64,000 nt of DNA from a virus. The position numbers and the translations under genes are program-made. Below, in pieces: positions 1 through 64,000 of this stretch. The DNA lies in the IMG/VR virus record IMGVR_UViG_3300028920_000054, positions 1 to 64,000 of that record. One strand, written 5' to 3'. How positions within the stretch are numbered: the stretch's first letter is position 1; every line of letters starts with the position of its first letter. The notes under the pieces were generated by a model. That model did no database searches and was not told the origin of the DNA. It saw nothing but the letters and a program-made list of their open reading frames with translations.

Positions 1-168
1 TCTAGTGGTAAAATAGGTTTTATTGTGCAAAGATACTCCATTAGAATCACTATCATTCCAACCTTGTTGACACACAAAATTAAATGCACGTGTATAAGCA
101 TCAACGGTTGGTTGAATGGTTTCTACCGGAACATCAAGCTTAAGTTTTACGGTTCTTATGAGTTTCAT
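1..168 (-). CDS. tnpB: TnpB (IS200/IS605 OrfB) RNA-guided nuclease, N-terminal fragment
   Basis: Reading leftward from ATG at 168 the frame stays open for 56 codons to the window edge. It begins MKLIRTVKLKLDVPVE, then AYTRAFNFVCQQGW and HNKTYFTTR, which is the N-terminal pattern of TnpB/OrfB proteins (basic beta strand, then the AY..A.N.V..W helix). TnpB is an RNA-guided DNA nuclease that helps maintain IS200/IS605-type elements. The catalytic RuvC part, the omega RNA and the far element end lie outside the window. It is the only convincing minus-strand gene here, with a promoter at 192-220. Whether the element also has a tnpA transposase cannot be seen. Confidence 0.85.
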   Translation of the reverse strand, partial: MKLIRTVKLKLDVPVETIQPTVDAYTRAFNFVCQQGWNDSDSNGVSLHNKTYFTTR

Positions 169-191
169 ATATTAACCAAATTATATACAAT

Positions 192-220
192 AGTATGCAC
201 TAGCTATCGTATTTTGTCAA
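192..220 (-). promoter_or_regulatory. Promoter for tnpB
   Basis: On the minus strand TTGACA (220-215), a 17-base spacer and CATACT (197-192) lie 24 bases upstream of the tnpB start codon. The -35 and the whole spacer are identical to the promoter-like site at 34467-34495 on the plus strand. Confidence 0.6.
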
Positions 221-222
221 GC
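198..222 (-). repeat. 25-bp repeat, copy 1 (inverted relative to copy 2)
   Basis: The reverse complement of 198-222 is identical over 25 bases to 34465-34489. The repeat consists of the -35 box and spacer of a promoter. Confidence 0.8.
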
Positions 223-270
223 TGCTTGGCATACACAGTCAGACAATTTGCGGTGAAACCGATGTTATTA

Positions 271-291
271 ACCTTGTCCTGAGGGCAAGGT
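271..291. other. Hairpin, candidate left-end structure of the tnpB element
   Basis: ACCTTG (271-276) pairs with CAAGGT (286-291). The stem continues through T.G, C-G and C-G to a three-base TGA loop, giving 9 pairs. It lies about 100 bases upstream of tnpB, where the imperfect palindrome of an IS200/IS605 end would be expected. It also lies just before the ribosome-binding site of the next gene, so a 5' UTR structure is the alternative. Confidence 0.35.
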
Positions 292-304
292 ATCCGAGGG
301 TAAT

Positions 305-715
305 ATGAAATACCTTAAAGCAACCCTACTACCTATTTTTTTCTTGGTTGGAATTGCAAGTGCAGATACTACGCTGTATGAAGCGTATCTATACATATCT
401 GATGATGCAACAACAACCTACGAATGGGATCAAGAAGGAACTGTCGATGGGTTTGAATTAAAAGAATATAACATAGAAAGAAAAACAGAACGGTTTTGGG
501 AAACAACTGAACTATTTATTTTTATACCAAAGGAAGCAACTGGTCATTACATCGTTTCTGTAAGGGCTTATATTATAGCAACGGATGAAGGTGCTAGAAA
601 TTATTCAGAATGGACCAATTCAAACGGCCCAAGGTCTATGATAACAAAGGACGGAGTTTTTGTTGAACAACCGTGGATTTTGTATAAACGAATATCAGAA
701 CCAATATTTAACTAA
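305..715 (+). CDS. Secreted Ig/Fn3-like protein, unknown role
   Basis: A 136-residue protein starting with a Sec signal peptide (MKYLKATLLPIFFLVGIASA, cleavage after about residue 20). The rest looks like one beta-sandwich domain of fibronectin type III style (alternating hydrophobic strands, GFELKEYNIERK, a YIVSVRAYII strand, and a YSEW segment). There is no lipobox cysteine. Start chosen at ATG 305 behind GAGGG. It lies just upstream of another beta-rich gene and the terminase, and away from the tail genes. Export from the host cell is inferred, and surface exclusion or host-surface modification are possibilities without direct support. Confidence 0.7.
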   Translation: MKYLKATLLPIFFLVGIASADTTLYEAYLYISDDATTTYEWDQEGTVDGFELKEYNIERKTERFWETTELFIFIPKEATGHYIVSVRAYIIATDEGARNYSEWTNSNGPRSMITKDGVFVEQPWILYKRISEPIFN

Positions 716-726
716 GGAGAAAAGAA

Positions 727-1035
727 ATGTATATCCAACCAAGGACAATATCGTTTGAGCACGATGGGGTAGGGGTAAGTAAATTTAATATGTACTATAA
801 GGTTTCAGATGGGGTTCCATTTGCGTATGAAGATTTACATGTCGAGATTCCATTTGTGGAAGGAAAGTTCTATTATGAGGTCATTGCACCAACCGAACTT
901 CCGTTGTCTGAAGGAACATATCAGATAGGACTTTCTGCCTCTGATGAAAGTGGGAATATTTCGGATATCGTGGAGATAGAAAGTTTTTTCGATTTTACTG
1001 CTCCGTCTGCCCCTTTCAATGTTTTAGTTTCTTAG
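727..1035 (+). CDS. Small Ig-like domain protein
   Basis: A 102-residue protein without a signal peptide, preceded by an AAGGAG ribosome-binding site. It ends in SGNISDIVEIESFFDFTAPS, a pattern typical of bacterial Ig-like/Fn3 domain ends (SASDESGN...TAPSAP). It probably forms one beta-sandwich. It follows the secreted gene by 11 bases, so the two are likely co-transcribed. The function is unknown, and a virion-surface or adhesion domain is the natural guess. Confidence 0.65.
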   Translation: MYIQPRTISFEHDGVGVSKFNMYYKVSDGVPFAYEDLHVEIPFVEGKFYYEVIAPTELPLSEGTYQIGLSASDESGNISDIVEIESFFDFTAPSAPFNVLVS

Positions 1036-1113
1036 AACCTATAAGAAGTTTTCTGTGTTGGATATATCGTAAAGTAGGTGTGTGCAGAAAATAGTTACAA
1101 ATCAGGACAAGAA

Positions 1114-1758
1114 ATGGCACTTAACGCAAAAGAAAAAGAGCTTGCAATGAAAGTCATAAGGCTTCTTGCTGACAACAAGGGTGCGCTTGAAGCCTGTGAC
1201 GAAGCAGGAACCAACTATATGATGTACTATCGTAAGTTTAGAAAGGATAGTTGGTTTAAAGAAGAACTTAGAAAGGCAAAAGAAGTAAAAGAAACCGGAA
1301 TCGGAATTCTTGCTGCAACAGACCTTATCCCGTTTAAAGATGATGACGATACTGGCGACAGCGTTAAGATGAAAATGTTTATCGAAGCATTCGCAAGGAA
1401 TAATTTTAATGTTAAGCGTGCGATGAAAGCGGTGGGGGTTGATGGACACAGGTATTATGGGGTTTGGAAGAAAAACCCAGACTTTATAAAAGCACTCGAA
1501 GCCGTGCGAGAAGAAATGCTAGATGAATACGTACGGCTTAACTACGAAATAGCAAGTGATGACAAGCGTGGAATGGCGCAGTCCAATTCTACCATCTTTG
1601 CTATAAAGTGCCTTGGTAAAGACAAGGGTTGGGATGAACGCTCTGCTGCACCCTCTCTTAATTTGAACTTTGACAAAGATGCGGTTGATGCCATTGTTAG
1701 GGCTGCAAGCCTTAACAAACTTGAAGATGTTATGGAAGCGGAAGTAGTTGATGACTGA
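1114..1758 (+). CDS. terS: Terminase small subunit
   Basis: A 214-residue protein directly upstream of, and overlapping, the large terminase gene. It contains two similar helix-turn-helix-like units (about residues 10-50, ADNKGALEACDEAGTNYMMY, and about 90-135, ARNNFNVKRAMKAVGVDGHR), each followed by a W/F..L region. This is the layout expected for a TerS that binds packaging-initiation DNA. ATG 1114 is preferred over an upstream GTG at 1078 because AGGAC precedes it at proper spacing. The assignment rests on position and the HTH pattern. Confidence 0.8.
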   Translation: MALNAKEKELAMKVIRLLADNKGALEACDEAGTNYMMYYRKFRKDSWFKEELRKAKEVKETGIGILAATDLIPFKDDDDTGDSVKMKMFIEAFARNNFNVKRAMKAVGVDGHRYYGVWKKNPDFIKALEAVREEMLDEYVRLNYEIASDDKRGMAQSNSTIFAIKCLGKDKGWDERSAAPSLNLNFDKDAVDAIVRAASLNKLEDVMEAEVVDD

Positions 1759-3133
1759 TGTTTTACAAAAACCAACACCAGAACAGTTGTGTTATTCAAA
1801 GCTGCTTGCCTATGTGGTTGCTTCTTGGAACGGATATCAAATAGCAAGACACCACCTTATAGTGGCAAACGCACTTCAGGACGTTGAAAGTGGAAAGATA
1901 AAAAGACTTATTATAAACCTTCCACCCCGTTCAGGAAAGACAATGCTAGTTTCAGAGTTTTTCCCCGCATGGTATTGGGGAAGGAACCCTGACAGGAAGA
2001 TAATATTTGTAACCCATGGACAGGATAAGGCAGACGATGTTGGGCGTGTAGTAAGAGATCAAATGACAGACCCGTTGCACACGAAGATTTTCCCTGTTTG
2101 CAACATAGCTCCAACGTCAAAATCCATCCACAGAATGAATACTCTCCAACGTGGCGAATATTTTTCAATCGGTTTGGGTGGTCAGATAGTTGGTCGTGGT
2201 GCTCATTTACTTATCATAGATGACCCGATAAAAGGACGCGAGGCAGCAGATAGCGCATTAAAGCAAGGCAGATTAAGGTCGTGGTATCAGGGTGATGCTT
2301 ATACTCGTTTAATGTCTAACAATGCCATTATAGTTTGTCAGACAAGATGGACAAACAACGACTTAACCGGATGGCTTTTAACAGAACACAAGAGGGAAAA
2401 TTGGACAGTAGTAAGCATCCCTGCTTTGGCTGAAGTAGATGATGACATAATAAGAAGAAAAGCTGGAGACCCAATTTGGCCTGAACTTGAAATATTTGAA
2501 AAAGAATATCTTGAATTTGTTAAACTTACAGTCGGAACACGCGAATGGAATGCACAGTATCAGCAAAGACCTGTTGACATAGAAGGTGGGATAATAAAAC
2601 TTGCGTGGTTTAAATATTACACAAAGAAACCAGAATTTGAAAGAATCGTACAGAGCATCGACTGCGCCTATAAACCAGAACAGCTCAACGACCCAAGCGT
2701 ATGTCTAACGTGGGGGGTTGCAAAAGACGGATATTATTTGTTAGATGTTTTCAGGGAAAGGGTAGAATATCCAAAACTTAAGGTTGAAATAAAAAAGCAG
2801 TATGAAAAACATTCCCCAAATGCTGTTTTGATAGAAGACAAGGCTTCTGGTCAGAGTTTAATTCAGGACTTGCGATACGACACAAGAATTCCGGTAATTG
2901 CGATAGAACCAGGAAATATAAGTAAAGAAATAAGAATGTCAGTAGAGTCTGACAAAATAGAAGCAGGAAAGGTGTGGCTACCAGAAAAAGCACCATGGTT
3001 GGTAGACTACGAAAGTGAAATGACTCAATTCCCACTTTATGTACATGACGATATGGTAGATGCAACGTCACAGTTTCTAAAGTGGATTGAAAACAAGGGA
3101 TATTCAGGAATGGTAAAAGTGAGTGGCACATGA
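1751..3133 (+). CDS. terL: Terminase large subunit (DNA-packaging ATPase/nuclease)
   Basis: A 460-residue protein that drives DNA into the prohead and cuts the concatemer. The ATPase has a Walker A-type loop LPPRSGKT near residue 60 and a Walker B strand LLIIDDP. The C-terminal RNase H-like nuclease shows SIDCAYK, VLIEDKASG and HDDMVDATSQ, carrying its acidic residues. It overlaps terS by 8 bases. ATG 1751 is preferred over the in-frame TTG at 1748. The length is normal for the family. Confidence 0.95.
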   Translation: MTDVLQKPTPEQLCYSKLLAYVVASWNGYQIARHHLIVANALQDVESGKIKRLIINLPPRSGKTMLVSEFFPAWYWGRNPDRKIIFVTHGQDKADDVGRVVRDQMTDPLHTKIFPVCNIAPTSKSIHRMNTLQRGEYFSIGLGGQIVGRGAHLLIIDDPIKGREAADSALKQGRLRSWYQGDAYTRLMSNNAIIVCQTRWTNNDLTGWLLTEHKRENWTVVSIPALAEVDDDIIRRKAGDPIWPELEIFEKEYLEFVKLTVGTREWNAQYQQRPVDIEGGIIKLAWFKYYTKKPEFERIVQSIDCAYKPEQLNDPSVCLTWGVAKDGYYLLDVFRERVEYPKLKVEIKKQYEKHSPNAVLIEDKASGQSLIQDLRYDTRIPVIAIEPGNISKEIRMSVESDKIEAGKVWLPEKAPWLVDYESEMTQFPLYVHDDMVDATSQFLKWIENKGYSGMVKVSGT

Positions 3134-3324
3134 TGTGGATTAAGGTTGACAAAGATTCGCTTCCCGACGAATACAAGGATTTCCTTCTGTTCGATAGAGA
3201 AGCACGAAAAAAAAGAATTGGCTTGCTAAGCGTTGACAGGTGGCTATTTGACGATGGAACTGAAGTTCTAGTTAATGCCATGGCTGTGACCCATTTTTCG
3301 GAACTATTAGCAGACCCGGAATAA
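3130..3324 (+). CDS. Small DUF551-like protein
   Basis: A 64-residue protein overlapping the terL stop. It opens MMWIKVDKDSLPDEY and ends AMAVTHFSELLADPE, resembling the DUF551 pattern (W..V...LP...., ending VTHW..LP.PP). DUF551 proteins are common in phages and their function is unknown. It sits between terminase and portal genes. The family call is by eye only. Confidence 0.6.
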   Translation: MMWIKVDKDSLPDEYKDFLLFDREARKKRIGLLSVDRWLFDDGTEVLVNAMAVTHFSELLADPE

Positions 3325-3341
3325 ATTAAAGGAGTTTGGAC

Positions 3342-4796
3342 ATGCCTGTTGATAGCAAGAGTCCGTACTATATTGACCTTGAAGAAGGTTGGCAGATGAT
3401 AAGCGACCTTCAGAGCGAAAAGAAGATTAAGGACGCAGGAACAACATACGTTCCGCAACTTACTAGTCAGTCGTCAGATGAATACGATGCCTACCTGAAG
3501 CGTGGTTCACTTTATGGCGCAACCACTCGTACCCAAAAGGGTCTTACGGGTGCAATAATGCGGAAGCCGCCCGAAGCAGAATGCCCAGAAAAGGTTAAGA
3601 GACTATTTAAGGACATGACTTTGGATGGAAAGAACTTTGAAGAAGTCGTGCGAAAGGTAGTAACGGAAGATATTTCTTATGGGTATTATGGGATATTGAT
3701 TGATGCGCCACCCGAAGGTGGAGACCCAAAACTTGCGATGTATTCTGCAACTTCGATTCTCTACCCTGTTACAGAACGATTTGGTGACAAAATAAAATTA
3801 ATGCGACTGACATTGAAGGAAAGCGCTTTTGTCCCAAAAAATACAGACCCGTACGAAACCGAAGAAGTTGAAATGGTTAGGGAATTAAGAATAAACGAAG
3901 AAGGGATTTATGAACAGGTTCTTCACAAAAAGGTTGGGAGTGCGTGGCAGGTAGAATCAACAATCCAACCAGAAGTAATGGGCAAGAAACTAACAGAAAT
4001 TCCATTTGTGTTTTTCGGTGCTCAAGAAAACAGTGTAAATCCGAAAGAAAGCCCCTTGCTTGACCTCGCATATTTGAACGTAAAACATTTTGTGGTAAAT
4101 GTTGATTACTTTCACGCACTTCACTACTGTGGACTTCCAACACCATGGGCGGCAGGATTCAAGCTTGAAGAAGGTGCAACACTAAGAATAGGTTCTTCAA
4201 CTGCGTGGGTTTCAGACGACCCGAACGCAAAATGTGGAATAATGCAGGCTACCGCAGATAGCGTTGGTGCTCTCGAAAACGGACTCGACAAACTTGAAAA
4301 GCAGATGGCTGTTGTCGGGTCACGAATGATAGAACAGCAGAGGCGTGGGGTTGAAACTGCCGAAGGTCTTTTAATTAGACAGACTTCAGACTTTGCAGTG
4401 CTAAGCAATATCGCTTCTTGTGTCGAAGAAGGAATGAAGGGTGTTCTTGCATGGTTGGCAAGATGGGTTGGGGCAATGGAATCTGAAATAGAAAAGATAA
4501 ACGTAGTCTTGAACAAGGATTATACGACTGGCGATGTTGATCCCCAAGTCCTTACAGCACTTTTTGTTGCGCTTCAGAACAATGAAATTTCAGTTGATAC
4601 ATTTTTGTCATACCTTAAAGCTAAGGAAGTCCTTCCAAACAACAGGACAATTCAGCAGGAAAAGGATTTGATATTGTCAAGCGAAAACGCCGAACTTACA
4701 ACCGCTATGATTGGTGCGGCAGTTTCAAAAGTAGATAAGACCGATAACAGGTTGAAGGGTGCAACAGATGGCGGAACTAACGACCAAAAGACGTAA
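3342..4796 (+). CDS. Portal protein (DUF4055-like)
   Basis: A 484-residue protein after the terminase. The pattern YLKRGSLYGATTRTQKGLTG, a DISYGYYGILIDAP strand and a later long-helix region with RGVETAEGL match DUF4055 portal-type proteins of siphophages. Portals form the dodecameric ring through which DNA passes and onto which the neck assembles. ATG 3342 is chosen because AAAGGAG lies 7 bases upstream. The next recognisable head gene, the scaffold, is 30 kb away. Confidence 0.85.
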   Translation: MPVDSKSPYYIDLEEGWQMISDLQSEKKIKDAGTTYVPQLTSQSSDEYDAYLKRGSLYGATTRTQKGLTGAIMRKPPEAECPEKVKRLFKDMTLDGKNFEEVVRKVVTEDISYGYYGILIDAPPEGGDPKLAMYSATSILYPVTERFGDKIKLMRLTLKESAFVPKNTDPYETEEVEMVRELRINEEGIYEQVLHKKVGSAWQVESTIQPEVMGKKLTEIPFVFFGAQENSVNPKESPLLDLAYLNVKHFVVNVDYFHALHYCGLPTPWAAGFKLEEGATLRIGSSTAWVSDDPNAKCGIMQATADSVGALENGLDKLEKQMAVVGSRMIEQQRRGVETAEGLLIRQTSDFAVLSNIASCVEEGMKGVLAWLARWVGAMESEIEKINVVLNKDYTTGDVDPQVLTALFVALQNNEISVDTFLSYLKAKEVLPNNRTIQQEKDLILSSENAELTTAMIGAAVSKVDKTDNRLKGATDGGTNDQKT

Positions 4797-4965
4797 CGCA
4801 CTACCGGATAGTGCTTTTGTTTTTCCAAAACAGCGTAAATATCCAATAGACACAATCGCAAGGGCGAGAAACGCCTTAGCAAGGGTAGCACAATACGGAA
4901 CCGCTTCGGAAATAGCCGCAGTTAAAAGAGCCGTTTACAAGAAATATCCAAGTTTGAAGAAATAG
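4768..4965 (+). CDS. Small DUF6582-like phage protein
   Basis: A 65-residue basic protein whose start overlaps the portal C-terminus by 29 bases. The pattern KRRNALPDSAFVFP, then RKYPIDT, ARNALARVAQYG and KRAVYKKYPSLKK is that of a short family found in many phage head regions and metagenomic phages. Its function is not established. The start ATG 4768 follows GAAGGG. Confidence 0.7.
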   Translation: MAELTTKRRNALPDSAFVFPKQRKYPIDTIARARNALARVAQYGTASEIAAVKRAVYKKYPSLKK

Positions 4966-4973
4966 GAGACATT

Positions 4974-5174
4974 ATGGCAAAGTTAGACACAGCTTTCGAC
5001 AAAGAATGGGAAGCCCAAAACGATGCTAGGACAATCGCTGAATCACAGGTAATTGTTAATGACAAGAAAAGATATAATGCGGCGATTAAGGCGGCACAAA
5101 AAATGGCCGACGAAAAGGCTAAAGAAGCCAAAGCCATGAAGGGTGTAGCTAGAAGGAAACCAAAAAAGAAATAG
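4974..5174 (+). CDS. Small basic coiled-coil protein, unknown
   Basis: A 66-residue protein rich in Lys and Ala, with a predicted helical middle and a basic tail ending RRKPKKK. AGGAGA precedes ATG 4974. It ends just before a promoter, so it closes the terminase-portal operon. The basic tail may bind nucleic acid, but no family is recognised. Confidence 0.55.
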   Translation: MAKLDTAFDKEWEAQNDARTIAESQVIVNDKKRYNAAIKAAQKMADEKAKEAKAMKGVARRKPKKK

Positions 5175-5187
5175 TCGCAGAAAAGAC

Positions 5188-5216
5188 TTGACATTTAGCA
5201 GAAAGTGTGATATGTT
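5188..5216 (+). promoter_or_regulatory. Promoter P1
   Basis: TTGACA (5188-5193), 17 bases, TATGTT (5211-5216). The spacer ends GTGTGA, as at 7599-7627. It starts the operon after the portal block. Confidence 0.75.
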
Positions 5217-5220
5217 GTAG

Positions 5221-5255
5221 TTAAAAAATAAGACCGCAATCAATTTATTTTTTAA
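5221..5255. repeat. Perfect 11-bp inverted repeat downstream of promoter P1
   Basis: TTAAAAAATAA (5221-5231) and TTATTTTTTAA (5245-5255) are exact reverse complements separated by 13 bases. The repeat lies at about the expected transcription start of the promoter at 5188. It could be an operator or a 5' RNA hairpin. Confidence 0.6.
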
Positions 5256-5275
5256 ATAAAAACAGAGATATTATA

Positions 5276-5530
5276 ATGGCAACAGTTACAACAATATCAG
5301 CACCACAAACGAACATAGAATATTCGATATTGGATGGGAGGATACGTTCGTTTGAATTTAAAGGAAGGTTGTTGTATGATAAGGCTAGTGGGATGGCAGT
5401 AGACGGATGGAAAGACAGTCTCGTGTCCTTTGTAAAAAACACAAAACTAAACGTCAACAGGGGCATTGGACTTAATGCGTTTGTATATAATCTTATTGAC
5501 GAAGGCTTTATTAAGGAAGAACGCATATAA
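5276..5530 (+). CDS. Small hypothetical protein
   Basis: An 84-residue protein, first gene behind the promoter at 5188. It contains a beta-rich first half (IEYSILDGRIRSFEFKGRLLYD) and a helical C-terminus, with no cysteine and no known motif. No family is recognised. It precedes an HNH homing endonuclease gene by 11 bases. Confidence 0.55.
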   Translation: MATVTTISAPQTNIEYSILDGRIRSFEFKGRLLYDKASGMAVDGWKDSLVSFVKNTKLNVNRGIGLNAFVYNLIDEGFIKEERI

Positions 5531-5541
5531 AAATTATCAAT

Positions 5542-6102
5542 ATGACAAAAGACGAAATAAGAAAATACTTAATAGAAAATTCAACAGTTAACGAAGAAAC
5601 TGATTGTTGGGAGTGGAATAGGCGTCTAAACATGCATGGATATGGTGTTGCTAGGAGAAACCAATTTACTAGCAGAAGGGCGCACAGGCTGTCGTATTTT
5701 GTTTTTATAGGATATGTACCAGATGGGATGTTCGTATGCCATCATTGCGATAATCCCAAATGCATAAACCCAGAACATCTCTTTATTGGAACTAATGATG
5801 ATAATATGAGAGATATGGTAGAAAAGGGTAGGGCAAAGAATGGCTCAGTGCGTGGAATGCCAAGTCCCTTTTTGGGGAAAAAGCATACCGAAGAAACAAA
5901 GCTAAAAATTGGACGTGCAAATTCAATTAGGCAATCTGGAAGCGGGAACAGTCACTACGGAACAAGTTGGATTTACAATGATGAATTTTTTGAAACCAAG
6001 AGAGTGAAAAGGGGAGAAATTAAAGAATATCAGGAAAATGGATGGTTGCTTGGCAGAAAGATGTCCTACCACGGTAACGGCATTTCTAAAGCAACAGCCT
6101 AA
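5542..6102 (+). CDS. HNH homing endonuclease with NUMOD3-like motif
   Basis: A 186-residue free-standing endonuclease. The HNH core reads CWEWNRRLN..GYG, then RRAHRLSY and VCHHCDNPKCINPEHLFIG (about residues 20-90). It is followed by a NUMOD3-type DNA-binding motif, GKKHTEETKLKIGRANS, and a C-terminal module WIYNDEFFETKRV that is common in phage homing enzymes. Such genes spread by nicking or cutting sites that lack them. It lies just upstream of the tRNA pair and was probably acquired on its own. Confidence 0.9.
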   Translation: MTKDEIRKYLIENSTVNEETDCWEWNRRLNMHGYGVARRNQFTSRRAHRLSYFVFIGYVPDGMFVCHHCDNPKCINPEHLFIGTNDDNMRDMVEKGRAKNGSVRGMPSPFLGKKHTEETKLKIGRANSIRQSGSGNSHYGTSWIYNDEFFETKRVKRGEIKEYQENGWLLGRKMSYHGNGISKATA

Positions 6103-6114
6103 AAACCAAAACAT

Positions 6115-6190
6115 CTAGGTGTAGCTCAGGCAGTAGAGCGCTTAGTTTGGGCCTAAGAGGTCGGTGGGGCGGAACCATCCACCTAGACCA
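6115..6190 (+). tRNA. tRNA-Pro (anticodon TGG)
   Basis: A 76-base cloverleaf: acceptor CTAGGTG/CACCTAG perfect, D stem GCTC/GAGC, anticodon stem CTTAG/CTAAG with loop TTTGGGC (anticodon TGG at 6148-6150), and T stem GGTGG/CCATC with one wobble. CCA is encoded. The T loop is GGCGGAA instead of TTCnAnn, and the D loop AGGCAGTA lacks the usual GG pair. It would read CCA, a common codon in this window. Confidence 0.85.
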
Positions 6191-6196
6191 GATAAC

Positions 6197-6272
6197 GCCA
6201 CGGTAATTCAGCTAGTAGAATAGCCGATTTGTAATCGGCATGTCGAGGGAGCGAAGCCTTCCCGTGGCTCCA
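6197..6272 (+). tRNA. tRNA-Thr (anticodon TGT)
   Basis: A 76-base cloverleaf six bases after tRNA-Pro: acceptor GCCACGG/CCGTGGC perfect, D stem ATTC/GAAT, anticodon stem GCCGA/TCGGC with loop TTTGTAA (anticodon TGT at 6230-6232), and T stem GAGGG/CCTTC with one wobble. CCA is encoded. The T loop AGCGAAG lacks T54-T55 and the D loop AGCTAGTA lacks the GG pair. It would read ACA, which is frequent here. Confidence 0.85.
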
Positions 6273-6292
6273 GAAAACAACCGGGAGAAATT

Positions 6293-6634
6293 ATGTTTCC
6301 AAAAACGTTTAAATTGGGCGGGCATACATACAAAGTAATGCACCCATATTGTTTCGATGAAACGTCGGAATTTACAGGCCAAAATGATAGCGAAACTAAA
6401 ACAATTAGGGTTAAGGCAAATACTTTGGGCGGTTCTCCACAATCACCAACAAATCAATTTGTAGTTTTTATACATGAGGTTGTCCACGCAGTTGACCAAA
6501 TATTTTGTATGGGAAACATTGGTCATGAGTGCAACAAAGAAGCACTGCTTGATGGAATATCTGAAGGATTAACACAGTTTTTGCTAGAGAACGATCTCTG
6601 GAAAGAACCGAAAGAAGAAAACGGGGAGACTTAG
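6293..6634 (+). CDS. Small zinc metallopeptidase-like protein
   Basis: A 113-residue protein with the zinc-binding motif HEVVH at residues 61-65 inside a hydrophobic helix (FVVFIHEVVHAVDQIF) and a later Glu in GISEGLTQFL that could be the third ligand. This is the minimal SprT/ImmA-like metallopeptidase layout. CDS start ATG 6293 follows GGGAG. Many phages carry such short HExxH proteins of unknown substrate. A second, unrelated HExxH gene lies at 31320. Confidence 0.75.
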   Translation: MFPKTFKLGGHTYKVMHPYCFDETSEFTGQNDSETKTIRVKANTLGGSPQSPTNQFVVFIHEVVHAVDQIFCMGNIGHECNKEALLDGISEGLTQFLLENDLWKEPKEENGET

Positions 6635-6645
6635 ATAATGTTTAA

Positions 6646-6706
6646 GTGGCGGGCATATCGAGCCCACACACTAAGTTCGGGGTGGAATTGGCCCTCCTTT
6701 CGCCAC
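6646..6706. other. Candidate structured RNA element
   Basis: GTGGCG (6646-6651) and CGCCAC (6701-6706) close a 61-base segment that contains a further hairpin, GGGC/GCCC, at 6651-6665 (one base shared between stems). It is GC-rich compared with its surroundings and lies downstream of the two tRNA genes. It does not fold as a normal tRNA: no anticodon arm could be drawn. Confidence 0.3.
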
Positions 6707-6744
6707 CCCCTCCCCACTAAAATATTGGGCATGGTGTAAATCTT

Positions 6745-6778
6745 TTGCGACTTAAAACATTTGGGGCGTTAGTCGCAA
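6745..6778. promoter_or_regulatory. Inverted repeat in the leader of the 6797 gene
   Basis: TTGCGACT (6745-6752) and AGTCGCAA (6771-6778) are perfect complements with an 18-base loop. Directly after it CTCC (6780-6783) can pair with GGAG (6787-6790) of the ribosome-binding site. The leader may therefore control translation of the next gene. Confidence 0.45.
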
Positions 6779-6796
6779 GCTCCTCAGGAGGATGTA

Positions 6797-7570
6797 ATGG
6801 TGTACAAAAATAATTTTATCGTAGTGGTTAAATGTGGAGGAAAGGTTCTCAGGGAACAAGGTGGAGAAGTAAGGTTGCCATTTGGTTCTGAGTATTCTAT
6901 TCTTCTGAAGAACAAGGATTCAAGAAAGGCAGTAGCAAGCATTTCGATTGATGGGGAAAGCGTAACTGATGGAAGGATAGTCGTTGACGGTTTTTCCGAA
7001 GTTGAATTGGTTGGTTTTCTTGAAGGAATGTCTGTTCGCAACAAATTTAAGTTCATTCAAAAGACAGAAGAAATTGTAAAACATCGTGGAGATAGGGTCG
7101 ACGATGGGATTGTGACGGTTGAATATTGGTTTGAAGAACGAGTTGAAGTTACCAAGAAGTATGAAGATGTATATGTAAAAAAATACATAAACCCATGGTA
7201 CACAGACCAAGGGTCGTGGACACCGCAGCCCTATAGGGACACTACAATTACTTGTAGTTCCGACATAAGTAGTTGTAGTCCCCAGACAACCACAAGAGGG
7301 GGCTGTTTTGTAAATAGTTGTGTCCCAACTCAAGACGAAGGAATCACCGTTAAGGGTTCAGAAACAAGGCAAGACTTCCAATATGGAAGTACAAAAACCC
7401 TTGAATCACAAAGCAATGTAATTAACATTGTTTTGAAGGGGTACACTGACTCTGGAATAAAAGTGGAAAAGTTTGTTGCAACAACAGACAAAGTAAAATG
7501 TCCAACGTGTGGAAGAACCGCAAAGTCGAACAGTAAATACTGTGCTAATTGCGGAACCTATTTGTTATAA
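6797..7570 (+). CDS. Protein with C-terminal zinc ribbon, unknown
   Basis: A 257-residue protein. Residues 1-95 form a beta-rich domain (NNFIVVVKCGGKVLREQGG, GSEYSILLKN, ASISIDGESVTDG) that resembles a domain seen in many uncharacterised phage and bacterial proteins. The middle (about 125-190) is Cys/Ser/Thr-rich and irregular. The C-terminus is a zinc ribbon, CPTCG...CANCG. AGGAGG lies 5 bases before ATG 6797. It is a single-gene unit between leader structures and the promoter at 7599. The function is unknown. Confidence 0.65.
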   Translation: MVYKNNFIVVVKCGGKVLREQGGEVRLPFGSEYSILLKNKDSRKAVASISIDGESVTDGRIVVDGFSEVELVGFLEGMSVRNKFKFIQKTEEIVKHRGDRVDDGIVTVEYWFEERVEVTKKYEDVYVKKYINPWYTDQGSWTPQPYRDTTITCSSDISSCSPQTTTRGGCFVNSCVPTQDEGITVKGSETRQDFQYGSTKTLESQSNVINIVLKGYTDSGIKVEKFVATTDKVKCPTCGRTAKSNSKYCANCGTYLL

Positions 7571-7598
7571 AAATGCATCACCATGCCCAACTTTTTTC

Positions 7599-7627
7599 TT
7601 GACAAACTCAAGAAAGTGTGATATACA
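7599..7627 (+). promoter_or_regulatory. Promoter P2 (start of glycan cassette)
   Basis: TTGACA (7599-7604), 17 bases, TATACA (7622-7627). The spacer end AGAAAGTGTGA and following TAT are shared with the promoter at 5188. Confidence 0.8.
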
Positions 7628-7666
7628 CATATCAAGATTAACAATTTTTCGGGAATCAGCTACGGG

Positions 7667-7713
7667 AGGCTACCATGAAATTAAAGGCTATTGCATAACG
7701 TGGTGGCCTTTTT
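7667..7713 (+). terminator. Leader peptide and attenuator-like terminator
   Basis: AGGCTACC (7667-7674) pairs with GGTGGCCT (7702-7709), with one T.G wobble, followed by a run of T. The stem encloses a complete eight-codon reading frame, ATG 7675 to TAA 7698 (MKLKAIA), with GGGAGG just before it. An alternative stem AAAGGC/GCCTTT (7683-7688 with 7706-7711) shares the 3' arm. A ribosome on the leader frame would melt either stem. It sits between the promoter at 7599 and the glycosyltransferase gene. Confidence 0.5.
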
Positions 7714-7733
7714 GCGTTTAAAACAGGATGCTT

Positions 7734-9737
7734 ATGAACATATCAATACTTTGTCTTAACGGATTACAGAACTTTCTTAAACCAATAGAAGCACATTTTT
7801 CTAAATCACACACAGTTACAACGTGTTTTAGCAATGACCAAGAACAGATCAAAAAGGCTATAAGCAATGCAGATGTGGTTTGGATTGAATGGGCTAACGA
7901 ACTTGCGATTCAATTAACGCACTCAGATTTGTTGGATGGCAAAAAAGTTATTTTAAGGTGTCATAGCTACGAAGTTCTTTCGGGATACATTCCAAGGATT
8001 AATTGGGACAAGATAAGCGAAGTAATTTTTGTAGCTAAACATGTTCAGGACTTGGCACTTCAGCAAGCCAAGATTAAAAGCTATCAGATAATCCCCAACC
8101 CGCTTGAAGTTAAAGAATGGGAATTTGCAGAAAGGGAAAACGGGAAAAACCTTGCCTTTGTTGCAGACATAAACGCAAAAAAGGGAATCATGCTACTGAT
8201 TCACGCTTTCAATGCATTGGTTAAAAAAGACCCTTCATATATGCTTCATATTGCTGGTAGAATTCAAGACCCTAGATTTGGACTTTACATTAAACACATA
8301 ATAAATAAACTTGGGATAGAACAGAACGTTTCTTACCATGGGTATATAGAAAATATGCAAGAATGGCTTAAAGATAAAAACTATGCAGTCTGTACAAGCC
8401 CTTGGGAATCACAGGGAATGGGGCTGTGCGAATCCATGGCAATGGGCATAAAACCTATAATTCATAACTTTGTTGGTGCGGAAAACATCTATAAGCCTGA
8501 ATATCTGTGGACAAGCATAGACGACTTTCTTGCCATGATTGAAGGTGACTATAACTCTAAAGATTACAGAAATTACGTTGCCACCAACTTTGCACCCGAT
8601 AGGATATTCAAACGAATAGACAAGACAGTCAAAAACATAAAACCTGTTGCTAAACTTGAAGATGGGGTTACGGCAATAATAGCGGTTCATAATGGTGCGA
8701 AGACTGTAGGGCGTTCGATAGATTCCCTATTGGTGCAAACCGTAAAACCAAAAGTGATAGTCGTTGACGATGCCTCCACGGATGATACGTGTGAAGTTGT
8801 TAAGAAATACGATGTAGAACTAATTAAGCTGAAAGAAAACAGGTGGGTTGCAAGCGCAAGAAACGAAGCACTTAAACGAGTTAAGACAAAGTACGTTATG
8901 TTTCTTGATGCAGATGATTCCGTTACTGAAGATTACATCGAAGAAACGATGAACACGCTTGAAGCACATCCCGAATGTGGTTTTGCATATACCGATATGT
9001 GCCACATTACAGATGGTGATGAAAAGTTTGTTGTTGTTCCACCGTTTGAAATGAACAATTTCATAAACCACAATTATGTTTCGTATTGTGCATTAATGCG
9101 AACAGAAGACGTACATTACAGCGACTACCTGAATGATTGTAGAAACCACATGTACGACCATGAACTATTTTTAAGAATTGCCATGAACAAACCGGGAATA
9201 AAGTCAGACGGTGGAAGGTTCGACTATACCATTGCAAGAGATTCGGTAAGCAAGAATTACGAACGTGGAAGAACGGATATGTATCTTCAGATGGTGGATG
9301 GCATTCAGGGCATTGACGTAAGGGCAAATCCGGGGAATAAGATACTTCTTGTGTGCTGGGGCCGAGACTATCTTGATGCTTCAAAAGTTTCGTTTGAAGT
9401 TTACACCTTTCTGAAGTCGTTGGAAGAATTTGGTGAAGTGTTTACATTCTATTGGGATATCGAAATGAAATATTTCGGCAGGCAGGGAATGGTTGACAGG
9501 TTGTTTGCTTGGATAGACAGGGTAGACCCAACGCACATATTCCACGTATGCTACAAAGACCACATTCCCGTTGAAGCGTGGAAAAAGATTTCAGAAAAGC
9601 GTAGTACGATAGGTTGGTTCTGTGACGACAACTGGAGGTACGATGATTATTCAAAGGACTACGCAGAAGGATTTAGGCACGTAGTGACCACATATAAAGA
9701 GGCGTATGATAAGTATTTGAAGGAAACTGAGGCGTAG
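7734..9737 (+). CDS. GT4-GT2 glycosyltransferase fused to the N-terminal half of a CgeB-like enzyme
   Basis: A 667-residue multidomain protein. Residues about 1-300 are GT-B fold, GT4-like (LAFVADINAKKGIMLL, HIAGRIQDPRF, SPWESQGMGLCESMAMG with the nucleotide-sugar-binding glutamate). Residues about 315-510 are GT2, GT-A fold (AIIAVHNGAKTVGRSIDSLL, VDDASTDDT, MFLDADDS with the metal-binding DxD). Residues about 515-667 match the N-terminal half of CgeB-like glycosyltransferases (FHVCYKDHIP, IGWFCDDNWRYDDY). The protein stops at KETEA. The missing C-terminal half is encoded at 12301, with small genes in between. Start ATG 7734 follows AGGAT. Confidence 0.85.
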   Translation: MNISILCLNGLQNFLKPIEAHFSKSHTVTTCFSNDQEQIKKAISNADVVWIEWANELAIQLTHSDLLDGKKVILRCHSYEVLSGYIPRINWDKISEVIFVAKHVQDLALQQAKIKSYQIIPNPLEVKEWEFAERENGKNLAFVADINAKKGIMLLIHAFNALVKKDPSYMLHIAGRIQDPRFGLYIKHIINKLGIEQNVSYHGYIENMQEWLKDKNYAVCTSPWESQGMGLCESMAMGIKPIIHNFVGAENIYKPEYLWTSIDDFLAMIEGDYNSKDYRNYVATNFAPDRIFKRIDKTVKNIKPVAKLEDGVTAIIAVHNGAKTVGRSIDSLLVQTVKPKVIVVDDASTDDTCEVVKKYDVELIKLKENRWVASARNEALKRVKTKYVMFLDADDSVTEDYIEETMNTLEAHPECGFAYTDMCHITDGDEKFVVVPPFEMNNFINHNYVSYCALMRTEDVHYSDYLNDCRNHMYDHELFLRIAMNKPGIKSDGGRFDYTIARDSVSKNYERGRTDMYLQMVDGIQGIDVRANPGNKILLVCWGRDYLDASKVSFEVYTFLKSLEEFGEVFTFYWDIEMKYFGRQGMVDRLFAWIDRVDPTHIFHVCYKDHIPVEAWKKISEKRSTIGWFCDDNWRYDDYSKDYAEGFRHVVTTYKEAYDKYLKETEA

Positions 9738-9740
9738 GCC

Positions 9741-9962
9741 ATGGATAAAACGGCATATTATTGCCCAAAATGTGGCGGAGAAGATGTTACGTTTAGGACA
9801 ATATCAACATGTTTTCCAGACAGGGCGGCACGTGTTTCACTCGATGAACTTACAAAGCCAAAGCGTAAGCTTATTTCTGACTATGTAATTGTTTCACTTG
9901 TAGTGCGTGAAGCAACCTGTACCCTTTGCGGGTATTCGGTAATTTTTTGCCCCACAGATTAA
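9741..9962 (+). CDS. Zinc-ribbon protein
   Basis: A 73-residue protein with CPKCG near the N-terminus and CTLCG near the C-terminus, a four-cysteine zinc ribbon around a charged middle (DELTKPKRKLISDYV). It begins three bases after the glycosyltransferase stop and is the first gene of the inserted block 9738-12300. The role is unknown; small zinc ribbons can bind nucleic acid or partner proteins. Confidence 0.6.
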   Translation: MDKTAYYCPKCGGEDVTFRTISTCFPDRAARVSLDELTKPKRKLISDYVIVSLVVREATCTLCGYSVIFCPTD

Positions 9963-10020
9963 AGGGGCTGTACTTTTAAAAAAGAAGTGTACAAAAACTA
10001 TTTGGCAAGCGAGGTTCCTT

Positions 10021-10233
10021 ATGGAAAAAACAAAGAGACTAAAAGAACTTGAAAATGACATGCAGTGCGCTCTTGGTAAGTTTTTAGACGAAAAAACAAA
10101 AGACGCATTGGAAGAATTTTGTGGGATATTGGCAGATGAAAGCGATATGGTTGTATCCATTAATGGAACGTGGGAAAGGGCATTAAAGGCAACCATCAAA
10201 TTTAAACCAAAAGAAAAAATTGAAAAGAAATGA
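10021..10233 (+). CDS. Small charged helical protein, unknown
   Basis: A 70-residue protein rich in Lys and Glu, with predicted helices (KRLKELENDMQCALGKFLDE) and a beta hairpin (MVVSINGTWERALKATIKF). It overlaps the next gene by four bases (ATGA). It contains no known motif. It is part of the block inserted in the CgeB-like gene. Confidence 0.5.
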   Translation: MEKTKRLKELENDMQCALGKFLDEKTKDALEEFCGILADESDMVVSINGTWERALKATIKFKPKEKIEKK

Positions 10234-10538
10234 GCATAAAGATAGAAGATACAAAAAACGAAGAAGTTCTTAGAAGGGTTGCCGAGGCTGAAGAAAAAAA
10301 ACGTCAAAACAAGGTGATAGAAGAATACGTATATAGGTGTATATGTGTTAGAGTTTGTCCAAAATGTGCCGGTTGGTTAAATCTTATAACTGACCCTCCG
10401 TATAACCTGGATTCATGGAGATATATTTGCGAAGAATGTGGCGAAAAGTATTACGACACATCTTGGTATTACAGCGGAATCCATAACGGCAGCGATAGCA
10501 CAGGAAGAAGTGTATCAAAAATATTTGAAGGAAGGTGA
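10230..10538 (+). CDS. Zinc-ribbon protein with helical N-terminus
   Basis: A 102-residue protein. The N-terminal 35 residues form a charged helix, then CPKCAGW (around 44) and CEECGEKY (around 70) make a zinc ribbon. The surrounding aromatic residues (WRYICEECGEKYYDTSWYY) resemble transcription-factor-like ribbons. Its start overlaps the preceding stop by four bases. The function is unknown. Confidence 0.55.
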   Translation: MSIKIEDTKNEEVLRRVAEAEEKKRQNKVIEEYVYRCICVRVCPKCAGWLNLITDPPYNLDSWRYICEECGEKYYDTSWYYSGIHNGSDSTGRSVSKIFEGR

Positions 10539-10541
10539 ATT

Positions 10542-10778
10542 ATGAAGTTAACCAAAGAACTGGTTGTTTCAAATATTGAGGGAGTAAGGTATCGACTTAG
10601 TGACGGAACTGAAGGGATTATCAACACACCTCGTGATATTTGGCTTATTATCTTAGGCAGTCTAAAGCGTGTGCCTGAGTTGATGCGTAAAAAGAATTGG
10701 CCAAAAGAAGATATTGACGAAACGACTAGCGAAATTAAAGCCATTGAAGAAGCATTAGCAGAAGTTTGTGTGGACTAG
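10542..10778 (+). CDS. Small hypothetical protein
   Basis: A 78-residue protein beginning MKLTKELVVSNIEGVRYRLSDG, with a likely beta hairpin followed by two helices (IWLIILGSLKRVPELMRKK and EIKAIEEALAEV). No family is recognised. It has tight spacing to its neighbours (3 bases on each side). Confidence 0.5.
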   Translation: MKLTKELVVSNIEGVRYRLSDGTEGIINTPRDIWLIILGSLKRVPELMRKKNWPKEDIDETTSEIKAIEEALAEVCVD

Positions 10779-10781
10779 GCA

Positions 10782-11009
10782 GTGAAGACAAAACGGTTGT
10801 TAGAAATAATCGAATCGTTTCGCAGGAAGAATCACTACTATGTAGATGAGGATTGTTGGTATTCATGTCCAGCTCACGAAGATTATTGTGGAGATAGGCC
10901 ACGCATTTGTGAATGTGGTCTTGCGGAACACAATGCGAGGGTTGACGAAGCCATACAAATTGTTAGTAGCATTAACGAAGAATCTTACCAAAAATATTTA
11001 AAAAAATAA
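10782..11009 (+). CDS. Cys/His-rich small phage protein
   Basis: A 75-residue protein starting at GTG 10782. The centre CWYSCPAHEDYCG...CECGLAEHNARVDEA has five cysteines and histidines, a pattern seen in a small, widespread phage family in which a Cys cluster is followed by an H/E.NA.VD.AL helix. A zinc site is likely. The biochemical role is not known. Confidence 0.6.
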   Translation: MKTKRLLEIIESFRRKNHYYVDEDCWYSCPAHEDYCGDRPRICECGLAEHNARVDEAIQIVSSINEESYQKYLKK

Positions 11010-11029
11010 AAAGATGGAGGAAAAGTATA

Positions 11030-11209
11030 ATGCCGAGACAGAACGGAATGGGGCCTCAGGGTAGGGGTCCGAAAACTGGACGTGGGTTAGGGCCGTGTAC
11101 AACTAAAAGCGGAGAAACAATTGTAGCAGAAGAAAAGGTTGGATTTTTCAGGCGACTAGGCCGTGGTTTAGGGTTAGGACGTGGAAGGGGCCGTGGCAGG
11201 CGTAGCTAG
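11030..11209 (+). CDS. DUF5320-like Gly/Arg-rich small protein
   Basis: A 59-residue protein. It opens MPRQNGMGPQGRGPKTGRGLG followed by PC, the signature of DUF5320-type proteins (MP..DGTGP.G.GP.TGRG.G.C). It ends in a Gly/Arg-rich tail (GRGLGLGRGRGRGRRS) that could bind RNA or DNA. GGAGG lies upstream of ATG 11030. DUF5320 genes are known mostly from anaerobic bacteria and archaea, so this may be a clue to the host habitat. Confidence 0.7.
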   Translation: MPRQNGMGPQGRGPKTGRGLGPCTTKSGETIVAEEKVGFFRRLGRGLGLGRGRGRGRRS

Positions 11210-11265
11210 ACAACTACCATCCCTACTTTACCGACTGTGGCAATAAGCAAAAGGCGGAAAAAATT

Positions 11266-11439
11266 ATGATTAAGAAAAAATTTAAAGTGATATATGATGG
11301 TCAACTTGATGAAGATGTTGATGATTTAATAAGGAATACCCTTGAGGGAATCGGTGCAAAGTGGTATGCACAAGGATATAACTTCACAACCAATGAACGT
11401 GATATATGTTTTGATTTGGAAATTATTTTAAATGGGTAA
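11266..11439 (+). CDS. Small hypothetical protein
   Basis: A 57-residue protein, ATG 11266 to TAA 11439: a beta strand (KKKFKVIYDG), a helix (DEDVDDLIRNTLEGIGA) and two more strands (FTTNERDICFDLEIIL), resembling a tiny ferredoxin-like alpha/beta unit. It overlaps the phosphatase start by 8 bases, which supports real translation. Confidence 0.55.
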   Translation: MIKKKFKVIYDGQLDEDVDDLIRNTLEGIGAKWYAQGYNFTTNERDICFDLEIILNG

Positions 11440-12037
11440 CATTTTTGCAATAGGCGACATACACGGTTGCCTAGAAAAACTAGAAAAAATGTTTTCCTTG
11501 CTTGAAATATCAAAGGACGATACCGTTGTGTTTCTTGGGGATTACGTTGATAGGGGGCCACAGTCAAAAGAAGTAGTTGGTTTCGTCATTGACTTGAAGA
11601 AGAAACACAATGTTATATGCTTGCTTGGGAACCACGAAGAAATGTTCCTTAATTGCCTTGATGGAATTAACGAAAACTTGCACCTCATGAATGGTGGGCT
11701 TACGACAATAAGGTCATATGGTGGGTCTATTCCAAGAGAACACATGGAATTTTTTAAATCACTACTTCCATATTATGAAACAGAAGAATATATTTTTGTA
11801 CATGCTGGGTTAAAACCAAACATTCCATTGGAAGAACAAGACATTGAATGGTTGACTTGGATTAGATATGAATTCATTAACTCTAAATATGATTTTGGCA
11901 AGACTGTTATTTTTGGACACACCCCACTTGAATTTCCACTTGTAGAAGAAAATAAAATTGGAATAGATACTGGTGCGGCAATGGGCGGAATGTTAACGTG
12001 TATTGAACTTCCAAGAAGAAGAATATTGCAGGTATAG
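11432..12037 (+). CDS. PPP-family metallophosphatase
   Basis: A 201-residue serine/threonine phosphatase-like enzyme of the lambda PP type. It carries the full metal-site set: GDIHG (8-12), GDYVDRG (36-42), GNHEE (66-70), then HAG near 120 and GHTP near 160. The size matches lambda phosphatase (221 residues). Possible substrates are phosphoproteins, nucleotides such as Ap4A, or sugar phosphates. It is the largest gene in the block that splits the CgeB-like enzyme. Confidence 0.9.
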   Translation: MGNIFAIGDIHGCLEKLEKMFSLLEISKDDTVVFLGDYVDRGPQSKEVVGFVIDLKKKHNVICLLGNHEEMFLNCLDGINENLHLMNGGLTTIRSYGGSIPREHMEFFKSLLPYYETEEYIFVHAGLKPNIPLEEQDIEWLTWIRYEFINSKYDFGKTVIFGHTPLEFPLVEENKIGIDTGAAMGGMLTCIELPRRRILQV

Positions 12038-12046
12038 TGAATTGAT

Positions 12047-12304
12047 ATGTTTGGAAATTCGTATTATCAAAGAACCGTTAAGGCGACCGAAGTTTTAACG
12101 GAAGGTGGTGAAACAACAATAACACTCAACGTTGTTTCTGTGTTTGTTGATGATTTTAGCCGTGGAAACCCAACGGAAGAAACTATAAAGATTAGGTTAA
12201 ACGAAGAATTGACATTTGATTGCGAAAGCGTTTACAAGACAAAAGAAATGCAGGAAAAGATAGAAATGCTTTTAAAGAAAGCAGACAACGGGGAAGACCT
12301 ATGA
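12047..12304 (+). CDS. Small hypothetical protein
   Basis: An 85-residue beta-rich protein (YYQRTVKATEVLTEGGETTITLNVVSVFVDD) with a helical C-terminus rich in Lys and Glu. Its stop overlaps the start of the CgeB-like C-terminal half by four bases (ATGA), so that fragment is translationally coupled to it. No family is recognised. Confidence 0.55.
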   Translation: MFGNSYYQRTVKATEVLTEGGETTITLNVVSVFVDDFSRGNPTEETIKIRLNEELTFDCESVYKTKEMQEKIEMLLKKADNGEDL

Positions 12305-12810
12305 AGCCAATTTTATCTCAATGGGCTGCAAACCCATTCTACTTTAAAGACTATGAACTTGAAAAGGATATAGACGTATCTTTCTGTGGACAAGCATATG
12401 GCGATAGAATGGCATGGTTAGACGAACTTAAGGTTGAACGATACGGAAAAGGTCAACCAAACGGAATGATAGACTTTAAGGAAATGGCAAAAGCCTATAA
12501 TCGTAGCAAGATATGTATAAACTTTTCAAAGGGTTCAGATGGAAGGATGCAGATTAAGTGCAGACCCTTTGAAGTAACCGCATCAAAGTCAATGCTTCTC
12601 TGTGAATATGTTGAAGGAATAGAAGACTATTTTGAGATTGATAAAGAGATTGTTTGCTTTAAAACTAAGGAAGAACTGAAAGAAAAAATAAGTTACTACC
12701 TTGAACACGAAGAAGAACGAGAAGCAATAACGAAAGCTGGATACGAAAGAACACACAAAGATCACTTGTGGAAAAATAGATTTGGAGATATATTTGAGGA
12801 GATAGAATGA
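12301..12810 (+). CDS. C-terminal half of CgeB-like glycosyltransferase (split gene)
   Basis: A 169-residue protein starting MKPILSQWAANPFYF. In intact CgeB-like (Glyco_trans_1_2) enzymes this segment follows directly after the end of the 7734 gene (YDKYLKETEA then KPILSQWAANP). The rest carries the second Rossmann half: DIDVSFCGQAYGDR, AYNRSKICINFS, CRPFEVTASKSMLLCEYVEG and the C-terminal helix. It probably associates with the 9737-terminated protein to form one active site, or is a relic. GGGGAAG precedes ATG 12301. Confidence 0.8.
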   Translation: MKPILSQWAANPFYFKDYELEKDIDVSFCGQAYGDRMAWLDELKVERYGKGQPNGMIDFKEMAKAYNRSKICINFSKGSDGRMQIKCRPFEVTASKSMLLCEYVEGIEDYFEIDKEIVCFKTKEELKEKISYYLEHEEEREAITKAGYERTHKDHLWKNRFGDIFEEIE

Positions 12811-13019
12811 AGCATAAAATACTAAAAGACATTTTAGAAGCCGTTGATAGTCGCAAATATCATCAAATAACAATTGACACAATAGAATCGTTGCTATGTG
12901 GTGAATGGAATGGTGGTGCTGCTATTTACGAGATTAGAAACCTATACGAAGTTATGAGAAGCGATATCCTCGATTACGAGTTTTGGGGTGCAATTTTAAC
13001 TACAATGGATTCTTTATAA
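12807..13019 (+). CDS. Small hypothetical protein
   Basis: A 70-residue mostly helical protein overlapping the previous stop by four bases. It carries no recognised motif (DILEAVDSRKYHQITIDTIESLL, then EIRNLYEVMRSDILDYEFW). It sits between two glycan-modification genes. Confidence 0.5.
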   Translation: MKHKILKDILEAVDSRKYHQITIDTIESLLCGEWNGGAAIYEIRNLYEVMRSDILDYEFWGAILTTMDSL

Positions 13020-13021
13020 GA

Positions 13022-13987
13022 ATGGACAACACAATAAACATTCTGCAATCCCTTACCAAAATATCTTATCTTTCAGGCTATTCAAAAGATAAGGTAATTT
13101 CTATTCTAGTCGCAAACATGAAGAAAGATAACGCCTTCAATGTTGCTGTTAATATGTTGCTTAACCAAGCGAAATTAGAACGACAACAGAAGTTGAAAGA
13201 TGAAATTGCCGACCTTAAGGTTGGTAGAAACGCAACTAAAAAGTGGAAAGAATTTGTAGAACAACTTTCTGCAAACATAAGCGTTGGAGATATCGACAAC
13301 TTCTTAAGGTGGCCAGTTATAACACAGACGATGTTTGTTTCACAGGCAAACTACCTTGGGATTGAACGAGCATACATTGAAGATAAAAATGTACCGATAG
13401 AAGAAAGCAAGGTTGGCAATCCACCGTCAGATGGAAACTTGGTTCATCAGGCATATCATCTAGCCAGATTCATGGATGCGACAGGGGAAGATGTAAGAAA
13501 TTATGACTACATTTTTGAGTTCGGTGGCGGCTATGGATGTATGTGTCGCCTGATTAACGAACTTGGATTCAGTGGTGATTACGTTATATATGACCTCCCA
13601 CATTTCTCCGCACTCCAAAGATACTATCTTGATTCGTGTAGAATTGATGCTGAATATGTTTCTGAAATTTGGGATATCAAAAAACTTCTGGTAAAGACTA
13701 CTGACAATTCACTTCAGCTTTCAAATTCGCAGATTCCAACTGGTAAAAAGTCTTTGTTTATAGCGTGTTGGTCATTAAGTGAAACCCCATTAAAGCTGCG
13801 TGAAAAGATTGATTTAATCCTTCCATACTTTGATAGCTTTCTTTTCGCTTATCAGGATATGTTTTCCGAAATAGATAACGTGAACTACTTTGGGGAAATT
13901 AAAAAATTAGACAGAAAATGGACTGACGTTAAAATAGACCACATACCGAGAAACAGATACTTGTTCGGGAGTAAAAGTGAAATATAG
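13022..13987 (+). CDS. Putative sugar O-methyltransferase
   Basis: A 321-residue protein with a class I SAM-binding loop FEFGGGYGCMCRL near residue 165, preceded by a long helical N-terminal part. The later segment LFIACWSLSETPLKLREK and a C-terminal HIPRNRYLFG follow the layout of the putative sugar O-methyltransferases found in O-antigen and phage glycan clusters. It overlaps the next methyltransferase gene by 11 bases. The sugar substrate is unknown. Confidence 0.7.
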   Translation: MDNTINILQSLTKISYLSGYSKDKVISILVANMKKDNAFNVAVNMLLNQAKLERQQKLKDEIADLKVGRNATKKWKEFVEQLSANISVGDIDNFLRWPVITQTMFVSQANYLGIERAYIEDKNVPIEESKVGNPPSDGNLVHQAYHLARFMDATGEDVRNYDYIFEFGGGYGCMCRLINELGFSGDYVIYDLPHFSALQRYYLDSCRIDAEYVSEIWDIKKLLVKTTDNSLQLSNSQIPTGKKSLFIACWSLSETPLKLREKIDLILPYFDSFLFAYQDMFSEIDNVNYFGEIKKLDRKWTDVKIDHIPRNRYLFGSKSEI

Positions 13988-14645
13988 CGAAATATTAAAA
14001 CTTGACCTTCCATCTAAACTTGTTTCAATCGGAAACTCGTTAAGGATGGAAAAGCACGACACGCCGATTTCAATAAGCGAAATAGAATTTAGATACCTTC
14101 AGAAAGATATTATTGAAAACGACCTTAAATGTGGATACGAATGTGGAACAGCGTTCGGAGTATCTTCGTTGGCGGCGGGGCTTGGAATGCTTGAAACGGG
14201 TGGAACAATAATAACATTAGACACTTATGTAGAAGAAAGCCTTAAGGAAAATAACAGCACATACGCAATGTCAACCAACACATATTTTGATACAATGGGG
14301 CACAAGATTGCCGTTGCGTTGCACTCACTGTGTGGCGTGGGAGACATAGTCAAATGTGTAACTGGTCACAGCCCTTCCATGGTTAATGAAATCCTTTCTG
14401 GTCTAAGCATAGACTATGTTTTTATTGACGGAAACCACATTCCAAAACAGATAATATTAGACGCCACCGCCGTTCTTCCGTTTATAAATATAGATAAATG
14501 CCATCTGTTTTTTCACGATTGCCACACATTTACAAACGAAGTACATAACTTTTTTATAGATACCTTTGGCAAGGACGTTGAAGTTGTAATTCCAAGACCC
14601 GCAGGGTTCAACTTGGGGGTGATACGATTGGAGGAAGAGCGTTGA
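13977..14645 (+). CDS. Class I SAM methyltransferase
   Basis: A 222-residue protein starting at GTG 13977. Motif I is YECGTAFGVSSLAAGLG (about 53-70), followed by an acidic loop TIITLDTY, and a later DYVFIDGNH strand with metal-type acidic/His residues, then FHDCHTF. The FIDG.H plus HDC arrangement is that of Methyltransf_24-type O-methyltransferases. It is embedded in the glycan cassette and overlaps both neighbours. Confidence 0.75.
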   Translation: MKYSEILKLDLPSKLVSIGNSLRMEKHDTPISISEIEFRYLQKDIIENDLKCGYECGTAFGVSSLAAGLGMLETGGTIITLDTYVEESLKENNSTYAMSTNTYFDTMGHKIAVALHSLCGVGDIVKCVTGHSPSMVNEILSGLSIDYVFIDGNHIPKQIILDATAVLPFINIDKCHLFFHDCHTFTNEVHNFFIDTFGKDVEVVIPRPAGFNLGVIRLEEER

Positions 14646-15412
14646 TAGACCATACGCTGTTTGGTGATATTGACATTGTGCAGGTATCAATAGATCGGTT
14701 ACAGGAATTTGAACCACCTGAAGGATATTATCTTGCATTTTCTGGTGGCAAGGATTCGGTGGTCATCAAGGCTTTGGCAGATATGGCAGGGGTAAAATAT
14801 GATGCACACTATAACCTAACCACCATTGACCCACCCGAACTGGTTTATTTCATCAGGGACTATCACAAAGATGTTATTATTGAAAGACCAAAAGAACCGC
14901 TGCTTAGAAGGTTGGTAATAAAGGGGTTTCCACAAAGACAGCGTAGGTGGTGTTGCGAAGAATACAAGGAACGTGGTGGAACCGGTAGGTATGTAATTAC
15001 AGGAATACGCCATGCGGAGTCAAGTGGTCGTAAAAATAGGGAAATGGTGGAAACCTGTTACAACGATAATTCAAAAAATTTTGTTCATCCAATTATTGAT
15101 TGGTCAGATACACAAGTTTGGGACTTTATAAGAAAATTTAACATTCCATATTGTTCGTTATATGACGAAGGTTGGAAGAGAGTCGGTTGTCTGCTGTGCC
15201 CAATGGCTGGAAGCCACAGGAAGATTGAATTTGAACGATATCCAAAATTTGGAAACCTTTTTATAAAAGCGTTTATTAAGTGTTATGACAACAAAAAAGC
15301 ACAAGGAAAGAAATCGGTAAATCGCTGGAAAGATGGTGAAGAAATGTTCTGGTGGTGGATGAGCGAAAACAGAACTAGCCATAAGGAAGATCAAGAAGTT
15401 CTATTCTATTAA
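14642..15412 (+). CDS. PAPS reductase / DndC-like PP-loop protein
   Basis: A 256-residue protein starting TTG 14642. The PP-loop SGGKDS is at residues 34-39. RRWCCEEYKE and GCLLCPM supply cysteines for a possible Fe-S or thiolate site. The middle VITGIRHAESSGR is typical of phosphoadenosine phosphosulfate reductase family proteins of phages. Such enzymes act on PAPS/APS or activate and transfer sulfur. In this neighbourhood (APS-kinase-like gene at 20283, sulfotransferases at 17382 and 29339) a link to sulfur handling is plausible but unproven. Confidence 0.85.
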   Translation: MIDHTLFGDIDIVQVSIDRLQEFEPPEGYYLAFSGGKDSVVIKALADMAGVKYDAHYNLTTIDPPELVYFIRDYHKDVIIERPKEPLLRRLVIKGFPQRQRRWCCEEYKERGGTGRYVITGIRHAESSGRKNREMVETCYNDNSKNFVHPIIDWSDTQVWDFIRKFNIPYCSLYDEGWKRVGCLLCPMAGSHRKIEFERYPKFGNLFIKAFIKCYDNKKAQGKKSVNRWKDGEEMFWWWMSENRTSHKEDQEVLFY

Positions 15413-15428
15413 AATAATTGGAGGATTC

Positions 15429-16031
15429 GTGACATTCACATTTGGAATCATAACCGCAGGCAACCTTAAATTGCCAATGATAATAAAGTCTATTCGGGAT
15501 GAAGTTGCCGATGCTGAAATAATAGTCGTTGGTGGCGAAGGCATAAGCGGAATAACCCACATCCCGTTTGACGAAAACATAAAACCAAGGTGGATATCTA
15601 AAAAGAAAAACCTTATCACGCAAAATGCAACTAACGAAAATATAGTTTATATGCACGACTACCTAATGCTTAGCGAAGGATGGTACGAAGGGTTCCTTAA
15701 GTTCGGCAATTCATGGGATGTGTGCATGAACGTAATAACAAATAAAGACGGAACAAGATACAGAGACTGGGTTACGTGGGATGACCCCCAACTTGGACTG
15801 TGCCGAGTCGATTACAACACCTACAAAAAAACCGAACTAATGTATATAAGTGGTGCGTATTGGGTTGCAAAAAAGTGGGTTATGGAAGCAGACCCGATTG
15901 ACGAAAGTTTGTGTTGGGGGCAAGGCGAAGACGTTGAGTGGAGCAAGAGAATGCGGAAAAAGTATAGATATGTAATGAATCCGTATTCAGAAGTTGTGAT
16001 GATGAAACAGAAAAGGGTGATAGCTAGTTGA
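15429..16031 (+). CDS. Glycosyltransferase, GT-A-like
   Basis: A 200-residue protein starting GTG 15429 behind GGAGG. The N-terminal FTFGIITAGN, middle KKNLITQNATNENIVYMHDY (HD in the place of DxD) and C-terminal CWGQGEDVEWSKRM are typical of small GT2-related glycosyltransferases with an E/D-D-x-E/W catalytic region. It is short for GT2, close to minimal phage versions. It overlaps the HAD-nucleotidyltransferase gene by four bases. Confidence 0.75.
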   Translation: MTFTFGIITAGNLKLPMIIKSIRDEVADAEIIVVGGEGISGITHIPFDENIKPRWISKKKNLITQNATNENIVYMHDYLMLSEGWYEGFLKFGNSWDVCMNVITNKDGTRYRDWVTWDDPQLGLCRVDYNTYKKTELMYISGAYWVAKKWVMEADPIDESLCWGQGEDVEWSKRMRKKYRYVMNPYSEVVMMKQKRVIAS

Positions 16032-17389
16032 TTAAGCTGATAATTTTTGATTTGGATGGAGTCCTTATTAACATGAAGGACTTGCACTATGAAGCATTAA
16101 ATGGTGCATTGCTTTCTTTTGATGAAAGGTATGTTATAGGGCGTGATGAACACCTTTCAATTTATGATGGCAGACCGACAACGGTGAAACTTAACCTTCT
16201 TACCAAGAACAAGGGTCTTCCAAAGAAACTTTACGATGATGTATGGAGTAAGAAGCAGGGCGAAACCCTTAAACTAATAGACAAATTCACCGTTGATGAA
16301 CGACTTTGTTCTGTTCTGAAAAGACTTAAGAGCGATGGATTTATTATTTGTGTTGCGTCAAATTCCATCAGGGCAACGGTAAAACTTGCACTTTTAAGAA
16401 AAGGGTTTATGGAATATGTTGACTTCTTCTTTTCAAATCAGGACGTTAAGCAACCAAAACCTAATGCAGAGATGTTTTTAAGGTGCATGATTAAGGCGGG
16501 AATAAACCCAAATGAAACACTGATTATAGAAGATTCACATATAGGTAGAAAGACAGCCGTTGAATCGGGAGCGCATCTTTTGGGTGTTGAAAATTCCAAC
16601 AGCGTAACATACGGAGCGATAACAGATAAGATAAACGGAATTTGTGGATACGCAAAACCTAAGTGGCAGGGTGGAAAAATGAATGTACTAATTCCAATGG
16701 CGGGCGCAGGTTCAAGATTTGAAAAAGCCGGATATTCTTTTCCTAAACCGCTCCTAGATGTTCACGGAAAACCAATGATTCAGGTTGTGGTTGAAAACCT
16801 TAACATAGACGCAAGGCACATATTTATAGTACAGAAAGCACATTATGAAAAGTATAACCTGCAATACCTTCTGAATTTGATAGCACCTAAATGCAAAATA
16901 GTTCAAGTGGATGGGATAACGGAAGGTGCTGCTTGTACTACGCTGTTAGCTAAAAAGTACATAGACAACGACGAACCACTACTGATTGCAAATTCAGACC
17001 AATACCTTCAATGGGATTCCAACGAATTTATGTACGCAATGGGGGATGGGATTGATGGCGGAATTCTTACGTTTACGAGTGTACACAGTAAATGGAGTTT
17101 CGCTAAATTGGATGAAAACGGGTATGTATGTGAAGTTGCAGAAAAAAAACCAATAAGCACCGAGGCAACAGTGGGTATCTATTTCTATCGCAAAGGCTCT
17201 GATTACGTTAAGTATGCAGAACAAATGATTGCAAAAGACATAAGGACTAACGGAGAGTATTTTGTCTGTCCAGTCTATAACGAAGCAATTGCTGATGGTA
17301 AGAAAATAAAGATATTTCACATAGATAGGATGTTTGGACTCGGTACGCCGGAAGACCTTGAGGCGTTTTTAAGGGAAGACCATGAGTAG
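16028..17389 (+). CDS. HAD phosphatase - sugar nucleotidyltransferase fusion
   Basis: A 453-residue bifunctional protein. Residues 1-215 are a HAD hydrolase: IIFDLDGVL (nucleophile Asp), CVASNS, KQPKPNAEMF (Lys) and IIEDSHIG. Residues 217-453 are a nucleotidyltransferase: MNVLIPMAGAGSRFEKAGYSFPKPLLDVHGKP, IANSDQY, and a C-terminal GLGTPEDLEAFL. It presumably dephosphorylates a sugar bisphosphate and then activates a sugar-1-phosphate. Start TTG/ATT region 16028 overlaps the previous gene. The exact sugar and nucleotide are not predictable from motifs. Confidence 0.85.
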   Translation: MIKLIIFDLDGVLINMKDLHYEALNGALLSFDERYVIGRDEHLSIYDGRPTTVKLNLLTKNKGLPKKLYDDVWSKKQGETLKLIDKFTVDERLCSVLKRLKSDGFIICVASNSIRATVKLALLRKGFMEYVDFFFSNQDVKQPKPNAEMFLRCMIKAGINPNETLIIEDSHIGRKTAVESGAHLLGVENSNSVTYGAITDKINGICGYAKPKWQGGKMNVLIPMAGAGSRFEKAGYSFPKPLLDVHGKPMIQVVVENLNIDARHIFIVQKAHYEKYNLQYLLNLIAPKCKIVQVDGITEGAACTTLLAKKYIDNDEPLLIANSDQYLQWDSNEFMYAMGDGIDGGILTFTSVHSKWSFAKLDENGYVCEVAEKKPISTEATVGIYFYRKGSDYVKYAEQMIAKDIRTNGEYFVCPVYNEAIADGKKIKIFHIDRMFGLGTPEDLEAFLREDHE

Positions 17390-18002
17390 ATTCACAATTT
17401 TAGGATATCCAAGAAGTGGTGCAAACTGGCTTCGGTATATCATTCAAAGGTTATTGGAAGATGATGCACCACTCAACATACTTAAGGCAAACAATTCAAG
17501 TGCCTGTGTAAAGACACACGAAGCAAAAACCATAAAATATCCAACCACGGTTATCCTGATTTTGAGAGACTACAAGGATGCCATATCGAGTCACGTTCTA
17601 AGACGCAAGCACGGAAGGAACTATAGACCATTCGCAAGGGTAGAAAACATTGGCATCGTAAAGAAAGAAGCAGCGTGGTACTTAGAAACGCTTGAAGCAT
17701 TTGATAAAATTGAAGAACCAAAACTTGTTGTACATTACGAAGACCTTCTATTGCTTCCAGGCGAAGTAATTCCTACCGTTGGAAACTTTATCGGATGTAG
17801 CGAAGACGATTTGAGAAGGTTCCTTTTTAGTCTTGACGACCACTATGCGACTATGATGGAAATGTATAACAAGGTTCATGGAAGGTATTCATCTGGACAC
17901 ATTGGGTTTTATGGACAGCATAACACTCGTGAAGCGTTGGAAGCAATGCGGGAAATTCTTGGTTTTGGAATAGGAAAGAAATACCTTGGTAGATATTTGT
18001 AG
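17382..18002 (+). CDS. Sulfotransferase
   Basis: A 206-residue protein. The 5'-phosphosulfate-binding loop GYPRSGANWL lies at residues 8-17, KTHE at 44-47 carries the likely catalytic His region, and the 3'-phosphate-binding motif LILRDYKDAISSH at 59-71 holds the Arg and Ser residues. These are the PAPS-binding signatures of sulfotransferases. It would transfer sulfate from PAPS to a hydroxyl, here most likely on a sugar. It overlaps the preceding fusion gene by eight bases. Confidence 0.85.
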   Translation: MSRFTILGYPRSGANWLRYIIQRLLEDDAPLNILKANNSSACVKTHEAKTIKYPTTVILILRDYKDAISSHVLRRKHGRNYRPFARVENIGIVKKEAAWYLETLEAFDKIEEPKLVVHYEDLLLLPGEVIPTVGNFIGCSEDDLRRFLFSLDDHYATMMEMYNKVHGRYSSGHIGFYGQHNTREALEAMREILGFGIGKKYLGRYL

Positions 18003-18022
18003 GCCATGGTACGTTAAAACAC

Positions 18023-18051
18023 TTGACAAGTGTTTAGTTTTATGATATAAA
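18023..18051 (+). promoter_or_regulatory. Promoter P3 (internal to glycan cassette)
   Basis: TTGACA (18023-18028), 17 bases, TATAAA (18046-18051) with TGA just before the -10. It follows the sulfotransferase stop and starts the second half of the cassette. Confidence 0.85.
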
Positions 18052-18065
18052 GTAAAGGAAATTAA

Positions 18066-18392
18066 GTGGAGACACATAAACTATCGGACATGATAAAGGG
18101 ATGGTTCGTTGGCGATTTTGAACCAACCGTATTTAAAACAAAAGATGTAGAAGTTGCTTTAAAGTATTACAAAAGCGGTGACACAGAACAAAGGCACGTT
18201 CATAAGATAGCAACCGAAATTACGGTTGTCATTTTCGGATTAGCAACAATGAATGGGAAGGAACTTGAAAAGGGAAGCATTGTTGTAATAGAGCCAAACG
18301 AATCAACCGACTTTGTTGCAACAACAAATACCGCTACAGTATGCGTAAAGGTTCCATCGGTTAAGGGAGATAAGTATGATTCTGATATCTAA
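18066..18392 (+). CDS. Cupin-like protein
   Basis: A 108-residue protein, GTG start, first gene after the promoter at 18023. The cupin pattern is visible: QRHVHKIATEITVVIFG for metal-binding motif 1 (two His, one Glu) and LEKGSIVVIEPNESTDF for motif 2. Small cupins in sugar clusters act as isomerases/epimerases or sensors. The start codon lies only 15 bases after the -10 box, so the 5' UTR is very short. It overlaps the next gene by 17 bases. Confidence 0.65.
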   Translation: METHKLSDMIKGWFVGDFEPTVFKTKDVEVALKYYKSGDTEQRHVHKIATEITVVIFGLATMNGKELEKGSIVVIEPNESTDFVATTNTATVCVKVPSVKGDKYDSDI

Positions 18393-18912
18393 CCACCTTC
18401 TTTCGCTTGATGGTTTTATTCTACCGGATGATTCTGTTCTTCGTGTGAACTTGGCGTATGTAAAAGATGAAACCGAATTAGAATCAATCCTATACAAAAC
18501 AGACATGGATGTATTTCTTGACTTTCCAAAAGACAGAAAGAAACCACCGATTGGAAAGATATCATTGACATCTGCAATTGACATTGCAAACACACATGAA
18601 AAAATAAAGTATTTTGCAATTTCAAATGTAGAAGAACCTTGTTCAATTGAGACAATAAGGGGTTGTGTTGAAGAACGTGTTTCGGTTGTTCCAAAGATAG
18701 AAACCGTTAAAGGTGTTCTACGCCTTCAGGAAATAATAGACAAAGCAAGGCCAGTGTGTGTGATGCTTGACACCGAAGACTTGTTCACGGACGTTAGCAA
18801 TGTTGACGATTTTACGTCAATGTGTTCAAAGGTAGAAGATGTATGTAACAAGAACAATGTTGGATTATTAAAATTGTGGGGGGTTGTGTTTTGCGATACG
18901 ATGCATTCATAG
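18376..18912 (+). CDS. HpcH/HpaI aldolase- or pyruvate-kinase-like protein
   Basis: A 178-residue protein. The segment VSVVPKIETVKGVLRLQEI is the PK(I/V)E....V metal/substrate-site strand of HpcH/HpaI aldolases and pyruvate kinase-type barrels, and VCVMLDTEDLFTDV follows as the next strand with acidic residues. It is shorter than a full TIM barrel (about 250), so it is a reduced version. In the cassette it could make or cleave a keto-acid precursor. The assignment is tentative. Confidence 0.5.
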   Translation: MILISNHLLSLDGFILPDDSVLRVNLAYVKDETELESILYKTDMDVFLDFPKDRKKPPIGKISLTSAIDIANTHEKIKYFAISNVEEPCSIETIRGCVEERVSVVPKIETVKGVLRLQEIIDKARPVCVMLDTEDLFTDVSNVDDFTSMCSKVEDVCNKNNVGLLKLWGVVFCDTMHS

Positions 18913-19238
18913 GCAGGTGGATATATTTTCATAAAGGCCATCTTGCTATGGTAAGAAAGGTTTATGACGCTAATAAAAGACCCATATTAATTATGGTAAT
19001 GAACACGGATGAAGAACCATCGCCATTTAAACGTGCGGTTGCCATAAAGAGGGTTTTGGACGAAAACGCAATTCCCCACAAGATTAAATTCATTCCACCG
19101 ATAGCTTCTATAAACTGGGGGCGTGATGTTGGGTATGAAACAAACCACATCGTTTTAGATAGCAAGATAGAAAAGATTTCAAGCACTAGAATAAAGAAAA
19201 AAATAGAATGTGGAATGGAGGTTGACGAATTGGTATAG
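18891..19238 (+). CDS. Nucleotidyltransferase (cytidylyltransferase-like)
   Basis: A 115-residue protein beginning at TTG 18891 behind GGGGG. The nucleotide-binding motif GRWIYFHKGHLAMVRK (HxGH) is at residues about 8-23, and ISSTRIKKKI near the C-terminus matches the conserved ISSTxIR of this superfamily (TagD, RfaE-C, NadM types). It transfers a nucleotide to a small phosphorylated substrate, perhaps a sugar or polyol phosphate. It overlaps its neighbours by one to 22 bases. Confidence 0.75.
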   Translation: MRYDAFIGRWIYFHKGHLAMVRKVYDANKRPILIMVMNTDEEPSPFKRAVAIKRVLDENAIPHKIKFIPPIASINWGRDVGYETNHIVLDSKIEKISSTRIKKKIECGMEVDELV

Positions 19239-19666
19239 TGGATACTTCAGAACTTAATATAAAAATGCTTGAAAAAGCAAAAGAAATACAAGGCGCATGG
19301 CATCCAGAATATGGTGATTGGTTTTATGCCGACTGTGCGGTGTGGACAATAGGAGATGCTTCTTTTTATTTTGATATGCCAGATGAAAACAAGACTTACA
19401 AAAGACGGTTTTTCCCGGTTCCTTCAGTACAATGCGAAGATGAAAACTTAACAGAATGGAATAGAAGTGACATTGTGTGGATTCCTAGACAAGACCAATT
19501 ACAAAACATGATTATTGAGTTTGGTGCTCCACCAATTTCACTAATTGGCAGAGTTGTAAATTATGAACCAATTCCAATGTGGATGGATACGTGGGAGCAA
19601 TTCTTTCTTGTTATGGTGATGGATAAGCTTTATTCAAAACGATGGAACGGAGAAGATTGGGTATGA
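19238..19666 (+). CDS. Conserved phage protein, unknown
   Basis: A 142-residue protein starting GTG 19238. The pattern IVWIPRQDQLQNMI (I.LPRQDQLQ.M) with aromatic-rich flanks (WHPEYGDWFYADCAVW, WMDTWEQFFLVMVMDKLY.KRWNGEDW) is a recurring small phage protein family without known function. It overlaps the SGNH-like gene by four bases. Confidence 0.6.
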   Translation: MDTSELNIKMLEKAKEIQGAWHPEYGDWFYADCAVWTIGDASFYFDMPDENKTYKRRFFPVPSVQCEDENLTEWNRSDIVWIPRQDQLQNMIIEFGAPPISLIGRVVNYEPIPMWMDTWEQFFLVMVMDKLYSKRWNGEDWV

Positions 19667-20286
19667 TATATTGTGTTGGAGATTGTCACGCATCGTTTTT
19701 CTCTGGATTTGAAGAATTGGTGGAGCCGTGGCCAAAGGGTCACTTGGGAAAACTACCATACTTCAGATGTGCTAGAATAGAGCGTGTTTCTGTAGCCAAC
19801 GAATTGATGGAAAAGATTGACAAGGTTCTGAAGGTCATAGAAGGTCTTGGGATAACAGAAAGCGATAGCCTTATGCTTGTATATGGTGAACCGGATTGCA
19901 GGCGTGACATTCCAAGATACCTTACTGAAAATCCAAAAGCAGACTATCACGAAACAATAACATACTTTGCCGACAAATACATTGAGTGTATAGAATTTCT
20001 CAGCAAAAGATACAACATGATGATATTCGGTGTTTGGGGCCAAGGTGTTAATCCAAGAAATTCTTATATGACACAGGTTGACAGAAACAAGATAGTTGTA
20101 GAATTTAACAAACGAATAGAAGCATATTGCAAAGAAAATGATATACCGTTCATCAGCATTTACGAAGAAACCGTTAAGGATGGAATAACCAAAGACGGAT
20201 GGTTAAAAAAAGACTTGCACATACACTTAAGTCAAACTGCGATGCCAACTGTTATAGAAAAGTTTAAAGAAAGGGGATTGATATGA
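19663..20286 (+). CDS. SGNH-hydrolase-like protein 1 (catalytic Ser replaced by Cys)
   Basis: A 207-residue protein beginning MIYCVGDCHASFF. Block I of SGNH hydrolases is GDS; here it is GDC, whereas the paralog at 20976 has GDSHASFF. Other shared blocks: LVYGEPDCRRDIPR, FGVWGQGVNPRNSY, and a C-terminal LHIHLSQTAMPTVIEKF with the block V His. SGNH enzymes add or remove acyl groups from glycans. The Cys may still act as a nucleophile, or the protein may be inactive. It overlaps the kinase gene by four bases. Confidence 0.7.
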   Translation: MIYCVGDCHASFFSGFEELVEPWPKGHLGKLPYFRCARIERVSVANELMEKIDKVLKVIEGLGITESDSLMLVYGEPDCRRDIPRYLTENPKADYHETITYFADKYIECIEFLSKRYNMMIFGVWGQGVNPRNSYMTQVDRNKIVVEFNKRIEAYCKENDIPFISIYEETVKDGITKDGWLKKDLHIHLSQTAMPTVIEKFKERGLI

Positions 20287-20717
20287 TCTATTGGTTTACC
20301 GGACAACCGGGAGCTGGAAAGACTACCTTGGCCTATGCTCTAAAAAACAAGTTGGGCGGAATCCACTTAGATAGTGATGATATAAGAAAGTCGCTTAGTA
20401 ATTGGGACTATTCAGAACTTGGAAGAAAAAAGTACATTCCAAAGGTTCAGATGTTAGCAGAATGGCTTCATTCCTTCCAGATAAATGTTTTCGTTTCAAT
20501 GGTTGCGCCCTATCGTGAATTGCGTGAAGACCTTAAAAGTCGAGATGATGTGTGTGAAATTTATCTCCACACAAATGAAATTCGTGGTAGGGAAGAATAT
20601 TTTTTAGAAGACTATGAACCACCACTTGAAAACTTCATTGATATTGATACAAGTATGCCAATAGAAGAATGTATTGATAAAATTTGTGAAAAAGCAGAAA
20701 GTGTAAGTCATGTTTAA
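20283..20717 (+). CDS. Adenylylsulfate (APS) kinase-like protein
   Basis: A 144-residue P-loop kinase. Walker A GQPGAGKT is at residues 7-14, then LDSDDIRKSL (LDGDNxRxxL of CysC), MVAPYRELREDL (ISPYRxxR), IYLHTNEIRGREEYFLEDYEPPLEN (VxTPxxxCExRDxKGLY...YEPP) and a final FIDIDTS. This ordered set matches APS kinases, which make PAPS from APS. It is shorter than CysC (about 200). Polynucleotide-kinase-like functions are an alternative. Two sulfotransferases in the same cassette support the sulfation reading. Confidence 0.7.
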   Translation: MIYWFTGQPGAGKTTLAYALKNKLGGIHLDSDDIRKSLSNWDYSELGRKKYIPKVQMLAEWLHSFQINVFVSMVAPYRELREDLKSRDDVCEIYLHTNEIRGREEYFLEDYEPPLENFIDIDTSMPIEECIDKICEKAESVSHV

Positions 20718-20979
20718 CAGAAAGATTAAAAAAGAAATATCATACATCAAACTTGATATAGCTAGAATAAAAAAAGAACTAAGTTGTGAGCATAAGAATG
20801 TTACGTTTGGGTATAAACTTGATTTTGGTTATGTAAAGTCTTGTGATAATTGTAACAAAACATTAAAGAAATACAACAGTGTGCTTGAAATGAATGAAGA
20901 TGCACTTAATGTGCTAATCAATAACGCAGAAAAAACAAAGAAACAAATAGAAGCACTTAAGGCACAATTGGAACGATGA
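20710..20979 (+). CDS. Coiled-coil protein with Cys/His cluster
   Basis: An 89-residue protein with two Lys/Glu-rich helices (N-terminal 25 and C-terminal 35 residues) flanking CEHKNVTFGYKLDFGYVKSC plus DNC, a probable small zinc site. It overlaps the kinase and SGNH genes by eight and four bases. No family is recognised. Confidence 0.5.
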   Translation: MFNRKIKKEISYIKLDIARIKKELSCEHKNVTFGYKLDFGYVKSCDNCNKTLKKYNSVLEMNEDALNVLINNAEKTKKQIEALKAQLER

Positions 20980-21587
20980 TATACTGCATTGGGGATAGCC
21001 ACGCTTCGTTCTTTACAGGTAAAGACGAAATGGTTGATATATGGCCACACGTAGAAAAGAATACAGGCCCTTATTTCAACGGAATAAGAATAGGCCCAAT
21101 GTCTGCACACAACCTTTTGTCAAATAAAAATAGAATTATAGATATAACAAACAAGGTTGGCGATTGGAAAGAAGATTACCTTATGCTTCCACACGGTGAC
21201 AGTGATTGCAGATACGAAATCCCAAGACTTCTTGAAGCCGGATGGGATGCGGTTTGCGATGCTGTTGATGAAAGCGTAGATGGATACTGTAAAGCAATAT
21301 CTTTTTTCAATGAAAGGTTCAGCTTGATTATATGGGGCGTTATAGGCGCAGGTCCACCGTCAATATATAGTTATGGAACCCAAGAAGAAAGAAACGGAAT
21401 CGTGATGATGTTTAACGAAAAGGTAAAAGACTTTTGTGAAAAAAATGCCATTCCGTTTGTTACAATATATGACGATATGGTGGAAAACTTTATAACCAAA
21501 AATGGTTGGCTGATAGACGAAATTCATCTTGGGCAGACAGCGATGCCACTTGTTATCGAAAAGTTTAGGAGTGCTGGCCTTGTTTAA
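20976..21587 (+). CDS. SGNH-hydrolase-like protein 2
   Basis: A 203-residue paralog of the 19663 product, with block I intact (MIYCIGDSHASFF, Ser 8). Shared segments include LPHGDSDCRYEIPR, IIWGVIGAGPPSIYSY and the block V region DEIHLGQTAMPLVIEKF with Asp and His. It is probably an acyl esterase or acyltransferase-like enzyme on glycans. The coexistence of Ser and Cys versions argues for two distinct jobs. Confidence 0.75.
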   Translation: MIYCIGDSHASFFTGKDEMVDIWPHVEKNTGPYFNGIRIGPMSAHNLLSNKNRIIDITNKVGDWKEDYLMLPHGDSDCRYEIPRLLEAGWDAVCDAVDESVDGYCKAISFFNERFSLIIWGVIGAGPPSIYSYGTQEERNGIVMMFNEKVKDFCEKNAIPFVTIYDDMVENFITKNGWLIDEIHLGQTAMPLVIEKFRSAGLV

Positions 21588-22443
21588 AAAGATACACTTT
21601 TTTAACGGATTCCATTGTGGTGACGTTCATGTATCACGTGAATTTGTAAGGTGGATTGTGGAAAACGTTCCCGCAGAAGAATACGTTTACAGCCATATAC
21701 ACGACAGCAAACTTATATCCGATATTGATGGACTAAAGCATGAATCAATTCTACCGTATCCCAAAAAGAGCGAATGGAGATTGAAGGACAACGCTCTTTA
21801 TATCAATACTTGGTACAGAACCGTTCCTTCGATACACGACAAATACGACTGCACACTACAGTGTTTGTTTCAGATGTTTAAAGAAAGTTTGGAATGGCTT
21901 GACATAAAAGTTCCAGACGATATTCTTTTGTTCGTACCAAGGATAGACTATTATAAATACGAACTCTCACACGTAAGACCAATAATGTCAAAGTTCACAA
22001 GATTCCGAAAGGTATTTATTTCAAACGGGATGGTTCTTTCTGGTCAGTCAGAGAATTTTGATTTTGACCCAATCATAACAAGGCTTGCAGATAAGTTTAA
22101 AAATGTAATATTCTTTGTTTCAAATCGCAATGGAGATATAAAGAAAGAAAACGTAATTTACACAAGAAGCATAATAAAAACACACCTTAACGACCTAAAC
22201 GAAAATGCATACATCGCAAGGCTGTGTCCAATAATAGTGGGGCGTGGTTCGGGTGCATACACTTTTTCGCTTAATACAGATAATTTCTTTAACGACAACA
22301 AGGTAATGGTAAATTTCGGAAAGGAACATATCGGAGCATTTGGATTAAGGGGGCAAGTTCCGGTTAAGTTTGTTTTAAGTGAAGATTATGACAATGTTGA
22401 AGAGGTTGTGGCAAAAGAAATAGGGCTGTATTGGGGAATTTAA
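21580..22443 (+). CDS. Putative glycosyltransferase-like protein, unknown family
   Basis: A 287-residue protein. TTG 21580 is chosen because TAGGAG lies 8 bases upstream. It begins FKKIHFFNGFHCGDVHVSRE and contains ALYINTWYRT, VIFFVSNRNGD and CPIIVGRGSGAYTFS, which look like alternating Rossmann strands and a C-terminal donor-site loop of a GT-B protein (heptosyltransferase-like). No diagnostic motif fixes a family. Placement between an SGNH-like and an acyltransferase gene supports a glycan role. Confidence 0.55.
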   Translation: MFKKIHFFNGFHCGDVHVSREFVRWIVENVPAEEYVYSHIHDSKLISDIDGLKHESILPYPKKSEWRLKDNALYINTWYRTVPSIHDKYDCTLQCLFQMFKESLEWLDIKVPDDILLFVPRIDYYKYELSHVRPIMSKFTRFRKVFISNGMVLSGQSENFDFDPIITRLADKFKNVIFFVSNRNGDIKKENVIYTRSIIKTHLNDLNENAYIARLCPIIVGRGSGAYTFSLNTDNFFNDNKVMVNFGKEHIGAFGLRGQVPVKFVLSEDYDNVEEVVAKEIGLYWGI

Positions 22444-22444
22444 A

Positions 22445-22978
22445 GTGAGAAAACCGGAACTAATCGGAGTCTGTAAAACAAGTTTTTTCATGCACAAGTT
22501 TGCTTATGTTGGGAATAGTGTATATGTGTTTAACAACGCCCTTATACTTAATCCTGAAAACATTCTCCTTTGGGACAATGTAAGGGTTGATGATTATTGT
22601 AGAATAGAAGGTGGAACCGGAACTGTCCTTAGAAGCAGGGTACACGTTGCATCCTTTTCGGGAATTCTTGGCGGTGGGGAATGCGATGTTGGGGAATACT
22701 GCTCAATTTCTCAGGGGGCAAGGTTGCTGACTGGAACAAATACACCTGATGGATATATGACAGCCATGGCCTTTAAAAAGGATGCGGGTGTTTATAGGGG
22801 CTTTGTGCATATAGGTAAACATGGATTTGTCGGTGTGAATGCGGTTATAATGCCTGACGTTACGGTAAACGAAGGTGGAGTTGTTGGTGCGGGTGCGGTT
22901 GTTACAAAAGATGTCGAACCATGGACAATCGTTGCCGGTGTCCCTGCTGTAAAAATAGGAGAAAGGTTTCCATTATGA
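22445..22978 (+). CDS. Hexapeptide-repeat (LbH) acyltransferase
   Basis: A 177-residue protein, GTG start. Left-handed beta-helix hexapeptide repeats run through the middle (VRVDDYCRIEGGTG, ILGGGECDVGEYCSIS) and end with VHIGKHGFVGVNAVIMPDVTVNEGGVVGAGAVVTKDV and PWTIVAGVPAVKIGER, the hallmark C-terminus of WbbJ/LacA-type O- or N-acetyltransferases. It would acetylate a sugar, possibly the 4-amino sugar made by the DegT enzyme at 28260. Confidence 0.9.
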   Translation: MRKPELIGVCKTSFFMHKFAYVGNSVYVFNNALILNPENILLWDNVRVDDYCRIEGGTGTVLRSRVHVASFSGILGGGECDVGEYCSISQGARLLTGTNTPDGYMTAMAFKKDAGVYRGFVHIGKHGFVGVNAVIMPDVTVNEGGVVGAGAVVTKDVEPWTIVAGVPAVKIGERFPL

Positions 22979-23502
22979 TAACAGTTGAAGAAGCCGAAGT
23001 AATTGTAAGGGAAAGATTTGGATTTGACCTCGTTCACACGGGGTCTACACACCTTCCGGTTTTGATAAGTGCGCTAAGCAGAACCAATGGTGCCGTTCTT
23101 GAAATGGGGACGGGACTTTTTAGCTCGCCCGTTCTACATGAACTTTGCATGGAACAGGAAAGGTTACTTGTTTCTTATGAAGACAACAAAAAATATTGTG
23201 AGCTTGCGGCTAAAAGACAGGCGGATTTACACAGAGTTAATTTCGTAACAAGCTACGACCTTGCAGATGTTAAACTTGCATGGGGTGTTGTTTTAATAGA
23301 CCAACACCCACCGATGAGAAGGGCAACAGACATTATACGAGTGGCTAATTTAGCAGAATATATTGTTTGCCACGATGCAGAACCTGAAATGGATTATGCG
23401 TATAGATACAGCACAGTAGCGCCGCTGTTTAAGTATAGTTGGACTTACGATAAATTTAAAACACATACCACCGTGTTTAGCAATTGGAGTGAGTGGAAAT
23501 GA
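22975..23502 (+). CDS. SAM methyltransferase-like protein
   Basis: A 175-residue protein overlapping the acyltransferase stop. AVLEMGTGLFSSPVLHEL (about 38-56) is a SAM-binding motif I, VSYEDNKKYCELAAKR provides the acidic residue after strand 2, and WGVVLIDQHPPMRRATDI the following strand. It is a class I methyltransferase-like fold in reduced form. Its substrate is unknown. It overlaps the next glycosyltransferase by four bases. Confidence 0.65.
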   Translation: MITVEEAEVIVRERFGFDLVHTGSTHLPVLISALSRTNGAVLEMGTGLFSSPVLHELCMEQERLLVSYEDNKKYCELAAKRQADLHRVNFVTSYDLADVKLAWGVVLIDQHPPMRRATDIIRVANLAEYIVCHDAEPEMDYAYRYSTVAPLFKYSWTYDKFKTHTTVFSNWSEWK

Positions 23503-24299
23503 AGCACTGCCACTTCAGCATATTGTGGAATGAAATTACGTTCTTGAAGCAGAAACTTCCGTTCCTGTACGAACACTTTGACCAGATAATATTCTATGAT
23601 TTGAATGTAGTAGATGGGGAACCAAGATTCTCTGATGACGGGTCACACGAATATATACTTAACTTCCCCGACAAGGAAGGTAAGATACATTTAATAGAAC
23701 GAAAAGACCTTAGCAAAGTAAAGCCTACCGTTGGTGCATCCGTTGTTGGAAAGCAAAGAATGTTCATATTCGGTTCTCAATATGTAAGAGATGATATTGA
23801 TGTTTTCTGGTGTACCGATATGGATGAATTCTTTAACGCAAGTCTTATAGAAAAAGTGGAAAATGTTTTTTCAACAGAAGATGCTGAGTCAATAAGCGTA
23901 AGGCAATATATGTTTTGGAAGAATCCAAGAACTATGTTGTGCTTTACAGACAACGATACACGCCAAGGTCCGGTTCGGATAGCACGACACAAAAAAGATA
24001 ACGTTTATGGACACTGTTTTCTTGCTGCACAATACACTCCGGTATATGAGATAAAAGATGAATTCTTTTATCATTTTGCATTTGTTGGCGAAAAAAGAAT
24101 GAAGTTCAAAAGCAAATACCACAGCGTAAGAAATGACTTTTGGGATACGTGGAATGATTTTGATGAACGAAAGGTTGGGAACGAGATATATGGACACCCA
24201 AGGATGCATCCAAATTCTTCTATAAATATGGGGGTAAAGAAATTTTATGGTGAATACCCTGATTACATTGACATAAAGGCGATTGAAGATGGTAGTTAA
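23499..24299 (+). CDS. Glycosyltransferase (GT2/GT92-like), tandem paralog A
   Basis: A 266-residue protein starting MKHCHFSILWNEITFLKQK. The metal-binding region reads DVFWCTDMDEFFNAS (DMDEF as the DxD). Further on are GPVRIARHKKDNVYGHC and FYHFAFVG with His residues, then a C-terminal KKFYGEYPDYID. It is clearly homologous along its length to the 25317 gene. This layout (LKQKLPFLYEHFDQIIFYDLN) fits glycosyltransferases acting on surface glycans. Duplication gave two specificities or two steps. Confidence 0.8.
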   Translation: MKHCHFSILWNEITFLKQKLPFLYEHFDQIIFYDLNVVDGEPRFSDDGSHEYILNFPDKEGKIHLIERKDLSKVKPTVGASVVGKQRMFIFGSQYVRDDIDVFWCTDMDEFFNASLIEKVENVFSTEDAESISVRQYMFWKNPRTMLCFTDNDTRQGPVRIARHKKDNVYGHCFLAAQYTPVYEIKDEFFYHFAFVGEKRMKFKSKYHSVRNDFWDTWNDFDERKVGNEIYGHPRMHPNSSINMGVKKFYGEYPDYIDIKAIEDGS

Positions 24300-24813
24300 A
24301 GAAACCCCGTGGTTTGGAGAAGCGGTAATAAGCTTCATGTTAGAAAACATTAAACCCACAGACACCGTGTTTGAATACGGTTCTGGCGGTTCCACTGTAT
24401 GGTTTGCAGAAATGGCGAAGTCAGTTGTTTCTGTGGAACACGATTTAAAGTGGTACGAAAGCGTTAGAAAAGTAATTGCCGATAACGTAAACCTTATTTA
24501 TGTACCACCTGACGAAGTTTTTGACAAGGAATATTTAAGCGAAAGCTATGGTGCAATAGGTGGAAGGTCGTTTAAAGAATATGTTTCCACAATAGACCCG
24601 TTTGAAGAATTTGATTGGGTTGTAATTGACGGAAGGGCAAGGAATCAATGCATAAAACATTCCGTAGATAAGTTCAGAAAATTCATTCTGCTTGACGATT
24701 CATATAAAACGCAGTACCGTGAAGGAATTGGATTACTTTCTAAATTCAAACAACAGATTTTCAGGGGGGATGCTGATGGGATTATGTCGGAAACGAGGAT
24801 ATGGAGTAGATGA
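24289..24813 (+). CDS. SAM methyltransferase
   Basis: A 174-residue protein, ATG 24289, overlapping the preceding gene by 11 bases. Motif I TVFEYGSGGSTVWFAE (27-42) and the post-strand-2 region VVSVEHDLKWYESVRK are clear, followed by DWVVIDGRARNQC, the IDG..R strand of Methyltransf_24-like enzymes. A sugar or small-molecule methyltransferase inside the glycan cassette. Confidence 0.8.
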   Translation: MVVKETPWFGEAVISFMLENIKPTDTVFEYGSGGSTVWFAEMAKSVVSVEHDLKWYESVRKVIADNVNLIYVPPDEVFDKEYLSESYGAIGGRSFKEYVSTIDPFEEFDWVVIDGRARNQCIKHSVDKFRKFILLDDSYKTQYREGIGLLSKFKQQIFRGDADGIMSETRIWSR

Positions 24814-25304
24814 TTAGGGAGGGTATAGAATCGGATTTTAGGGAAATAGATTCCCTAAGAAAAAGCGAAGGTTCTGCACTAGGGTTTATACCAATGGATG
24901 TGTATCTATCGGTTCTTGGAAAGAGGCGTGTTGCCAACAGAGATAGATACAAATATCAGAATATATGGGTATATCTTGATAATAACGACATAACCGGATT
25001 TGTTTACGGACACTTCTTTAGAGACATTGCCAAGATTGAACAAATTGTTGTAAGAAAAGACGCTAGAAGGTGGGAGCGAGCAACCGCACTAGAGGCAATC
25101 GTAAGACAAAGAGCCGCTTCACTAAATAAGACCGGAGTAAGTTGTCGAGTTGCTTATGACCTTGAATCAAACTATTTCTGGAAAGCTATTGGATATACTC
25201 CCATAAATATTGTAACGTCAACGTGGCTTAACCAAAGAGAATCTAAAAGCAAAAGACCCCTTGTGGTATATTTGTGTGACTTTGGACTTCCACTTTTTGT
25301 ATAA
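24810..25304 (+). CDS. GNAT-family N-acetyltransferase
   Basis: A 164-residue protein. It starts IREGIESDFREIDSLRK (typical GNAT beta1-alpha1), continues NIWVYLDNNDITGFVYGHFF, and carries the acetyl-CoA site IEQIVVRKDARRWERATALEAIV (Q/R-x-x-G/A-like loop) before SNYFWKAIGYTP. It may acetylate an amino sugar. It overlaps the methyltransferase by four bases and separates the two paralogous glycosyltransferases. Confidence 0.8.
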   Translation: MIREGIESDFREIDSLRKSEGSALGFIPMDVYLSVLGKRRVANRDRYKYQNIWVYLDNNDITGFVYGHFFRDIAKIEQIVVRKDARRWERATALEAIVRQRAASLNKTGVSCRVAYDLESNYFWKAIGYTPINIVTSTWLNQRESKSKRPLVVYLCDFGLPLFV

Positions 25305-25316
25305 TAAAGGAACAAA

Positions 25317-26114
25317 ATGAAGCACTGTCATTTTAGTATTCTATGGAACGAAATAGTCTTCCTAAAGCAGAAGCTACCATTTCTATATGAGCATTTTGAC
25401 CAGTTGATTTTTTACGATTTGAACGTAATAGAAAAACCACACAGGTTTTCAGATGACGGTTCGCATGAATTTATAAAGAACTATCCTGACCCCGAAAACA
25501 AGATAACGCTTATCGAAAAGACTGACCTTGACGATGTGGTTGCTACGGTGGGAGGTTCTACCATTGGTAAGATGAAGATGTTTGTGTATGGTTCACAATT
25601 CGTTCGTGACGATATGGATGTTTTTTGGTGTACTGACATGGATGAATTTTTCAATGCGAGTCTAGTTAAAAGGGTTGATGATATCCTGACAAACCACAGA
25701 GCTATAAACATTATAAAAGTAGAGCAGTATTTATTTTGGAAGAATAGAAGGTTCATAACTTGCTATCCACAAAGAGATAGGCGAAGGGGGCCGGTACGAA
25801 TCGCACGTCACGTAAAAGGAAACGTTTATGGACATTGCCACCTTGGAAAACAGTTCAGCCCTGCATTTAAAGAACGCAGTGAAGTGCTGTATCATTTTGG
25901 ATTGGTTGGTGATGAACGAGTAAGATTCAAGGCAGGATACCATGGGTCAAGAAAAGAATTTTGGGATATATGGGACAACTTTGACGAAAGTAAAGTAGAC
26001 GATAGTTTTTATGGGTTTCCAAATATGCACTTTCACCCTGAAGTTAGAATGGGAATAAAGAGATACTACGGAGATTTTCCAGATTACCTTGACTTGGATG
26101 CGATAGAAGTATGA
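25317..26114 (+). CDS. Glycosyltransferase (GT2/GT92-like), tandem paralog B
   Basis: A 265-residue paralog of the 23499 product: same MKHCHFSILWNEIVFLKQK start, DVFWCTDMDEFFNAS core, RRGPVRIARHVKGNVYGHC and FYGFPNMHFHPEVRMG end. About every second residue is identical by eye. AAAGGA precedes ATG 25317. It overlaps the deacetylase gene by four bases. Confidence 0.8.
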   Translation: MKHCHFSILWNEIVFLKQKLPFLYEHFDQLIFYDLNVIEKPHRFSDDGSHEFIKNYPDPENKITLIEKTDLDDVVATVGGSTIGKMKMFVYGSQFVRDDMDVFWCTDMDEFFNASLVKRVDDILTNHRAINIIKVEQYLFWKNRRFITCYPQRDRRRGPVRIARHVKGNVYGHCHLGKQFSPAFKERSEVLYHFGLVGDERVRFKAGYHGSRKEFWDIWDNFDESKVDDSFYGFPNMHFHPEVRMGIKRYYGDFPDYLDLDAIEV

Positions 26115-26704
26115 AAATATTAGTTTTAGAACCCCATGCAGATGATGCCGCCATTGGATGTGGGGGAACAATAGCAAGGCTTGCAGAAGAAGGACATATC
26201 GTCTGGTCTTTTATATTCACCAAAAGAACCTACGGAGACTACATAAAAGAAACCGAAGACGCATTTAGACTTCTAGGAATAGGATATTATACACCACTTA
26301 ATTATTGCGTTAGGTTGTTGGATGGGCATAGGCAACAAATTCTTGACAATCTTATAGAAATGAAAAAAGCCTTCCACCCAGATATTGTCTTTCTTCCTTC
26401 ACCGACAGACGTTCACCAAGACCATTCAGTTGTTGCTCGGGAAGGTGTAAGGGCTTTTATGGATTGTTCGGTTCTTGGATACGAAGCGCCACGAAATGAA
26501 CCGCAGACACACCACACAATGTTTTACGAAATAACCGAAGGGCAGTTGGATAAAAAGGTAAATGCTATAAATTGTTACGTGAGTCAGTTGGAAGGAAGGC
26601 CACAGATGGGCGAAGACTTTATAAGAAGCCTTGCCAAGATACGTGGTGCTCAGATAGGAAAAAAGTATGCAGAAGCGTTTACCGTATATAGGTATATCAA
26701 TTGA
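26111..26704 (+). CDS. PIG-L family deacetylase
   Basis: A 197-residue protein with the zinc motif PHADDAAIGCGG (residues 8-19, His-Ala-Asp-Asp) and a second site PTDVHQDHSVVAREG. PIG-L/LmbE enzymes remove N-acetyl groups from GlcNAc-like sugars or other amides. Together with the GNAT and hexapeptide acyltransferase it suggests remodelling of N-acyl groups on a sugar. It overlaps both neighbours by four bases. Confidence 0.9.
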   Translation: MKILVLEPHADDAAIGCGGTIARLAEEGHIVWSFIFTKRTYGDYIKETEDAFRLLGIGYYTPLNYCVRLLDGHRQQILDNLIEMKKAFHPDIVFLPSPTDVHQDHSVVAREGVRAFMDCSVLGYEAPRNEPQTHHTMFYEITEGQLDKKVNAINCYVSQLEGRPQMGEDFIRSLAKIRGAQIGKKYAEAFTVYRYIN

Positions 26705-27273
26705 AGTTTTCAGACCTTAAAGAACCGATAAGATTGTATGCCGGTGATATTCCCTTGTGGCGAAAGGACAATATTGTTGGGCTATCCTTAACCAGAGACG
26801 ATGGGCGGCACATAAAACACGATATAACAATTCCATTTCCATTAGACGATGGTTCGGTTGACAGATTTGAATCGGAAAGCGTATTTGAATATATAAAACC
26901 AACTAAACTACACAGCGTTATCAATGAGATACACAGGATATTAAGGGTCGGTGGACTCTTTAGATTGTCGGTTCCAGACTATAGAAGCCCAATAATGTAC
27001 GACAGGTGTTTGAAGTGTGACGGTAAAATTTACGAAGACCCGTTTGGAGGAAAGGGTGTTGTGTGGTTTCCAACTATTGAATCAATGGTATGGTTGTTGG
27101 AAAAGACACAGTTTAAAAATGTGGAATACCTACACTATTATCTTCTAGATGGAACACCCGTTGCGAAAAAGATAGACCATTCACTTGGCAAGATACAGCG
27201 AACACCGGATTTTGATATCAGAGTAAAAGATACGGGACTACCGCTTTCTTTGGTGGTGGATTTGGTGAAATAA
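26701..27273 (+). CDS. SAM-dependent methyltransferase (Methyltransf_11-like)
   Basis: A 190-residue protein starting TTG 26701. FPLDDGSVDRFESESVFEYI and INEIHRILRVGGLFRLSVPDYRSP correspond to the post-motif strands of Methyltransf_11 enzymes (LPF.D.S.D.....L.HI ... E..RVLKPGG). The N-terminal half is short and motif I (LYAGDIPLWRKDN) is poorly conserved, so activity is uncertain. Similar proteins accompany glycosyltransferases in O-antigen clusters. Confidence 0.7.
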   Translation: MKFSDLKEPIRLYAGDIPLWRKDNIVGLSLTRDDGRHIKHDITIPFPLDDGSVDRFESESVFEYIKPTKLHSVINEIHRILRVGGLFRLSVPDYRSPIMYDRCLKCDGKIYEDPFGGKGVVWFPTIESMVWLLEKTQFKNVEYLHYYLLDGTPVAKKIDHSLGKIQRTPDFDIRVKDTGLPLSLVVDLVK

Positions 27274-27572
27274 TGGATACAATCGGTGGTTTGATAGACA
27301 AGTTGATAACTGTAGATACAAAGATGTGGAACAACCAAGAACTTCTTTACGAAATTAGAAGAATGTCTTTTGAAGAATTTAAAGAAAGATATATAGACGA
27401 CAAAGACGGAACGTTTGATTTGTGGAATACACTTAAAAAATGTTGTGACCTTAACGTTCAACGGAGCGACCTGATAGACGAAATAGACGAAACCATTGTA
27501 ACGCTTGCACGAAAAACAGTATATGGTGAAGCGACAGACGGTTTTGTTCAAAAAAAGCACAAAACATATTAA
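27273..27572 (+). CDS. Small DUF4254-like protein of glycan clusters
   Basis: A 99-residue helical protein, MDTIGGLIDKLITVDTKMWNNQE, with DLNVQRSDLIDEIDETIV near the end. The IG.LIDKL....K.W and LN.QR..LI.EID patterns resemble DUF4254, a family found beside glycosyltransferases. It overlaps the methyltransferase stop by one base. The function is unknown. The family match is by eye. Confidence 0.55.
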   Translation: MDTIGGLIDKLITVDTKMWNNQELLYEIRRMSFEEFKERYIDDKDGTFDLWNTLKKCCDLNVQRSDLIDEIDETIVTLARKTVYGEATDGFVQKKHKTY

Positions 27573-27573
27573 T

Positions 27574-28263
27574 ATGATTACAAAAGTAGAAGACTTCAGA
27601 ATACAGTTAAGCAACGTATGTAATATGAACCACAAGAAGTGTCCGGTAAGCGTGTACACCGAAAGAAAACACCTTCCGCTTAAATACGTTACGCAGATAA
27701 TATATGAACTTTCAGAACTTGGATACGTTGGGTCAATAGGATTTCACTGTTATAATGAACCGACAATAGACCCACGGCTTTACTACATAATGAACTATAC
27801 AAGAAAGATGCTTCCAAGGTCAACTATAATAATATGGACAAACGGAAAGATTCTTACCAAAGAACTGCTTCTTGACTTTTCCGAAATAGGCAATATAAAG
27901 TATTTTGTTTCAAGATATGACAATAGTATAACAAAGTCAATGTTCGACGATGTGGGTATAAGCGATGTTTCGTGGCTTGGGGTAGATGAAAACAAAATGG
28001 ACGACAGGCTTTGTTGGTACGATAGAGATTGCAATCAACACAATACTCCGTGTACCGCACCGTATAGACAACTTTCGATTGATTACATGGGAAATGTTGT
28101 GATTTGCTGTATGGATTGGAAGTCATCTGTTGTGTTCGGTAATATAAAGGATAGTTCACTTATTTATATTTTGAGTTCTGAAGAAATGAAACGAACGTCA
28201 AACGAACTTGCTGTGGGAATAAGAAGACATCCGCTGTGCAAAAGGTGTAGGACAAGAAGATGA
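27574..28263 (+). CDS. Radical SAM/SPASM-like protein with altered cluster motif
   Basis: A 229-residue protein starting at ATG 27574. In place of the canonical CxxxCxxC it has C16-NMN-H20-KK-C23, with His for the central Cys. It then follows the radical SAM order: GFHCYNEPTIDPRLYYI (GGEP-like), IIWTNGKILT, and a SPASM-like C-terminus (CTAPYRQLSIDYMGNVVICC, then GNIKDSSL, CKRC). SPASM proteins bind auxiliary Fe-S clusters and modify peptides or sugars. His ligation or loss of activity are both possible. It overlaps the aminotransferase by four bases. Confidence 0.8.
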   Translation: MITKVEDFRIQLSNVCNMNHKKCPVSVYTERKHLPLKYVTQIIYELSELGYVGSIGFHCYNEPTIDPRLYYIMNYTRKMLPRSTIIIWTNGKILTKELLLDFSEIGNIKYFVSRYDNSITKSMFDDVGISDVSWLGVDENKMDDRLCWYDRDCNQHNTPCTAPYRQLSIDYMGNVVICCMDWKSSVVFGNIKDSSLIYILSSEEMKRTSNELAVGIRRHPLCKRCRTRR

Positions 28264-29342
28264 AAAGTCATGGCACATTAATACCAATTTATAAACAGTA
28301 CCTTCCAAATGTTAGCTGTGTATTGGATGCAATAAATTCCACGTGGATTTCTTCTTCGATGGGAAAGTATAAAGACTTAGCGATAGAAGAACTCAGACGG
28401 ATAACTGGTTGCAAATATGTCATTCTAACTTCAAGCGGAACTACTGCAATGCACCTTGTTGCAAAGTCATTAAGATACAAGCACCCAGACATAAATACGT
28501 TGGTTATCCCAGACAATGTTTATGTTGCAGCAATAAATCCGTTTTTATATGATGGGGAATACTGGAATCTCAAACTATCTAACACGGACGAATCAACGTG
28601 GAACATGGTGGATGAAATACCCGAAGAACGATGCGCTGTATTGATCGTTCATAACATTGGCAATGTAATTAATGTGCCGGAACTAAAAAGAAAGCACCCA
28701 AGCGCTGTATTTGTAGAAGATAATTGTGAAGGATTTTTGGGTGAATACGAAGGAAAACCAACAGATTCAGAGTCTTTGTGTTCGGCAATTTCTTTTTACG
28801 GAAACAAAACCTTGTCAAGCGGAGAAGGAGGGGCTTTTGTTACAAATGACAAAGACATTTTTGAATACGCATATCGGCTTCATTCACAGGGGGAAACAGA
28901 AAAGAGATTTGTATATGACATGCTTGGATACAACTACAGGATGACGAATGTGGCGGCAGCAATTCTGTGTGGACAGATAGAAAGCATTGATAACATACTA
29001 GAAATGAAGGGGCGCATTTTTGACAGATATAGGTCTGAACTTGGGCATCTATCACAGGAAATAGACCCAAACACCAAAAATGCAAACTGGATGTTCGGTG
29101 TCAGGATAAAGGGAAGTTCTTACGAAACCACAAAAAAATATTTTGAAAAGCACCATATAGAAACAAGGCCAATGTTTTACCCACTAATGACACATACACA
29201 CCTTCCGATACGTGAGTGTGGAGAAGCTGCCAAAATCCTTTCAAAAGAATGTGTCTTACTACCCAGCTATCCAGAACTTTTAACCGAAGACGTAAAACAC
29301 ATCATAAGAACTGTTAAAGAATATAAGGCGACAATATCTTGA
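28260..29342 (+). CDS. DegT/DnrJ/EryC1 sugar aminotransferase
   Basis: A 360-residue PLP enzyme. SSGTTAMHL (58-66) binds the cofactor phosphate, VEDNCEG has the Asp contacting the pyridine nitrogen (154), and SFYGNKTLSSGEGG carries Lys183 that forms the aldimine. The substrate is a keto-sugar nucleotide. With Gmd at 30326 in the same cassette, GDP-4-keto-6-deoxymannose is a likely substrate, giving GDP-perosamine (PerA type); other keto-sugars are possible. Length fits the family. Confidence 0.9.
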   Translation: MKSHGTLIPIYKQYLPNVSCVLDAINSTWISSSMGKYKDLAIEELRRITGCKYVILTSSGTTAMHLVAKSLRYKHPDINTLVIPDNVYVAAINPFLYDGEYWNLKLSNTDESTWNMVDEIPEERCAVLIVHNIGNVINVPELKRKHPSAVFVEDNCEGFLGEYEGKPTDSESLCSAISFYGNKTLSSGEGGAFVTNDKDIFEYAYRLHSQGETEKRFVYDMLGYNYRMTNVAAAILCGQIESIDNILEMKGRIFDRYRSELGHLSQEIDPNTKNANWMFGVRIKGSSYETTKKYFEKHHIETRPMFYPLMTHTHLPIRECGEAAKILSKECVLLPSYPELLTEDVKHIIRTVKEYKATIS

Positions 29343-29923
29343 ATATCTTAGTGGCAGGAATGCACAAAAGCGGAAGTACCGCACTTTTTAACATAATCAG
29401 GTTTTGTTTTGAAGATGTTTATTCGTCTTGGTGTGGTTATTATAACGAAAAAAACGAAGCAAAAACACACCTTTTAAAAACACACGCATACAGCAAAGAA
29501 CTTAGGGACTGGGCAGATATTATTTTTACAACAAAGCGGGACATGAAGGATTCTATTTCGTCTGCAAAAAGATTTCTAACTACAGAAAATATTCCATACG
29601 ACTTCAATGAATATCTCAAACTTAATACGAAATATTATAACGACTGGAAAGAATATTCAGATTACGAATTTGTGTATGAACGATACATAGAAGACCCAAT
29701 AAAAATAATAACCGAAATTTCATCAGTACTTGGTGTTTCAATAGATGCTGAAAAGGTTTATTCAATGCTCATGGAGTTGATATCCGATAAAAGCCTTATC
29801 TTCGGAGATTATACAAACCATATTATAACAAGCAAGAATTTGGTTGGGAAAATGATTGTAGGTGGTTATGCTGATTATCTTACCAAAGAGGAAATAGAAG
29901 CAATTGATTCTTATATCCCATAG
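29339..29923 (+). CDS. Sulfotransferase-like protein 2
   Basis: A 194-residue protein, TTG start overlapping the aminotransferase stop by four bases. It has a phosphosulfate-binding loop GMHKSGSTALFN (7-18), KTHA at 47-50 and TTKRDMKDSISS (64-75) for the PAPS 3'-phosphate. FVYERYIEDP and the C-terminal half fit Sulfotransfer_1/3 folds. It is distinct in sequence from the 17382 protein, so a second acceptor is implied. Confidence 0.8.
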   Translation: MNILVAGMHKSGSTALFNIIRFCFEDVYSSWCGYYNEKNEAKTHLLKTHAYSKELRDWADIIFTTKRDMKDSISSAKRFLTTENIPYDFNEYLKLNTKYYNDWKEYSDYEFVYERYIEDPIKIITEISSVLGVSIDAEKVYSMLMELISDKSLIFGDYTNHIITSKNLVGKMIVGGYADYLTKEEIEAIDSYIP

Positions 29924-30329
29924 GGGCAATGTTTCGGGAAAGACTGAGGAAGAAAACAACCCAGACTATATCAATTCTGCGCTTAAGAATTTTGATTGCG
30001 AAGTTGACGTTTGGCATTACGATGGTTGGTATCTTGGACACGACAAGCCCGAACATGAAATAGAAGAATCCTTTTTAAGGCAAGAAGGGTTGTGGTGTCA
30101 CGCAAAAACAGAATGGACGCTATACTCCTTAATGGGTTTAGGGGTAAGGTGCTTTTTCCACAACACCGATGCGGTTACGTTAACTTCAGATGGTTATTTG
30201 TGGACATATCCCGGCAGGACATTAACCCCAAGTTCAATATGCGTCTTGCCCGAAATGCGTGGTATAACCAAAACAATTATGAGACCATGTGCAGGGTTTT
30301 GTAGCGACAGAATAGGAGAATATGTTTGA
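29904..30329 (+). CDS. Glycerophosphodiesterase-like protein
   Basis: A 141-residue protein from TTG 29904. It starts [19 protein letters not shown] (GDPD His-Arg with the downstream E.N), followed by [22 protein letters not shown] (acidic and His site typical of GDPD barrels). It is only about half the size of a full GDPD (about 240). Such short forms occur in phage and cyanobacterial glycan clusters. It overlaps the sulfotransferase by 20 bases. Its role may be hydrolysis of a glycerophosphate or sugar-phosphodiester. Confidence 0.65.
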
Positions 30330-31327
30330 AAGCACTTGTAAGTGGGGTCACAGGACAGGATGGTTCGTATCTTACTGAAATTCTTTTAGATAAGGGATAC
30401 GAAGTTCACGGAATTGTAAGAAGGTCAAGTTCACTAAACACCGCAAGAATAGACCATCTTTACAAAGATCAGCACGAAGACACGAAACTTCACCTTCACT
30501 TTGGCGACTTGTCTGTGTCTGGTCAATTAATGGAGCTTGTTGGTGACATCAAGCCGGATGAAATTTATAATCTTGCAGCAATGTCTCACGTAAAAGTTAG
30601 CTTTGAAGTACCAGAATATACTGGAGATATAGTTGGACTTGGGACACTAAGGATGCTTGAGGCGATAAGAAGGGCACACCCGAAAGCAAGGATGTATCAA
30701 GCTTCGTCGTCAGAGTTATGGGGGTCTTCACCTCCACCACAGAACGAAGATACTCCGTTTAGTCCACAAAGCCCATACGCCATAGCAAAGCTATATGCTT
30801 ACCATATGGTAAAGAATTATCGAGAAGCCTACGGAATCTTTGCAAGTAACGGAATATTGACAAATCACGAATCGGCTCGTCGTGGGGAGACTTTCGTAAC
30901 ACGTAAGATTACACGTGCAGCAACAAGGATAAAGTTAGGACTGCAAGACAAATTATACCTTGGGAACCTTGAAGCTAAGCGTGATTGGAGCCACGCTAAA
31001 GATTTTTGTAGCGCAATGGTTCTTATACTCCAACACGAAAAACCAGACGACTTTGTTATAGCAAGTGGGGTAATGAGAACAGTAAGGGAGTTTTTGGAAG
31101 CAGTTTTTACACGATTAGATTTAGACTATAAGGACTATGTTGAAATCGACCAACGCTATTACAGGCCAACAGAAGTAGACGCCCTGTGTGGTGATTCTTC
31201 AAAGGCAAGAAAGGTTCTAGGGTGGGAACCGAAGATTACATTTGACCAACTTGTTGATGAAATGGTTGAATCGGATATGGAGCTTGCTAAGAAGGAATTG
31301 GTTTTAAAAGAGGCTGGTTTTGATTAA
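30326..31327 (+). CDS. gmd: GDP-mannose 4,6-dehydratase
   Basis: A 333-residue short-chain dehydrogenase. The NADP-binding motif [10 protein letters not shown] is at residues 7-16. [15 protein letters not shown] binds NADP as in Gmd, SSSELWG (127-133) and Y151AIAK155 form the catalytic S/T-Y-K-E set, and the C-terminal [24 protein letters not shown] is diagnostic for Gmd. It converts GDP-mannose to GDP-4-keto-6-deoxymannose, the branch point to GDP-fucose (via the gene at 31769) or an amino sugar (gene at 28260). Confidence 0.95.
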
Positions 31328-31772
31328 ACGATTTAAGGATGAAACCAAACTTGTTGCGAAGTGGACTGCTAAAATAAGGGGCGGATATTACTTCCACGTT
31401 TTTCTATGGCAAGACCAAGACAGTTTCGATGAAAACACCTATGACAAGGTTCCAAATTCTTGTCTTGGTTGTGTAGATTTTGTTCCATGGACTTTGTTTA
31501 TAGACAAAGGCACTGAAATACGAGTGGTAAAACCAAAGTTAGGCGAAATACATTTTATAAAAGAAAAGTGGAATACCGAAATTGTTGCACACGAATTGTG
31601 TCACGCATTGATACATAGACTCAGGGTGGTAGAGCCAAGCGTGGAAAAGGTTATAGATCAAGAAGATGACGCAGAAGAAGATGTGTGCTATTGGTTTGGA
31701 AGATTATTTAACGATATTTATAGACTATTGTGGGAAGTAGACCCACCAAAGGGATTTGGAAAACAACAATGA
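31320..31772 (+). CDS. HExxH metalloprotein, unknown
   Basis: A 150-residue protein, TTG start, lodged between gmd and fcl. [14 protein letters not shown] contains HELCH (91-95), with several downstream acidic residues ([13 protein letters not shown]) that may supply a third ligand. It is cysteine-containing (SCLGC). A small zinc peptidase-like fold is likely. Function in a sugar operon is not obvious. Overlaps its neighbours by eight and four bases. Confidence 0.65.
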
Positions 31773-32692
31773 GAATAGTCGTTACAGGTGGCAGTGGATT
31801 CTTAGGCAAATACGTTGTTGAACGGATTGGTGGAATTAGTGCGAATCATTCGGAATATGATTTCGTAAGTGCTGAGGACGTAAAGCGGATGTATGATGAA
31901 TTAAATCCAGATATTGTAATACATCTTGCCGCAAGAGTCGGTGGAATTGGCTTCAATATGGACTACCCAGCAGTCCTTTTTTATGAAAACATAATGATGG
32001 GAACACAACTATTACACGAAGGATATGTTAGGGGGATAAAAAAGTTTATTAGCATTGGAACCACCTGTTCTTATCCAAAGCATACCCCCATCCCGTTTAA
32101 GGAGTGCGATATATGGAATGGATATCCAGAAGAAACAAATGCCCCCTATGGTATGGCTAAAAAAATGCTCCTTGTCCAGTCCCAAGCATATAGAAAACAA
32201 TATGGTTTTAATTCAATCTTTTTGATACCAACAAATATGTATGGATGCAGAGATAATTTTGATTATAATTCATCACACGTTATACCATCACTAATAAGGA
32301 AATTCAAGGAACATGATGATGTTATAATATGGGGAGATGGGAGCGCAACTAGGGACTTTATATATGTTGAGGATGCTGTAGATGCAATTGTCCTTGCACT
32401 TGAAAAATATAATGGAATTGAACCCATAAACATCGGAACGGGAAAACAAACATCAATAAGTGAATTAGTAAAAATAATAACAAACATAACGTCATTTAGT
32501 GGCGATATACATTGGGACAAATCAAAACCAAATGGACAACCAGTTAGAATGCTAGACACATCGGTAGCTAAGACAGAACTTGGATTTGAAGCTAAAACTC
32601 AAATTTACGAAGGATTAGAAAAAACAATAGCTTGGTACGAAGATGCTTATAAATGCCTAGCGCCCAAAGGAGGTACCACCAGCGTAAGTTGA
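31769..32692 (+). CDS. fcl: GDP-L-fucose synthase
   Basis: A 307-residue NADP-dependent epimerase/reductase. TGGSGFLGKYVVERI is the nucleotide-binding loop (6-20), HLAARVGGIGFNMDYP (52-67) is the Fcl-type VGGI segment, GTTCSYP contains Cys100 of the epimerisation site, and Y127GMAK131 is the catalytic pair. GDGSATRDFIYVED follows in the C-terminal half. It turns GDP-4-keto-6-deoxymannose into GDP-L-fucose. It is followed immediately by a fucosyltransferase gene. Confidence 0.92.
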   Translation: MRIVVTGGSGFLGKYVVERIGGISANHSEYDFVSAEDVKRMYDELNPDIVIHLAARVGGIGFNMDYPAVLFYENIMMGTQLLHEGYVRGIKKFISIGTTCSYPKHTPIPFKECDIWNGYPEETNAPYGMAKKMLLVQSQAYRKQYGFNSIFLIPTNMYGCRDNFDYNSSHVIPSLIRKFKEHDDVIIWGDGSATRDFIYVEDAVDAIVLALEKYNGIEPINIGTGKQTSISELVKIITNITSFSGDIHWDKSKPNGQPVRMLDTSVAKTELGFEAKTQIYEGLEKTIAWYEDAYKCLAPKGGTTSVS

Positions 32693-33588
32693 AAACCATA
32701 AAGATTAATTTTTCCAATTGGTGGGGGTTCGGAATAGAAGAATGGAGGGCTATGTTCTCTTTTCTTGATTACAATTTTGTTCTTAGTCTTCATCCAGATT
32801 ATGTTATATTTTCAAATACAGCAGAAAGAAGTATGCCAACCATCCATTGCGAAAGACGCGTTAAGAAAATATTCTTCATGGGTGAAATTATAGATGTTGA
32901 CATGTCTAAATGCGATTGGGCGTTTGGAGATAATTACGTAAACAGCCCAAGGCACTTCAGGATGCCATACTATGTTATAAGGATGTTGTATACAGGAACA
33001 CCACTTGATTCGCTCATAAAAAATATAGACACAGAACAGGTAAAGTATGAAAAGACAAAATTCTGTAATTTCCTTTTTTCAAATACAAGAGATGGTGAAA
33101 CTAGGAATAGATTTTTTAAAGAACTGTCAAAATATAAGAAGGTAGATTCGGCAGGCACTTCGTTCAATAATATGGGGTTTGTTTTGGGTGGAAGACAGGG
33201 AACCAAGGTTGGCGGATATACGAAATATCCTGAAAAAATGAGATTTCTCAGAGATTATAAGTTCACAATAGCATTTGAAAACAACAGAAGCGATTATAAC
33301 CCAAATTCAGGATATACGACGGAAAAACTTACAGAGCCAATGCTAGTAAATAGTATCCCAATTTACAGGGGCAATCCAAGAATTGGTGAAGAATTTAACA
33401 CAAACAGCTTTTTTAATTATTATGACTTTCGTTCAGAAAAAGAATTCATAGACTACATAATTGAAGTTGATAAAAACGACTATCTGTATGAAGGGATGTT
33501 GGAAGAACCGTGGTTGCTTGGGAACAAATTGACAAAACAGCTAGATGTAAAAGCGATTAAGCGGCAGTTTGAGAAGATATTTAGATAG
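32689..33588 (+). CDS. GT10 alpha-1,3/4-fucosyltransferase
   Basis: A 299-residue protein. The GT10 signature is unmistakable: FCNFLFSN...R..FF..LSKYKKVDSAG (about 126-155), then YKFTIAFENNRSDYNPNSG, YTTEKLTEPMLVN and SIPIYRGNP (190-230). This is the donor-binding (Y)KF.IAFEN....YVTEKL...L....PIYWG motif of bacterial and animal alpha-1,3-fucosyltransferases. It lies directly after gmd and fcl. The acceptor is unknown. TTG 32689 is preferred because it overlaps the fcl stop; an in-frame ATG at 32653 is possible. Confidence 0.92.
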   Translation: MKTIKINFSNWWGFGIEEWRAMFSFLDYNFVLSLHPDYVIFSNTAERSMPTIHCERRVKKIFFMGEIIDVDMSKCDWAFGDNYVNSPRHFRMPYYVIRMLYTGTPLDSLIKNIDTEQVKYEKTKFCNFLFSNTRDGETRNRFFKELSKYKKVDSAGTSFNNMGFVLGGRQGTKVGGYTKYPEKMRFLRDYKFTIAFENNRSDYNPNSGYTTEKLTEPMLVNSIPIYRGNPRIGEEFNTNSFFNYYDFRSEKEFIDYIIEVDKNDYLYEGMLEEPWLLGNKLTKQLDVKAIKRQFEKIFR

Positions 33589-33606
33589 GGTGGTAGGGTA
33601 AGAACG

Positions 33607-33975
33607 ATGATATATTCGGGAACAAATAGAACAAGAAAATGTCACACGGCATATTATTACTATAACACAGACGCAACGGACACAACAAGTTCAACAGAAA
33701 CGTCTGGAACGACCGAAAACACACCCTTTGGCTACGAAATAAGCGAATTCTGCCACATCACATATATTGAACTAGCGATAAGGGTTGTTGTAGAAAGGCA
33801 ACGACCCACCTATGCTACTCGGTTAACGTTTATGGCCACCCAAGAGAAACACAACACCGAACTTTCTATTATGTTACGCAACACCAGAAAAAGATGTTGG
33901 GATAAGCTACTTACAATAAACGAAACAGGAAAAGAACGTGTAAAAAGAATGAGAAGGATGCAAAGAGCGTGTTAA
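33607..33975 (+). CDS. Hypothetical protein, unusual composition
   Basis: A 122-residue reading frame with a Tyr/Thr/Ser-rich first third (AYYYYNTDATDTTSSTETSG) and an Arg/Lys-rich last third. It has weak upstream GGGTAAG and lies one base before the next gene. No motif. It may be real given its position in a packed operon, but the composition is unlike its neighbours. Confidence 0.4.
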   Translation: MIYSGTNRTRKCHTAYYYYNTDATDTTSSTETSGTTENTPFGYEISEFCHITYIELAIRVVVERQRPTYATRLTFMATQEKHNTELSIMLRNTRKRCWDKLLTINETGKERVKRMRRMQRAC

Positions 33976-33976
33976 A

Positions 33977-34426
33977 ATGAAAAACTTTAGTTGCCCCATG
34001 GGGCTAACAAATAAAGATGCGATGTGTGTTGAGTGCAAAGAAGCAAAGCCAGTCAAGGTTGAAGGTTCTACGTGTGGAGGACCAGCTGGTATCAGTGGCT
34101 TTTGGTTAAAATTTCCAGATGGAAAATCATCAAGCATTATACCTGCGTCAGAAGAAACGATTGAATCTAAATATTCAGAACTTACGGATGGATTTGGAAC
34201 ATGCACAGAGTGGAACAAGAAAAAGGTAGCGTTTTGTTGCGGATGTGGCGGAGTGATTAGGTGTATATGCGGCTATAGCACAATGTTTTGTTTATGTGCC
34301 ATTCAAACAGAACCGTGGAAATCAGCCCACGGAAAATGCCCATTTTGTGGAAGATCGTGCACCATTATTCACGCCAAGGGGTTCGCTCGAAGTAATTTTG
34401 ATGCCACACGATGTGTTTCTCCGTAA
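33977..34426 (+). CDS. Cysteine-rich multi-zinc-ribbon protein
   Basis: A 149-residue protein with at least four CxxC-type knuckles (CVEC; CCGCGG; CICG; CPFCG), a central beta-rich segment (GFWLKFPDGKSS) and no other known motif. It closes the glycan cassette operon. Small zinc-ribbon proteins recur throughout this window (7 or more). It probably binds nucleic acid or a partner protein. Confidence 0.55.
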   Translation: MKNFSCPMGLTNKDAMCVECKEAKPVKVEGSTCGGPAGISGFWLKFPDGKSSSIIPASEETIESKYSELTDGFGTCTEWNKKKVAFCCGCGGVIRCICGYSTMFCLCAIQTEPWKSAHGKCPFCGRSCTIIHAKGFARSNFDATRCVSP

Positions 34427-34464
34427 TAATAGCGCATAAATGGTACGTCTATGTACGTATTAAT

Positions 34465-34489
34465 GCTTGACAAAATACGATAGCTAGTG
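34465..34489 (+). repeat. 25-bp repeat, copy 2
   Basis: Identical over 25 bases to the reverse complement of 198-222. It contains TTGACA and the full spacer of the promoter at 34467. Confidence 0.8.
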
Positions 34490-34495
34490 TAAGGT
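34467..34495 (+). promoter_or_regulatory. Promoter P4 (before capsid operon)
   Basis: TTGACA (34467-34472), 17 bases, TAAGGT (34490-34495). The -10 is weak (two mismatches), but the -35 and spacer are identical to the tnpB promoter. It lies in the break between the glycan cassette and the scaffold-capsid genes. Confidence 0.6.
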
Positions 34496-34500
34496 GCAAG

Positions 34501-34665
34501 TTGAATAGTGTAGAAAAAACAGAAGTTGCATTAGATAAGGTCAGAGTTCAACACAAGAGACTGAAAAGGGAGAAGTTTACGGGTGAAGTTGTTTTCACCA
34601 TAAAATTAACCTATAATCAGGGAGGTGTACGGACAGAAGAGGTAACGTTAAAACAAAAAGTTTAG
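34501..34665 (+). CDS. Small hypothetical protein (TTG start)
   Basis: A 54-residue frame from TTG 34501 to TAG 34665: LNSVEKTEVALDKVRVQHKR, then EVVFTIKLTYNQGG and a TEEVTLKQKV end, a small alpha-plus-beta fold. AAGGTG precedes the start but overlaps the promoter -10, so the start would be nearly leaderless. Together with the promoter and terminator it fills the gap 34427-34779. Confidence 0.4.
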   Translation: MNSVEKTEVALDKVRVQHKRLKREKFTGEVVFTIKLTYNQGGVRTEEVTLKQKV

Positions 34666-34703
34666 GACTCTTAAATTAATCTCCCCATTAGGGGACAATG
34701 TTT

Positions 34704-34747
34704 AAGCCCAGTTTTCGGAGGAATCCGTTTATTGGGCTTTTTTTATT
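34704..34747 (+). terminator. Rho-independent terminator before the scaffold gene
   Basis: AAGCCCA (34704-34710) pairs with TGGGCTT (34733-34739). An inner CGGA/TCCG stem (34716-34727) closes on GGAA. A long T/A-rich tail follows. It separates the promoter at 34467 and the small ORF from the scaffold gene, so it may limit read-through into the capsid genes. Confidence 0.85.
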
Positions 34748-34779
34748 TTAGCTCGGAAGAGCAACGGAGGCGTGAAGCC

Positions 34780-35652
34780 ATGAAATACAAGACAATAGAA
34801 GGCGAAGACGGAAGTGTTGTTGGTGTAGCTGTAAATGAAAAGGGTTTGCCCGTAATGGTTGGTGATGATGGTGCTGAAGTTGCTATAGATGCAATTCATC
34901 TATACAGTAAAATTCCATCACTTCAGGAAGAAGCAAAAAATCACAGACTTAAGGCAAAGGAATTTCAGGATGAACTTGATTCGTTCAAAGAAAAATATTC
35001 TGGAATAGAAGACCCCTCCAAGGCACTTGAAGCTCTAACTAAAATGCAGGATATTGAAGGTCAGAAGCTTATAGATTCCAAAGATGCGGAAGCATTAAGG
35101 CTTCAGTTGCAGGATGCTCATGATAAGGAACTTTCTGGAATAAAAAAGACCTATGATGAAAAAATAACAGAGCTTAGTGGGATTATAAACTCTCAACAGG
35201 CTGACATATTTGATTCATTAGTGCTTCAGAACTTTAACAATTCACAATGGTTTGCTGGTGAAAACCCAAAGACACACCTTGTTCCCGAAATCGCTAAAGA
35301 CCATTTTGGGAAACACTTTAAGGTCGAAAAGAATTCGGCTGGAAAGACAGTGGTTATTGGATACCATCTCGGTGGAGAAAGTGATGGACAGAAAATTTTC
35401 TCAATAGAAAGGCCAGGAGAAATTGCGGGATTTGATGAAGCAATGTCTATGATTATAGATAAGCATCCCCAAAGAGACAATATTCTGAGAGCGTCATTTG
35501 GTGGTGGGGCTGGCGGTGCTGATAATACGCCTAGTGCAAATAAACTTGAAAAGCTGAAAAAGGACTATGCGGCAGCACTTGCCAGTAAAAACACGGCACT
35601 TGCTAACCGTCTAATACGCCAGATTAATAGCGAAGAATCAAAAAATAAATAA
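34780..35652 (+). CDS. Capsid scaffolding protein
   Basis: A 290-residue protein immediately upstream of the major capsid gene. Residues about 45-135 form a long acidic coiled coil (EEAKNHRLKAKEFQDELDSFKEKY, DAHDKELSGIKKTYDEK); a Gly-rich linker (GGGAGGADN) and a basic C-terminal helix pair (KLEKLKKDYAAAL, NRLIRQINSEES) follow, which is the usual scaffold layout with a C-terminal capsid-binding helix. ATG 34780 follows GGAGG; an in-frame upstream start inside the terminator is rejected. Confidence 0.75.
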   Translation: MKYKTIEGEDGSVVGVAVNEKGLPVMVGDDGAEVAIDAIHLYSKIPSLQEEAKNHRLKAKEFQDELDSFKEKYSGIEDPSKALEALTKMQDIEGQKLIDSKDAEALRLQLQDAHDKELSGIKKTYDEKITELSGIINSQQADIFDSLVLQNFNNSQWFAGENPKTHLVPEIAKDHFGKHFKVEKNSAGKTVVIGYHLGGESDGQKIFSIERPGEIAGFDEAMSMIIDKHPQRDNILRASFGGGAGGADNTPSANKLEKLKKDYAAALASKNTALANRLIRQINSEESKNK

Positions 35653-35702
35653 GCAACAAAGTAAGATTGCCACCGAGCGACCACTAACAAAGGAGAGCAA
35701 TT

Positions 35703-36677
35703 ATGGCTAACACGAGTGGTAATGGTACAAGTTGGAACCTGCCAAACTATATTGGAACAATATATATGGTGGGGTCTGACAACAAAACCCCCTTTATTAA
35801 CATGATGGGTGGGTTGGAAGGTGGAAAGGTTCGCTTGGTAGCAGATCAGCAGTTTGCGGTTTCTCAGCCTTGGGATTTGGCAACGGCTAGTTCGGCGAGT
35901 ATTTCTGAAACAGCTTCAGCAACCGCATCTACAGCATATCAGTATGTAAGAAGTGCAGACTACAACTCAACGCAGATACTTCAGAGACGGGTAAATGTTT
36001 CCTACACGAAACTATCTGCTACTGGACAGGTAACTGCCGACACTACAACCAATCTTATAGATGCGAGCGAATGGGACCCCGCACAGAACGAGCTTGATTT
36101 CCAAATTAACGCAAACCTGAAGCAGATTGCGAAAGATCTTGAATACATATGTTTCAAGGGTGTATATCAGCAGGCTAGTTCCGCTGCTGTTGCTGGCAAG
36201 TCTCGTGGTCTTGAAGCTGTTGCTGCACTTTCCGGCTCTAGCACAGTTGCGGCTGGTAGCGTTGACCTTTCAAGAGACCTCGTAAACGAACTCTTGAGAA
36301 CGATGCTTGACAAGGGTGCTGAATTTGAAAATCCCGTCCTGTTCTGTAATGCATTCCAGAAACAGCAGATTTCCAATGAATACGGATATGAACCCGAAAG
36401 CAGGGATGTTGGTGGTGTGAATATTCAGCAGATTATGACAGACTTCTGCGTCCTTGGTGTAGTTTATTCTCCACAGGTAACTACAAGCACAGTCGTCATC
36501 GCAGATATGGCGTTTTGTCATCCTGTTTGGCTTCCAGTTCCCGGCAAGGGAGTTCTGTTCTATGAGGAGCTGTCTAAAACGGGCGCGAGTGAAACGGGGC
36601 AGATATTCGGACAGTTCGGCCTGGACTCAGGTCCTAAGGAGTTCATAGGCTCAATTACCGGTTTAACAACAAGTTAA
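35703..36677 (+). CDS. Major capsid protein (SU10/DUF5309-like)
   Basis: A 324-residue protein after the scaffold. It begins NGTSWNLPNYIGTIYMVGSDNKTPFINMMGG, and has long helices (QINANLKQIAKDLEYICFKG) and C-terminal beta strands (AFCHPVWLPVPGKG, PKEFIGSITGL). This is the SU10-type HK97-fold capsid (DUF5309) pattern of phages with SU10-like heads. Ser/Ala/Thr-rich segments near residues 60-75 may be surface loops. It has a strong ribosome-binding site (AGGAGA). Confidence 0.85.
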   Translation: MANTSGNGTSWNLPNYIGTIYMVGSDNKTPFINMMGGLEGGKVRLVADQQFAVSQPWDLATASSASISETASATASTAYQYVRSADYNSTQILQRRVNVSYTKLSATGQVTADTTTNLIDASEWDPAQNELDFQINANLKQIAKDLEYICFKGVYQQASSAAVAGKSRGLEAVAALSGSSTVAAGSVDLSRDLVNELLRTMLDKGAEFENPVLFCNAFQKQQISNEYGYEPESRDVGGVNIQQIMTDFCVLGVVYSPQVTTSTVVIADMAFCHPVWLPVPGKGVLFYEELSKTGASETGQIFGQFGLDSGPKEFIGSITGLTTS

Positions 36678-36691
36678 GGTACTTACGATGG

Positions 36692-36716
36692 TTTCTTAAA
36701 GTAAAACTTTAAGAAA
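36692..36716 (+). other. Ten-bp perfect hairpin after the capsid gene
   Basis: TTTCTTAAAG (36692-36701) and CTTTAAGAAA (36707-36716) with a five-base loop. No T-run follows, so it is more likely an mRNA-stabilising or processing hairpin than a terminator. Confidence 0.5.
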
Positions 36717-36738
36717 ATAAATCCACTTGGATACATTT

Positions 36739-37608
36739 ATGCACAATCTAATTTGTCAGTATTGCGGAAAATCTTTTAGTGCAAGAAATTGGTACGCTAA
36801 ATACTGTAGCCCTAACTGTAAGTCACATGCATATTCAGACAAGCATCGTGACGAAATAAACAGTAGGGTTCGTAAAAACAGGGCTGGCAAAGAAGACAGA
36901 AAGAAAAATGGTAAATATACGCATAAATGTATCCATTGTGGAATAACGTTTCGATCAACAAGGCCCACCTGTTTGTCCTGTGGCAAACGAGACAAACTTC
37001 ATCGGCCAAACGAAAAACAAACAATGGTAGAGTTGACCTGCGAACACTGTGGAAAGGTTTTCACAAAACCTAAAGCTCAATATGTTCAGGCAACCAAAAA
37101 CGGTAAAAAGTTAGGGTGCTGTCAACGGCATACACACATATTGCATGGCCGCACTCTTTCTTTAACTTGCAGCGAATGTGGAAAGACATTTGAACGGGCC
37201 AAGTCTACTTACGAACACGACAATAAGGAAGGCGGACATGTGTTTTGCTCACGGGAATGTCAAGACAAAAACATAGATTACATTCTCAGGGGCGAAGACC
37301 ACTACCACTATATTGACGGAAAATCAAGTGGGTATCGTGGTAAGGGTTGGAACAAAATTCGTAAGCGTATCAGAGAACGAGATAAACATACTTGTTATTT
37401 GTGTGGTAAGACAAGAGAAGATATTGGCAAGGAACTTGATGTCCACCATTTAATTAGGTTTGAAGATTTTGAAGATGAAAACGATGCTAACCAAGGGTAT
37501 AATTTGATTTCACTTTGCCCTTGTTGTCATCACACTGAAGAAATTAATCCTACAATTTTAAGGATAGTCCCGTTGATTCGGGAGCGTAAGGAACGAATGG
37601 CAGCGTAG
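36739..37608 (+). CDS. HNH endonuclease with tandem zinc ribbons
   Basis: A 289-residue protein inserted between the capsid and decoration genes. It has three or four CxxC...C zinc ribbons (CQYCGKSF, CIHCGITF, CEHCGKVF, CSECGKTF), then a C-terminal HNH domain: RERDKHTCYLCGK, LDVHHLIRFEDF, NLISLCPCCHHTEE. It is a free-standing homing nuclease, and likely targets the capsid region of phages lacking it. ATG 36739 is preferred over the in-frame TTG at 36727. Confidence 0.88.
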   Translation: MHNLICQYCGKSFSARNWYAKYCSPNCKSHAYSDKHRDEINSRVRKNRAGKEDRKKNGKYTHKCIHCGITFRSTRPTCLSCGKRDKLHRPNEKQTMVELTCEHCGKVFTKPKAQYVQATKNGKKLGCCQRHTHILHGRTLSLTCSECGKTFERAKSTYEHDNKEGGHVFCSRECQDKNIDYILRGEDHYHYIDGKSSGYRGKGWNKIRKRIRERDKHTCYLCGKTREDIGKELDVHHLIRFEDFEDENDANQGYNLISLCPCCHHTEEINPTILRIVPLIRERKERMAA

Positions 37609-37634
37609 ACTGCCTACTTACAGGAGGAAATAAA

Positions 37635-38045
37635 ATGGCAGATGGAAATGTGTTCGATTACACAAGAGTAAGAAGCCCCGACATGAAGGAAGTCATGAAA
37701 AACATTGACACGGCATTTTCTGTCGCTCATGCGGAAACTCTTACCACAAGTTATACAGTTTTAACAACCGATCTTGGTAAGACAATCAGGGTGAACGCTG
37801 CCGGAAACCTTACAATGACACTTCCGGCTGTCGGTGCGACTGAAGATGGGGCAAAACTTACATTCGTTAAGCAGGGCGCTGGTAAAATGACGATTCTAGC
37901 ATCAACCGGTGATAAAGTTGGCGGTTCTGCTGCAACCGGATTTTATGCATCTGAAACTGATAATGCCGTTCTTGGATTGGAATATGTGCATGGTGCTACT
38001 ACATGGGCGATAGTGTCCAAGGAAGGAACCTTTGCGTCAACGTAA
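37635..38045 (+). CDS. Capsid decoration-like protein, tandem paralog 1
   Basis: A 136-residue protein: MADGNVFDYTRVRSPDMKEVMKNIDTAF, then a beta-rich core (TIRVNAAGNLTMTLPAVGA, LTFVKQGAGKMTIL, KVGGSAATGFYAS, ATTWAIVSKEG). The Thr/Val/Ala-rich strands resemble virion surface/fiber-base proteins. It is a close paralog of the next gene. AGGAGG precedes the start. Position after the capsid suggests an outer-capsid decoration. Confidence 0.6.
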   Translation: MADGNVFDYTRVRSPDMKEVMKNIDTAFSVAHAETLTTSYTVLTTDLGKTIRVNAAGNLTMTLPAVGATEDGAKLTFVKQGAGKMTILASTGDKVGGSAATGFYASETDNAVLGLEYVHGATTWAIVSKEGTFAST

Positions 38046-38087
38046 GGAACTAACGACGTTTAAGCGTCTACTTACAAGGAGAGTATA

Positions 38088-38498
38088 ATGGCTAAGGGAA
38101 ACATTTTTGATTATACACGAGTTCGCAGTCCTGACATGGATGAGATTATGAAGAATATTGATACCGCTTTTGCGGTAGGCAACCCATCCACTGTAACTAC
38201 TGCATATACCGTTACGAGCGCTGACTTTGGTACTACTATTCGTATCAATTCAGCAAGCACAGTTACCGTAACACTTCCCGCTGTGGGTGCTTCGGATGAT
38301 GGAGCGACAATAACCTTCATTAAGCAGGGTGCGGGAGATATTGCTATCACGGCAGGAACGGGCGACTATATAGATGGAAGTCCTTCTTCTGGCAGCACAT
38401 ATTCGTCAGATACCAAATCGGCACTGAAGATTCAGTATGTCCATGGGATGACCGAGTGGGTTGTTATTGATGAAGTCGGAACTTTTGCGACAATGTAA
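38088..38498 (+). CDS. Capsid decoration-like protein, tandem paralog 2
   Basis: A 136-residue paralog of the 37635 product: MAKGNIFDYTRVRSPDMDEIMKNIDTAF, PAVGASDDGATITFIKQGAGDIAI. The core is diverged, with VDGLP-type loops more Ser/Gly-rich (PSSGSTYSSDT). Two consecutive copies imply either two capsid sites or duplication under selection. AAGGAG precedes ATG. Confidence 0.6.
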   Translation: MAKGNIFDYTRVRSPDMDEIMKNIDTAFAVGNPSTVTTAYTVTSADFGTTIRINSASTVTVTLPAVGASDDGATITFIKQGAGDIAITAGTGDYIDGSPSSGSTYSSDTKSALKIQYVHGMTEWVVIDEVGTFATM

Positions 38499-38506
38499 CC
38501 AAGGTG

Positions 38507-38525
38507 GGGGAGTCTAGTACTCCCC
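38507..38525 (+). other. GC-rich hairpin between structural genes
   Basis: GGGGAGT (38507-38513) and ACTCCCC (38519-38525) form a perfect seven-bp stem with loop CTAGT. It precedes the GGGAGG ribosome-binding site of the next gene. It may set relative transcript levels after the abundant decoration proteins. Confidence 0.45.
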
Positions 38526-38542
38526 TATACCGGGAGGACAAT

Positions 38543-39037
38543 ATGAAATTTTATAAAAAAGATATACCCGGAGTTTATTTGCCGGGAGTGGTGTGGAACC
38601 CAATCACACGCAGAAGGTGGTGCAGCTTTGATGCTGGTGGGGGAGTTGTTGAAACAGATAACCCCCAACTTATAGAATACTTGCTAAACCTTGGATATCC
38701 ACACGATGAAGTTCCTGAAGTAAAGGCGGTTGAACCAGAAACTTCCGATGTTAATGAAGCCAAGGAACAGGCAGAAGAAGAAATAACCTCTATTGGCCCA
38801 CTTAAAATGGATGCCATAGTAGAACACAAAAAAGAAGACGAACCTTCAAAATTCAAAACAAGGTCAGAACTTAACGACTACGTTAAGACCAAATACGGGA
38901 AATCGCAACGAGCGATGAACCGAGAAGAACTTATCATATACGCTTCTTCTGAATTTGGTGTCGAACTTACAGATACGAATTGGATGCAATTACAGAAGAA
39001 AGTAAAGGATTTGGAGGAATCGTCTTTGGAAAGCTAA
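38543..39037 (+). CDS. Structural/head-associated protein, unknown
   Basis: A 164-residue protein. The N-terminal half (FYKKDIPGVYLPGVVWNPIT, WCSFDAGGGVVETDN) is beta-rich and resembles an N-terminal virion domain; the middle is acidic and unstructured (EPETSDVNEAKEQAEEE); the C-terminal third (FKTRSELNDYVKTKYGKSQRA) has the pattern of a HeH/LEM-like DNA-binding helix-extended-loop. ATG 38543 follows GGGAGG. Confidence 0.5.
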   Translation: MKFYKKDIPGVYLPGVVWNPITRRRWCSFDAGGGVVETDNPQLIEYLLNLGYPHDEVPEVKAVEPETSDVNEAKEQAEEEITSIGPLKMDAIVEHKKEDEPSKFKTRSELNDYVKTKYGKSQRAMNREELIIYASSEFGVELTDTNWMQLQKKVKDLEESSLES

Positions 39038-39049
39038 AAGGAGTAGGTC

Positions 39050-39436
39050 ATGAGTAGAACACCTACAGTAATGAAAAACTTTTCCAAGGACTCAGCGTTT
39101 GTTACCTATGAGTCTAGTTCTGGGACTCTTGACTTTACATTGTCCGCAAACTTTGCAACCTACTCCAACTTTGAATACGAGTTGTTGGGCGTAGAATTGC
39201 ATATTGTTGGCACAGCACCAACTACTACAGAAAACTTCACGGTAATAAGAGATGCGACAGCTGGAAGTCCATACGACGCAAAGCTGTATTCTAAGGATAT
39301 GGGTGGGGTTAAAGATATAGTGTGGGGACCTGAAGAACCGCTTCTGTTTGCATTAAACGACGAAGTTGATATTGCATGGCTTAACTCTGAAGCCAAAACA
39401 TACGGTCTTTCGGTGCGGTATCGGAGGCTGACATAA
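39050..39436 (+). CDS. Structural protein, unknown
   Basis: A 128-residue beta-rich protein (SGTLDFTLSANFATYSNFEYELLGVELHIVG; EVDIAWLNSEAKTYGLSVRYRRLT). Thr/Ser content and spacing in the virion operon suggest a head decoration or fiber domain. AAGGAG precedes ATG. It overlaps the next gene by one base. Confidence 0.5.
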   Translation: MSRTPTVMKNFSKDSAFVTYESSSGTLDFTLSANFATYSNFEYELLGVELHIVGTAPTTTENFTVIRDATAGSPYDAKLYSKDMGGVKDIVWGPEEPLLFALNDEVDIAWLNSEAKTYGLSVRYRRLT

Positions 39437-40002
39437 TGGAAATAATAAACGGAATAGACATAAACACAGGAGCAACAGCGGCTTCACTTTCAGACATTGC
39501 TGCAAACGTTATCGGAATAACAGGCTACGCAACAGAAGCTTCTCTTTCCGAAGGTCTTGCTGGAATTATAGGTATAACAGGCTACTCAACGGAAGCTTCC
39601 GTCTCTGAAGTTGCCTCAAGTGCGATATCAATTAAAACAACAACAGACAAATTAGCCGGATCAATTGCCGCAAGTGCCACAACTGCAAGCTGGAACACAT
39701 CAGAAGCAAACATAGTTTCAATAGGGGCCAATGACACAAAATACAAACTTCATTCTCTCGTGGTAGACATGAACGCACTTCATGTTGGAGCCACCATTAC
39801 ACTCAGGATGTATTCTCAAATAAATGGGACAGAACGAAAGCTGTACGATGAAGACTATGTTGTTGGAACAGACCCAGATGGCGTGTGGCTTGTGGATGGA
39901 ACCGTTGGGATACACGAGGTGCTAAGAGTTTCCGCAGAAAGCAATGCGGCAACAGATGACGGTGCTTCAATACCATACGATTACATCCTTGAAGAAATGT
40001 AA
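39436..40002 (+). CDS. Structural protein with repeated glycine loop
   Basis: A 188-residue protein. Its N-terminus has a two-and-a-half-fold repeat (IIGITGYSTEASVSE, VIGITGYATEASLSE) of 24-26 residues; the rest is a beta sandwich (HSLVVDMNALHVGATITLRMYS, YIL...). The repeats resemble adhesin/fiber stalks. Likely a virion surface protein. Confidence 0.5.
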   Translation: MEIINGIDINTGATAASLSDIAANVIGITGYATEASLSEGLAGIIGITGYSTEASVSEVASSAISIKTTTDKLAGSIAASATTASWNTSEANIVSIGANDTKYKLHSLVVDMNALHVGATITLRMYSQINGTERKLYDEDYVVGTDPDGVWLVDGTVGIHEVLRVSAESNAATDDGASIPYDYILEEM

Positions 40003-40014
40003 TGGTGATGCACC

Positions 40015-40650
40015 ATGAGCGTAAATTATAACACCAAAAAACTCAAAAAGACAGCAGGGCGGTTTGGAGATTCCACAAACTATTTAGATATAGATGAAAG
40101 TGGGATACTTACCTTGGTTGGTGATGCAGAAAGAAACATAACGCTGCGTCCAGATATTCAATACGATGAAATAAATAAGGCGGTAGCTCCATCCCTTGAA
40201 TACTATGGACCACACACCTACTACTCGCTTCCTGTATGGAATGACGATGGTGAGGAAATTTTTGCCACACTAAACATACCACAGAGGTGGGATGGAACAA
40301 CGGCACCACGCATTCATTTACATACGGTACTCACAGGAACAGAGGTTATTGGGCACAAGTATAAACTAGAAGTTGCATATTCTGTATCAACTCCGTCTGG
40401 TTCTTTGGTAAGTCCTGCGTCGACGATAGCTTCAGCAGAAACAGCAATTGTTGATGGAAAAACTTCAGCGTATAGCTGTTATCTTACAGAAGTTGATATC
40501 GGAACAGGATTTAGTTGGGATGATACGCTGTCACTTAGAGTGAGAAGGGTGGACGCAACTGAAGCAACAAACCTTGATAATGAACTCGGGTTGCACGACT
40601 TTCACGTAGACTTTAAAAGAAACAGGCTTGGTGGTGATTGGGGTTATTAA
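40015..40650 (+). CDS. Structural protein, unknown
   Basis: A 211-residue protein, beta-rich through residues 60-200 (ATLNIPQRWDGTTAPRIHLHTVL, YKLEVAYSVSTPSG, FSWDDTLSLRVRRVD). No motif is diagnostic. It follows three genes of similar structural type and precedes the lysis-like cluster. Confidence 0.5.
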   Translation: MSVNYNTKKLKKTAGRFGDSTNYLDIDESGILTLVGDAERNITLRPDIQYDEINKAVAPSLEYYGPHTYYSLPVWNDDGEEIFATLNIPQRWDGTTAPRIHLHTVLTGTEVIGHKYKLEVAYSVSTPSGSLVSPASTIASAETAIVDGKTSAYSCYLTEVDIGTGFSWDDTLSLRVRRVDATEATNLDNELGLHDFHVDFKRNRLGGDWGY

Positions 40651-40685
40651 CTATGTCCATTCCGGTGGTTATAAAGGGGCACAAA

Positions 40686-40913
40686 ATGACGAGTAAGGTT
40701 TTCGGAATAATTTTCGGGACTGTTTTTGCTGGATTGATTGTGTGTTGGATTTCTAGTGTTTCCCATTCAACCGTTCAAAATAAAGTTGCTATTGCTGAAA
40801 CACGTCAAGAATTAAGGTCTGAAATGAAAGGAATAGCAAACACGCTTAATATACATTATGGGCTGTTAAAAGAAATACGGGACGACCAAAAGAAGCGAAA
40901 CGGTGGGTCATGA
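40686..40913 (+). CDS. Small membrane protein, possible holin or spanin component
   Basis: A 75-residue protein with one N-terminal transmembrane helix (KVFGIIFGTVFAGLIVCWI) and a charged helical C-terminus (AETRQELRSEMKGIANT). ATG 40686 is chosen for AAGGGG upstream; in-frame upstream starts lack it. Directly upstream of a lipoprotein and a lysozyme gene, it could be a holin or the inner-membrane part of a spanin-like pair. Confidence 0.55.
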   Translation: MTSKVFGIIFGTVFAGLIVCWISSVSHSTVQNKVAIAETRQELRSEMKGIANTLNIHYGLLKEIRDDQKKRNGGS

Positions 40914-41350
40914 AGAAATTTGTCACCACAACTATCTTAGTAGCGTTTTTGTTATCGGGGTGTGTTGCGATGCAGGTTATACCCGAAAGAAATACGTCGC
41001 TAGAGATTAAAACCATTGTACTTACAAACGAAGCAACGATGGATTCAAGCGGTGGCAAGGTCTTGGTATTGGAGGCAGAGGCAGATGGGTGGGCTTATAA
41101 GACAATGATATTTATAAGGAACCAAACCGTTTTAGTTGAATATATGCTTCAGACCAATCAATATGTTGTGCATGGAACAATGTTGGATAAGGATGGAAAT
41201 GGCTCTGTTGATGATTGGTACACATTGGTCAACAACGTTAAGATTGAAGTAAGTTCAGAAGACATTCAGGAATATTACGACAATAGCTTTTTGAAATTCG
41301 TTAGATATGTATCAAAAAACGGAACGCTTAATCGTGGTGAAGCGGCATGA
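40910..41350 (+). CDS. Lipoprotein of the lysis cluster
   Basis: A 146-residue protein with a type II signal peptide: MKKFVTTTILVAFLLSGC, lipobox LLSGC with Cys18. The mature part is beta-rich (SLEIKTIVLTNEATMDSSGG). It could be an outer-membrane spanin-like partner of the preceding membrane protein, but it is long and lacks the proline-rich linker of typical o-spanins. It implies a diderm host. Overlaps both neighbours by four bases. Confidence 0.65.
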   Translation: MKKFVTTTILVAFLLSGCVAMQVIPERNTSLEIKTIVLTNEATMDSSGGKVLVLEAEADGWAYKTMIFIRNQTVLVEYMLQTNQYVVHGTMLDKDGNGSVDDWYTLVNNVKIEVSSEDIQEYYDNSFLKFVRYVSKNGTLNRGEAA

Positions 41351-41805
41351 ACTACAAGAAAGTTAAAGAGTATATTTCTAACAACGAAGGTTGTAAGCAA
41401 AAACCCTACATGGATACCAAGGGATATTGGACGATAGGGAAGGGGCACAGGCTATTTGGTAAACCCTCAGATGAAATGATAAAAAGGGGAATTTCAGAAG
41501 AAGAAATAGAGAAATTGTTTCATCAAGACATACTCACAGCACACATGGCGTGTAAGAACGCATTTAACGGTTTTGATTCATTCCCTGAAGATGCAAAAAT
41601 AGTTTTAATGGACATGGCATTTAATATTGGTGAGGGGAGCGACACAAGAAAGACTGGGGTTGAGGGTTTTGACAACATGCAGAAAGCGGTTGAAGAAAAG
41701 AATTGGAACGAAGCGGCATGGCAAATGCTTGATTCAAAATACGCAAAAGAAGACGTGCCTGAACGGGCAATAAGGAATGCGTTGATACTAAGGAAAGTGA
41801 TATGA
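41347..41805 (+). CDS. Endolysin, GH24 (T4-type) lysozyme
   Basis: A 152-residue muramidase. The catalytic triad follows T4 lysozyme spacing: Glu14 (NNEG), Asp23 (MDT), Thr29 (YWTIGKGH), i.e. 9 and 6 residues apart. The C-terminal lobe has DMAFNIGEG and WQMLDSKYAK. No signal peptide, so a holin is needed for release. It overlaps the lipoprotein gene by four bases. Confidence 0.92.
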   Translation: MNYKKVKEYISNNEGCKQKPYMDTKGYWTIGKGHRLFGKPSDEMIKRGISEEEIEKLFHQDILTAHMACKNAFNGFDSFPEDAKIVLMDMAFNIGEGSDTRKTGVEGFDNMQKAVEEKNWNEAAWQMLDSKYAKEDVPERAIRNALILRKVI

Positions 41806-42365
41806 AAAACGACCTTTCTTTATATTTACCAGTTAGAAGTCAGATGCGAACCGGAGACCTATTACAGTGGCATTCTAACAGTGTCCTTGGGAAGATGATT
41901 CGTGCCAAAACACACAAAGACAGACCAAAATATGAAGTAGAAAACGATATAAACGTAAACCATTCATCTCTAGTTATATGCTTGAAGGAAGTAGAATCGG
42001 GTGACTTAAGAATACACACGAACGAAGCCATGGAAAAGGGAACAGTTCCCGCTTTTTTGTCGGTAAGGCTTCAACAGTTTGATGGCCACGTGTGGTGGTA
42101 TCCACTTAACGATGAAATAGAAGGAACTTTTAACGTAGACAGAGTTAAGATAGGACGAAATGCATTTGAATATCTTGGTGTTGGATATGATTATTGGGCA
42201 ATAGCAAAAAAACTTGTTAACATCAAAACGAGAATAGATATAAGAAAATTATTCTGCAATGAATATTGTAGCGTATGCTATGGGGTAAGGATGGGTGCTG
42301 TAGCACGAAGTCCAAATGCCATGCCTAGATTACACATACACAAAACACCAATAATGATTTTATAG
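41802..42365 (+). CDS. Permuted papain-like (NlpC/P60, YiiX-type) hydrolase
   Basis: A 187-residue protein. RTGDLLQWHSNSVLGKMIR with a following NHSSLVI (His) and KKLFCNEYCSVCYG (Cys in place of ...FICSE...) fits the circularly permuted NlpC/P60 order, in which the His precedes the Cys. Such enzymes cleave peptide or ester bonds in peptidoglycan or lipids. Located in the lysis cluster right after the lysozyme, it probably helps degrade the envelope or acts in delivery. Confidence 0.7.
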   Translation: MKNDLSLYLPVRSQMRTGDLLQWHSNSVLGKMIRAKTHKDRPKYEVENDINVNHSSLVICLKEVESGDLRIHTNEAMEKGTVPAFLSVRLQQFDGHVWWYPLNDEIEGTFNVDRVKIGRNAFEYLGVGYDYWAIAKKLVNIKTRIDIRKLFCNEYCSVCYGVRMGAVARSPNAMPRLHIHKTPIMIL

Positions 42366-42373
42366 GTGGAGTG

Positions 42374-42595
42374 ATGGAAGAAATAAGTTTTCTACAATGG
42401 TTGGCAAACGGTGGGTTGCAGGACTATCTTGAATTGGTAGTTAAAAACAACGCATTTCTTTTGGGTATTATATATGGCATTCCAAAATACTTTGCTGTGG
42501 TTTTAGGGAAACAGGGGGAAAACAAACTGATAGACTTGGTTGGTTTGGGGTGGAATACAGCGAAGGAATCATGGAAAGAACGTAAAAGCAAATAG
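42374..42595 (+). CDS. Small membrane-associated protein, possible holin
   Basis: A 73-residue protein with a hydrophobic central segment (NNAFLLGIIYGIPKYFAVVLGK), Gly-rich second half and a charged C-terminus. It follows the lysozyme and hydrolase, consistent with a holin-like role, but the sequence alone does not decide between this and the 40686 protein. ATG 42374 follows GTGGAG. Confidence 0.5.
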   Translation: MEEISFLQWLANGGLQDYLELVVKNNAFLLGIIYGIPKYFAVVLGKQGENKLIDLVGLGWNTAKESWKERKSK

Positions 42596-42614
42596 TTATG
42601 CAGGACATTAATTA

Positions 42615-45600
42615 ATGCAGTGGGTTTTTAAAGTAGGATATAAAAAACTTGTTCCTGATTTGACAACAAGACTGAAATATTGGTCTGACTGTCAACTAGT
42701 GGACATACGCCCTTCAGGGTTTTATCCTACTAAAGCGGGAAAGCACTTCTGCATTATTGAAGACGGGAAAGATTACTGGAAAGTTAGAAGCACTACCGAC
42801 TGGAAGTCCACGAAGAAAAGTGTTCTTGACCTGAAAAAATACCTTACAGTTGCAGATGCAAAGGGGAAGTATCCGTGGGATGCAGGATATAATGAAAACA
42901 CGGTTCCGAAGAGAAAGCGGGACTGGTTTATTGATTACAAATCACTGTTAGATAAAAAGCATATTACTGATTCGCAATTTGATGGAATTTACGATAAATC
43001 ATGGGAGGAAATAATCGTTCTTGAGGGTGACATTACGCAATTGCTTACTCATGAAGATGCAAAAACACGCTTGCAATCTATATATTCTGATAAGACCGGA
43101 ACCGTTGCACAAAACGGAGCTGGTGCAGGAACAGATGGGGCTTTTACTATAGGTGCGACCGGAGATTACGCAACCCTGACGTTGGCAGAAGCAGATATTG
43201 CGGCTCAACTCACTGGGGACTTAACCTTTGAACACCTTAATGAGCAAACCGCCATATCCTCATTGGTACAGTTTGACCTTGATACAAATGGACACCTATT
43301 AAAAATAACAGCATCACCTGGGGCGGAACACAACGGTGGTGCGTACGGGAATGGAGCAAGAATAGACAGGGGAACATATGATGATATCAGATGTCTTGAG
43401 ACTGTCGAGGGGAGCTTTGATGATTTAGAATTTTCAAATCTAGCTTTTGATGTTTCTGGGGCTGGGAATGACGGGTTGTTCTTGTCGAATGGAGCTAAAG
43501 GGGGAACGTGGACTGTAAACCGTTGTTTGTTTAAGGGGGGGTCTAGTTCTGTTAGTCTACTAAGGGTTTATTACAATGCAAAAAACGTAATATTGAAAAA
43601 CAATATTGTTTATGGAAACGATGGAACATATGGGGGAATTGTCCTAGAATCAATTTATGCTGGAAGCCATCAAGTGTATAACAATACTTGCGTTGGAAAT
43701 CGTTTTGGAATCAAACAAGATTACGCTTCAGAATCAACAACAACGATGGTTTTTAAAAATAATCTTTGTCAAGCCAATACGTCTGATTTCATTGATGATG
43801 GGGCTGGCTTTGGAACTACGGGTCACAATATTTCTGAGGACGATACAAGCCCTGACGCTTCATACCAAGAAAAAGACCTGCATACAAATTCCATATTTTT
43901 AGATTACGATAACAACGATTATCGTCTTAATTCTGCCGGAGATGCTACAAATCTTGCCATAGTTGATGACGGTGAAGACCTGTCTGTAATATTCACAGAT
44001 GACATTCAGGGGCAGACACGCTCAACTTGGTACATTGGGGCGAGCGAAATAGTCTCTAGCGAAGAAACAATAACCATAACACCTTCCATCGACGCCCTTG
44101 TTGCTAAAACATTTACCAAAACAGCCTCCCTTGACGCTCTTTTACAATCGGTCAGAACAGACACACTTTCAATAGACTCGTTGCTTTATGCAACCAAAAC
44201 GCAAGAAGTCTCGTTAGATTCGCTTTTGCAAGCAGTTAAAACAGGAGCGCTATCCATTGATTCGTTAGTTTCCGTTGCTAGAACAATAACCGTTTCCCTT
44301 GACTCTTTATTGGCGGTGGTCGGAACCGATACAGTTTTAATAGATGCTCTTTTACAATCAGCAAAGACACAGAAAGTTTCCTTGGATGCGCTTTTACAGG
44401 CGGTTAAAAGTGGTTCGCTGTCGATTGATGCGTTACTGCAATTAACAAAGACTAAAACGATTTCAATGGATACCCTGCTTAGTGCTGTTAAAACGGGTGA
44501 AACTTCCCTAGATTCTATGCTTGCAGTCGTTGGGACTAAGACTGTTTCAATAGACACGCTTATTCAGGCAGTTAAGGAAGGTGTTCTGTCCATAGATACT
44601 TTGATTCAGGCAACAAAAACAACTTCGGCTTCGATAGACTCGTTATTGCAAGACAGCAAAAGCAATACGGTTTCTTTAGATTCAATGTTACGGGCAGTAA
44701 AAAGCGGAACCACTTCACTTGATTCTATTCTTGCTGTAATCGGAACAAAAACTATTTCACTTGATGCGCTGTTAAGCGCTACAAAAACAGGAACGCTTTC
44801 GATAGATTCATTGATACAAGCAGTTGGAACAAAGACGGTTTCAATGGATGCATTGTTGCAAGAAGTTAAGTCTGGAACATTGTCGTTAGATGTGTTCCTT
44901 GAGGCAACACAAACCAAGGAACTTTATTTAGACGCTCTTATAGAAGCAGTAAAGTCTGGTGTCGTTTCGTTAGATACCATTTTGTCTTCAGGCTTATCTA
45001 ACACCATTTCGTTAGACGTTCTTTTACAAGCAGTAAAAACCAACACGATATCGCTAGACACTTTAATGCTGTTGGCTAAAACGCAGACAGTCTCAATCGA
45101 CACCATTCTGGCTGTCGCTAACAGCGTTGGAATATCGGTTGACGCACTTTTAGAGGCAAGCAAGGCGAACACCATTTCACTAGATTCGTTGTTACAGGCA
45201 GTAAAGAGTGGCGTGGTTTCCATAGACGCTATATTGGCAGGTGGAACAGGAATAATTCTTTCACTCGATGCTCTTTTACAAAGCACCAAAACCGGGGTTG
45301 TTTCAATAGATTCATTGGTTCAGGTTGCAAAGACAGATTCTACCATGCTTGATTCTATTATATCAATGACAATGGAATCGACTTCTGTGCTTGACGCTTT
45401 TATTCAAAAAGCACAGACATCTTATGTTTCGATAGACACGTTGTTGCAGTCTGTCAAAACAAAAATACTTTCGATTGATGCCCTGTTAAGTCTAGTAAAA
45501 TCGGTTTCAGTTTCGATAGACAGTCTTTTGATGGCAACCAAAGATGAAGTTCTGTCCATTGATGCCTTGATACAGGCTTCTTATGGCAAGACGCTTGATG

Positions 45601-46337
45601 TGGACGCACTGTTACAAGCAACCAAAGAAGGAACCACTTCTTTAGATGCGGTTATATTTTTGGTTGGTGGTCTTTCTGTTTCATTAGACGCACTATTGAT
45701 GGCAGTAAAGAACGAAACCTTATCGTTGGATACGCTTATACAGATAACCCAAACAGAAACGGTTTCTATTGACGCTCTTTTAGGTGCAGAAAAGACCGGA
45801 TTGATTTCGTTGGATTCGTTGCTTAAAATGGCAAAGACCAATTCGGTATCAATAGATTCGTTGTTGCAGTCTTCAAAAGAAGGTTTTGTTTCGATTGACA
45901 CAATTATATCTCTTGTTTTTGTAAACAACATGTCTGTTTCTCTAGACAGTATGGTGGCATTGTTACAAACCAATCAGATTTCCATTGATGCCCTTATTCA
46001 AGCCGTTGGAACGGAAACTGTTTCGCTTGATACCTTATTGCAGGCAACAAACACAAGCACCGCCGTTATGGACGTTCTAATGTCTGCATCAAGAACAGGA
46101 ACTGCGGTAATAGATTCGCTGATTCAAAAGGGATACACCGGATACGCCCTTATTGATGCGATAATAGGCCACTTCCAAAGGGTTAGTCTTGATGTTTCGA
46201 TAAAGCCTGCCGGATGGGTATTGCCATTCAGGTCGATGGCAGAAGCACCATGGAGAAATAGGGTAGTTTCATCAGAAGGAAGAAACATGTATGTATCCGC
46301 ACCGGGTCGGACGAGAATAGTTTATAGTAATAATTAA
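42615..46337 (+). CDS. Beta-helix virion protein with about 50 tandem 14-residue repeats
   Basis: A 1240-residue protein. Residues 1-150 are an N-terminal domain without recognised motif; 165-460 form a right-handed beta-helix region with N/G-rich turns (VILKNNIVYGNDG, MVFKNNLCQANTSD) like pectate-lyase/fiber proteins. Residues 491 to about 1195 are the 14-residue repeat array (see separate entry). The C-terminus (SIKPAGW to SNN) is a short tail-type end. It lies between the lysis-like genes and the head-tail connectors; probably an elongated fiber or stalk on the virion. Confidence 0.75.
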   Translation: MQWVFKVGYKKLVPDLTTRLKYWSDCQLVDIRPSGFYPTKAGKHFCIIEDGKDYWKVRSTTDWKSTKKSVLDLKKYLTVADAKGKYPWDAGYNENTVPKRKRDWFIDYKSLLDKKHITDSQFDGIYDKSWEEIIVLEGDITQLLTHEDAKTRLQSIYSDKTGTVAQNGAGAGTDGAFTIGATGDYATLTLAEADIAAQLTGDLTFEHLNEQTAISSLVQFDLDTNGHLLKITASPGAEHNGGAYGNGARIDRGTYDDIRCLETVEGSFDDLEFSNLAFDVSGAGNDGLFLSNGAKGGTWTVNRCLFKGGSSSVSLLRVYYNAKNVILKNNIVYGNDGTYGGIVLESIYAGSHQVYNNTCVGNRFGIKQDYASESTTTMVFKNNLCQANTSDFIDDGAGFGTTGHNISEDDTSPDASYQEKDLHTNSIFLDYDNNDYRLNSAGDATNLAIVDDGEDLSVIFTDDIQGQTRSTWYIGASEIVSSEETITITPSIDALVAKTFTKTASLDALLQSVRTDTLSIDSLLYATKTQEVSLDSLLQAVKTGALSIDSLVSVARTITVSLDSLLAVVGTDTVLIDALLQSAKTQKVSLDALLQAVKSGSLSIDALLQLTKTKTISMDTLLSAVKTGETSLDSMLAVVGTKTVSIDTLIQAVKEGVLSIDTLIQATKTTSASIDSLLQDSKSNTVSLDSMLRAVKSGTTSLDSILAVIGTKTISLDALLSATKTGTLSIDSLIQAVGTKTVSMDALLQEVKSGTLSLDVFLEATQTKELYLDALIEAVKSGVVSLDTILSSGLSNTISLDVLLQAVKTNTISLDTLMLLAKTQTVSIDTILAVANSVGISVDALLEASKANTISLDSLLQAVKSGVVSIDAILAGGTGIILSLDALLQSTKTGVVSIDSLVQVAKTDSTMLDSIISMTMESTSVLDAFIQKAQTSYVSIDTLLQSVKTKILSIDALLSLVKSVSVSIDSLLMATKDEVLSIDALIQASYGKTLDVDALLQATKEGTTSLDAVIFLVGGLSVSLDALLMAVKNETLSLDTLIQITQTETVSIDALLGAEKTGLISLDSLLKMAKTNSVSIDSLLQSSKEGFVSIDTIISLVFVNNMSVSLDSMVALLQTNQISIDALIQAVGTETVSLDTLLQATNTSTAVMDVLMSASRTGTAVIDSLIQKGYTGYALIDAIIGHFQRVSLDVSIKPAGWVLPFRSMAEAPWRNRVVSSEGRNMYVSAPGRTRIVYSNN
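44085..46196 (+). repeat. Tandem 42-bp (14-codon) repeat array, about 50 copies
   Basis: Each unit reads (S/V)(I/L/V)D(A/S/T)LL-x-(A/S)-x-K-T-x-x-(L/I/V), for example SLDSLLQAVKTGAL and SIDTLIQAVKEGVL. The Asp at position 3 is constant in all units. One unit has 16 residues and one 12. DNA copies are diverged, so selection acts on the protein and not on the DNA. The frame is continuous across all units. Confidence 0.9.
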
Positions 46338-46357
46338 AGCATTACAGGAGGTTAGCA

Positions 46358-46864
46358 ATGGCGAGCACCATCCAGATACACGAAATGAGCGGGTTAACAA
46401 CCGGTACGGACAAAACTTCAGGAACGGTAAGATTTAAACTAGCGGACAACGCTACGGTAGATACTTCCAATCCGTTGGTTGTTCCTGCTGCCGGAAGTGA
46501 TTATTCGTACACAAAACAGCTAAGGGCATATATGGAAGCACCCCCAAGTTCTTCCGTATCAAACTTAAAATGGTATTCAGACGGATTCAATTCCTTCGGA
46601 ACCGGAATAACAGTAAATGCCCTGAATAAAGGAACCACGTGGGTTGCTAATTATGAAACGGAAGCAACCGGAGGGGCAGACCTTTTCAGTTATGCTTCAG
46701 GAACACCGCTTGATGGCGACACAACCGATGCGGGACCATTTACATTGTCAGATGACGATTCTTACATAGGGGATTTGATACTCTTGCAGATGATTGTAGC
46801 ATCAACAGCCACTAACGGAGTTAAGTCTGCGGAAACATTGACATTTTCATTCGATGAAGTTTAA
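46358..46864 (+). CDS. Structural protein, unknown
   Basis: A 168-residue beta-rich protein (MASTIQIHEMSGLTTGTDKTSGTVRFKLADN; LKWYSDGFNSFGTGITVNALNKG). The Thr/Ser-rich sandwich style matches virion surface domains. AGGAGG precedes ATG. It follows the repeat protein and precedes the connector genes. Confidence 0.5.
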   Translation: MASTIQIHEMSGLTTGTDKTSGTVRFKLADNATVDTSNPLVVPAAGSDYSYTKQLRAYMEAPPSSSVSNLKWYSDGFNSFGTGITVNALNKGTTWVANYETEATGGADLFSYASGTPLDGDTTDAGPFTLSDDDSYIGDLILLQMIVASTATNGVKSAETLTFSFDEV

Positions 46865-46880
46865 TTAAAGGCCGGGAATT

Positions 46881-47177
46881 ATGCAGAAAAACTATGTTTG
46901 GGAAGCTGAAAGGTCAGACGGAACCATTGTTGCAAAAGGTGAAAACCTTGAGGATTGTGTAAGGTTTTCTCTTATTCCATTTAGTTTCGGATTGCAGAGA
47001 TTCGATCTGATAGGAATTAAAATGAAACGCAGATTCTGTCGTGGATTTATAAATGCCCTTGGTGGGGGATACAAAGATTATCTTCACTGCATAGTGTGCG
47101 ATGGCTTTAGGGTGTGGGTAAGTTATAAAAGTGGAAGGGTTTGGATTTTACCTGAAGACTATGAACTTAGGCTGTAG
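46881..47177 (+). CDS. Small hypothetical protein
   Basis: A 98-residue protein. It has a WEAERSDGTIVAKGENLEDC start (a pattern of small phage proteins describing a data-entry-like strand pair), a hydrophobic centre and a basic C-terminus (WVSYKSGRVWILPEDYEL). No family is recognised. AAGG precedes ATG at 46881. Confidence 0.5.
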   Translation: MQKNYVWEAERSDGTIVAKGENLEDCVRFSLIPFSFGLQRFDLIGIKMKRRFCRGFINALGGGYKDYLHCIVCDGFRVWVSYKSGRVWILPEDYELRL

Positions 47178-47187
47178 GGGATAGGTT

Positions 47188-47514
47188 ATGGCATTTGGAG
47201 CAAAACAATCAAGTGAATTGTATTATGTACTGTTTGACTTTGATGAAGACCTTAATCCTACAGATTCAGATGGGACTTCTCTTGCCACGGATAGTCTTGC
47301 GTCTATTGCTACAGTATCTGTTGTTGACCAGAATACAGGGTATTCGTTTGCAACCCTTGTGGACACTTCAAAGAACTCTGTTGATTCTACAAGGGCGTGG
47401 GTGTGGGTTAAGGATGGGACTTCAGGGCACAATTATAAAATAACGGTGCTGGTTCTTACGAATTCAAATGCAAAGTATGAAATGGATGGAATTTTACCAG
47501 TGAGGGATAAGTAA
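47188..47514 (+). CDS. Small structural/connector-associated protein
   Basis: A 108-residue beta-rich protein (YVLFDFDEDLNPTDSDGTSLAT; WVWVKDGTSGHNYKITVLVLTNSNAKYEMDGILPVRD). The N-terminal pattern resembles small neck-region proteins. It overlaps the following connector gene by one base. Confidence 0.5.
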   Translation: MAFGAKQSSELYYVLFDFDEDLNPTDSDGTSLATDSLASIATVSVVDQNTGYSFATLVDTSKNSVDSTRAWVWVKDGTSGHNYKITVLVLTNSNAKYEMDGILPVRDK

Positions 47515-47984
47515 TGCCGACTGTAGATTCAACAAACTCATATAGAACTATAGCACAGATAGACACATATTGTGAAAACCATGGACTCACTGAGTGGGCA
47601 GACGCCTCAAACTATGACAAAGAAACTGCCGCCTTAAGGGGCATGGCTTACATAGAATCAAAAATGTATAAGGGGCAGAAATATTCAAGCACCCAAGACA
47701 GAAAATGGCCACGGATAAATGCCACGGATGAAGACAATGTTGTGATAGATTATTCTACGATTCCCGATGCTATAGCAAACGCTCAATGCCGTGCGGCCTA
47801 TGAAGAAATTGTCAGTCCCGGAATTTTGCAACCAAACCTTTCGAGGGATTCGTTTACAAGCAGAGAAAAAATTGACGTGATAGATATAAGCTATGAACCG
47901 GGAAGAAACAAAACGGCATTTCAAGTAATAGATGGATACTTAAGGGGGTATCTGTTGCAAACCGGAACGCTAATAAGGTGTTAG
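47514..47984 (+). CDS. Head-tail connector (DnaT-like gp6-type)
   Basis: A 156-residue protein. It starts PTVDSTNSYRTIAQIDTYCENHGLTEWADA, then SNYDKETAALRGMAYIESKMYKG, and RAAYEEIVSPGILQP, a typical all-helical connector module annotated in many phages as DnaT-like or gp6-like head-tail connector 1. It would form the ring below the portal. AAAGG-type spacing; overlaps upstream gene by one base. Confidence 0.7.
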   Translation: MPTVDSTNSYRTIAQIDTYCENHGLTEWADASNYDKETAALRGMAYIESKMYKGQKYSSTQDRKWPRINATDEDNVVIDYSTIPDAIANAQCRAAYEEIVSPGILQPNLSRDSFTSREKIDVIDISYEPGRNKTAFQVIDGYLRGYLLQTGTLIRC

Positions 47985-47993
47985 GAGAAAATC

Positions 47994-48185
47994 ATGGGTA
48001 TAACTTCAGAAGCAGCCCTTAAAAGGGGTTTGATTGCGGCGAACGAAAGAATAGCATCACTTGAAAAGTTGGTGAAGTTTTTTGAAGAAAAGGCCATTCA
48101 AGAAGAAGCATTAAAAGAAGAAGCACAGAAAAACCTTTACGACTTGGTTAAGAAGATAGAAAAGAAAGCCAAAAAAGACGAATAA
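47994..48185 (+). CDS. Small coiled-coil protein
   Basis: A 63-residue protein, almost entirely one charged helix (NERIASLEKLVKFFEEKAIQEEALKEEAQKNLYDLVKK). RBS AGGAGA precedes ATG 47994. It overlaps the next gene by one base. Position among connectors suggests a small neck or assembly factor. Confidence 0.55.
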   Translation: MGITSEAALKRGLIAANERIASLEKLVKFFEEKAIQEEALKEEAQKNLYDLVKKIEKKAKKDE

Positions 48186-48541
48186 TGGATTACGATGCCA
48201 TTGCAACCAAAGCAAACGCTTTAATAGTAAAATATGGTGGAGATGTTGTTCTAACACAGACATCGCTTTCTTCAACATATTCTACGCTTACACATTCGTA
48301 TACCAAGACCACAAAAACGTATTCGTGTAAGGGCGTTTCAAGGGAACATTCAAAAGGTTTATTGCCTGCATCATTGGGAGTTGGTTCGGATGAAGACTTT
48401 TTGTTACCTGCGTCTTTGGCAGTAGCTCCGGTTCCAAACGATACGATGACATTTAGCGATGTAACATACTATATAGATAGGGTAAGGCCGGTGGCCCCCG
48501 GTGGAACAACATTGCTTTACAAGGTATGGGTTAAGGGATGA
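48185..48541 (+). CDS. Head closure / head-tail joining protein
   Basis: A 118-residue protein (MDYDAIATKANALIVKYGGDVVLTQ ...; PVPNDTMTFSDVTYYIDRVRPVAPGGTTLLYKVWVKG). The final VAPG..(T/V)L.Y...VKG pattern is typical of head closure proteins (gp16/Phage_connect family) of siphophages. It lies between connector 1 and the gp10-like neck protein. Overlaps the next gene by four bases. Confidence 0.65.
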   Translation: MDYDAIATKANALIVKYGGDVVLTQTSLSSTYSTLTHSYTKTTKTYSCKGVSREHSKGLLPASLGVGSDEDFLLPASLAVAPVPNDTMTFSDVTYYIDRVRPVAPGGTTLLYKVWVKG

Positions 48542-49011
48542 GAAACTATCCAATAGATACTAATGCTGCCGGATTTATGAAAACACTTCGGAAAATTGGA
48601 GAAGACATAAAGGCAGACGCAAAAAAGATGGTAAATGGCGTTGTTACAAGAACGCTTGATTCTGAAATTGCAGCATCACCGGTTGACAAAGGAAATTATA
48701 TCGCAAGTCACAGGGTTGCGGTTAATGCAGAACGGACAGACTTTTATAATGGCGACTTTGGTGGTGCAAGATATAGCGAAGCAAGGGCACAGGCAGGGGC
48801 GAATTATTCAAAGCAGGAGGCGGCTGATTTTGATTGGAATTTTGGTGATAGTTCTGTGTGGTTTTCTAACCATGTACCACACGCAAGTTACGTTGAGTAC
48901 GGAAGTCCTTCGTGGAAATATACCGGCCCGTACTTGATTTACGCTCAGGCCGAAGAAAGGGTTAAGAACATATATATCCCCGAAGAAGCTAAGAAAGTTG
49001 GCTGGGAATGA
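48538..49011 (+). CDS. Neck protein, HK97 gp10-like
   Basis: A 157-residue protein. A helical N-terminus (FMKTLRKIGEDIKADAKKMVNG), then ASPVDKGNYIASHRVAVNAE, WFSNHVPHASYVEYGSP and a final YAQAEERVKNIY. HVPYA..(V/I)E.G.....P.G is the hallmark of gp10-like head-tail proteins. It connects head and tail. Overlaps neighbours by four bases. Confidence 0.8.
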   Translation: MRNYPIDTNAAGFMKTLRKIGEDIKADAKKMVNGVVTRTLDSEIAASPVDKGNYIASHRVAVNAERTDFYNGDFGGARYSEARAQAGANYSKQEAADFDWNFGDSSVWFSNHVPHASYVEYGSPSWKYTGPYLIYAQAEERVKNIYIPEEAKKVGWE

Positions 49012-49409
49012 CGATTCAAGAAGTTTACAATGCGCTTGATGCCTATATAAATGTTTCGTGGACGACAACTTCCATTCAGGCAGAGAATTATGAATTTGAC
49101 ACCGAAACAACCACTCCATATATTCAACCGCTGTTTGTTCCTGATGTTGTGGCAGAAGGGGAGGTTGCTGGAAGCAATAGTGCCGGTGTAAGCATAAGAT
49201 ACGGAACGTACATGATTAACGTGTACAGACCAAAGAATGAAGGTCTTGCAACCATAATGGGGTATTTGAGTACATTAGAAGGATTGTTTTATTACAAAGA
49301 CATTAAGTGTGTAAATACTGAAAGGCCATATTCGAGAAGGATAGGAATAGAAGGAAATTTTGTTAGGTGGGTAGTTATAATACCATGGTTTGCATTTGTT
49401 AATGAATAG
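49008..49409 (+). CDS. Tail terminator / completion protein (DUF4128-like)
   Basis: A 133-residue protein: TIQEVYNALDAYINVSW (helix 1), YEFDTETTTPYIQPLFVPD, GTYMINVYRPKNEGLATIMGYLSTLEGLFY and WVVIIPWFAFVNE. The order of helix, beta-hairpin, central strand and final strand, with the gene position, fits tail completion/terminator proteins (gp17/DUF4128). It ends just before a glycosyltransferase gene. Confidence 0.7.
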   Translation: MTIQEVYNALDAYINVSWTTTSIQAENYEFDTETTTPYIQPLFVPDVVAEGEVAGSNSAGVSIRYGTYMINVYRPKNEGLATIMGYLSTLEGLFYYKDIKCVNTERPYSRRIGIEGNFVRWVVIIPWFAFVNE

Positions 49410-49422
49410 ACCGGGAGGGTTT

Positions 49423-50547
49423 ATGTTAAGTTTTTGTTTGATGGTTCGGGATGAAGAAGCCAATTTACCAAGATGCCTTGAAAGCATCAAAAACGTAGCA
49501 GATGAAATAATTGTAGTAGATACAGGTTCAACTGATAAGACGAAAGAAATTGCGTTAAGTTACGGAGCAAAGATTTATGACCATCCATGGGAAGATGATT
49601 TTTCGTTACATCGAAATCAGACCCTTGGATATGCAACCAAAAAGTTTGTGTTTGTAATAGATGCAGATGAAGAACTCTTTTTTAACGAAGATGTAGAAAA
49701 GTTCAAAAAGTTCCTTAAAAAATTGCCAGATCAGTATAGTACTATTCTTCTTTTGGTAAAGGATATGGCGGGTGGCAAGAATGTAATGCAGTTCAATTCC
49801 GCAAGGCTGTTCAGACGTGGAACGGTGCATTACGAAAACGCAGTCCACAACCAACCCATTGCGACGGGAAAGGGTGGAATATACGAAGGTTGTTATTTGA
49901 GGCATTATGGATATGACCTTACGCCGGAACAAAAAGAAATTAAAAAGCAGCGTATCCTAAAAATGCTTACACGCAGACTTGAAAAGGACCCAGAAGATTG
50001 GGATGCGTACTTTTATCTGTGCCAATGCTATGCCGTAAATGATGAAGTTGAAAAGTCAATTGAAGCGGGAGAGATTTATATTTCGCATAAAGAAGAAATT
50101 ACCATAAAAGACTCGATATTCTTTACCATGGTAAGACAGTATATGAAGATGAAAAATGAGACCAAGGCATCGGAATGGTTACACATGGGACTAGAAAGGA
50201 GACCAGACGATCTTGACCTGAACGTTGCCATGGTTGAATTTGGAGTATGGGCGCAGAATTCTTTTCTTATAGCAAAGGGAGCACAGCAGTACATTTTAAG
50301 TTATGAACAAATGAAGCAAAACCCGATGGCAAAAGGAAATAGGTTTGTGTTTTCGTTCAGCAATGAGGTTCTTGCATTTTGTCACTACTGGCTTGCGTTG
50401 GTAAGGTTAGAAGAAGGAAAACGGGTTCTTGATGGTCTTAAAAATTTACTTCCAATAGTATCGGAAGAATGCAGAGAAAAGACCACAAAAAACCTTGCAG
50501 AATTTTGGCAAAAGTTGGGAGGTATTTCAATTGAATTTACCTCGTAA
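49423..50547 (+). CDS. GT2 glycosyltransferase with TPR domain
   Basis: A 374-residue protein lodged between tail terminator and tail tube genes. Residues 1-190 are GT2: LSFCLMVRDEEANLPRCLESIKN, IIVVDTGSTDKTKEIA and FVIDADEEL (DxD). Residues about 195-370 contain TPR-like helical repeats (WDAYFYLCQCYAVNDEVEKSIEAG). ATG 49423 follows GGGAGG. GT2-TPR enzymes glycosylate proteins or grow glycans; here, tail or capsid proteins are attractive acceptors. Confidence 0.88.
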   Translation: MLSFCLMVRDEEANLPRCLESIKNVADEIIVVDTGSTDKTKEIALSYGAKIYDHPWEDDFSLHRNQTLGYATKKFVFVIDADEELFFNEDVEKFKKFLKKLPDQYSTILLLVKDMAGGKNVMQFNSARLFRRGTVHYENAVHNQPIATGKGGIYEGCYLRHYGYDLTPEQKEIKKQRILKMLTRRLEKDPEDWDAYFYLCQCYAVNDEVEKSIEAGEIYISHKEEITIKDSIFFTMVRQYMKMKNETKASEWLHMGLERRPDDLDLNVAMVEFGVWAQNSFLIAKGAQQYILSYEQMKQNPMAKGNRFVFSFSNEVLAFCHYWLALVRLEEGKRVLDGLKNLLPIVSEECREKTTKNLAEFWQKLGGISIEFTS

Positions 50548-50707
50548 CTGCTGCTATGTATGCGGAAAACTTTTGTTCATAGGGTTCGCAGAAAACATAG
50601 AAATAAAGTGTCGTCGATGTAAGACTTTGTGTAAGTTTACAAAAGACGACTGGAATAATTCACACGAGACCCGTGAGGCCCCAAAAGTAGGAGGTAAGGT
50701 AATATGA
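50531..50707 (+). CDS. Mu Com-like zinc finger protein
   Basis: A 58-residue protein starting TTG 50531 after GGGAGG. CCYVCGKLLFIGFAENIEIKC and the following RRCKTLCKF match the phage Mu Com zinc-finger pattern (C.CGKLL..G....EIKC.RC......). Com-family proteins bind mRNA and regulate translation. It overlaps the glycosyltransferase end and the tail-tube start, so it may set expression of either. Alternative: a simple zinc ribbon without RNA role. Confidence 0.7.
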   Translation: MNLPRNCCYVCGKLLFIGFAENIEIKCRRCKTLCKFTKDDWNNSHETREAPKVGGKVI

Positions 50708-52092
50708 GTTGTGGGAATATAGGATTAGCAAGAAAGCAACGGGTATTCGTGTGCATAGAAGATACTTGTGGGACGTTGAAGTTCCCTACACCTAGTACTG
50801 ACTTCATTTTGTCTGCCGGTAATGCTGCCATGAATCAGAAGCCTGCGTTTGTAGATTCTCTTGAACTGCGGGACACGCTTGACGTGTTGGCACAATTCCA
50901 GAGTGCTACAGGCCCTGCAACATGGACAATTCCGATGTACCTTAGAATGACAGGTACAGTTGGAACCACAGAATATCCACAGGGGGATGCATTATTTCAG
51001 TCACTTCAGGGAAGCAGGAAATCAGCAACGACTGCTTCTTTGGATGGTGGAGTGATCGCAGCCGGAACAACTATTGTTTTAAAAGCAATAGATAACGAAC
51101 AGTTACCTAAGGTTGGTGTCGTTACGATAGGAAGCGAGAAGATTTATTATGACACCCTTACTCAGGGACAGAGTAGCACAGCCGCAACACTGACTGGCTT
51201 GACGAGGGCATATAATTCAACGGTAGCCGCTGACGCAACCGATGATAGCCTTGTAACGCTGTCGAGTATTTTTTATCAGCAGGATACTTCTAGTCCATCG
51301 GTAAGTATATGGATAGAAGACGATCATTTGATTCGTGGGCTTTCAGGCGCAACTGTCAACAACTGTGCTGTTACCATCAACAATGAAGGTGCAGTTATGT
51401 TCACGTTCAGTGGTGAAGGAATGGAAATGGTATGGGCGGGAACAAGTGCCCTAGCTTCAGCTTCTGCCGCAAGCGCCACCACTATTTATGTTGACGATGG
51501 AGAAATATTCAAAGCTGGTGCTTATATTTGGAATGAAACTCAGGCTGACAATAACTCAGGTGCTGGATATGAAATAAGTGCCGTTACGGGAAACATACTT
51601 ACCCTTGGAACTGTTGGTGGGATAGATTCTGCTTGGGCTACAGACGATGTTGTAAAGGGATACCTTGGAACCGAAACAGCAATAGGTACTGCGGTTGAAA
51701 GTAGACTTAGTGACGTATATCTTGACGACGTTGCCACAAAGGTTCGTACCATGGACTTAACCGTTTCCGTTCCAAAAACCTACATTACAGATGAAATTGG
51801 AACCGATTATCCTGAAGCATATATGGAAGATCAGCGCTCTATTACTGGAAGTCTTGGTCTGTATTTACGAAAAGCCGATGTTCAGTATTTTTCTCAGGGT
51901 TTTGCTGGAACCACAAAGGAACTAGTAATTAATTTCGGTGATACGCAGGGCTACATAATGGACTTGGTTATGCCAAAAGCACAGATAGAAGTTCCTGAAA
52001 TAAGTCAGGACGGCGCTGCACAGGCAATGTCAATAAATTTCAAATCGCTCGGAAATTTTGGTGAGGACAGCTTGGATATAGTACTGAGATAA
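50704..52092 (+). CDS. Major tail tube protein
   Basis: A 462-residue protein. N-terminal SCGNIGLARKQRVFVCIEDTCG..KFPTPSTDFI, repeated beta strands (TWTIPMYLRMTG, AVTINNEGAVMFTFSGEGMEM, ITGSLGLYLRK) and a C-terminal MPKAQIEVPEISQDGAAQAMSINFKSLG. The last segment is a hallmark of long siphophage tail-tube proteins. A mid-section insert (about 110-190, 245-300) rich in T/A/G may be an Ig-like decoration. It directly precedes the tail chaperone. Confidence 0.8.
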   Translation: MSCGNIGLARKQRVFVCIEDTCGTLKFPTPSTDFILSAGNAAMNQKPAFVDSLELRDTLDVLAQFQSATGPATWTIPMYLRMTGTVGTTEYPQGDALFQSLQGSRKSATTASLDGGVIAAGTTIVLKAIDNEQLPKVGVVTIGSEKIYYDTLTQGQSSTAATLTGLTRAYNSTVAADATDDSLVTLSSIFYQQDTSSPSVSIWIEDDHLIRGLSGATVNNCAVTINNEGAVMFTFSGEGMEMVWAGTSALASASAASATTIYVDDGEIFKAGAYIWNETQADNNSGAGYEISAVTGNILTLGTVGGIDSAWATDDVVKGYLGTETAIGTAVESRLSDVYLDDVATKVRTMDLTVSVPKTYITDEIGTDYPEAYMEDQRSITGSLGLYLRKADVQYFSQGFAGTTKELVINFGDTQGYIMDLVMPKAQIEVPEISQDGAAQAMSINFKSLGNFGEDSLDIVLR

Positions 52093-52101
52093 TTGAATTA
52101 T

Positions 52102-52159
52102 GTGTGGGATAAACGCTTAGCGGCGGCAAGATGAATCCCGGCATCTTGCATTCCCACAC
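52102..52159 (+). terminator. Nested hairpin after the tail tube gene
   Basis: GTGTGGGA (52102-52109) pairs with TCCCACAC (52152-52159), enclosing GCAAGATG/CATCTTGC (52126-52149). CTTTATT follows. It is probably a partial terminator that lowers tail chaperone and tape measure expression relative to the tube. A 32-codon frame (ATG 52131 to TGA 52229) within 52131-52229 overlaps the chaperone start and may be a coupled leader. Confidence 0.6.
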
Positions 52160-52225
52160 CTTTATTAACCACTGGGGAAGCACCAATGCTCGTGAAGCAG
52201 TGATGCTCTATTTAAGGGGAATGCA

Positions 52226-52606
52226 ATGAAATTAAGGACAAAGAAAACTGTACAATGGATAACTTTTTTAAGAGACGGATTTGAAGCAAAGTTTCAAGTA
52301 TCACCGATGACCGAATCGGAAAACGCCGACTTGTTAAAGGCGTGTCGAAAGTGGATTTGGGAAAAGAATCAGAGGATAGAAGATACACCAGATTATCAGT
52401 CGTTCAAGGCACAGAAGATTAAAAAGACCATCCTTGATTGGGAAGGGGTAGAAAACGAAGACGGAACCCCGCTTCAGTGTACTGACGAAAACAAGATGGC
52501 CATTTATAAGGGCGACCCAGAAGTAATAAATTGGGTACTTGAACAGGCTGACAAGATTCTCGAATCCGGTTTAAAGGATGAAGAGGAAGCGAACGAAAAT
52601 TTATAA
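52226..52606 (+). CDS. Tail assembly chaperone, short product (gpG-like)
   Basis: A 126-residue protein upstream of the tape measure. It has TVQWITFLRDGFEAKFQVSPMTESE and an acidic helical C-terminus. It is the zero-frame product of a frameshifted pair. Helical/acidic chaperone G binds the tape measure and recruits tube subunits. The frame ends at TAA 52604-52606, after the slippery site at 52597-52603. Confidence 0.8.
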   Translation: MKLRTKKTVQWITFLRDGFEAKFQVSPMTESENADLLKACRKWIWEKNQRIEDTPDYQSFKAQKIKKTILDWEGVENEDGTPLQCTDENKMAIYKGDPEVINWVLEQADKILESGLKDEEEANENL

Positions 52607-52959
52607 AATGGGCTGAGTGGTACGGTGGCACTGCTAAAAAGAAGGGTGCCTCCTCAACACTCGATTGCAAGGAATGTAGGGAACTCTATGCTGCTTGGGA
52701 CGAAGAGCCACCTTGCGATGAATGCCCTAGACCAACTTATTTATTTCCAGACAATTACATTGCATGGAAATTTTGGAATTGGTTGCATAGATATGGACGT
52801 GAATCATCAATTAATGGACTTGCTCCAATTAAGATAGATTCAGCGTTAGATTTATGCAGGGCACGGGATACTACATGGGAAGATTTTGAAAAGATTCTTC
52901 TAATCGAAGACACTTTATACCCAAAACTTATTGAGCCACGAGAGGGTCATGAAAAATGA
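52226..52959 (+). CDS. Tail assembly chaperone, -1 frameshift fusion (gpGT-like)
   Basis: The -1 frame is open from 52582 to TGA 52959 and continues coherently from the slip: KFIKWAEWYGG, then TLDCKECRELYAAWDEEPPC, CPRPTYLFPDNYIAWKFWNWLHRYG and LAPIKIDSALDLC. It has no own ATG start. The join at the A AAT TTA heptamer (52597-52603) gives a fusion of about 244 residues. This is the G-T fusion made in fixed ratio to G in most long-tailed phages. CKEC/CDEC may bind zinc. Confidence 0.85.
52597..52603 (+). promoter_or_regulatory. -1 ribosomal frameshift slippery site
   Basis: A AAT TTA in the chaperone frame (AAT 52598-52600, TTA 52601-52603) is a canonical X XXY YYZ heptamer. It sits one codon before the zero-frame stop, and the -1 frame has a TGA at 52579-52581 that bounds the slip window from upstream. 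Confidence 0.85.
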
Positions 52960-52995
52960 AAAGCCGAGCAAACCTAAAAAGTAGCTTGGCTTTTT
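52959..52995 (+). terminator. Intrinsic terminator between chaperone and tape measure
   Basis: AAAAGCCGAGC (52959-52969) pairs with GCTTGGCTTTT (52984-52994), 11 pairs with one G.T, followed by another T. It overlaps the stop of the frameshift product. It should cut transcription into the tape measure gene, which is needed in few copies per virion. Confidence 0.8.
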
Positions 52996-53008
52996 GCGTG
53001 GAGATGCC

Positions 53009-56000
53009 ATGGCAGGCGTAAGATTCAGCATTGATACATCTGGAGTTTCTACCGGGGCAAACAAGGCAGTTAAAGAGTTTGAACGGATAGGTGCGGCTGC
53101 ACTAAAAACTGAAACCCAAATAAAGAAATTAGAGGCATCAATGGGAATCAGTGGGGCTAAGATGCAGGGAGCTGCCAAACAGACCGATGCCGCAACAAAG
53201 GCTACAAAAAACTATGGGAATGCAGCCAACCTTGCTGCCACTAGTCAAGCAAAACTGGCTAAAGCCACACAGTCTTCACACGATAAATTAGTAACGTTCG
53301 TAAGGTCTGTAGCTTCTACTGCTGCAACGTTAATGATCTTAGATAGAGTTTTAACAAAAGTTGCAGCGGATATGAAAATAGGAATGGACTTTGAGCAGGA
53401 AATGGCACGAGTAAGGGGTGTCATGCGAGCTTCTGTGTCTGAATTTAATGCACTATCAAAAGCCGCTAGATTGGCAGGAGAATCGACGGTGTGGACTGCA
53501 TCTGAAGCAGCAAACGCACTAAGATATCTTGCCATGGCTGGATTTTCAGCGAAAGAATCTCTTTTGTCTCTAAGTGGTGTCTTGAACTTAGCGCTTATCG
53601 GAGAACTTGACCTTGGAAGGGCAACTGATATAGCGTCCGACTCTTTGCGTGCTATGAACCTTGAAGCGGACCAGATGAACAGAGTTGTTGATGTGTTCAC
53701 CGGAACCATAACAAGGTCTAATACAAACATCGAAATGATGGGCGATGCAATGAAGTTTGCAGCACCACTTGGTGCTCAATTAGGGTATACAATAGAACAA
53801 CTTTCGGCAATGATAGGAACGCTATCACAGTCTGGAATCAAGGCTGGAATCGCTGGGCGTGGCTTGCAGATGGCATTCATAAAAACTTCCGATGCGGCAA
53901 AAAAGCTTGGACTGTCTGTGGATGCAAACTTGATAGATGTTATAAAGGCTTTGGCACAGCAAGAGGTTTCGGCAACAGAAATATCCAAGATGTTTGGAGC
54001 ACGTGCATTAAAAACAGTTTTAGTGCTTAAGAGCAACATATTCCAATATGAAAGATTTGCCAATACACTCAAGCACGTTGGTGGGGAAAGCCAAGCATAC
54101 ATCGACCAATTGGATACCATGGAAGTTGCACTTACAAAACTTAATTCCATGATCGCATCCATAAAGATAGACATTTATATGCACTATCTTACTTCACTTA
54201 AAAATGCCACCAAAGACCTTACAAAGTTTCTAGGCGACAACCGAAAGACAATAGAATTGTCAATAATAGCAAGCTTTAAACTTGCCAAAATATTGGGCGA
54301 AGGTGGTGTGCTTTTTATCGCATACAAACTTTTAACCAAAACCGTTGGGACATCTTCTGTTGCCTTAAGATGGTGGAATGCTTCTCTTGCTGGAACTATT
54401 GCCATATCAAAGTACGCAGTAAAAAGTCTTTTTACGCTAAAGGGAGCGTTTCAGGGACTGTTTGCTTTCTTGGTCGGATGGGAAATAGGAAAATATCTTC
54501 GAGAAAACTTCTTAGAAGCACGGATAGCTGGAGTTGTAGCTGTTGACTTGATAATGAAGGCATGGATAAACCTTAAGTATGCAGTGTTGATATCTTGGGA
54601 GCTAATAAGCCATACCGTTAAGTCGGTAGCAGATTCGATGGTTGGATTTTTCAACAGTGCGATAGAAAAAATAAAATCAGCATTTGGAACAATGCTTGGT
54701 TGGATAGCGGATAAGGTTTCTTATGTTACCTTTATGGGAGATGCTGCTAAGTCATTAAAAGATGTAGCGGATGGATTAAAGGAAATTTATACCATAGAGG
54801 GTCACACAAAAAGCATGATATTCGACGACTCTAGCGCTATGGATAAAAATCAAAAAAGCATTAGAGAAACCGTTGATGCAATAAAAAAACTTACAGACGA
54901 AAGAAAGGTGGCCCTTTCTGAACATCAGAAAATTATCAATGCTATGGTTGATGAAACGGCAAAAGTCGATGTGCTTCAAAAGGCTGAAGTTAAACTTATG
55001 GCAACAATAGAAGACCACACAAAAGACCTTTGGGCGTTTAGGACAGAGCTTGTAGAAACCACAAAAGATTTGCTTAAATACCGTGATGCACTTACCTTAG
55101 AACAAAAAGAAAAACTTTACGAAAAATATGCAAAAGAATATCAAGCGCTTTATTATGGAGAAAAAGAATACAAGTTAATGATGCTTGATGAAGAGGCGGA
55201 AGCTGTCAAGGAAATGCTCAGCAAACAAATTACTAGCAAAAAAGCCTTTGCATTGGTTTCTGCCCAAATAGACGAACTTATATCTAGCAAGAAAAGATTA
55301 TTAATTATAGCAGACCTAACCCAAGCGGCAAGTTTCTATAAAGACTTAATAGGTTTTGAAGACACATATCACGATACAATGATGAAACTTATTGATGAAG
55401 AACAAAAAAGGAAAGCCGAACTATATAAAGATGATGTTGCTGCTGCAAAATGGGCAGCACAGGAAAAAGGAAAACTTGAACAAGACTTATTTGAAAAGAA
55501 AACTAAATATATAGCTGAAGGATTCGGAGAACTTGCTTCTGCATTTTCTGATATTGCTGGGCTTTATGATGATGGCTCTTCCGCAGCAAGGAGATGGCAA
55601 GAAGCGTCTAAAGTAATGGAAATGGCACAGAAGGCCGTTGCTGTTGTTAATGCAGTTGCGGCCATAGCCAATCAGGGATTGGGCGATCCATATACTGCGT
55701 TTGCTAGAATTGCGGCAATGACAGCGGCAATGGCTTCTTTACTTTCAACAATTGGCGAATCGGTAGGTGGCGGCGGTGGGGGTGGTAGTTTGTCAGCATC
55801 TTCTCTTACTGCAAGCACCGTTCTTGGTGCTGAAGCTGGTACGGGTAGTGAATCAACCACAAAATCATGGGAACTTCTTGAAGATACCTACAATATGGAA
55901 TACAGAGAATTGTCTGGTATTTATAATGAAATGAAGGATTTAAACAAAAATATCAGCGGTCTTGTAAGTAGCATATTTAGGACTGGAAGCCTAGATAACT

Positions 56001-58501
56001 TTCAAGTTTCATCATCTACTATTGGGAGTATGCAAGCTGCATGGGATAAGTTTAATAAGTTATCGTATCTTGGATTCGATAAGGTTCTTGATACACTGAC
56101 CTTTGGGTTTACATCATGGGCAAACAAGATCGTATCTAATTTTGTTGACAGCATCTTTGGTGGTGGTACAACCAAGAAGGTCACTGGTTCTGGCCTAGCA
56201 ACTAACGCAGCTACCATAGCATCTCTTCAGGGGGGTGGAGGAATCGGCGCTCAGCAATTTGTTGATATCAAGAAAACAACTGAAGGTGGGTGGTTCAGTT
56301 CCGACAAGACAGAAAGATATACAAGATATTATGAGCTTGACGAAGATGTTTCTCGCCTTTTAGACCAAGTCTTCCAAAACATTGGTTCTACTCTTATAGA
56401 ATTAACCACTTCGCTCGGTGCTGACATGGAAAACACGCTTAACTATGTCTTTGAAGGTGGAAAGCTTGACCTAAAGGGTTTGGATGCAGAAGGTGTAAAT
56501 AAAGCATTAACTGAATATTTTTCTGCAATTGGTGATACGGCAGCAGGAGCTTTGTTCGGCGACCTGATAAACGTTTACCAACAGGTTGGAGAAGGGTTGT
56601 TGGAAACGGCAACTAGACTTGTTGTTGATAAGGCTGTTGTTGTTGATACTTTGGGCATGATAGGGCAATCGTTCACCGGAACGATACCAGAAATAATAAG
56701 TTTTTCAGAATCCATTATAGGTATAGCTGGAGACCTTGAAACTTTTAGGGAAAGCGCTGAAACATATTATGACAAGTTCTTCACTGATTCCGAAAAACAA
56801 CTTCGTATTCAAGATCAATTGACTGCAACCTTCACCGATTTGGATATGGTTTTACCCACCACAAGAGATGGCTTCAGGGCTCTCGTAGAAGGTCTTGATT
56901 TAACCACAGAAAGTGGAAAAGAGGCTCTAGTTGTTTTGCTTTCAGCATCGGAAGCGGCTGATACTTATTATTCAACCATTGAAGATATTACATCTGCAAT
57001 GTTGTCTTCTACGGAAGATATTATTAGTGCGCATGAATTATCTGATTATGACTTGTTAATTAAAAACGCCACTGATTGGAGAGACACACAATTGGACGCA
57101 TGGGCTTCTATTGAAGGCTCTGTGGATGTTGACACCTATGTCGCTGGTATTGATAGAATTGATACTGCATTTGGTTATATGCTTGATGACATTGAGCAAG
57201 ACGTGATTACTACTGCTGCCAACCTGTCAAATTCGCTTGCATCTTCTATAGGTTCACTTAAATACGGACAGAGCTATGGATATGCCGAAACGCTTGCAGC
57301 AAACCTAGACAACATAGCTTCCATGACAGGTCTTCCGGTTGAATATCAGCAATACCTTGTTGAACAGGCTACAGAATACTACAATATGCAAATGGCGGCA
57401 CTTGCAGCATCACAGTCGGCAGCAAGCGCATCCCAAAGCACCGCAAACTATGCCAAGGATGCAGCCAAAACACAACTGGAAGCACTTAAAGAACTTGAAA
57501 AGACCATAGAAACGTGGAAGGATACATATGACGATATTGCCGCACAGGTCTTGGGTTATAAAACAACTACCGCAAATCCTCAGGATGCAATAGAACGATT
57601 AGGAATAGCAAAGGGCGCAATCACAGACCTTCTTGGCGGAATGACTGCTGCGGAATACGTTGCTTCGTTCGGGTCAGTTGAAGACCAAGCACAAGCTGCA
57701 AAAACACTTCAGGAACTTTATGACAACTATCTGTCATTGGCACAGGAAGCATACCAACGCCCATCCACAGAATATCAACAGATTTACGCTGAAGTCATAG
57801 GCGAATTAACAAGCATAATTGGCTACATGGAAGAATACGCAACCCTTGAGTGGGAAGTGGCTATCGACCAGCTTGACGCACTCAGGGAAATACGTGACGC
57901 AATCGAAGCCCTAGAACTCATAGTTAATGTTGATGGTGGAACCGGAGGAGGGGGCGGTGGTGGCGGTGGTGGTGGCGGTAGCGCCGAAATCGAAATGCCT
58001 GAATGGTTAATTGGGCAATGGGAAACAATCACGACAGCTTACCAAAACGCATTAAGAGCCGGTGAAGTTGGAAAGGTTTATGATGTTTCTGCACAGTGGG
58101 GGCCTGGCGCAACCGAAACCTTCTATCCCGGTAATATTATGAACCTCATAGCCCAAGGTGAATCAATGTGGTTCACTCCACAGGATAGTATTTGGGACAT
58201 ATTCAAAAAGTACCCAATAATAGCAGAGGGGTGGGAAAAGCAGTTTGGTGGTTATAAGTTAGGCACTAATTATGTACCTGAAACAGGACTCGCTTACGTA
58301 CATGAAGGTGAACAAATCATTCCTGCCGGATATGATTACCCTGAACTTGCTGTTGGTGGGGTAGAGGTAAACTTCAACATTACTATAAACGGAAACGATA
58401 AACCAAAGGAAGTCGCAAAAGAAGTCAGGGTTGAAGTCGAAAACTTCATGCGTTCTTCTTTGGGAAGAAAACTAACACAGCAAACGGCTAGGGGTCGCTA
58501 A
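53009..58501 (+). CDS. Tail tape measure protein
   Basis: A 1830-residue protein, the largest gene here. Residues about 100-330 match the TP901-type tape-measure core (MDFEQEMARVRGVMRAS, ESTVWTASEAANALRYLAMAGFSAKESL, IGTLSQSGIKAGIAGRGLQMAF). Long coiled-coil regions follow (about 610-860), then an Ala/Gly-rich middle, poly-Gly hinges (GGGGGGSL, and a run of about 12 Gly near 1650) and a C-terminal Asn-rich end. It sets tail length; at roughly 0.15 nm per residue the tail would be about 270 nm. Confidence 0.93.
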   Translation: MAGVRFSIDTSGVSTGANKAVKEFERIGAAALKTETQIKKLEASMGISGAKMQGAAKQTDAATKATKNYGNAANLAATSQAKLAKATQSSHDKLVTFVRSVASTAATLMILDRVLTKVAADMKIGMDFEQEMARVRGVMRASVSEFNALSKAARLAGESTVWTASEAANALRYLAMAGFSAKESLLSLSGVLNLALIGELDLGRATDIASDSLRAMNLEADQMNRVVDVFTGTITRSNTNIEMMGDAMKFAAPLGAQLGYTIEQLSAMIGTLSQSGIKAGIAGRGLQMAFIKTSDAAKKLGLSVDANLIDVIKALAQQEVSATEISKMFGARALKTVLVLKSNIFQYERFANTLKHVGGESQAYIDQLDTMEVALTKLNSMIASIKIDIYMHYLTSLKNATKDLTKFLGDNRKTIELSIIASFKLAKILGEGGVLFIAYKLLTKTVGTSSVALRWWNASLAGTIAISKYAVKSLFTLKGAFQGLFAFLVGWEIGKYLRENFLEARIAGVVAVDLIMKAWINLKYAVLISWELISHTVKSVADSMVGFFNSAIEKIKSAFGTMLGWIADKVSYVTFMGDAAKSLKDVADGLKEIYTIEGHTKSMIFDDSSAMDKNQKSIRETVDAIKKLTDERKVALSEHQKIINAMVDETAKVDVLQKAEVKLMATIEDHTKDLWAFRTELVETTKDLLKYRDALTLEQKEKLYEKYAKEYQALYYGEKEYKLMMLDEEAEAVKEMLSKQITSKKAFALVSAQIDELISSKKRLLIIADLTQAASFYKDLIGFEDTYHDTMMKLIDEEQKRKAELYKDDVAAAKWAAQEKGKLEQDLFEKKTKYIAEGFGELASAFSDIAGLYDDGSSAARRWQEASKVMEMAQKAVAVVNAVAAIANQGLGDPYTAFARIAAMTAAMASLLSTIGESVGGGGGGGSLSASSLTASTVLGAEAGTGSESTTKSWELLEDTYNMEYRELSGIYNEMKDLNKNISGLVSSIFRTGSLDNFQVSSSTIGSMQAAWDKFNKLSYLGFDKVLDTLTFGFTSWANKIVSNFVDSIFGGGTTKKVTGSGLATNAATIASLQGGGGIGAQQFVDIKKTTEGGWFSSDKTERYTRYYELDEDVSRLLDQVFQNIGSTLIELTTSLGADMENTLNYVFEGGKLDLKGLDAEGVNKALTEYFSAIGDTAAGALFGDLINVYQQVGEGLLETATRLVVDKAVVVDTLGMIGQSFTGTIPEIISFSESIIGIAGDLETFRESAETYYDKFFTDSEKQLRIQDQLTATFTDLDMVLPTTRDGFRALVEGLDLTTESGKEALVVLLSASEAADTYYSTIEDITSAMLSSTEDIISAHELSDYDLLIKNATDWRDTQLDAWASIEGSVDVDTYVAGIDRIDTAFGYMLDDIEQDVITTAANLSNSLASSIGSLKYGQSYGYAETLAANLDNIASMTGLPVEYQQYLVEQATEYYNMQMAALAASQSAASASQSTANYAKDAAKTQLEALKELEKTIETWKDTYDDIAAQVLGYKTTTANPQDAIERLGIAKGAITDLLGGMTAAEYVASFGSVEDQAQAAKTLQELYDNYLSLAQEAYQRPSTEYQQIYAEVIGELTSIIGYMEEYATLEWEVAIDQLDALREIRDAIEALELIVNVDGGTGGGGGGGGGGGGSAEIEMPEWLIGQWETITTAYQNALRAGEVGKVYDVSAQWGPGATETFYPGNIMNLIAQGESMWFTPQDSIWDIFKKYPIIAEGWEKQFGGYKLGTNYVPETGLAYVHEGEQIIPAGYDYPELAVGGVEVNFNITINGNDKPKEVAKEVRVEVENFMRSSLGRKLTQQTARGR

Positions 58502-59307
58502 TGGCAATATTTACTTCAGGAGATATAATAACAGCATCTGCGGCAAGCATTACTGTACAATCAACCGCAACTGGTTTTGCCGCTGTTAATGTGATGAACC
58601 ACGCAAACCTTAAACGAAGGTGGCGTATGGATTCTGCAAGCATGTCTTCTATAAACCCTGTAATGTATATTGATATGGGTGTCGCAAAAACGGCTACCGC
58701 TGTTATATTAGACGATGTAAACTTTGATACGTGTTCTATATTAGGACACGCTTCAAGCCTTTCAACAGATTGGTCTGGTGCAACGTTTGCGACAACTGGA
58801 ATAACAATAAGTAAAGATGCTCAGGTGAACAGATATAAGGCATATATTCCCTTAGTGTCTTTTAATTATAGATTCTTGGCTATATGCGTTCCAGAAACGG
58901 CTACTGCGGTTGGCGACTATACAACAAAGTGGGAAATCGGAAGGGTTGGGATACTTGATTCAGGAAATGAAATGTCAACGAACATGAGTGAAGGATATGA
59001 ACGTGGTGCTGAACGAGCATACGAAGACCTTGAACTGAAGTCTGGACACGTTGAAAGGACAGAACGTGGGCCGATAAGGTGGGTGGGAACACTTATGTTT
59101 GGCAAGAGAAGCCTTACTTCTGAATCAGACCTTACGACACTTAACAATACAAATATATCAGATACCATAATTTTTTACGAAAACAACTGCATTACAACTG
59201 ACACATCAAAGGTGTATTTCTGTTTAAGGGACGACAACTATAAAGGAACATACACAATTCACGATATTATAACCGGAAGCTCGATAAGACTTAGAGAAAG
59301 AATATGA
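58501..59307 (+). CDS. Distal tail / tail-tip protein
   Basis: A 268-residue protein right after the tape measure, overlapping its stop by one base. The sequence ITASAASITVQSTATGFAAVNVMNHANLKRRWRM begins a beta-rich N-terminal sandwich; a domain with VLDDVNFDTCSIL and a C-terminal IHDIITGSSIRLRERI follow. Its place fits the distal tail protein ring that joins tape measure and fiber hub. No single motif is diagnostic. Confidence 0.65.
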   Translation: MAIFTSGDIITASAASITVQSTATGFAAVNVMNHANLKRRWRMDSASMSSINPVMYIDMGVAKTATAVILDDVNFDTCSILGHASSLSTDWSGATFATTGITISKDAQVNRYKAYIPLVSFNYRFLAICVPETATAVGDYTTKWEIGRVGILDSGNEMSTNMSEGYERGAERAYEDLELKSGHVERTERGPIRWVGTLMFGKRSLTSESDLTTLNNTNISDTIIFYENNCITTDTSKVYFCLRDDNYKGTYTIHDIITGSSIRLRERI

Positions 59308-61595
59308 ATCTTTTCTGCGAAATACACAGAAGTTCCGACGTTATATATGTTGCCCTTGAGGGTGGAACGTTTGATGGCGTTGACTATCGTGGTGATATAA
59401 TAGAAGACATTGAAGTTTCTAAGTCCATACCTGATGTTTTTTATGGTGTTGAACGAACCGAATCAATAACAATCAGACTAGCTAATGTCGATAATGGTGT
59501 TGACCCAACGTGGGATGAAATTGCAGCAGAGGAAGACCTTAGAACCTGTTGGGTTGTTTTAAAAAGAGATTCAAAGCACATTGCTACTGGTAATATAACA
59601 AATTACACGCTTGGCATTGAAGCGTCAATAACCATTGAACCACGTGATGATGAAATATTTGAAACGCTTTTTCCAAAAGGAATTGTTACAACAGACGTTT
59701 TTACCGATACAGCGATAAATATAGGAGAAGCAATACCTATAAACTTCGGATACTGTCGCAATGTTCCATGCCCGAATATTCAAAACAATACTGCTGACGA
59801 TCACTATGACTATCTAGTTGGATATGGCGTTGTCGAAGGACTGTGGATAGATCACACAAACGGAATGGGTGTAAAATGGGAAGATGGGTCGCTTGCATCT
59901 TCAACGCTGTACACTTTTTATGATGGTTCACAAGCATCCCCATTCGCAGGATATGCCTTTATTCGATTTACAGGAGAACAGCGTGGTTTTTCTAATGAAT
60001 TTTTAACCATTTATGCCGATGTAAAAGGACTTGAACTTGGCGGTTCTATAGCCAATAGAAATTTTTCAGATATAATAAAGGCAATTGCAAGCAACTCAAC
60101 TTGGGGACTTGAAGAATCGGTAAACCTGTCTTCTTTTGCAACGGCAGCATCTTCGCTTTCTACCGACGCATGGATGTGTGACGTTTCGCTTCATAGACAA
60201 ACAAAGGTTAGGGATTCAATTGATGACATTCTATTTGCCTGCCATTCATGGTTGTCAAAAAACGATTCAGATGAATGGGAGCTTACAGTAGATGGAATAG
60301 GTTCATCCGTAGCTTCGTTTGGGGAAAATGACGGATATTACAACAACTGTGATGTTCTTTCGTATGGCGTAACACCCTCTAACTCAACAATAAAAACAGC
60401 ATATCTGAATTACGATAATGGAGAAAAGCAGATATCAATAGCAGTGAACTCTACGTTCGGCGTTGACAAGACCTTTGAAACTGAATGTATCAGTGAAGAC
60501 GTAACTGCAAAAAAATTACTTTCCTATATATATGGAAGGTCGATTTATGCTGATAAGAAAATATCAATATTATGTGGAACAGATGCAACTGACGTAGATT
60601 GTGGAAACGTAATTGGTTTAAGTATATTAGATCGTTCGATTACAGACACAACTTACCGTGTTATTGGAACAACAAAAAAAACCATTCAAACAACACTTAA
60701 CTGTGAAGCATACGATTCAAGAATTTTCGACAGCCAAACGATAGCAACGCCAACAGCACAAAGTTCATCAGCCTATGTCGGACTACACGAATTTACTGGA
60801 ACTGGTTCATTAACTACAAACATTTCAATCACTAACCTGACTGGGAACGGAATAAAAACATCGCTACAAGTTGGGGAAGGCTTCGTTTTTGGTGAGGTTG
60901 GATATGTAAAATCGGACGGCAAGATATGGAAAGCTTCTGGAATAGACGATGCAAAAATGCCCGGACGATATATGTCGTTAGCCACCATTGGAGCAGACGA
61001 TAGTGGGCTGTTCCTCTGGAGGGGGTTTGTAAAAAACAACGCTTGGTCGTGGACAAAAGGAAGTATATTAAAGCTTGGAACGGAGGGAGCCATAGCACAG
61101 CAATCAACGGGCCAAATTGTCGGAATAGCAATAACCGAAACAGAAATAGACTTTAATCCACAGTTTATGTTCATGCCGGATACTGCAAGATATATAGCCG
61201 TTCCAGAATTAACAGTATCTATTTCATCGCTTGCTTCTTCAAGTGCATCCGCTGTTTACGCAACACCAATGTCTGATACTATCGAAGTTTCAGTTCAAGC
61301 TTTTGCGTCAGTCGGGACTCCATCGTTAGTGGTTTATAATAAACTTTCACCCGTTACACTTACAATAGCATCTCCATGCGTGGCTACATATGCATCTCAC
61401 GGGTTATCGGAAGAACATGAAATTTTCTTTTCCACGTTAGGGACCCTACCAACTGGAATTGTAGAAGATACTCATTACTTTGTAAAAGATAAAACAGATA
61501 ACACATTTAATGTTTCGGCTACCGCTGGCGGTGCGGCAATAAATACATCAGGCAGTCAGGGTGGAACACATAGCCTGTTCTACAAAGCGCCTTAA
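59304..61595 (+). CDS. Tail tip / receptor-binding hub protein
   Basis: A 763-residue protein. The N-terminal 330 residues (FCEIHRSSDVIYVALEGGTFDG; VEDIEVSKSIPDVFYGVERTESITIRLAN; ISILCGTDATDVDCGNVIGLSI further on) resemble tail hub/tip proteins, with later Ser/Thr-rich beta modules (VPELTVSISSLASSSASAV) that look like binding domains. C-terminus FNVSATAGGAAINTSGSQGGTHSLF is of a type often seen at the ends of phage tail and fiber proteins. It overlaps the distal tail gene by four bases. Confidence 0.65.
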   Translation: MNLFCEIHRSSDVIYVALEGGTFDGVDYRGDIIEDIEVSKSIPDVFYGVERTESITIRLANVDNGVDPTWDEIAAEEDLRTCWVVLKRDSKHIATGNITNYTLGIEASITIEPRDDEIFETLFPKGIVTTDVFTDTAINIGEAIPINFGYCRNVPCPNIQNNTADDHYDYLVGYGVVEGLWIDHTNGMGVKWEDGSLASSTLYTFYDGSQASPFAGYAFIRFTGEQRGFSNEFLTIYADVKGLELGGSIANRNFSDIIKAIASNSTWGLEESVNLSSFATAASSLSTDAWMCDVSLHRQTKVRDSIDDILFACHSWLSKNDSDEWELTVDGIGSSVASFGENDGYYNNCDVLSYGVTPSNSTIKTAYLNYDNGEKQISIAVNSTFGVDKTFETECISEDVTAKKLLSYIYGRSIYADKKISILCGTDATDVDCGNVIGLSILDRSITDTTYRVIGTTKKTIQTTLNCEAYDSRIFDSQTIATPTAQSSSAYVGLHEFTGTGSLTTNISITNLTGNGIKTSLQVGEGFVFGEVGYVKSDGKIWKASGIDDAKMPGRYMSLATIGADDSGLFLWRGFVKNNAWSWTKGSILKLGTEGAIAQQSTGQIVGIAITETEIDFNPQFMFMPDTARYIAVPELTVSISSLASSSASAVYATPMSDTIEVSVQAFASVGTPSLVVYNKLSPVTLTIASPCVATYASHGLSEEHEIFFSTLGTLPTGIVEDTHYFVKDKTDNTFNVSATAGGAAINTSGSQGGTHSLFYKAP

Positions 61596-61604
61596 GGAGA
61601 AACC

Positions 61605-62300
61605 ATGTTAGATTTAAAAGAAGAACAAAAATTTAAAAATCTTAAAGATATGTGTCTAGAACTTAGAGTGCCACCGCCACCAGATGTGTTTATCCGTATG
61701 CAGGTACATGATAAAAACGGGGCGCTGGTTTCGGACAACAAGGAAAGGGCGCACTCTTTTACACGAAACTTCTGGAACATGATGTTTGGAATGGCAGGGG
61801 ACTCTGGGGGGGATGGGGGCTCTACTTTTGGTGCAGGGTATATGTCAAAGAAAACCACAGGTGGAGTCGTTTTTGGTTCTGCTAGTGGGTATGTGGAACG
61901 AAATGACGGCCTTTATGCTAGCTTAGGAGACTCTAGTACTGGAATTGTAATAGGAACTGACGATACAGCCTTTAACATAGATCAATACGCTTTGGGGGCA
62001 CAAATTGTCAACGGGGTTTCCACTGGCCAAATGAGCCACCTAGCGAGCACTTCTATGGGTATTCCAAGTTATGCAGCAACTACATGGAAAAGTACCCTCG
62101 AAAGAGTTTTTAATAACAATTCAGGAGGGGCAATAGTAGTCAAAGAAACCGGGCTATATTGGGATGGAACCATGTGGGGGAGTGGAAGTCCACAGATGAT
62201 TGAGCGAAATGTGCTCGTTGCCACTTCTACCGTTGCTGATGCGGCACAATTAACCGTGACATATGAAATAAGCATGGACTTTTCTGTTCCTGACGCATAA
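61605..62300 (+). CDS. Tail tip protein, unknown
   Basis: A 231-residue protein. An N-terminal helix (DLKEEQKFKNLKDMCLELR) precedes a beta-rich body with many Gly/Ser turns (GDSGGDGGSTFGAGYMSKKTTGG, KETGLYWDGTMWGSGSP). The Thr-Val-Thr end (AAQLTVTYEISMDFSV) is typical of tail fiber/tip domains. AAGGAG precedes ATG. It is the last gene of the tail operon before a promoter. Confidence 0.6.
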   Translation: MLDLKEEQKFKNLKDMCLELRVPPPPDVFIRMQVHDKNGALVSDNKERAHSFTRNFWNMMFGMAGDSGGDGGSTFGAGYMSKKTTGGVVFGSASGYVERNDGLYASLGDSSTGIVIGTDDTAFNIDQYALGAQIVNGVSTGQMSHLASTSMGIPSYAATTWKSTLERVFNNNSGGAIVVKETGLYWDGTMWGSGSPQMIERNVLVATSTVADAAQLTVTYEISMDFSVPDA

Positions 62301-62305
62301 AAGAC

Positions 62306-62334
62306 TTGACATTTCCAATAAAACATGATAGGCT
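62306..62334 (+). promoter_or_regulatory. Promoter P5
   Basis: TTGACA (62306-62311), 17 bases, TAGGCT (62329-62334), with TGA before the -10. Two bases before TTGACA are AC, as at 5188 and 18023. It drives the exported beta-helix gene. Confidence 0.7.
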
Positions 62335-62353
62335 AAATCAAAAAGGAAAAAAT

Positions 62354-63610
62354 ATGAAAAGGCTTATCACACCAATTTTATTTTTTGTTCTATCCACAGG
62401 ACTTGTTTTCGCAAACGACTATTCCGTTGAAACCAAAACCACTTCTGCAATCAACCACGTGATTCGTGAAGCAAGCAATAATGGTGGTGGTTCAGTGTGG
62501 CTATCGGGTGTTTATCAAAGCACAGAAAACATCGTAATGAGAAGCAATGTTACGCTCATTGGATATAATGCGAAGATAAACTGCGAACGAACTTCAGGTT
62601 CAGTAATTCAGGGGTCTAATGTAAAGAACGTTAAGATACTTGGAATTGAAATTGACGGTAACATGGAATGGCGTGGCGAATGGGACTGCAATAAGGATTA
62701 TTACGAAGGTCAGTACGTAAGCTATACCGCAGTAAGCGGAAAGGAAGATATCTATAGGGCATTAGCAGACAACCACAACAAGAATCCATCCACAGGTTAT
62801 TGGCAGAAGGGTTCTTCCATGAATGGAATTTTCATCTACGGCACTTCGGGAAGTTCCTTAATGGGTGACGTTCTGATAAGGGATGTAACTATAAAGAATA
62901 TACCAGCATACGGAATAGTGCTAAGGAATGGAACAAACGTAAGAATAGAAGACAGCGACTTTTCGTATTGTGGAAGTGCAAGTATTTGTTTTTTCAACGA
63001 AGTTCATAATGGAAAGGTAACGGGGAACAATTGTTTTCAGTCATATAAAGGTGGAATAAAGGGAAATAACGGTTCAGGAAACACAATATCATGCAACACC
63101 GTAAAGAACGATGAAATAACCACCTGCATAGCAGACGGAATAACCTACTATCCAAAAGGAAATAAGGATAATGTTATTTCTAATAACACAATAAGTTACA
63201 TTAATGACCACCACGGTATTCATGTTGGCGGTGATGGCGTTGTAGTAAGCGGAAACATTGTATCTCATTGCAACCGAAGCCATTGGGCCACCGTAAACAA
63301 CAAAAAGACCAAACCCTGTGGAATATACTTGGATACAAATAACGATTATACTCCGATAGAAAGTGCCACCATATTTGGCAATGTTATAAACAATGCGTTC
63401 TGTGATGGAATTAGACTTAATAACGGTAAAAACATAATTGGCTTTGGCAACGTAGTAACTAATTGTGAATATGGACTCAGGCTTTTTGATATACGTGGAG
63501 ATTCGTGCAGTGATGTGCGGTTTTTCTCAAACGATTTAGGTGGAAATTTACGTGGAAACGTCATTAATGGTTCAAGTGGAAGAAACGTGGAGATATACGA
63601 CAATGATTGA
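62354..63610 (+). CDS. Exported right-handed beta-helix protein with a CBM-like insert
   Basis: A 418-residue protein with a Sec signal peptide (MKRLITPILFFVLSTGLVFA) and a parallel beta-helix fold (VTLIGYNAKINCERTSG, VKILGIEIDGNM, SDFSYCGSASICFF, ISCNTVKNDEITTC). Residues about 98-138 carry WDCNKDYYEGQYVSYTA and NPSTGYWQKG, similar to a chitin-binding type 3/CBM5-12 module. It probably acts outside the cytoplasm on a polysaccharide. The sugar enzyme class (lyase, hydrolase) cannot be told. Own promoter at 62306. Confidence 0.75.
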   Translation: MKRLITPILFFVLSTGLVFANDYSVETKTTSAINHVIREASNNGGGSVWLSGVYQSTENIVMRSNVTLIGYNAKINCERTSGSVIQGSNVKNVKILGIEIDGNMEWRGEWDCNKDYYEGQYVSYTAVSGKEDIYRALADNHNKNPSTGYWQKGSSMNGIFIYGTSGSSLMGDVLIRDVTIKNIPAYGIVLRNGTNVRIEDSDFSYCGSASICFFNEVHNGKVTGNNCFQSYKGGIKGNNGSGNTISCNTVKNDEITTCIADGITYYPKGNKDNVISNNTISYINDHHGIHVGGDGVVVSGNIVSHCNRSHWATVNNKKTKPCGIYLDTNNDYTPIESATIFGNVINNAFCDGIRLNNGKNIIGFGNVVTNCEYGLRLFDIRGDSCSDVRFFSNDLGGNLRGNVINGSSGRNVEIYDND

Positions 63611-64000
63611 TTGGGAAGCGGCAAGAAAAAAACTAACATTGGAGTATTGTTACGACCATTTTCCTGATGTGCGGAAGATTGTCGATGAAGAATTTACTGT
63701 AGATGCTGTTGTTGAAACATGGTCAACCCATCCACCGGGATTTTATTTTGGTCAGACAGACGAATCTACACCAACGGAAGAGCCAATTGTTGAAACAGTG
63801 GTTGTAATCGAAGACCCCAAGGTCTACCTCAGCGACTACATTCCAGAACAATATATCCCAAAGTATTCAAGGGTGCAGATAAATGGATCGGGTGAACCAT
63901 GGAACTTTCAGGGGCGTGAAGGATATGTATGGTTAAAGCCTATCTACGCTGACATTCTGAGAGTAGCACTTCCTCGTTTATACAAAAAGTGCCCTCGCCA
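63603..64000 (+). CDS. Partial gene, unknown (runs off the window)
   Basis: ATG 63603 overlaps the previous stop by eight bases; the frame is open to the window edge (at least 132 residues). MIDWEAARKKLTLEYCYDH, then PPGFYFGQTDEST, VYLSDYIPEQYIPKYS and a conserved-looking VQINGSGEPWNFQGREGYVW. No family is recognised from the visible part. Continuation beyond 64000 is needed. Confidence 0.6.
   Translation, partial: MIDWEAARKKLTLEYCYDHFPDVRKIVDEEFTVDAVVETWSTHPPGFYFGQTDESTPTEEPIVETVVVIEDPKVYLSDYIPEQYIPKYSRVQINGSGEPWNFQGREGYVWLKPIYADILRVALPRLYKKCPR

Follow-up and report, generated by a model that had tools for sequence, protein, structure and literature searches.

The split gene and its uninterrupted relatives

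In the window, the whole 64,000-nucleotide stretch analyzed here, a CgeB-like GT-B domain is encoded in two pieces, the C-terminal 138 residues of the 7734 protein and the 169-residue 12301 protein. The 5′ gene (7734–9737, + strand, like the block genes, repeat copies and 3′ gene below) encodes a GT4-type GT-B domain, a GT2 domain and then the CgeB-like N-terminal half, with Pfam matches to Glycos_transf_1 at residues 129–255 and to Glycos_transf_2 at 314–414. Since the N-terminal half (9321–9734) alone gave no Pfam match, it was identified by alignment to uninterrupted homologs (L016, L003, L006 and others). It is about 59–62% identical to L016 (59% over 128 residues), keeps WFCDDNWRYDDYSK in that alignment and retains residues conserved in the family. 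The 3′ gene (12301–12810) encodes the C-terminal half, of the donor-binding type. Its product matched PF13524 (Glyco_trans_1_2; 1.8e-31, 109.5 bits against a Pfam cutoff of 25) and viral CgeB-like models, excluding the membership in another family that the initial annotation had named as a possible objection. The end of the 7734 ORF (9737; TAG at 9735–9737) and the start of the 12301 ORF (ATG at 12301) are 2,563 bp apart, and the ORF calls reproduced both the junction coordinates and the nine-gene gap reported earlier. With a stop at one junction and a new start at the other, the two lobes are not in one polypeptide; judged from the sequence and from positions on the model, the acceptor and donor lobes are on separate chains.

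The closest relative, L016, carries GT4, GT2 and CgeB in one uninterrupted protein (47.8% identity to the 7734 protein), and its single open frame spans both halves, confirming that the 7734 end and 12301 correspond to one CgeB-like domain. At 70 of the 71 loci with the N half, the C half follows in the same open frame with no stop, and the remaining locus, L020, stops at its contig end. The alignment to homologs proposed in the initial annotation thus showed that the halves are not normally separate genes. The domain is also unsplit in L078, L083, L085, L103 and L104. Based on the uninterrupted L016 and these 70 loci, the split is derived and was very probably made by insertion. The opposite direction, in which the halves began as separate genes and were fused elsewhere into the single-gene form, might be read from L103 and L104, where GT4 and CgeB are separate genes (with a GT2 gene between them in L103). 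However, CgeB itself is one ORF even there, and with all but one of the loci unsplit at the linker, this direction is barely plausible. The L085 protein lacks the GT4 N lobe. A search for close relatives by the portal protein found none, and the split at the CgeB joint is known from one genome only, a metagenome contig. A lobe swap in the window is not supported, because both halves and the upstream part of the 7734 protein are all nearest to L016.

The uninterrupted L016 domain was modeled as a GT-B fold (pLDDT 88.5), with MshA, PimA and BshA among its top PDB matches; the two Rossmann-like lobes that define this fold were found on the single-chain L016 model. On this model, the split site falls between the helix at 144–152 and the strand at 158–160, and the last N-lobe strand appears to sit on the C piece. 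The 12301 half, modeled alone, also folds (pLDDT 91.2). In a working enzyme this strand of the N lobe would have to come in trans from the 12301 piece.

The description of the two genes as exactly the two sides of one domain holds for the halves but not fully for the joint: the spacing varies among relatives and the family linker motif, GYxNI, is missing from the window protein pieces. Counted by eye, the TTY-to-W distance is 23 residues in L016, L078 and the joined window halves minus the start Met, and 20 residues in L083 and L085.

A block of nine small genes between the halves

The inserted block (9738–12300; 2,563 bp) consists of nine small same-strand genes. The first encodes a 73-a.a. 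Cys-rich, zinc-ribbon-like protein with CxxC pairs (9741–9962), followed by ORFs for a 70-a.a. protein (10021–10233), a 102-a.a. Cys-rich protein (10230–10538), a 78-a.a. protein (10542–10778), a 75-a.a. protein with a GTG start (10782–11009), a 59-a.a. DUF5320 protein (11030–11209), a 57-a.a. protein (11266–11439), a 201-a.a. NinI-like Ser/Thr phosphatase (11432–12037) and an 85-a.a. protein (12047–12304), whose stop overlaps the 12301 start (ATGA). The DUF5320-like and PPP phosphatase assignments made earlier were both supported, the former by PF17253 (1.2e-10) and the latter by the calcineurin-like phosphoesterase family PF00149 (6.5e-20) and the PHROG NinI-like phosphatase phrog_246 (2.2e-61). 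The zinc ribbons proposed for 9741 and 10230 are visible by eye as CxxC patterns, whereas Pfam gave sub-threshold matches only.

Pfam detected no homing or transposition gene among the nine. For the eight genes other than 11266, PHROGs gave no nuclease match beyond a weak one (0.043) between the 9741 protein and an HNH PHROG. The nearest HNH gene lies at 5542–6102, with no evidence linking it to the block. The composition of the block shows no sign of foreignness and is continuous with the surroundings. The 11432 phosphatase has relatives in 1399 phage records; a single-protein search of viral contigs with it found no close relative of the block. The 10230 protein had no phage match, and in the search for the same block elsewhere that had been suggested, the 11432, 10230 and 12047 proteins matched only themselves (five records). 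No block-gene match was found among the fetched relative loci. The earlier suggestion that the insertion is recent is not supported, since its composition is unremarkable and no copy closer than ~60% identity was found that could date the event.

A reading in which the block is spliced out as an intron or intein, and a full-length protein is made, would account for the joined pieces, minus the start Met, matching the TTY-to-W length of L016 and L078 (by eye). Nevertheless, no group I or II intron was detected in the window at Rfam gathering scores, or in 9300–12800 even at E-values up to 10, and Pfam found no intein (Hint) domain among the tested proteins. Furthermore, nine separate genes lie within the block, the first piece ends in a stop of its own and the second begins with its own start, making splicing highly improbable.

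A diverged 26-nt repeat occurs at the left junction and at three gene boundaries inside the block. Copy 1 (9696–9721) lies in the final codons of the 5′ half, which read KEAYDKYLK, copy 2 (9981–10006) follows the 9741 stop codon, with 14 nt separating it from the ATG at 10021, copy 3 (10504–10529) is read off frame within the tail of the 10230 gene, and copy 4 (10977–11002) is at the end of the 10782 gene. As controls, we used 48 other 3,101-bp segments of the record in half-overlapping steps; those overlapping ~9.0–13.0 kb and ~42.0–46.5 kb (a repeat-rich gene) were removed before counting. The earlier statement that there is no target-site duplication is correct in the strict sense, as none was seen at the junctions, yet the repeat ties the left junction to the block interior. 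A general upstream-of-start motif is not supported as an explanation of the repeat: the best of 3.5 million positions elsewhere scored 18.2 bits, and the repeat-like hits in other loci show no tie to starts.

Conservation, gene starts and the fate of the domain

We compared the halves with L016, using L083, L085 and L078 as outgroups for counts of lineage-specific changes. Identity to L016 was 64% for CgeB-C, 62% for CgeB-N and 47% for the unsplit GT4+GT2 part. The ratios of window-only to L016-only changes were 8:10, 12:6 and 60:28, respectively. Neither half contains a stop or frameshift, and the alignments show that conserved residues of the PF13524 half are largely retained. Among 92 family-conserved columns, the window retains 48 and L016 54. 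The 44 columns missed by the window include nine gaps, of which three lie close to the N end, four fall in the linker and two are shared with L016, and two further misses (L016 positions 239 and 240) that are misplaced tail letters in that alignment. Neither half shows decay at the sequence level: both match or exceed the unsplit part in conservation, and set against uninterrupted copies they are no less conserved, having lost only the GYxNI linker motif.

Both frames are open, and the start contexts of 9741 and 12301 look ordinary, with anti-SD energies of −5.6 and −5.7 that rank 32 and 31 of the 55 tested positions. On the left side the gene ends are 3 nt apart, and on the right the genes overlap tightly, by 4 nt for both 12047/12301 and 12301/12807.

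A second, different cut was found in the same three-domain protein in L083 and L108, at the GT4 joint. Both parts are kept, at 6968–7417 and 7808–9988 in L083, with the same tight gene overlaps, and the gene splitting the L083 GT4 resembles the DNA-binding part of HNH endonucleases. The two records are near-identical, differing at 8 of 16,058 positions. This second cut suggests that GT-B joints are tolerated insertion sites. The MKPI start common to the 3′ pieces of the window and L083 was judged a coincidence.

The misjoining of different genes or strains in a metagenome contig could create an apparent split, and this one comes from a single metagenome record with no second copy found. However, both halves are nearest to one relative, the composition is continuous, the right-side genes overlap neatly and the left-side ends nearly abut, and the split of the L083 type, which is comparable, is present in two non-identical records. 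An assembly artefact is therefore very unlikely.

A stronger alternative is that a recent insertion inactivated CgeB, so that 7734 works via GT4 and GT2, and 12301 is a remnant or neutral passenger. The lost linker motif fits this reading, and the phage could tolerate losing CgeB, since the protein has two other transferase domains and many other sugar genes are present in the record. Against this, both halves are open and as conserved as described above, 12301 has its own start with an ATGA overlap before it and an ATG overlap after it, and the L083 protein is likewise split with both parts kept. We consider a broken gene unlikely, if still a serious contender.

We favor an insertion that split the gene at the GT-B joint and left an enzyme in two pieces that probably still functions, at a probability of roughly 60%. 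Ancestrally, a single gene encoded a GT4-GT2-CgeB glycosyltransferase, and small phage genes were inserted into it, in a surface loop just before the last CgeB N-lobe strand. Translation of the first piece would terminate at the new stop at the junction, and the second piece may be expressed by translational coupling, as its ATG and the 12047 stop share the sequence ATGA. The pieces would probably come together again in a non-covalent GT-B heterodimer, with the acceptor lobe from 7734 and the donor lobe from 12301, and the 7734 piece would keep its two other transferase domains. Conservation, start/stop coupling and the fold models lend indirect support to a two-piece enzyme that still works, and there are precedents in which function survived comparable splits (PMC2988022, PMC10937113); the loss of GYxNI, the strand needed in trans, the lower column retention than in L016, the lack of a homing or transposition gene in the block and the single genome weigh against this reading. 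A bolder reading, which we hold to be improbable, is based on the cuts at the CgeB joint here and the GT4 joint in L083/L108 and on the GT4 N lobe missing from L085: recurrent fission at GT-B joints would yield separately encoded, exchangeable lobes, with the repeat marking successive insertions at a preferred site and donor-lobe swaps varying the sugars.

Comparison with known split genes and enzymes

A limited literature search found no report of a split phage CgeB-like transferase. The C half shares its matches to PF13524 and to viral CgeB-like models with phage CgeB/YkvP-like (PF13524) glycosyltransferases; those relatives have both lobes in one protein, whereas here they are encoded 2.56 kb apart, with the N lobe fused to GT4+GT2. 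Separate polypeptides for the N (acceptor) and C (donor) lobes are described for Alg13/Alg14 and for engineered split GT-B enzymes (PMC10937113). The window resembles Alg13/Alg14 in having the lobes on separate chains, here known from sequence and models. In contrast, Alg13/Alg14 correspond to the MurG lobes (PMC10937113) and the window C half to PF13524/CgeB, and the window cut falls one strand before the lobe boundary. Here, nature provides a test case for whether a GT-B transferase can withstand a cut at the lobe joint, which has been engineered elsewhere (PMC10937113).

The block also recalls the HEG islands of phages and the nuclease genes that lie at exchange boundaries, where gene blocks are moved beside or into genes (PMC10448857), but a nuclease gene was not found in this block. 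Phage genes-in-pieces include Aeh1 nrdA split by mobE, the T4 topoisomerase gene split by mobA and gene 43A/43B of Aeromonas phages, and the split products of nrdA and gene 43 are reported to reassemble and work (PMC2988022). As in those cases, inserted DNA divides the coding region of an enzyme, leaving two ORFs that each have a start and a stop. In those examples, either a homing endonuclease gene or an untranslated spacer interrupts the gene (PMC2988022). Here, nine small genes with no recognizable nuclease are present, and the host gene is a glycosyltransferase, cut at the GT-B joint. The locus would carry genes-in-pieces beyond DNA-metabolism enzymes to a glycan enzyme, and its insert is large and holds several genes rather than a lone homing nuclease.

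Distribution of one CgeB-like domain over two genes

The source virus record comprises 90,361 bases, of which the window covers bases 1-64000, and contains terminase, portal and other virion genes (named by eye). The 5' piece, an ORF starting at 7734 and ending at 9737, encodes Glycos_transf_1 and Glycos_transf_2 domains followed by ~138 residues without a Pfam match, and the 3' piece, whose ATG lies at 12301 (12301-12810, 169 aa), is assigned to PF13524 by Pfam. The 2,563 bp between them carry nine ORFs, all on the + strand. The start sites of the first gene in this block (9741) and of the 3' piece are ordinary, ranking 32 and 31 among 55 listed positions, one of which (3438) has no start codon. 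The stop codon of the last block gene (12047) overlaps the ATG at 12301, and the stop codon of the 3' piece overlaps the ATG of the next gene.

The initial annotation proposed that the two genes share a single CgeB-like domain, and homologs that continue across both halves bear this out. Single-protein searches first found two loci (L003 and L006), in both of which the N and C parts reside in one protein, and profile searches revealed further relatives. In 70 of the 71 loci with an N-half match, the C half directly follows the N half in the same open frame with no stop; these loci represent 51 distinct linker sequences, some loci being one contig fetched twice, and the remaining locus, L020, stops at its contig end. 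The closest relative, L016, is a single 1335-aa ORF with GT4, GT2 and CgeB parts, and is 59% and 64% identical to the N and C halves in the window, respectively. Additional subfamily members (L078, L083 and L085) are all continuous at the CgeB linker, and the CgeB domain of L103 and L104, a separate gene of its own, is likewise uninterrupted. The name "CgeB-like" agrees with the names of the viral relatives in a viral model library, where the nearest matches of the 12301 protein are CgeB-like proteins; the targets listed for it are mostly >250 residues long, with a few of 173-215. Because the relatives carry the CgeB domain uninterrupted, the split in the window is, by sequence comparison, the derived state.

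Position of the cut and conservation of the pieces

The linker reads TTY-PMMCEDYKEMGYENILLSQW in L016 and TTY-KEAYDKYLKETEA in the window, where it is followed by a stop and then M-KPILSQW. Counted by eye, the TTY-to-W stretch spans 23 residues in L016 and L078, as it does in the window once the start Met is left out, and 20 residues in L083 and L085. The GYxNI motif, found in most of the family, is missing from the window. AlphaFold2 modeled the uninterrupted L016 domain as a confident GT-B fold (pLDDT 88.5, pTM 0.87), whose PDB neighbours, MshA, PimA and BshA among them, are GT-B enzymes, and the cut is flanked in this model by helix 144-152 and strand 158-160. By likeness to MshA/PimA/BshA-type enzymes, we read this strand as the last of the N lobe, in which case the 3' piece would need to supply it. 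Modeled by itself, the 12301 protein also folds (pLDDT 91.2).

The identity to L016 is 62% for CgeB-N, 64% for CgeB-C and 47% for the unsplit GT4+GT2 part, and the ratios of window-only to L016-only changes are 12:6, 8:10 and 60:28, respectively. Of the 92 columns conserved across the family, 48 are retained in the window and 54 in L016; the 44 misses of the window include nine gaps (three close to the N end, two that L016 also has and four in the linker), and two of the misses are the product of misplaced tail letters in the alignment. Identity, change counts and conserved columns gave no sign of relaxed constraint outside the linker, although no close relative was found that could date the event, and both pieces are apparently conserved.

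The inserted block and its 26-nt repeat

Within the block (9738-12300), the NinI-like phosphatase is related, always at <60% identity, to proteins in 1399 of 50,697 phage records, and Pfam identified a DUF5320 gene; the other block genes matched nothing above threshold. Every fetched relative lacks the block, whose base composition is no different. Searches of the block for homing endonucleases, introns and inteins were negative, with the 57-aa 11266 protein checked by Pfam only.

Diverged copies of a 26-nt repeat lie at 9696, forming the final codons of the 5' piece at the split junction, and at 9981, 10504 and 10977, each at a gene boundary of the block; the four copies end 12-27 nt 5' of the ATGs at 9741, 10021, 10542 and 11030. 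Pairwise, they are identical at 17-21 of 26 positions, and each is the top-scoring site in the record, whichever strand is considered, for a matrix built from the other three. None of 60 shuffles and none of 48 control windows contained three additional copies matching at 20 of 26 positions; with the cutoff lowered to 19 of 26, 2 of the 48 control windows, which mutually overlap near 85-90 kb, did so. The differences at codon positions 1, 2 and 3 (12, 4 and 21, over 24 nt) follow a coding-like pattern, even though copy 2 lies after a stop and copy 3 is out of its gene's frame. Copy 1, which compares with TTYPEIFKKM in L083 and TTYEHIYNRM in L085, may be native linker sequence with relics within the block; alternatively, a tail brought by the block may now cap the 5' piece.

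Elsewhere in the window, two tRNA genes (6115-6187 and 6197-6269; Rfam, 46 and 51.9 bits) were missed by ARAGORN. An HNH_3/NUMOD3 endonuclease gene (5542-6102) and an HNH-like Cys-rich ORF (36727-37608, by eye) are possible free-standing homing genes. A stretch of about 20 kb (13019-33588) holds sugar and sulfur genes, including a PAPS reductase, a HAD plus nucleotidyltransferase fusion, a DegT aminotransferase and a GDP-mannose dehydratase, and a 1240-aa ORF (42615-46337) contains dozens of degenerate SLDSLLQAVKTG-like repeats.

A second split and known genes in pieces

In the records of L083 (77,965 bases) and L108 (34,849 bases), which differ at 8 of 16,058 positions, the GT4-GT2-CgeB protein (6968-9991 in L083) is cut inside the GT4 domain, at the GT4 joint. 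A 150-aa piece ending IIPNGVDCDKFRRVVNG is followed by a 132-aa gene and a 727-aa piece, with overlaps of 8 and 4 nt. The inserted 132-aa protein has helix-turn-helix matches and resembles phage HNH endonucleases (phrog_8446, 4e-6) over a part that we read as DNA-binding; no nuclease domain was seen in it. The L085 protein (6965-9214) begins at the GT4 C lobe, and the N lobe was not found in its 27-kb record, possibly a fragment. The cuts in the window and in L083/L108 therefore show that, in different phages, one type of protein is split at two distinct GT-B joints.

The split by a multi-gene insertion at the GT-B lobe joint is real and derived, and the window pieces probably constitute a two-piece enzyme. 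A limited literature search found no report of a split phage CgeB-like enzyme. Interrupted phage genes have been described as rare features and as common annotation problems (PMC3322345, PMC8351571). The present case is of interest as extending the phage genes-in-pieces, the more so given the second split, in L083, but adds no new category. One paper describes Aeh1 nrdA split by mobE and a T4 topoisomerase gene split by mobA, with the split reductase and the split DNA polymerase 43A/43B keeping function (PMC2988022). Another describes GT-B lobes that, expressed separately, assemble into active dimers, citing Alg13/Alg14 as the natural case (PMC10937113). In contrast to the homing-endonuclease splits, the block in the window is, by its own gene content, not of that kind; the split, if functional, would work like the split nrdA, 43A/43B and the separate GT-B lobes.

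Follow-up and report, generated by a model that had tools for sequence, protein, structure and literature searches.

We identified a tandem repeat, with 14 or 15 residues per unit across its family, that forms a 50-unit array in a structural-region gene of a tailed phage. On balance, we read this array as the shaft of a virion fibre, with helical units packed between chains and an anchor at the C-terminus. The gene lies in the window, the whole stretch of DNA analysed here (64 kb of a virus record of 90,361 bases), where it sits between the SU10-like major capsid protein gene (35703-36677; PF17236, 6e-54) and the head-tail connectors (47514-49409), with the tape measure at 52994-58501, a setting that marks a tailed phage. 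As a structural-module gene whose product combines a putative modular adhesin with a shaft, it falls into the functional class of phage virion fibres or stalks. The oligomeric state, polarity, virion location and adhesive role of the protein are what we infer from these data.

The array protein gene (42615..46337, + strand) is one open frame of 1240 codons, with an ATG preceded by AGGA. Its product comprises, in this order, an N-terminal region, a probable beta-helix, the 50-unit array (44085..46190, + strand) and a C-terminal tail. About 50 copies of a 14-residue unit with an invariant Asp at position 3 had been predicted to recur in one frame, and we counted exactly 50 in-frame units, the first starting at 44085 and the last at 46149; every one of them has Asp at position 3 (29 GAT and 21 GAC codons). 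The 14-residue length holds for 49 units; the sole exception is unit 44 (SIDTIISLVFVNNMSV, 45891-45938), which has 16 residues. The window consensus is S-[LI]-D-[AST]-L-L-Q-A-x-K-T-x-T-[VLI], in which aliphatic residues or Phe occupy positions 2, 5 and 6. Position 1 is Ser in 42/50 units, every codon being TCN, which fits the descent of the window units from a single ancestor. The longest chain of motifs spaced by exactly 14 residues numbers 44 in the protein, compared with a maximum of 2 in 2000 shuffles of the same protein. The DNA of the repeats is indeed diverged, since the units share on average only 49% identity in DNA and 40% in protein. Between blocks of 10 units, dN is ~0.5-0.8 and dS ~1.4-2.3 where calculable; this dN well below dS, together with the use of both Asp codons, indicates that the repeat pattern is maintained by selection at the protein level. 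The window array is thus under purifying selection, rather than the product of recent duplication.

Neither the window ORF nor its repeat resembles a known family in the libraries that we searched. The ORF gave zero hits above cut-off in Pfam, PHROGs and NCBIfam, repeat families included, and the repeat is also missing from the PDB, which was searched with both the ORF and a profile of the array. The literature on this unit, or on 14-residue phage repeats, yielded nothing relevant. The 14/15-residue unit is therefore an uncatalogued repeat family as far as these libraries are concerned, and the profile search proposed with the original prediction returned no known family from Pfam, NCBIfam or PHROGs.

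When the array was used as a query against IMG/VR, two relatives were found, L001 and L005, and degenerate searches with the array or its consensus gave nothing beyond these two. In both, a homologue of the same small gene, which we call gene168, lies directly behind the array gene; in the window, this partner gene (46358..46864, + strand) starts 20 nt downstream of the array gene. The unit alignment is too variable for searching, and the query that worked was the gene168 profile (A4), which retrieved 30 viral loci as well as two contigs from bacterial MAGs (Desulfobacterales and Lutibacter). Gene168 itself, of which 24 members were aligned, matches nothing in the PDB and essentially nothing in PHROGs. 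Most gene168 loci carry arrays of the window-type unit, 14 or 15 residues long, in 7 to ~120 copies. They represent ~25 independent phages or prophages with arrays, otherwise unrelated and uncultivated, a count that allows for the near-duplicate contigs L010/L011/L012, L016/L017, L019/L037, L023/L024 and L055/L056. No cultured relative was found in the phage collection, the genome contigs searched with the array gave no match, and phylum-wide genome searches with gene168 gave just one further match, weak and array-free. Weak hits to single stretches of relatives were obtained for UBA_6 (on L001) and for phrog_2737 and phrog_23259, both of unknown function (on L021). A hit in Aeromonas phage vB_C4 (L003, E=2e-17) was rejected as homology: the tail protein of this phage (7971-12551, minus strand) ends in another 14-residue tandem repeat, PPYGLRSTVQAELL, with a sequence unrelated to that of the window array, and the match is to the antisense strand of that repeat.

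For the family-wide comparison, we scanned for units without regard to the Asp column, which gave 828 units. Position 3 is Asp in 799 of them (96.5%), and the substitutes in the other 29 units are Asn (13), Gly (6), Glu (6), Ser (2) and His (2). Ser, Asp, Asn, Glu and Gly are the preferred residues at position 1, aliphatic or aromatic ones occupy positions 2, 5 and 6, and position 4 is small (A/S/G). Units of 14 residues (486) and 15 residues (286) are freely mixed, and in the latter position 10 is Gly (68%), Asp (13%) or Asn (10%), followed by Leu or Ile. Such N-cap and C-cap residue patterns are well known to mark where helices begin and end. Two AlphaFold2 runs on single chains, one of them with a 44-row alignment (A6), likewise placed a helix in every unit, from residue 2 to residues 8-10. 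Residue preferences and models thus agree on a predicted unit made of one short amphipathic helix, over about residues 2-9, and a linker of 5-6 residues. The structure prediction that had been proposed as a check gave a short helix per unit and no confident tertiary fold, with pLDDT of 46.6 and 57.4 and pTM of 0.26 and 0.23 in the two runs. Foldseek found no match for the low-confidence model, as expected, and covariation between units showed no clear contact pattern, its signal being weak and dominated by rare substitutions.

The two ends of the array proteins behave differently: the array and the C-terminus are the constant part, whereas the N-terminus is variable. In the window, residues 1-160 (42615..43094, + strand) form a region whose fold was not recognised, with no match in Pfam, PHROG, NCBIfam or PDB and none in other array proteins. 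Residues 161-490 (43095..44084, + strand) are likely a right-handed beta-helix, as had been predicted, by way of the relative L019: residues 170-332 match the N-terminus of the L019 protein (28% identity, E=3e-4 in a small database), which hits Pfam Beta_helix PF13229 (E=2.1e-6), whereas the window ORF has no Pfam hit of its own. Probable beta-helices precede the array in the window, L019 and L030, and LamG-like modules in L009 and L025; in other array proteins the module is unrecognised, and several carry none. The window protein ends in a tail (VSLDVSIKPAGWVLPFRSMAEAPWRNRVVSSEGRNMYVSAPGRTRIVYSNN, 46191..46334, + strand) that resembles the tails of relatives and is a putative anchor or trimerisation end. 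Other array proteins also end in short strand-like tails, alike in style across the family, yet without a confident alignment. The last unit before the tail is mostly (L/I)(L/I)DA(I/V)(I/V), often LLDA(I/V)(I/V)YSxL. A constant C-terminus next to a variable N-terminus suggests that the array protein is anchored by its C-terminus.

If the array is the shaft of a virion fibre, each unit helix would have an N-cap at position 1 and a hydrophobic face at positions 2, 5, 6 and 9, with Gly, Asn or Asp as a probable C-cap at position 10 of the 15-residue units, and an extended T-K-T-V-like linker would follow each helix. Since amphipathic helices of only eight residues are not self-standing and no fold is predicted for one chain by itself, packing between chains is the simplest account: the hydrophobic faces would most likely pack against equivalent units of identical chains, probably in a trimer, to give a long helix-turn shaft whose length could change by whole units. 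Asp3 would most likely cap the helix start or hydrogen-bond to the preceding turn, rather than bind a metal. The variable N-terminal module, a probable beta-helix in the window, would stand at one end, where it could bind sugars or surfaces, and the C-terminal tail and last unit would probably attach the shaft to the virion, with the products of gene168 and of a second small gene, gene98, perhaps as intermediaries. As a rough estimate, 50 fully extended units (~3 nm per unit) would span ~150 nm, and units packed with the tightness assumed for helix-turn repeats ~50 nm. The long stalk of the original prediction is accordingly still the easiest reading of a repeat in a phage structural region that is joined to a probable beta-helix.

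The same helix-and-linker unit might instead build a solenoid from a single chain, each coil of 14 or 15 residues contributing one helix and one extended stretch; this would be a new fold of very short period. The strict period, the free mixing of the two unit lengths and the equivalence of all units are consistent with such a fold, and the hydrophobic end of the unit (positions 14/15) could line its core. True solenoids with comparable consensus repeats usually fold well in AlphaFold2, however, and here both runs gave low pTM and no tertiary structure, with no Foldseek match, which makes a solenoid rather unlikely. A solenoid of unit pairs (alpha-hairpins) was rejected because odd and even units do not alternate and there is no lag-2 excess specific to pairs. 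Of the novel solenoid that had been suggested, the uncatalogued repeat is supported, and a monomeric fold is not.

Low AlphaFold2 confidence is also compatible with disorder, and the array could be a flexible and mostly disordered spacer that forms helices transiently, perhaps bears mucin-like glycans on Ser or Thr, and holds the N-terminal module off the virion. Besides the low pLDDT, this is in line with the Ser and Thr content of the window array (26%) and with the glycosylation genes nearby. A GT2 glycosyltransferase gene (49390..50547, + strand; Pfam Glycos_transf_2 1e-18, phrog_13126), whose product also has weak TPR matches, lies between the tail terminator and the tail genes; its product is a candidate virion modifier, with the array as one possible target. 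A GDP-mannose 4,6-dehydratase, an epimerase of the GDP-fucose synthase type and an alpha-1,3-fucosyltransferase (GT10) are encoded at 30326-33588, apparently a phage-encoded fucosylation pathway, and a glycosyltransferase- or methyltransferase-like gene lies between gene168 and gene98 in five relatives (L001, L005, L024, L030 and L038). The array may be glycosylated, given these glycosyltransferase genes near it, here and in relatives. Nevertheless, disorder would not need a hydrophobic face at 2/5/6/9 and an Asp conserved across hundreds of diverged units, and there is no drift towards low complexity. Ser1 also becomes Asp, Glu or Asn elsewhere, as in L005, so that the fixed Ser/Thr pair for glycosylation that had been suggested is not a family-wide feature. 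We thus consider a disordered spacer unlikely.

The combination of a helix with a short extended linker rich in Thr and Val also recalls the trimeric alpha/beta coiled coils of Thermosinus Tcar0761 and OMP100, in which short helices and short extended segments likewise repeat (PMC4786415), and the T-K-T-V linker could form a beta-layer of the kind that is common in phage fibres (PMC4786415). That the array belongs to this class is quite improbable: those proteins have a 9-residue repeat with a MATKDD-type motif, their described registers read as 6, 9, 13 or 16, compared with the mixed 14 and 15 seen here, and the beta-layer motif [aliphatic]-A-T-K-x-[DE] was not found in the array (PMC4786415). 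A ladder of calcium or another metal, which the near-constant Asp had suggested, is very improbable indeed, given that L015, found after the 828-unit scan, has Asn at position 3 in 16/20 units, that Asn is the chief substitute elsewhere, that no second acidic residue is conserved, whereas RTX-type ladders (e.g. GGxGxDxUx) have acidic ligands in every repeat, and that no calcium-binding repeat of Pfam or NCBIfam matches.

Only a few phage shafts are known to consist of short tandem repeats (collagen-like, triple beta-spiral, helix-turn supercoil), and these are informative about structure. A fibre shaft of packed helical units would have a precedent in phi29 gp8.5, a trimeric phage fibre with short helix-turn repeats (PMC6542822, PMC7602432). 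The gp8.5 stem (PDB 3QC7) belongs to a long fibre, as the array protein presumably does, and its sequence has a 26-residue period that can be read as two 13-residue helix-turn units, e.g. NVKAFLQATTTDEN, which resembles SLDALLQATKT. No homology between the two is detectable (hhalign probability 0.07%, BLASTP E 0.81), and searches of PDB sequences, with the ORF or the array profile as query, matched no gp8.5 chain. Other differences are the number of repeats, few in gp8.5 and 50 in the window, the anchor, an N-terminal beta-barrel base in gp8.5 in contrast to the C-terminal anchor proposed here, and the position of the gene, directly after the major capsid protein gene in phi29 and ~5.9 kb after it in the window. 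By analogy, the array would work like gp8.5 without being homologous to it. SPP1 gp12, T4 fibritin and other phage fibres similarly join a modular shaft to a binding module and are encoded in structural gene regions, but the window repeat is none of the described shaft repeats, whether collagen-like, long coiled coil or Ig-like (PMC7602432).

The array cassette recurs in phages whose capsid proteins and terminases belong to different families. Its two small genes, gene168 and gene98, usually follow the array directly. Counting the window, 15 loci have the array stop 2-87 nt ahead of gene168, and in 6 loci the array is downstream of gene168, within 2.3 kb. Gene98 (46881..47177, + strand; alignment A8) has homologues in 20 of the 29 sequences compared, the window included, and searching with it adds further array loci. 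The SU10-type capsid protein was not found in the 13 other records tested; HK97-type proteins occur in 4 of these and neither type in the remainder, although these records may be fragments. The large terminases adjoining the cassette fall into different PHROGs (15, 38 and 5909). The position of the cassette also varies among genomes, in the neighbourhood of head genes, tail genes or the terminase: the window, L025 and L038 have it in a head-like setting, while the L019 array follows the central tail fibre J, in a tail-tip-like setting. In L058, where the setting is likewise tail-tip-like, the array comes after the tape measure and a probable Dit and before a hub/Tal-like protein that itself seems to have ~9 units built in, the Dit and these units being identified by sequence reading. 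It is a serious possibility, although short of probable, that these units, with one helix per 14/15 residues, form an undescribed fibre fold in which chains hundreds of residues long assemble into a shaft, and that it moves between unrelated tailed phages as a cassette of the array gene, gene168 and gene98, at times with a glycosyltransferase-methyltransferase gene. If so, the array would act as an extension arm for general use, to which different adhesion modules are grafted and whose length is set by the number of units. Such a repeat would offer protein engineering a new shaft with its length encoded by a simple unit, help to annotate many hypothetical phage proteins, and allow the modular transfer of virion appendages to be tested with this cassette.

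Some other features were observed in these loci. L032 carries another 14-residue repeat (DSTGSYSGSILERY, ~16 units, 12418-14190), 1.9 kb downstream of gene168, which suggests that the slot accepts unrelated repeats of equal length. In L018 (2063-5244), a reverse-transcriptase-like ORF (4018-5244) adjoins a tail protein gene (2063-3883), and the pair is probably a diversity-generating retroelement beside the cassette. In the window, a short protein encoded at 39436-40002 has a few ASLSE..IIGITGYATE repeats near its N-terminus, with no PHROG match and only one Pfam hit, weak and below cut-off. The HNH/zinc-finger-like ORF that immediately follows the capsid gene (36727-37608, weak Pfam hits) perhaps encodes a homing endonuclease.
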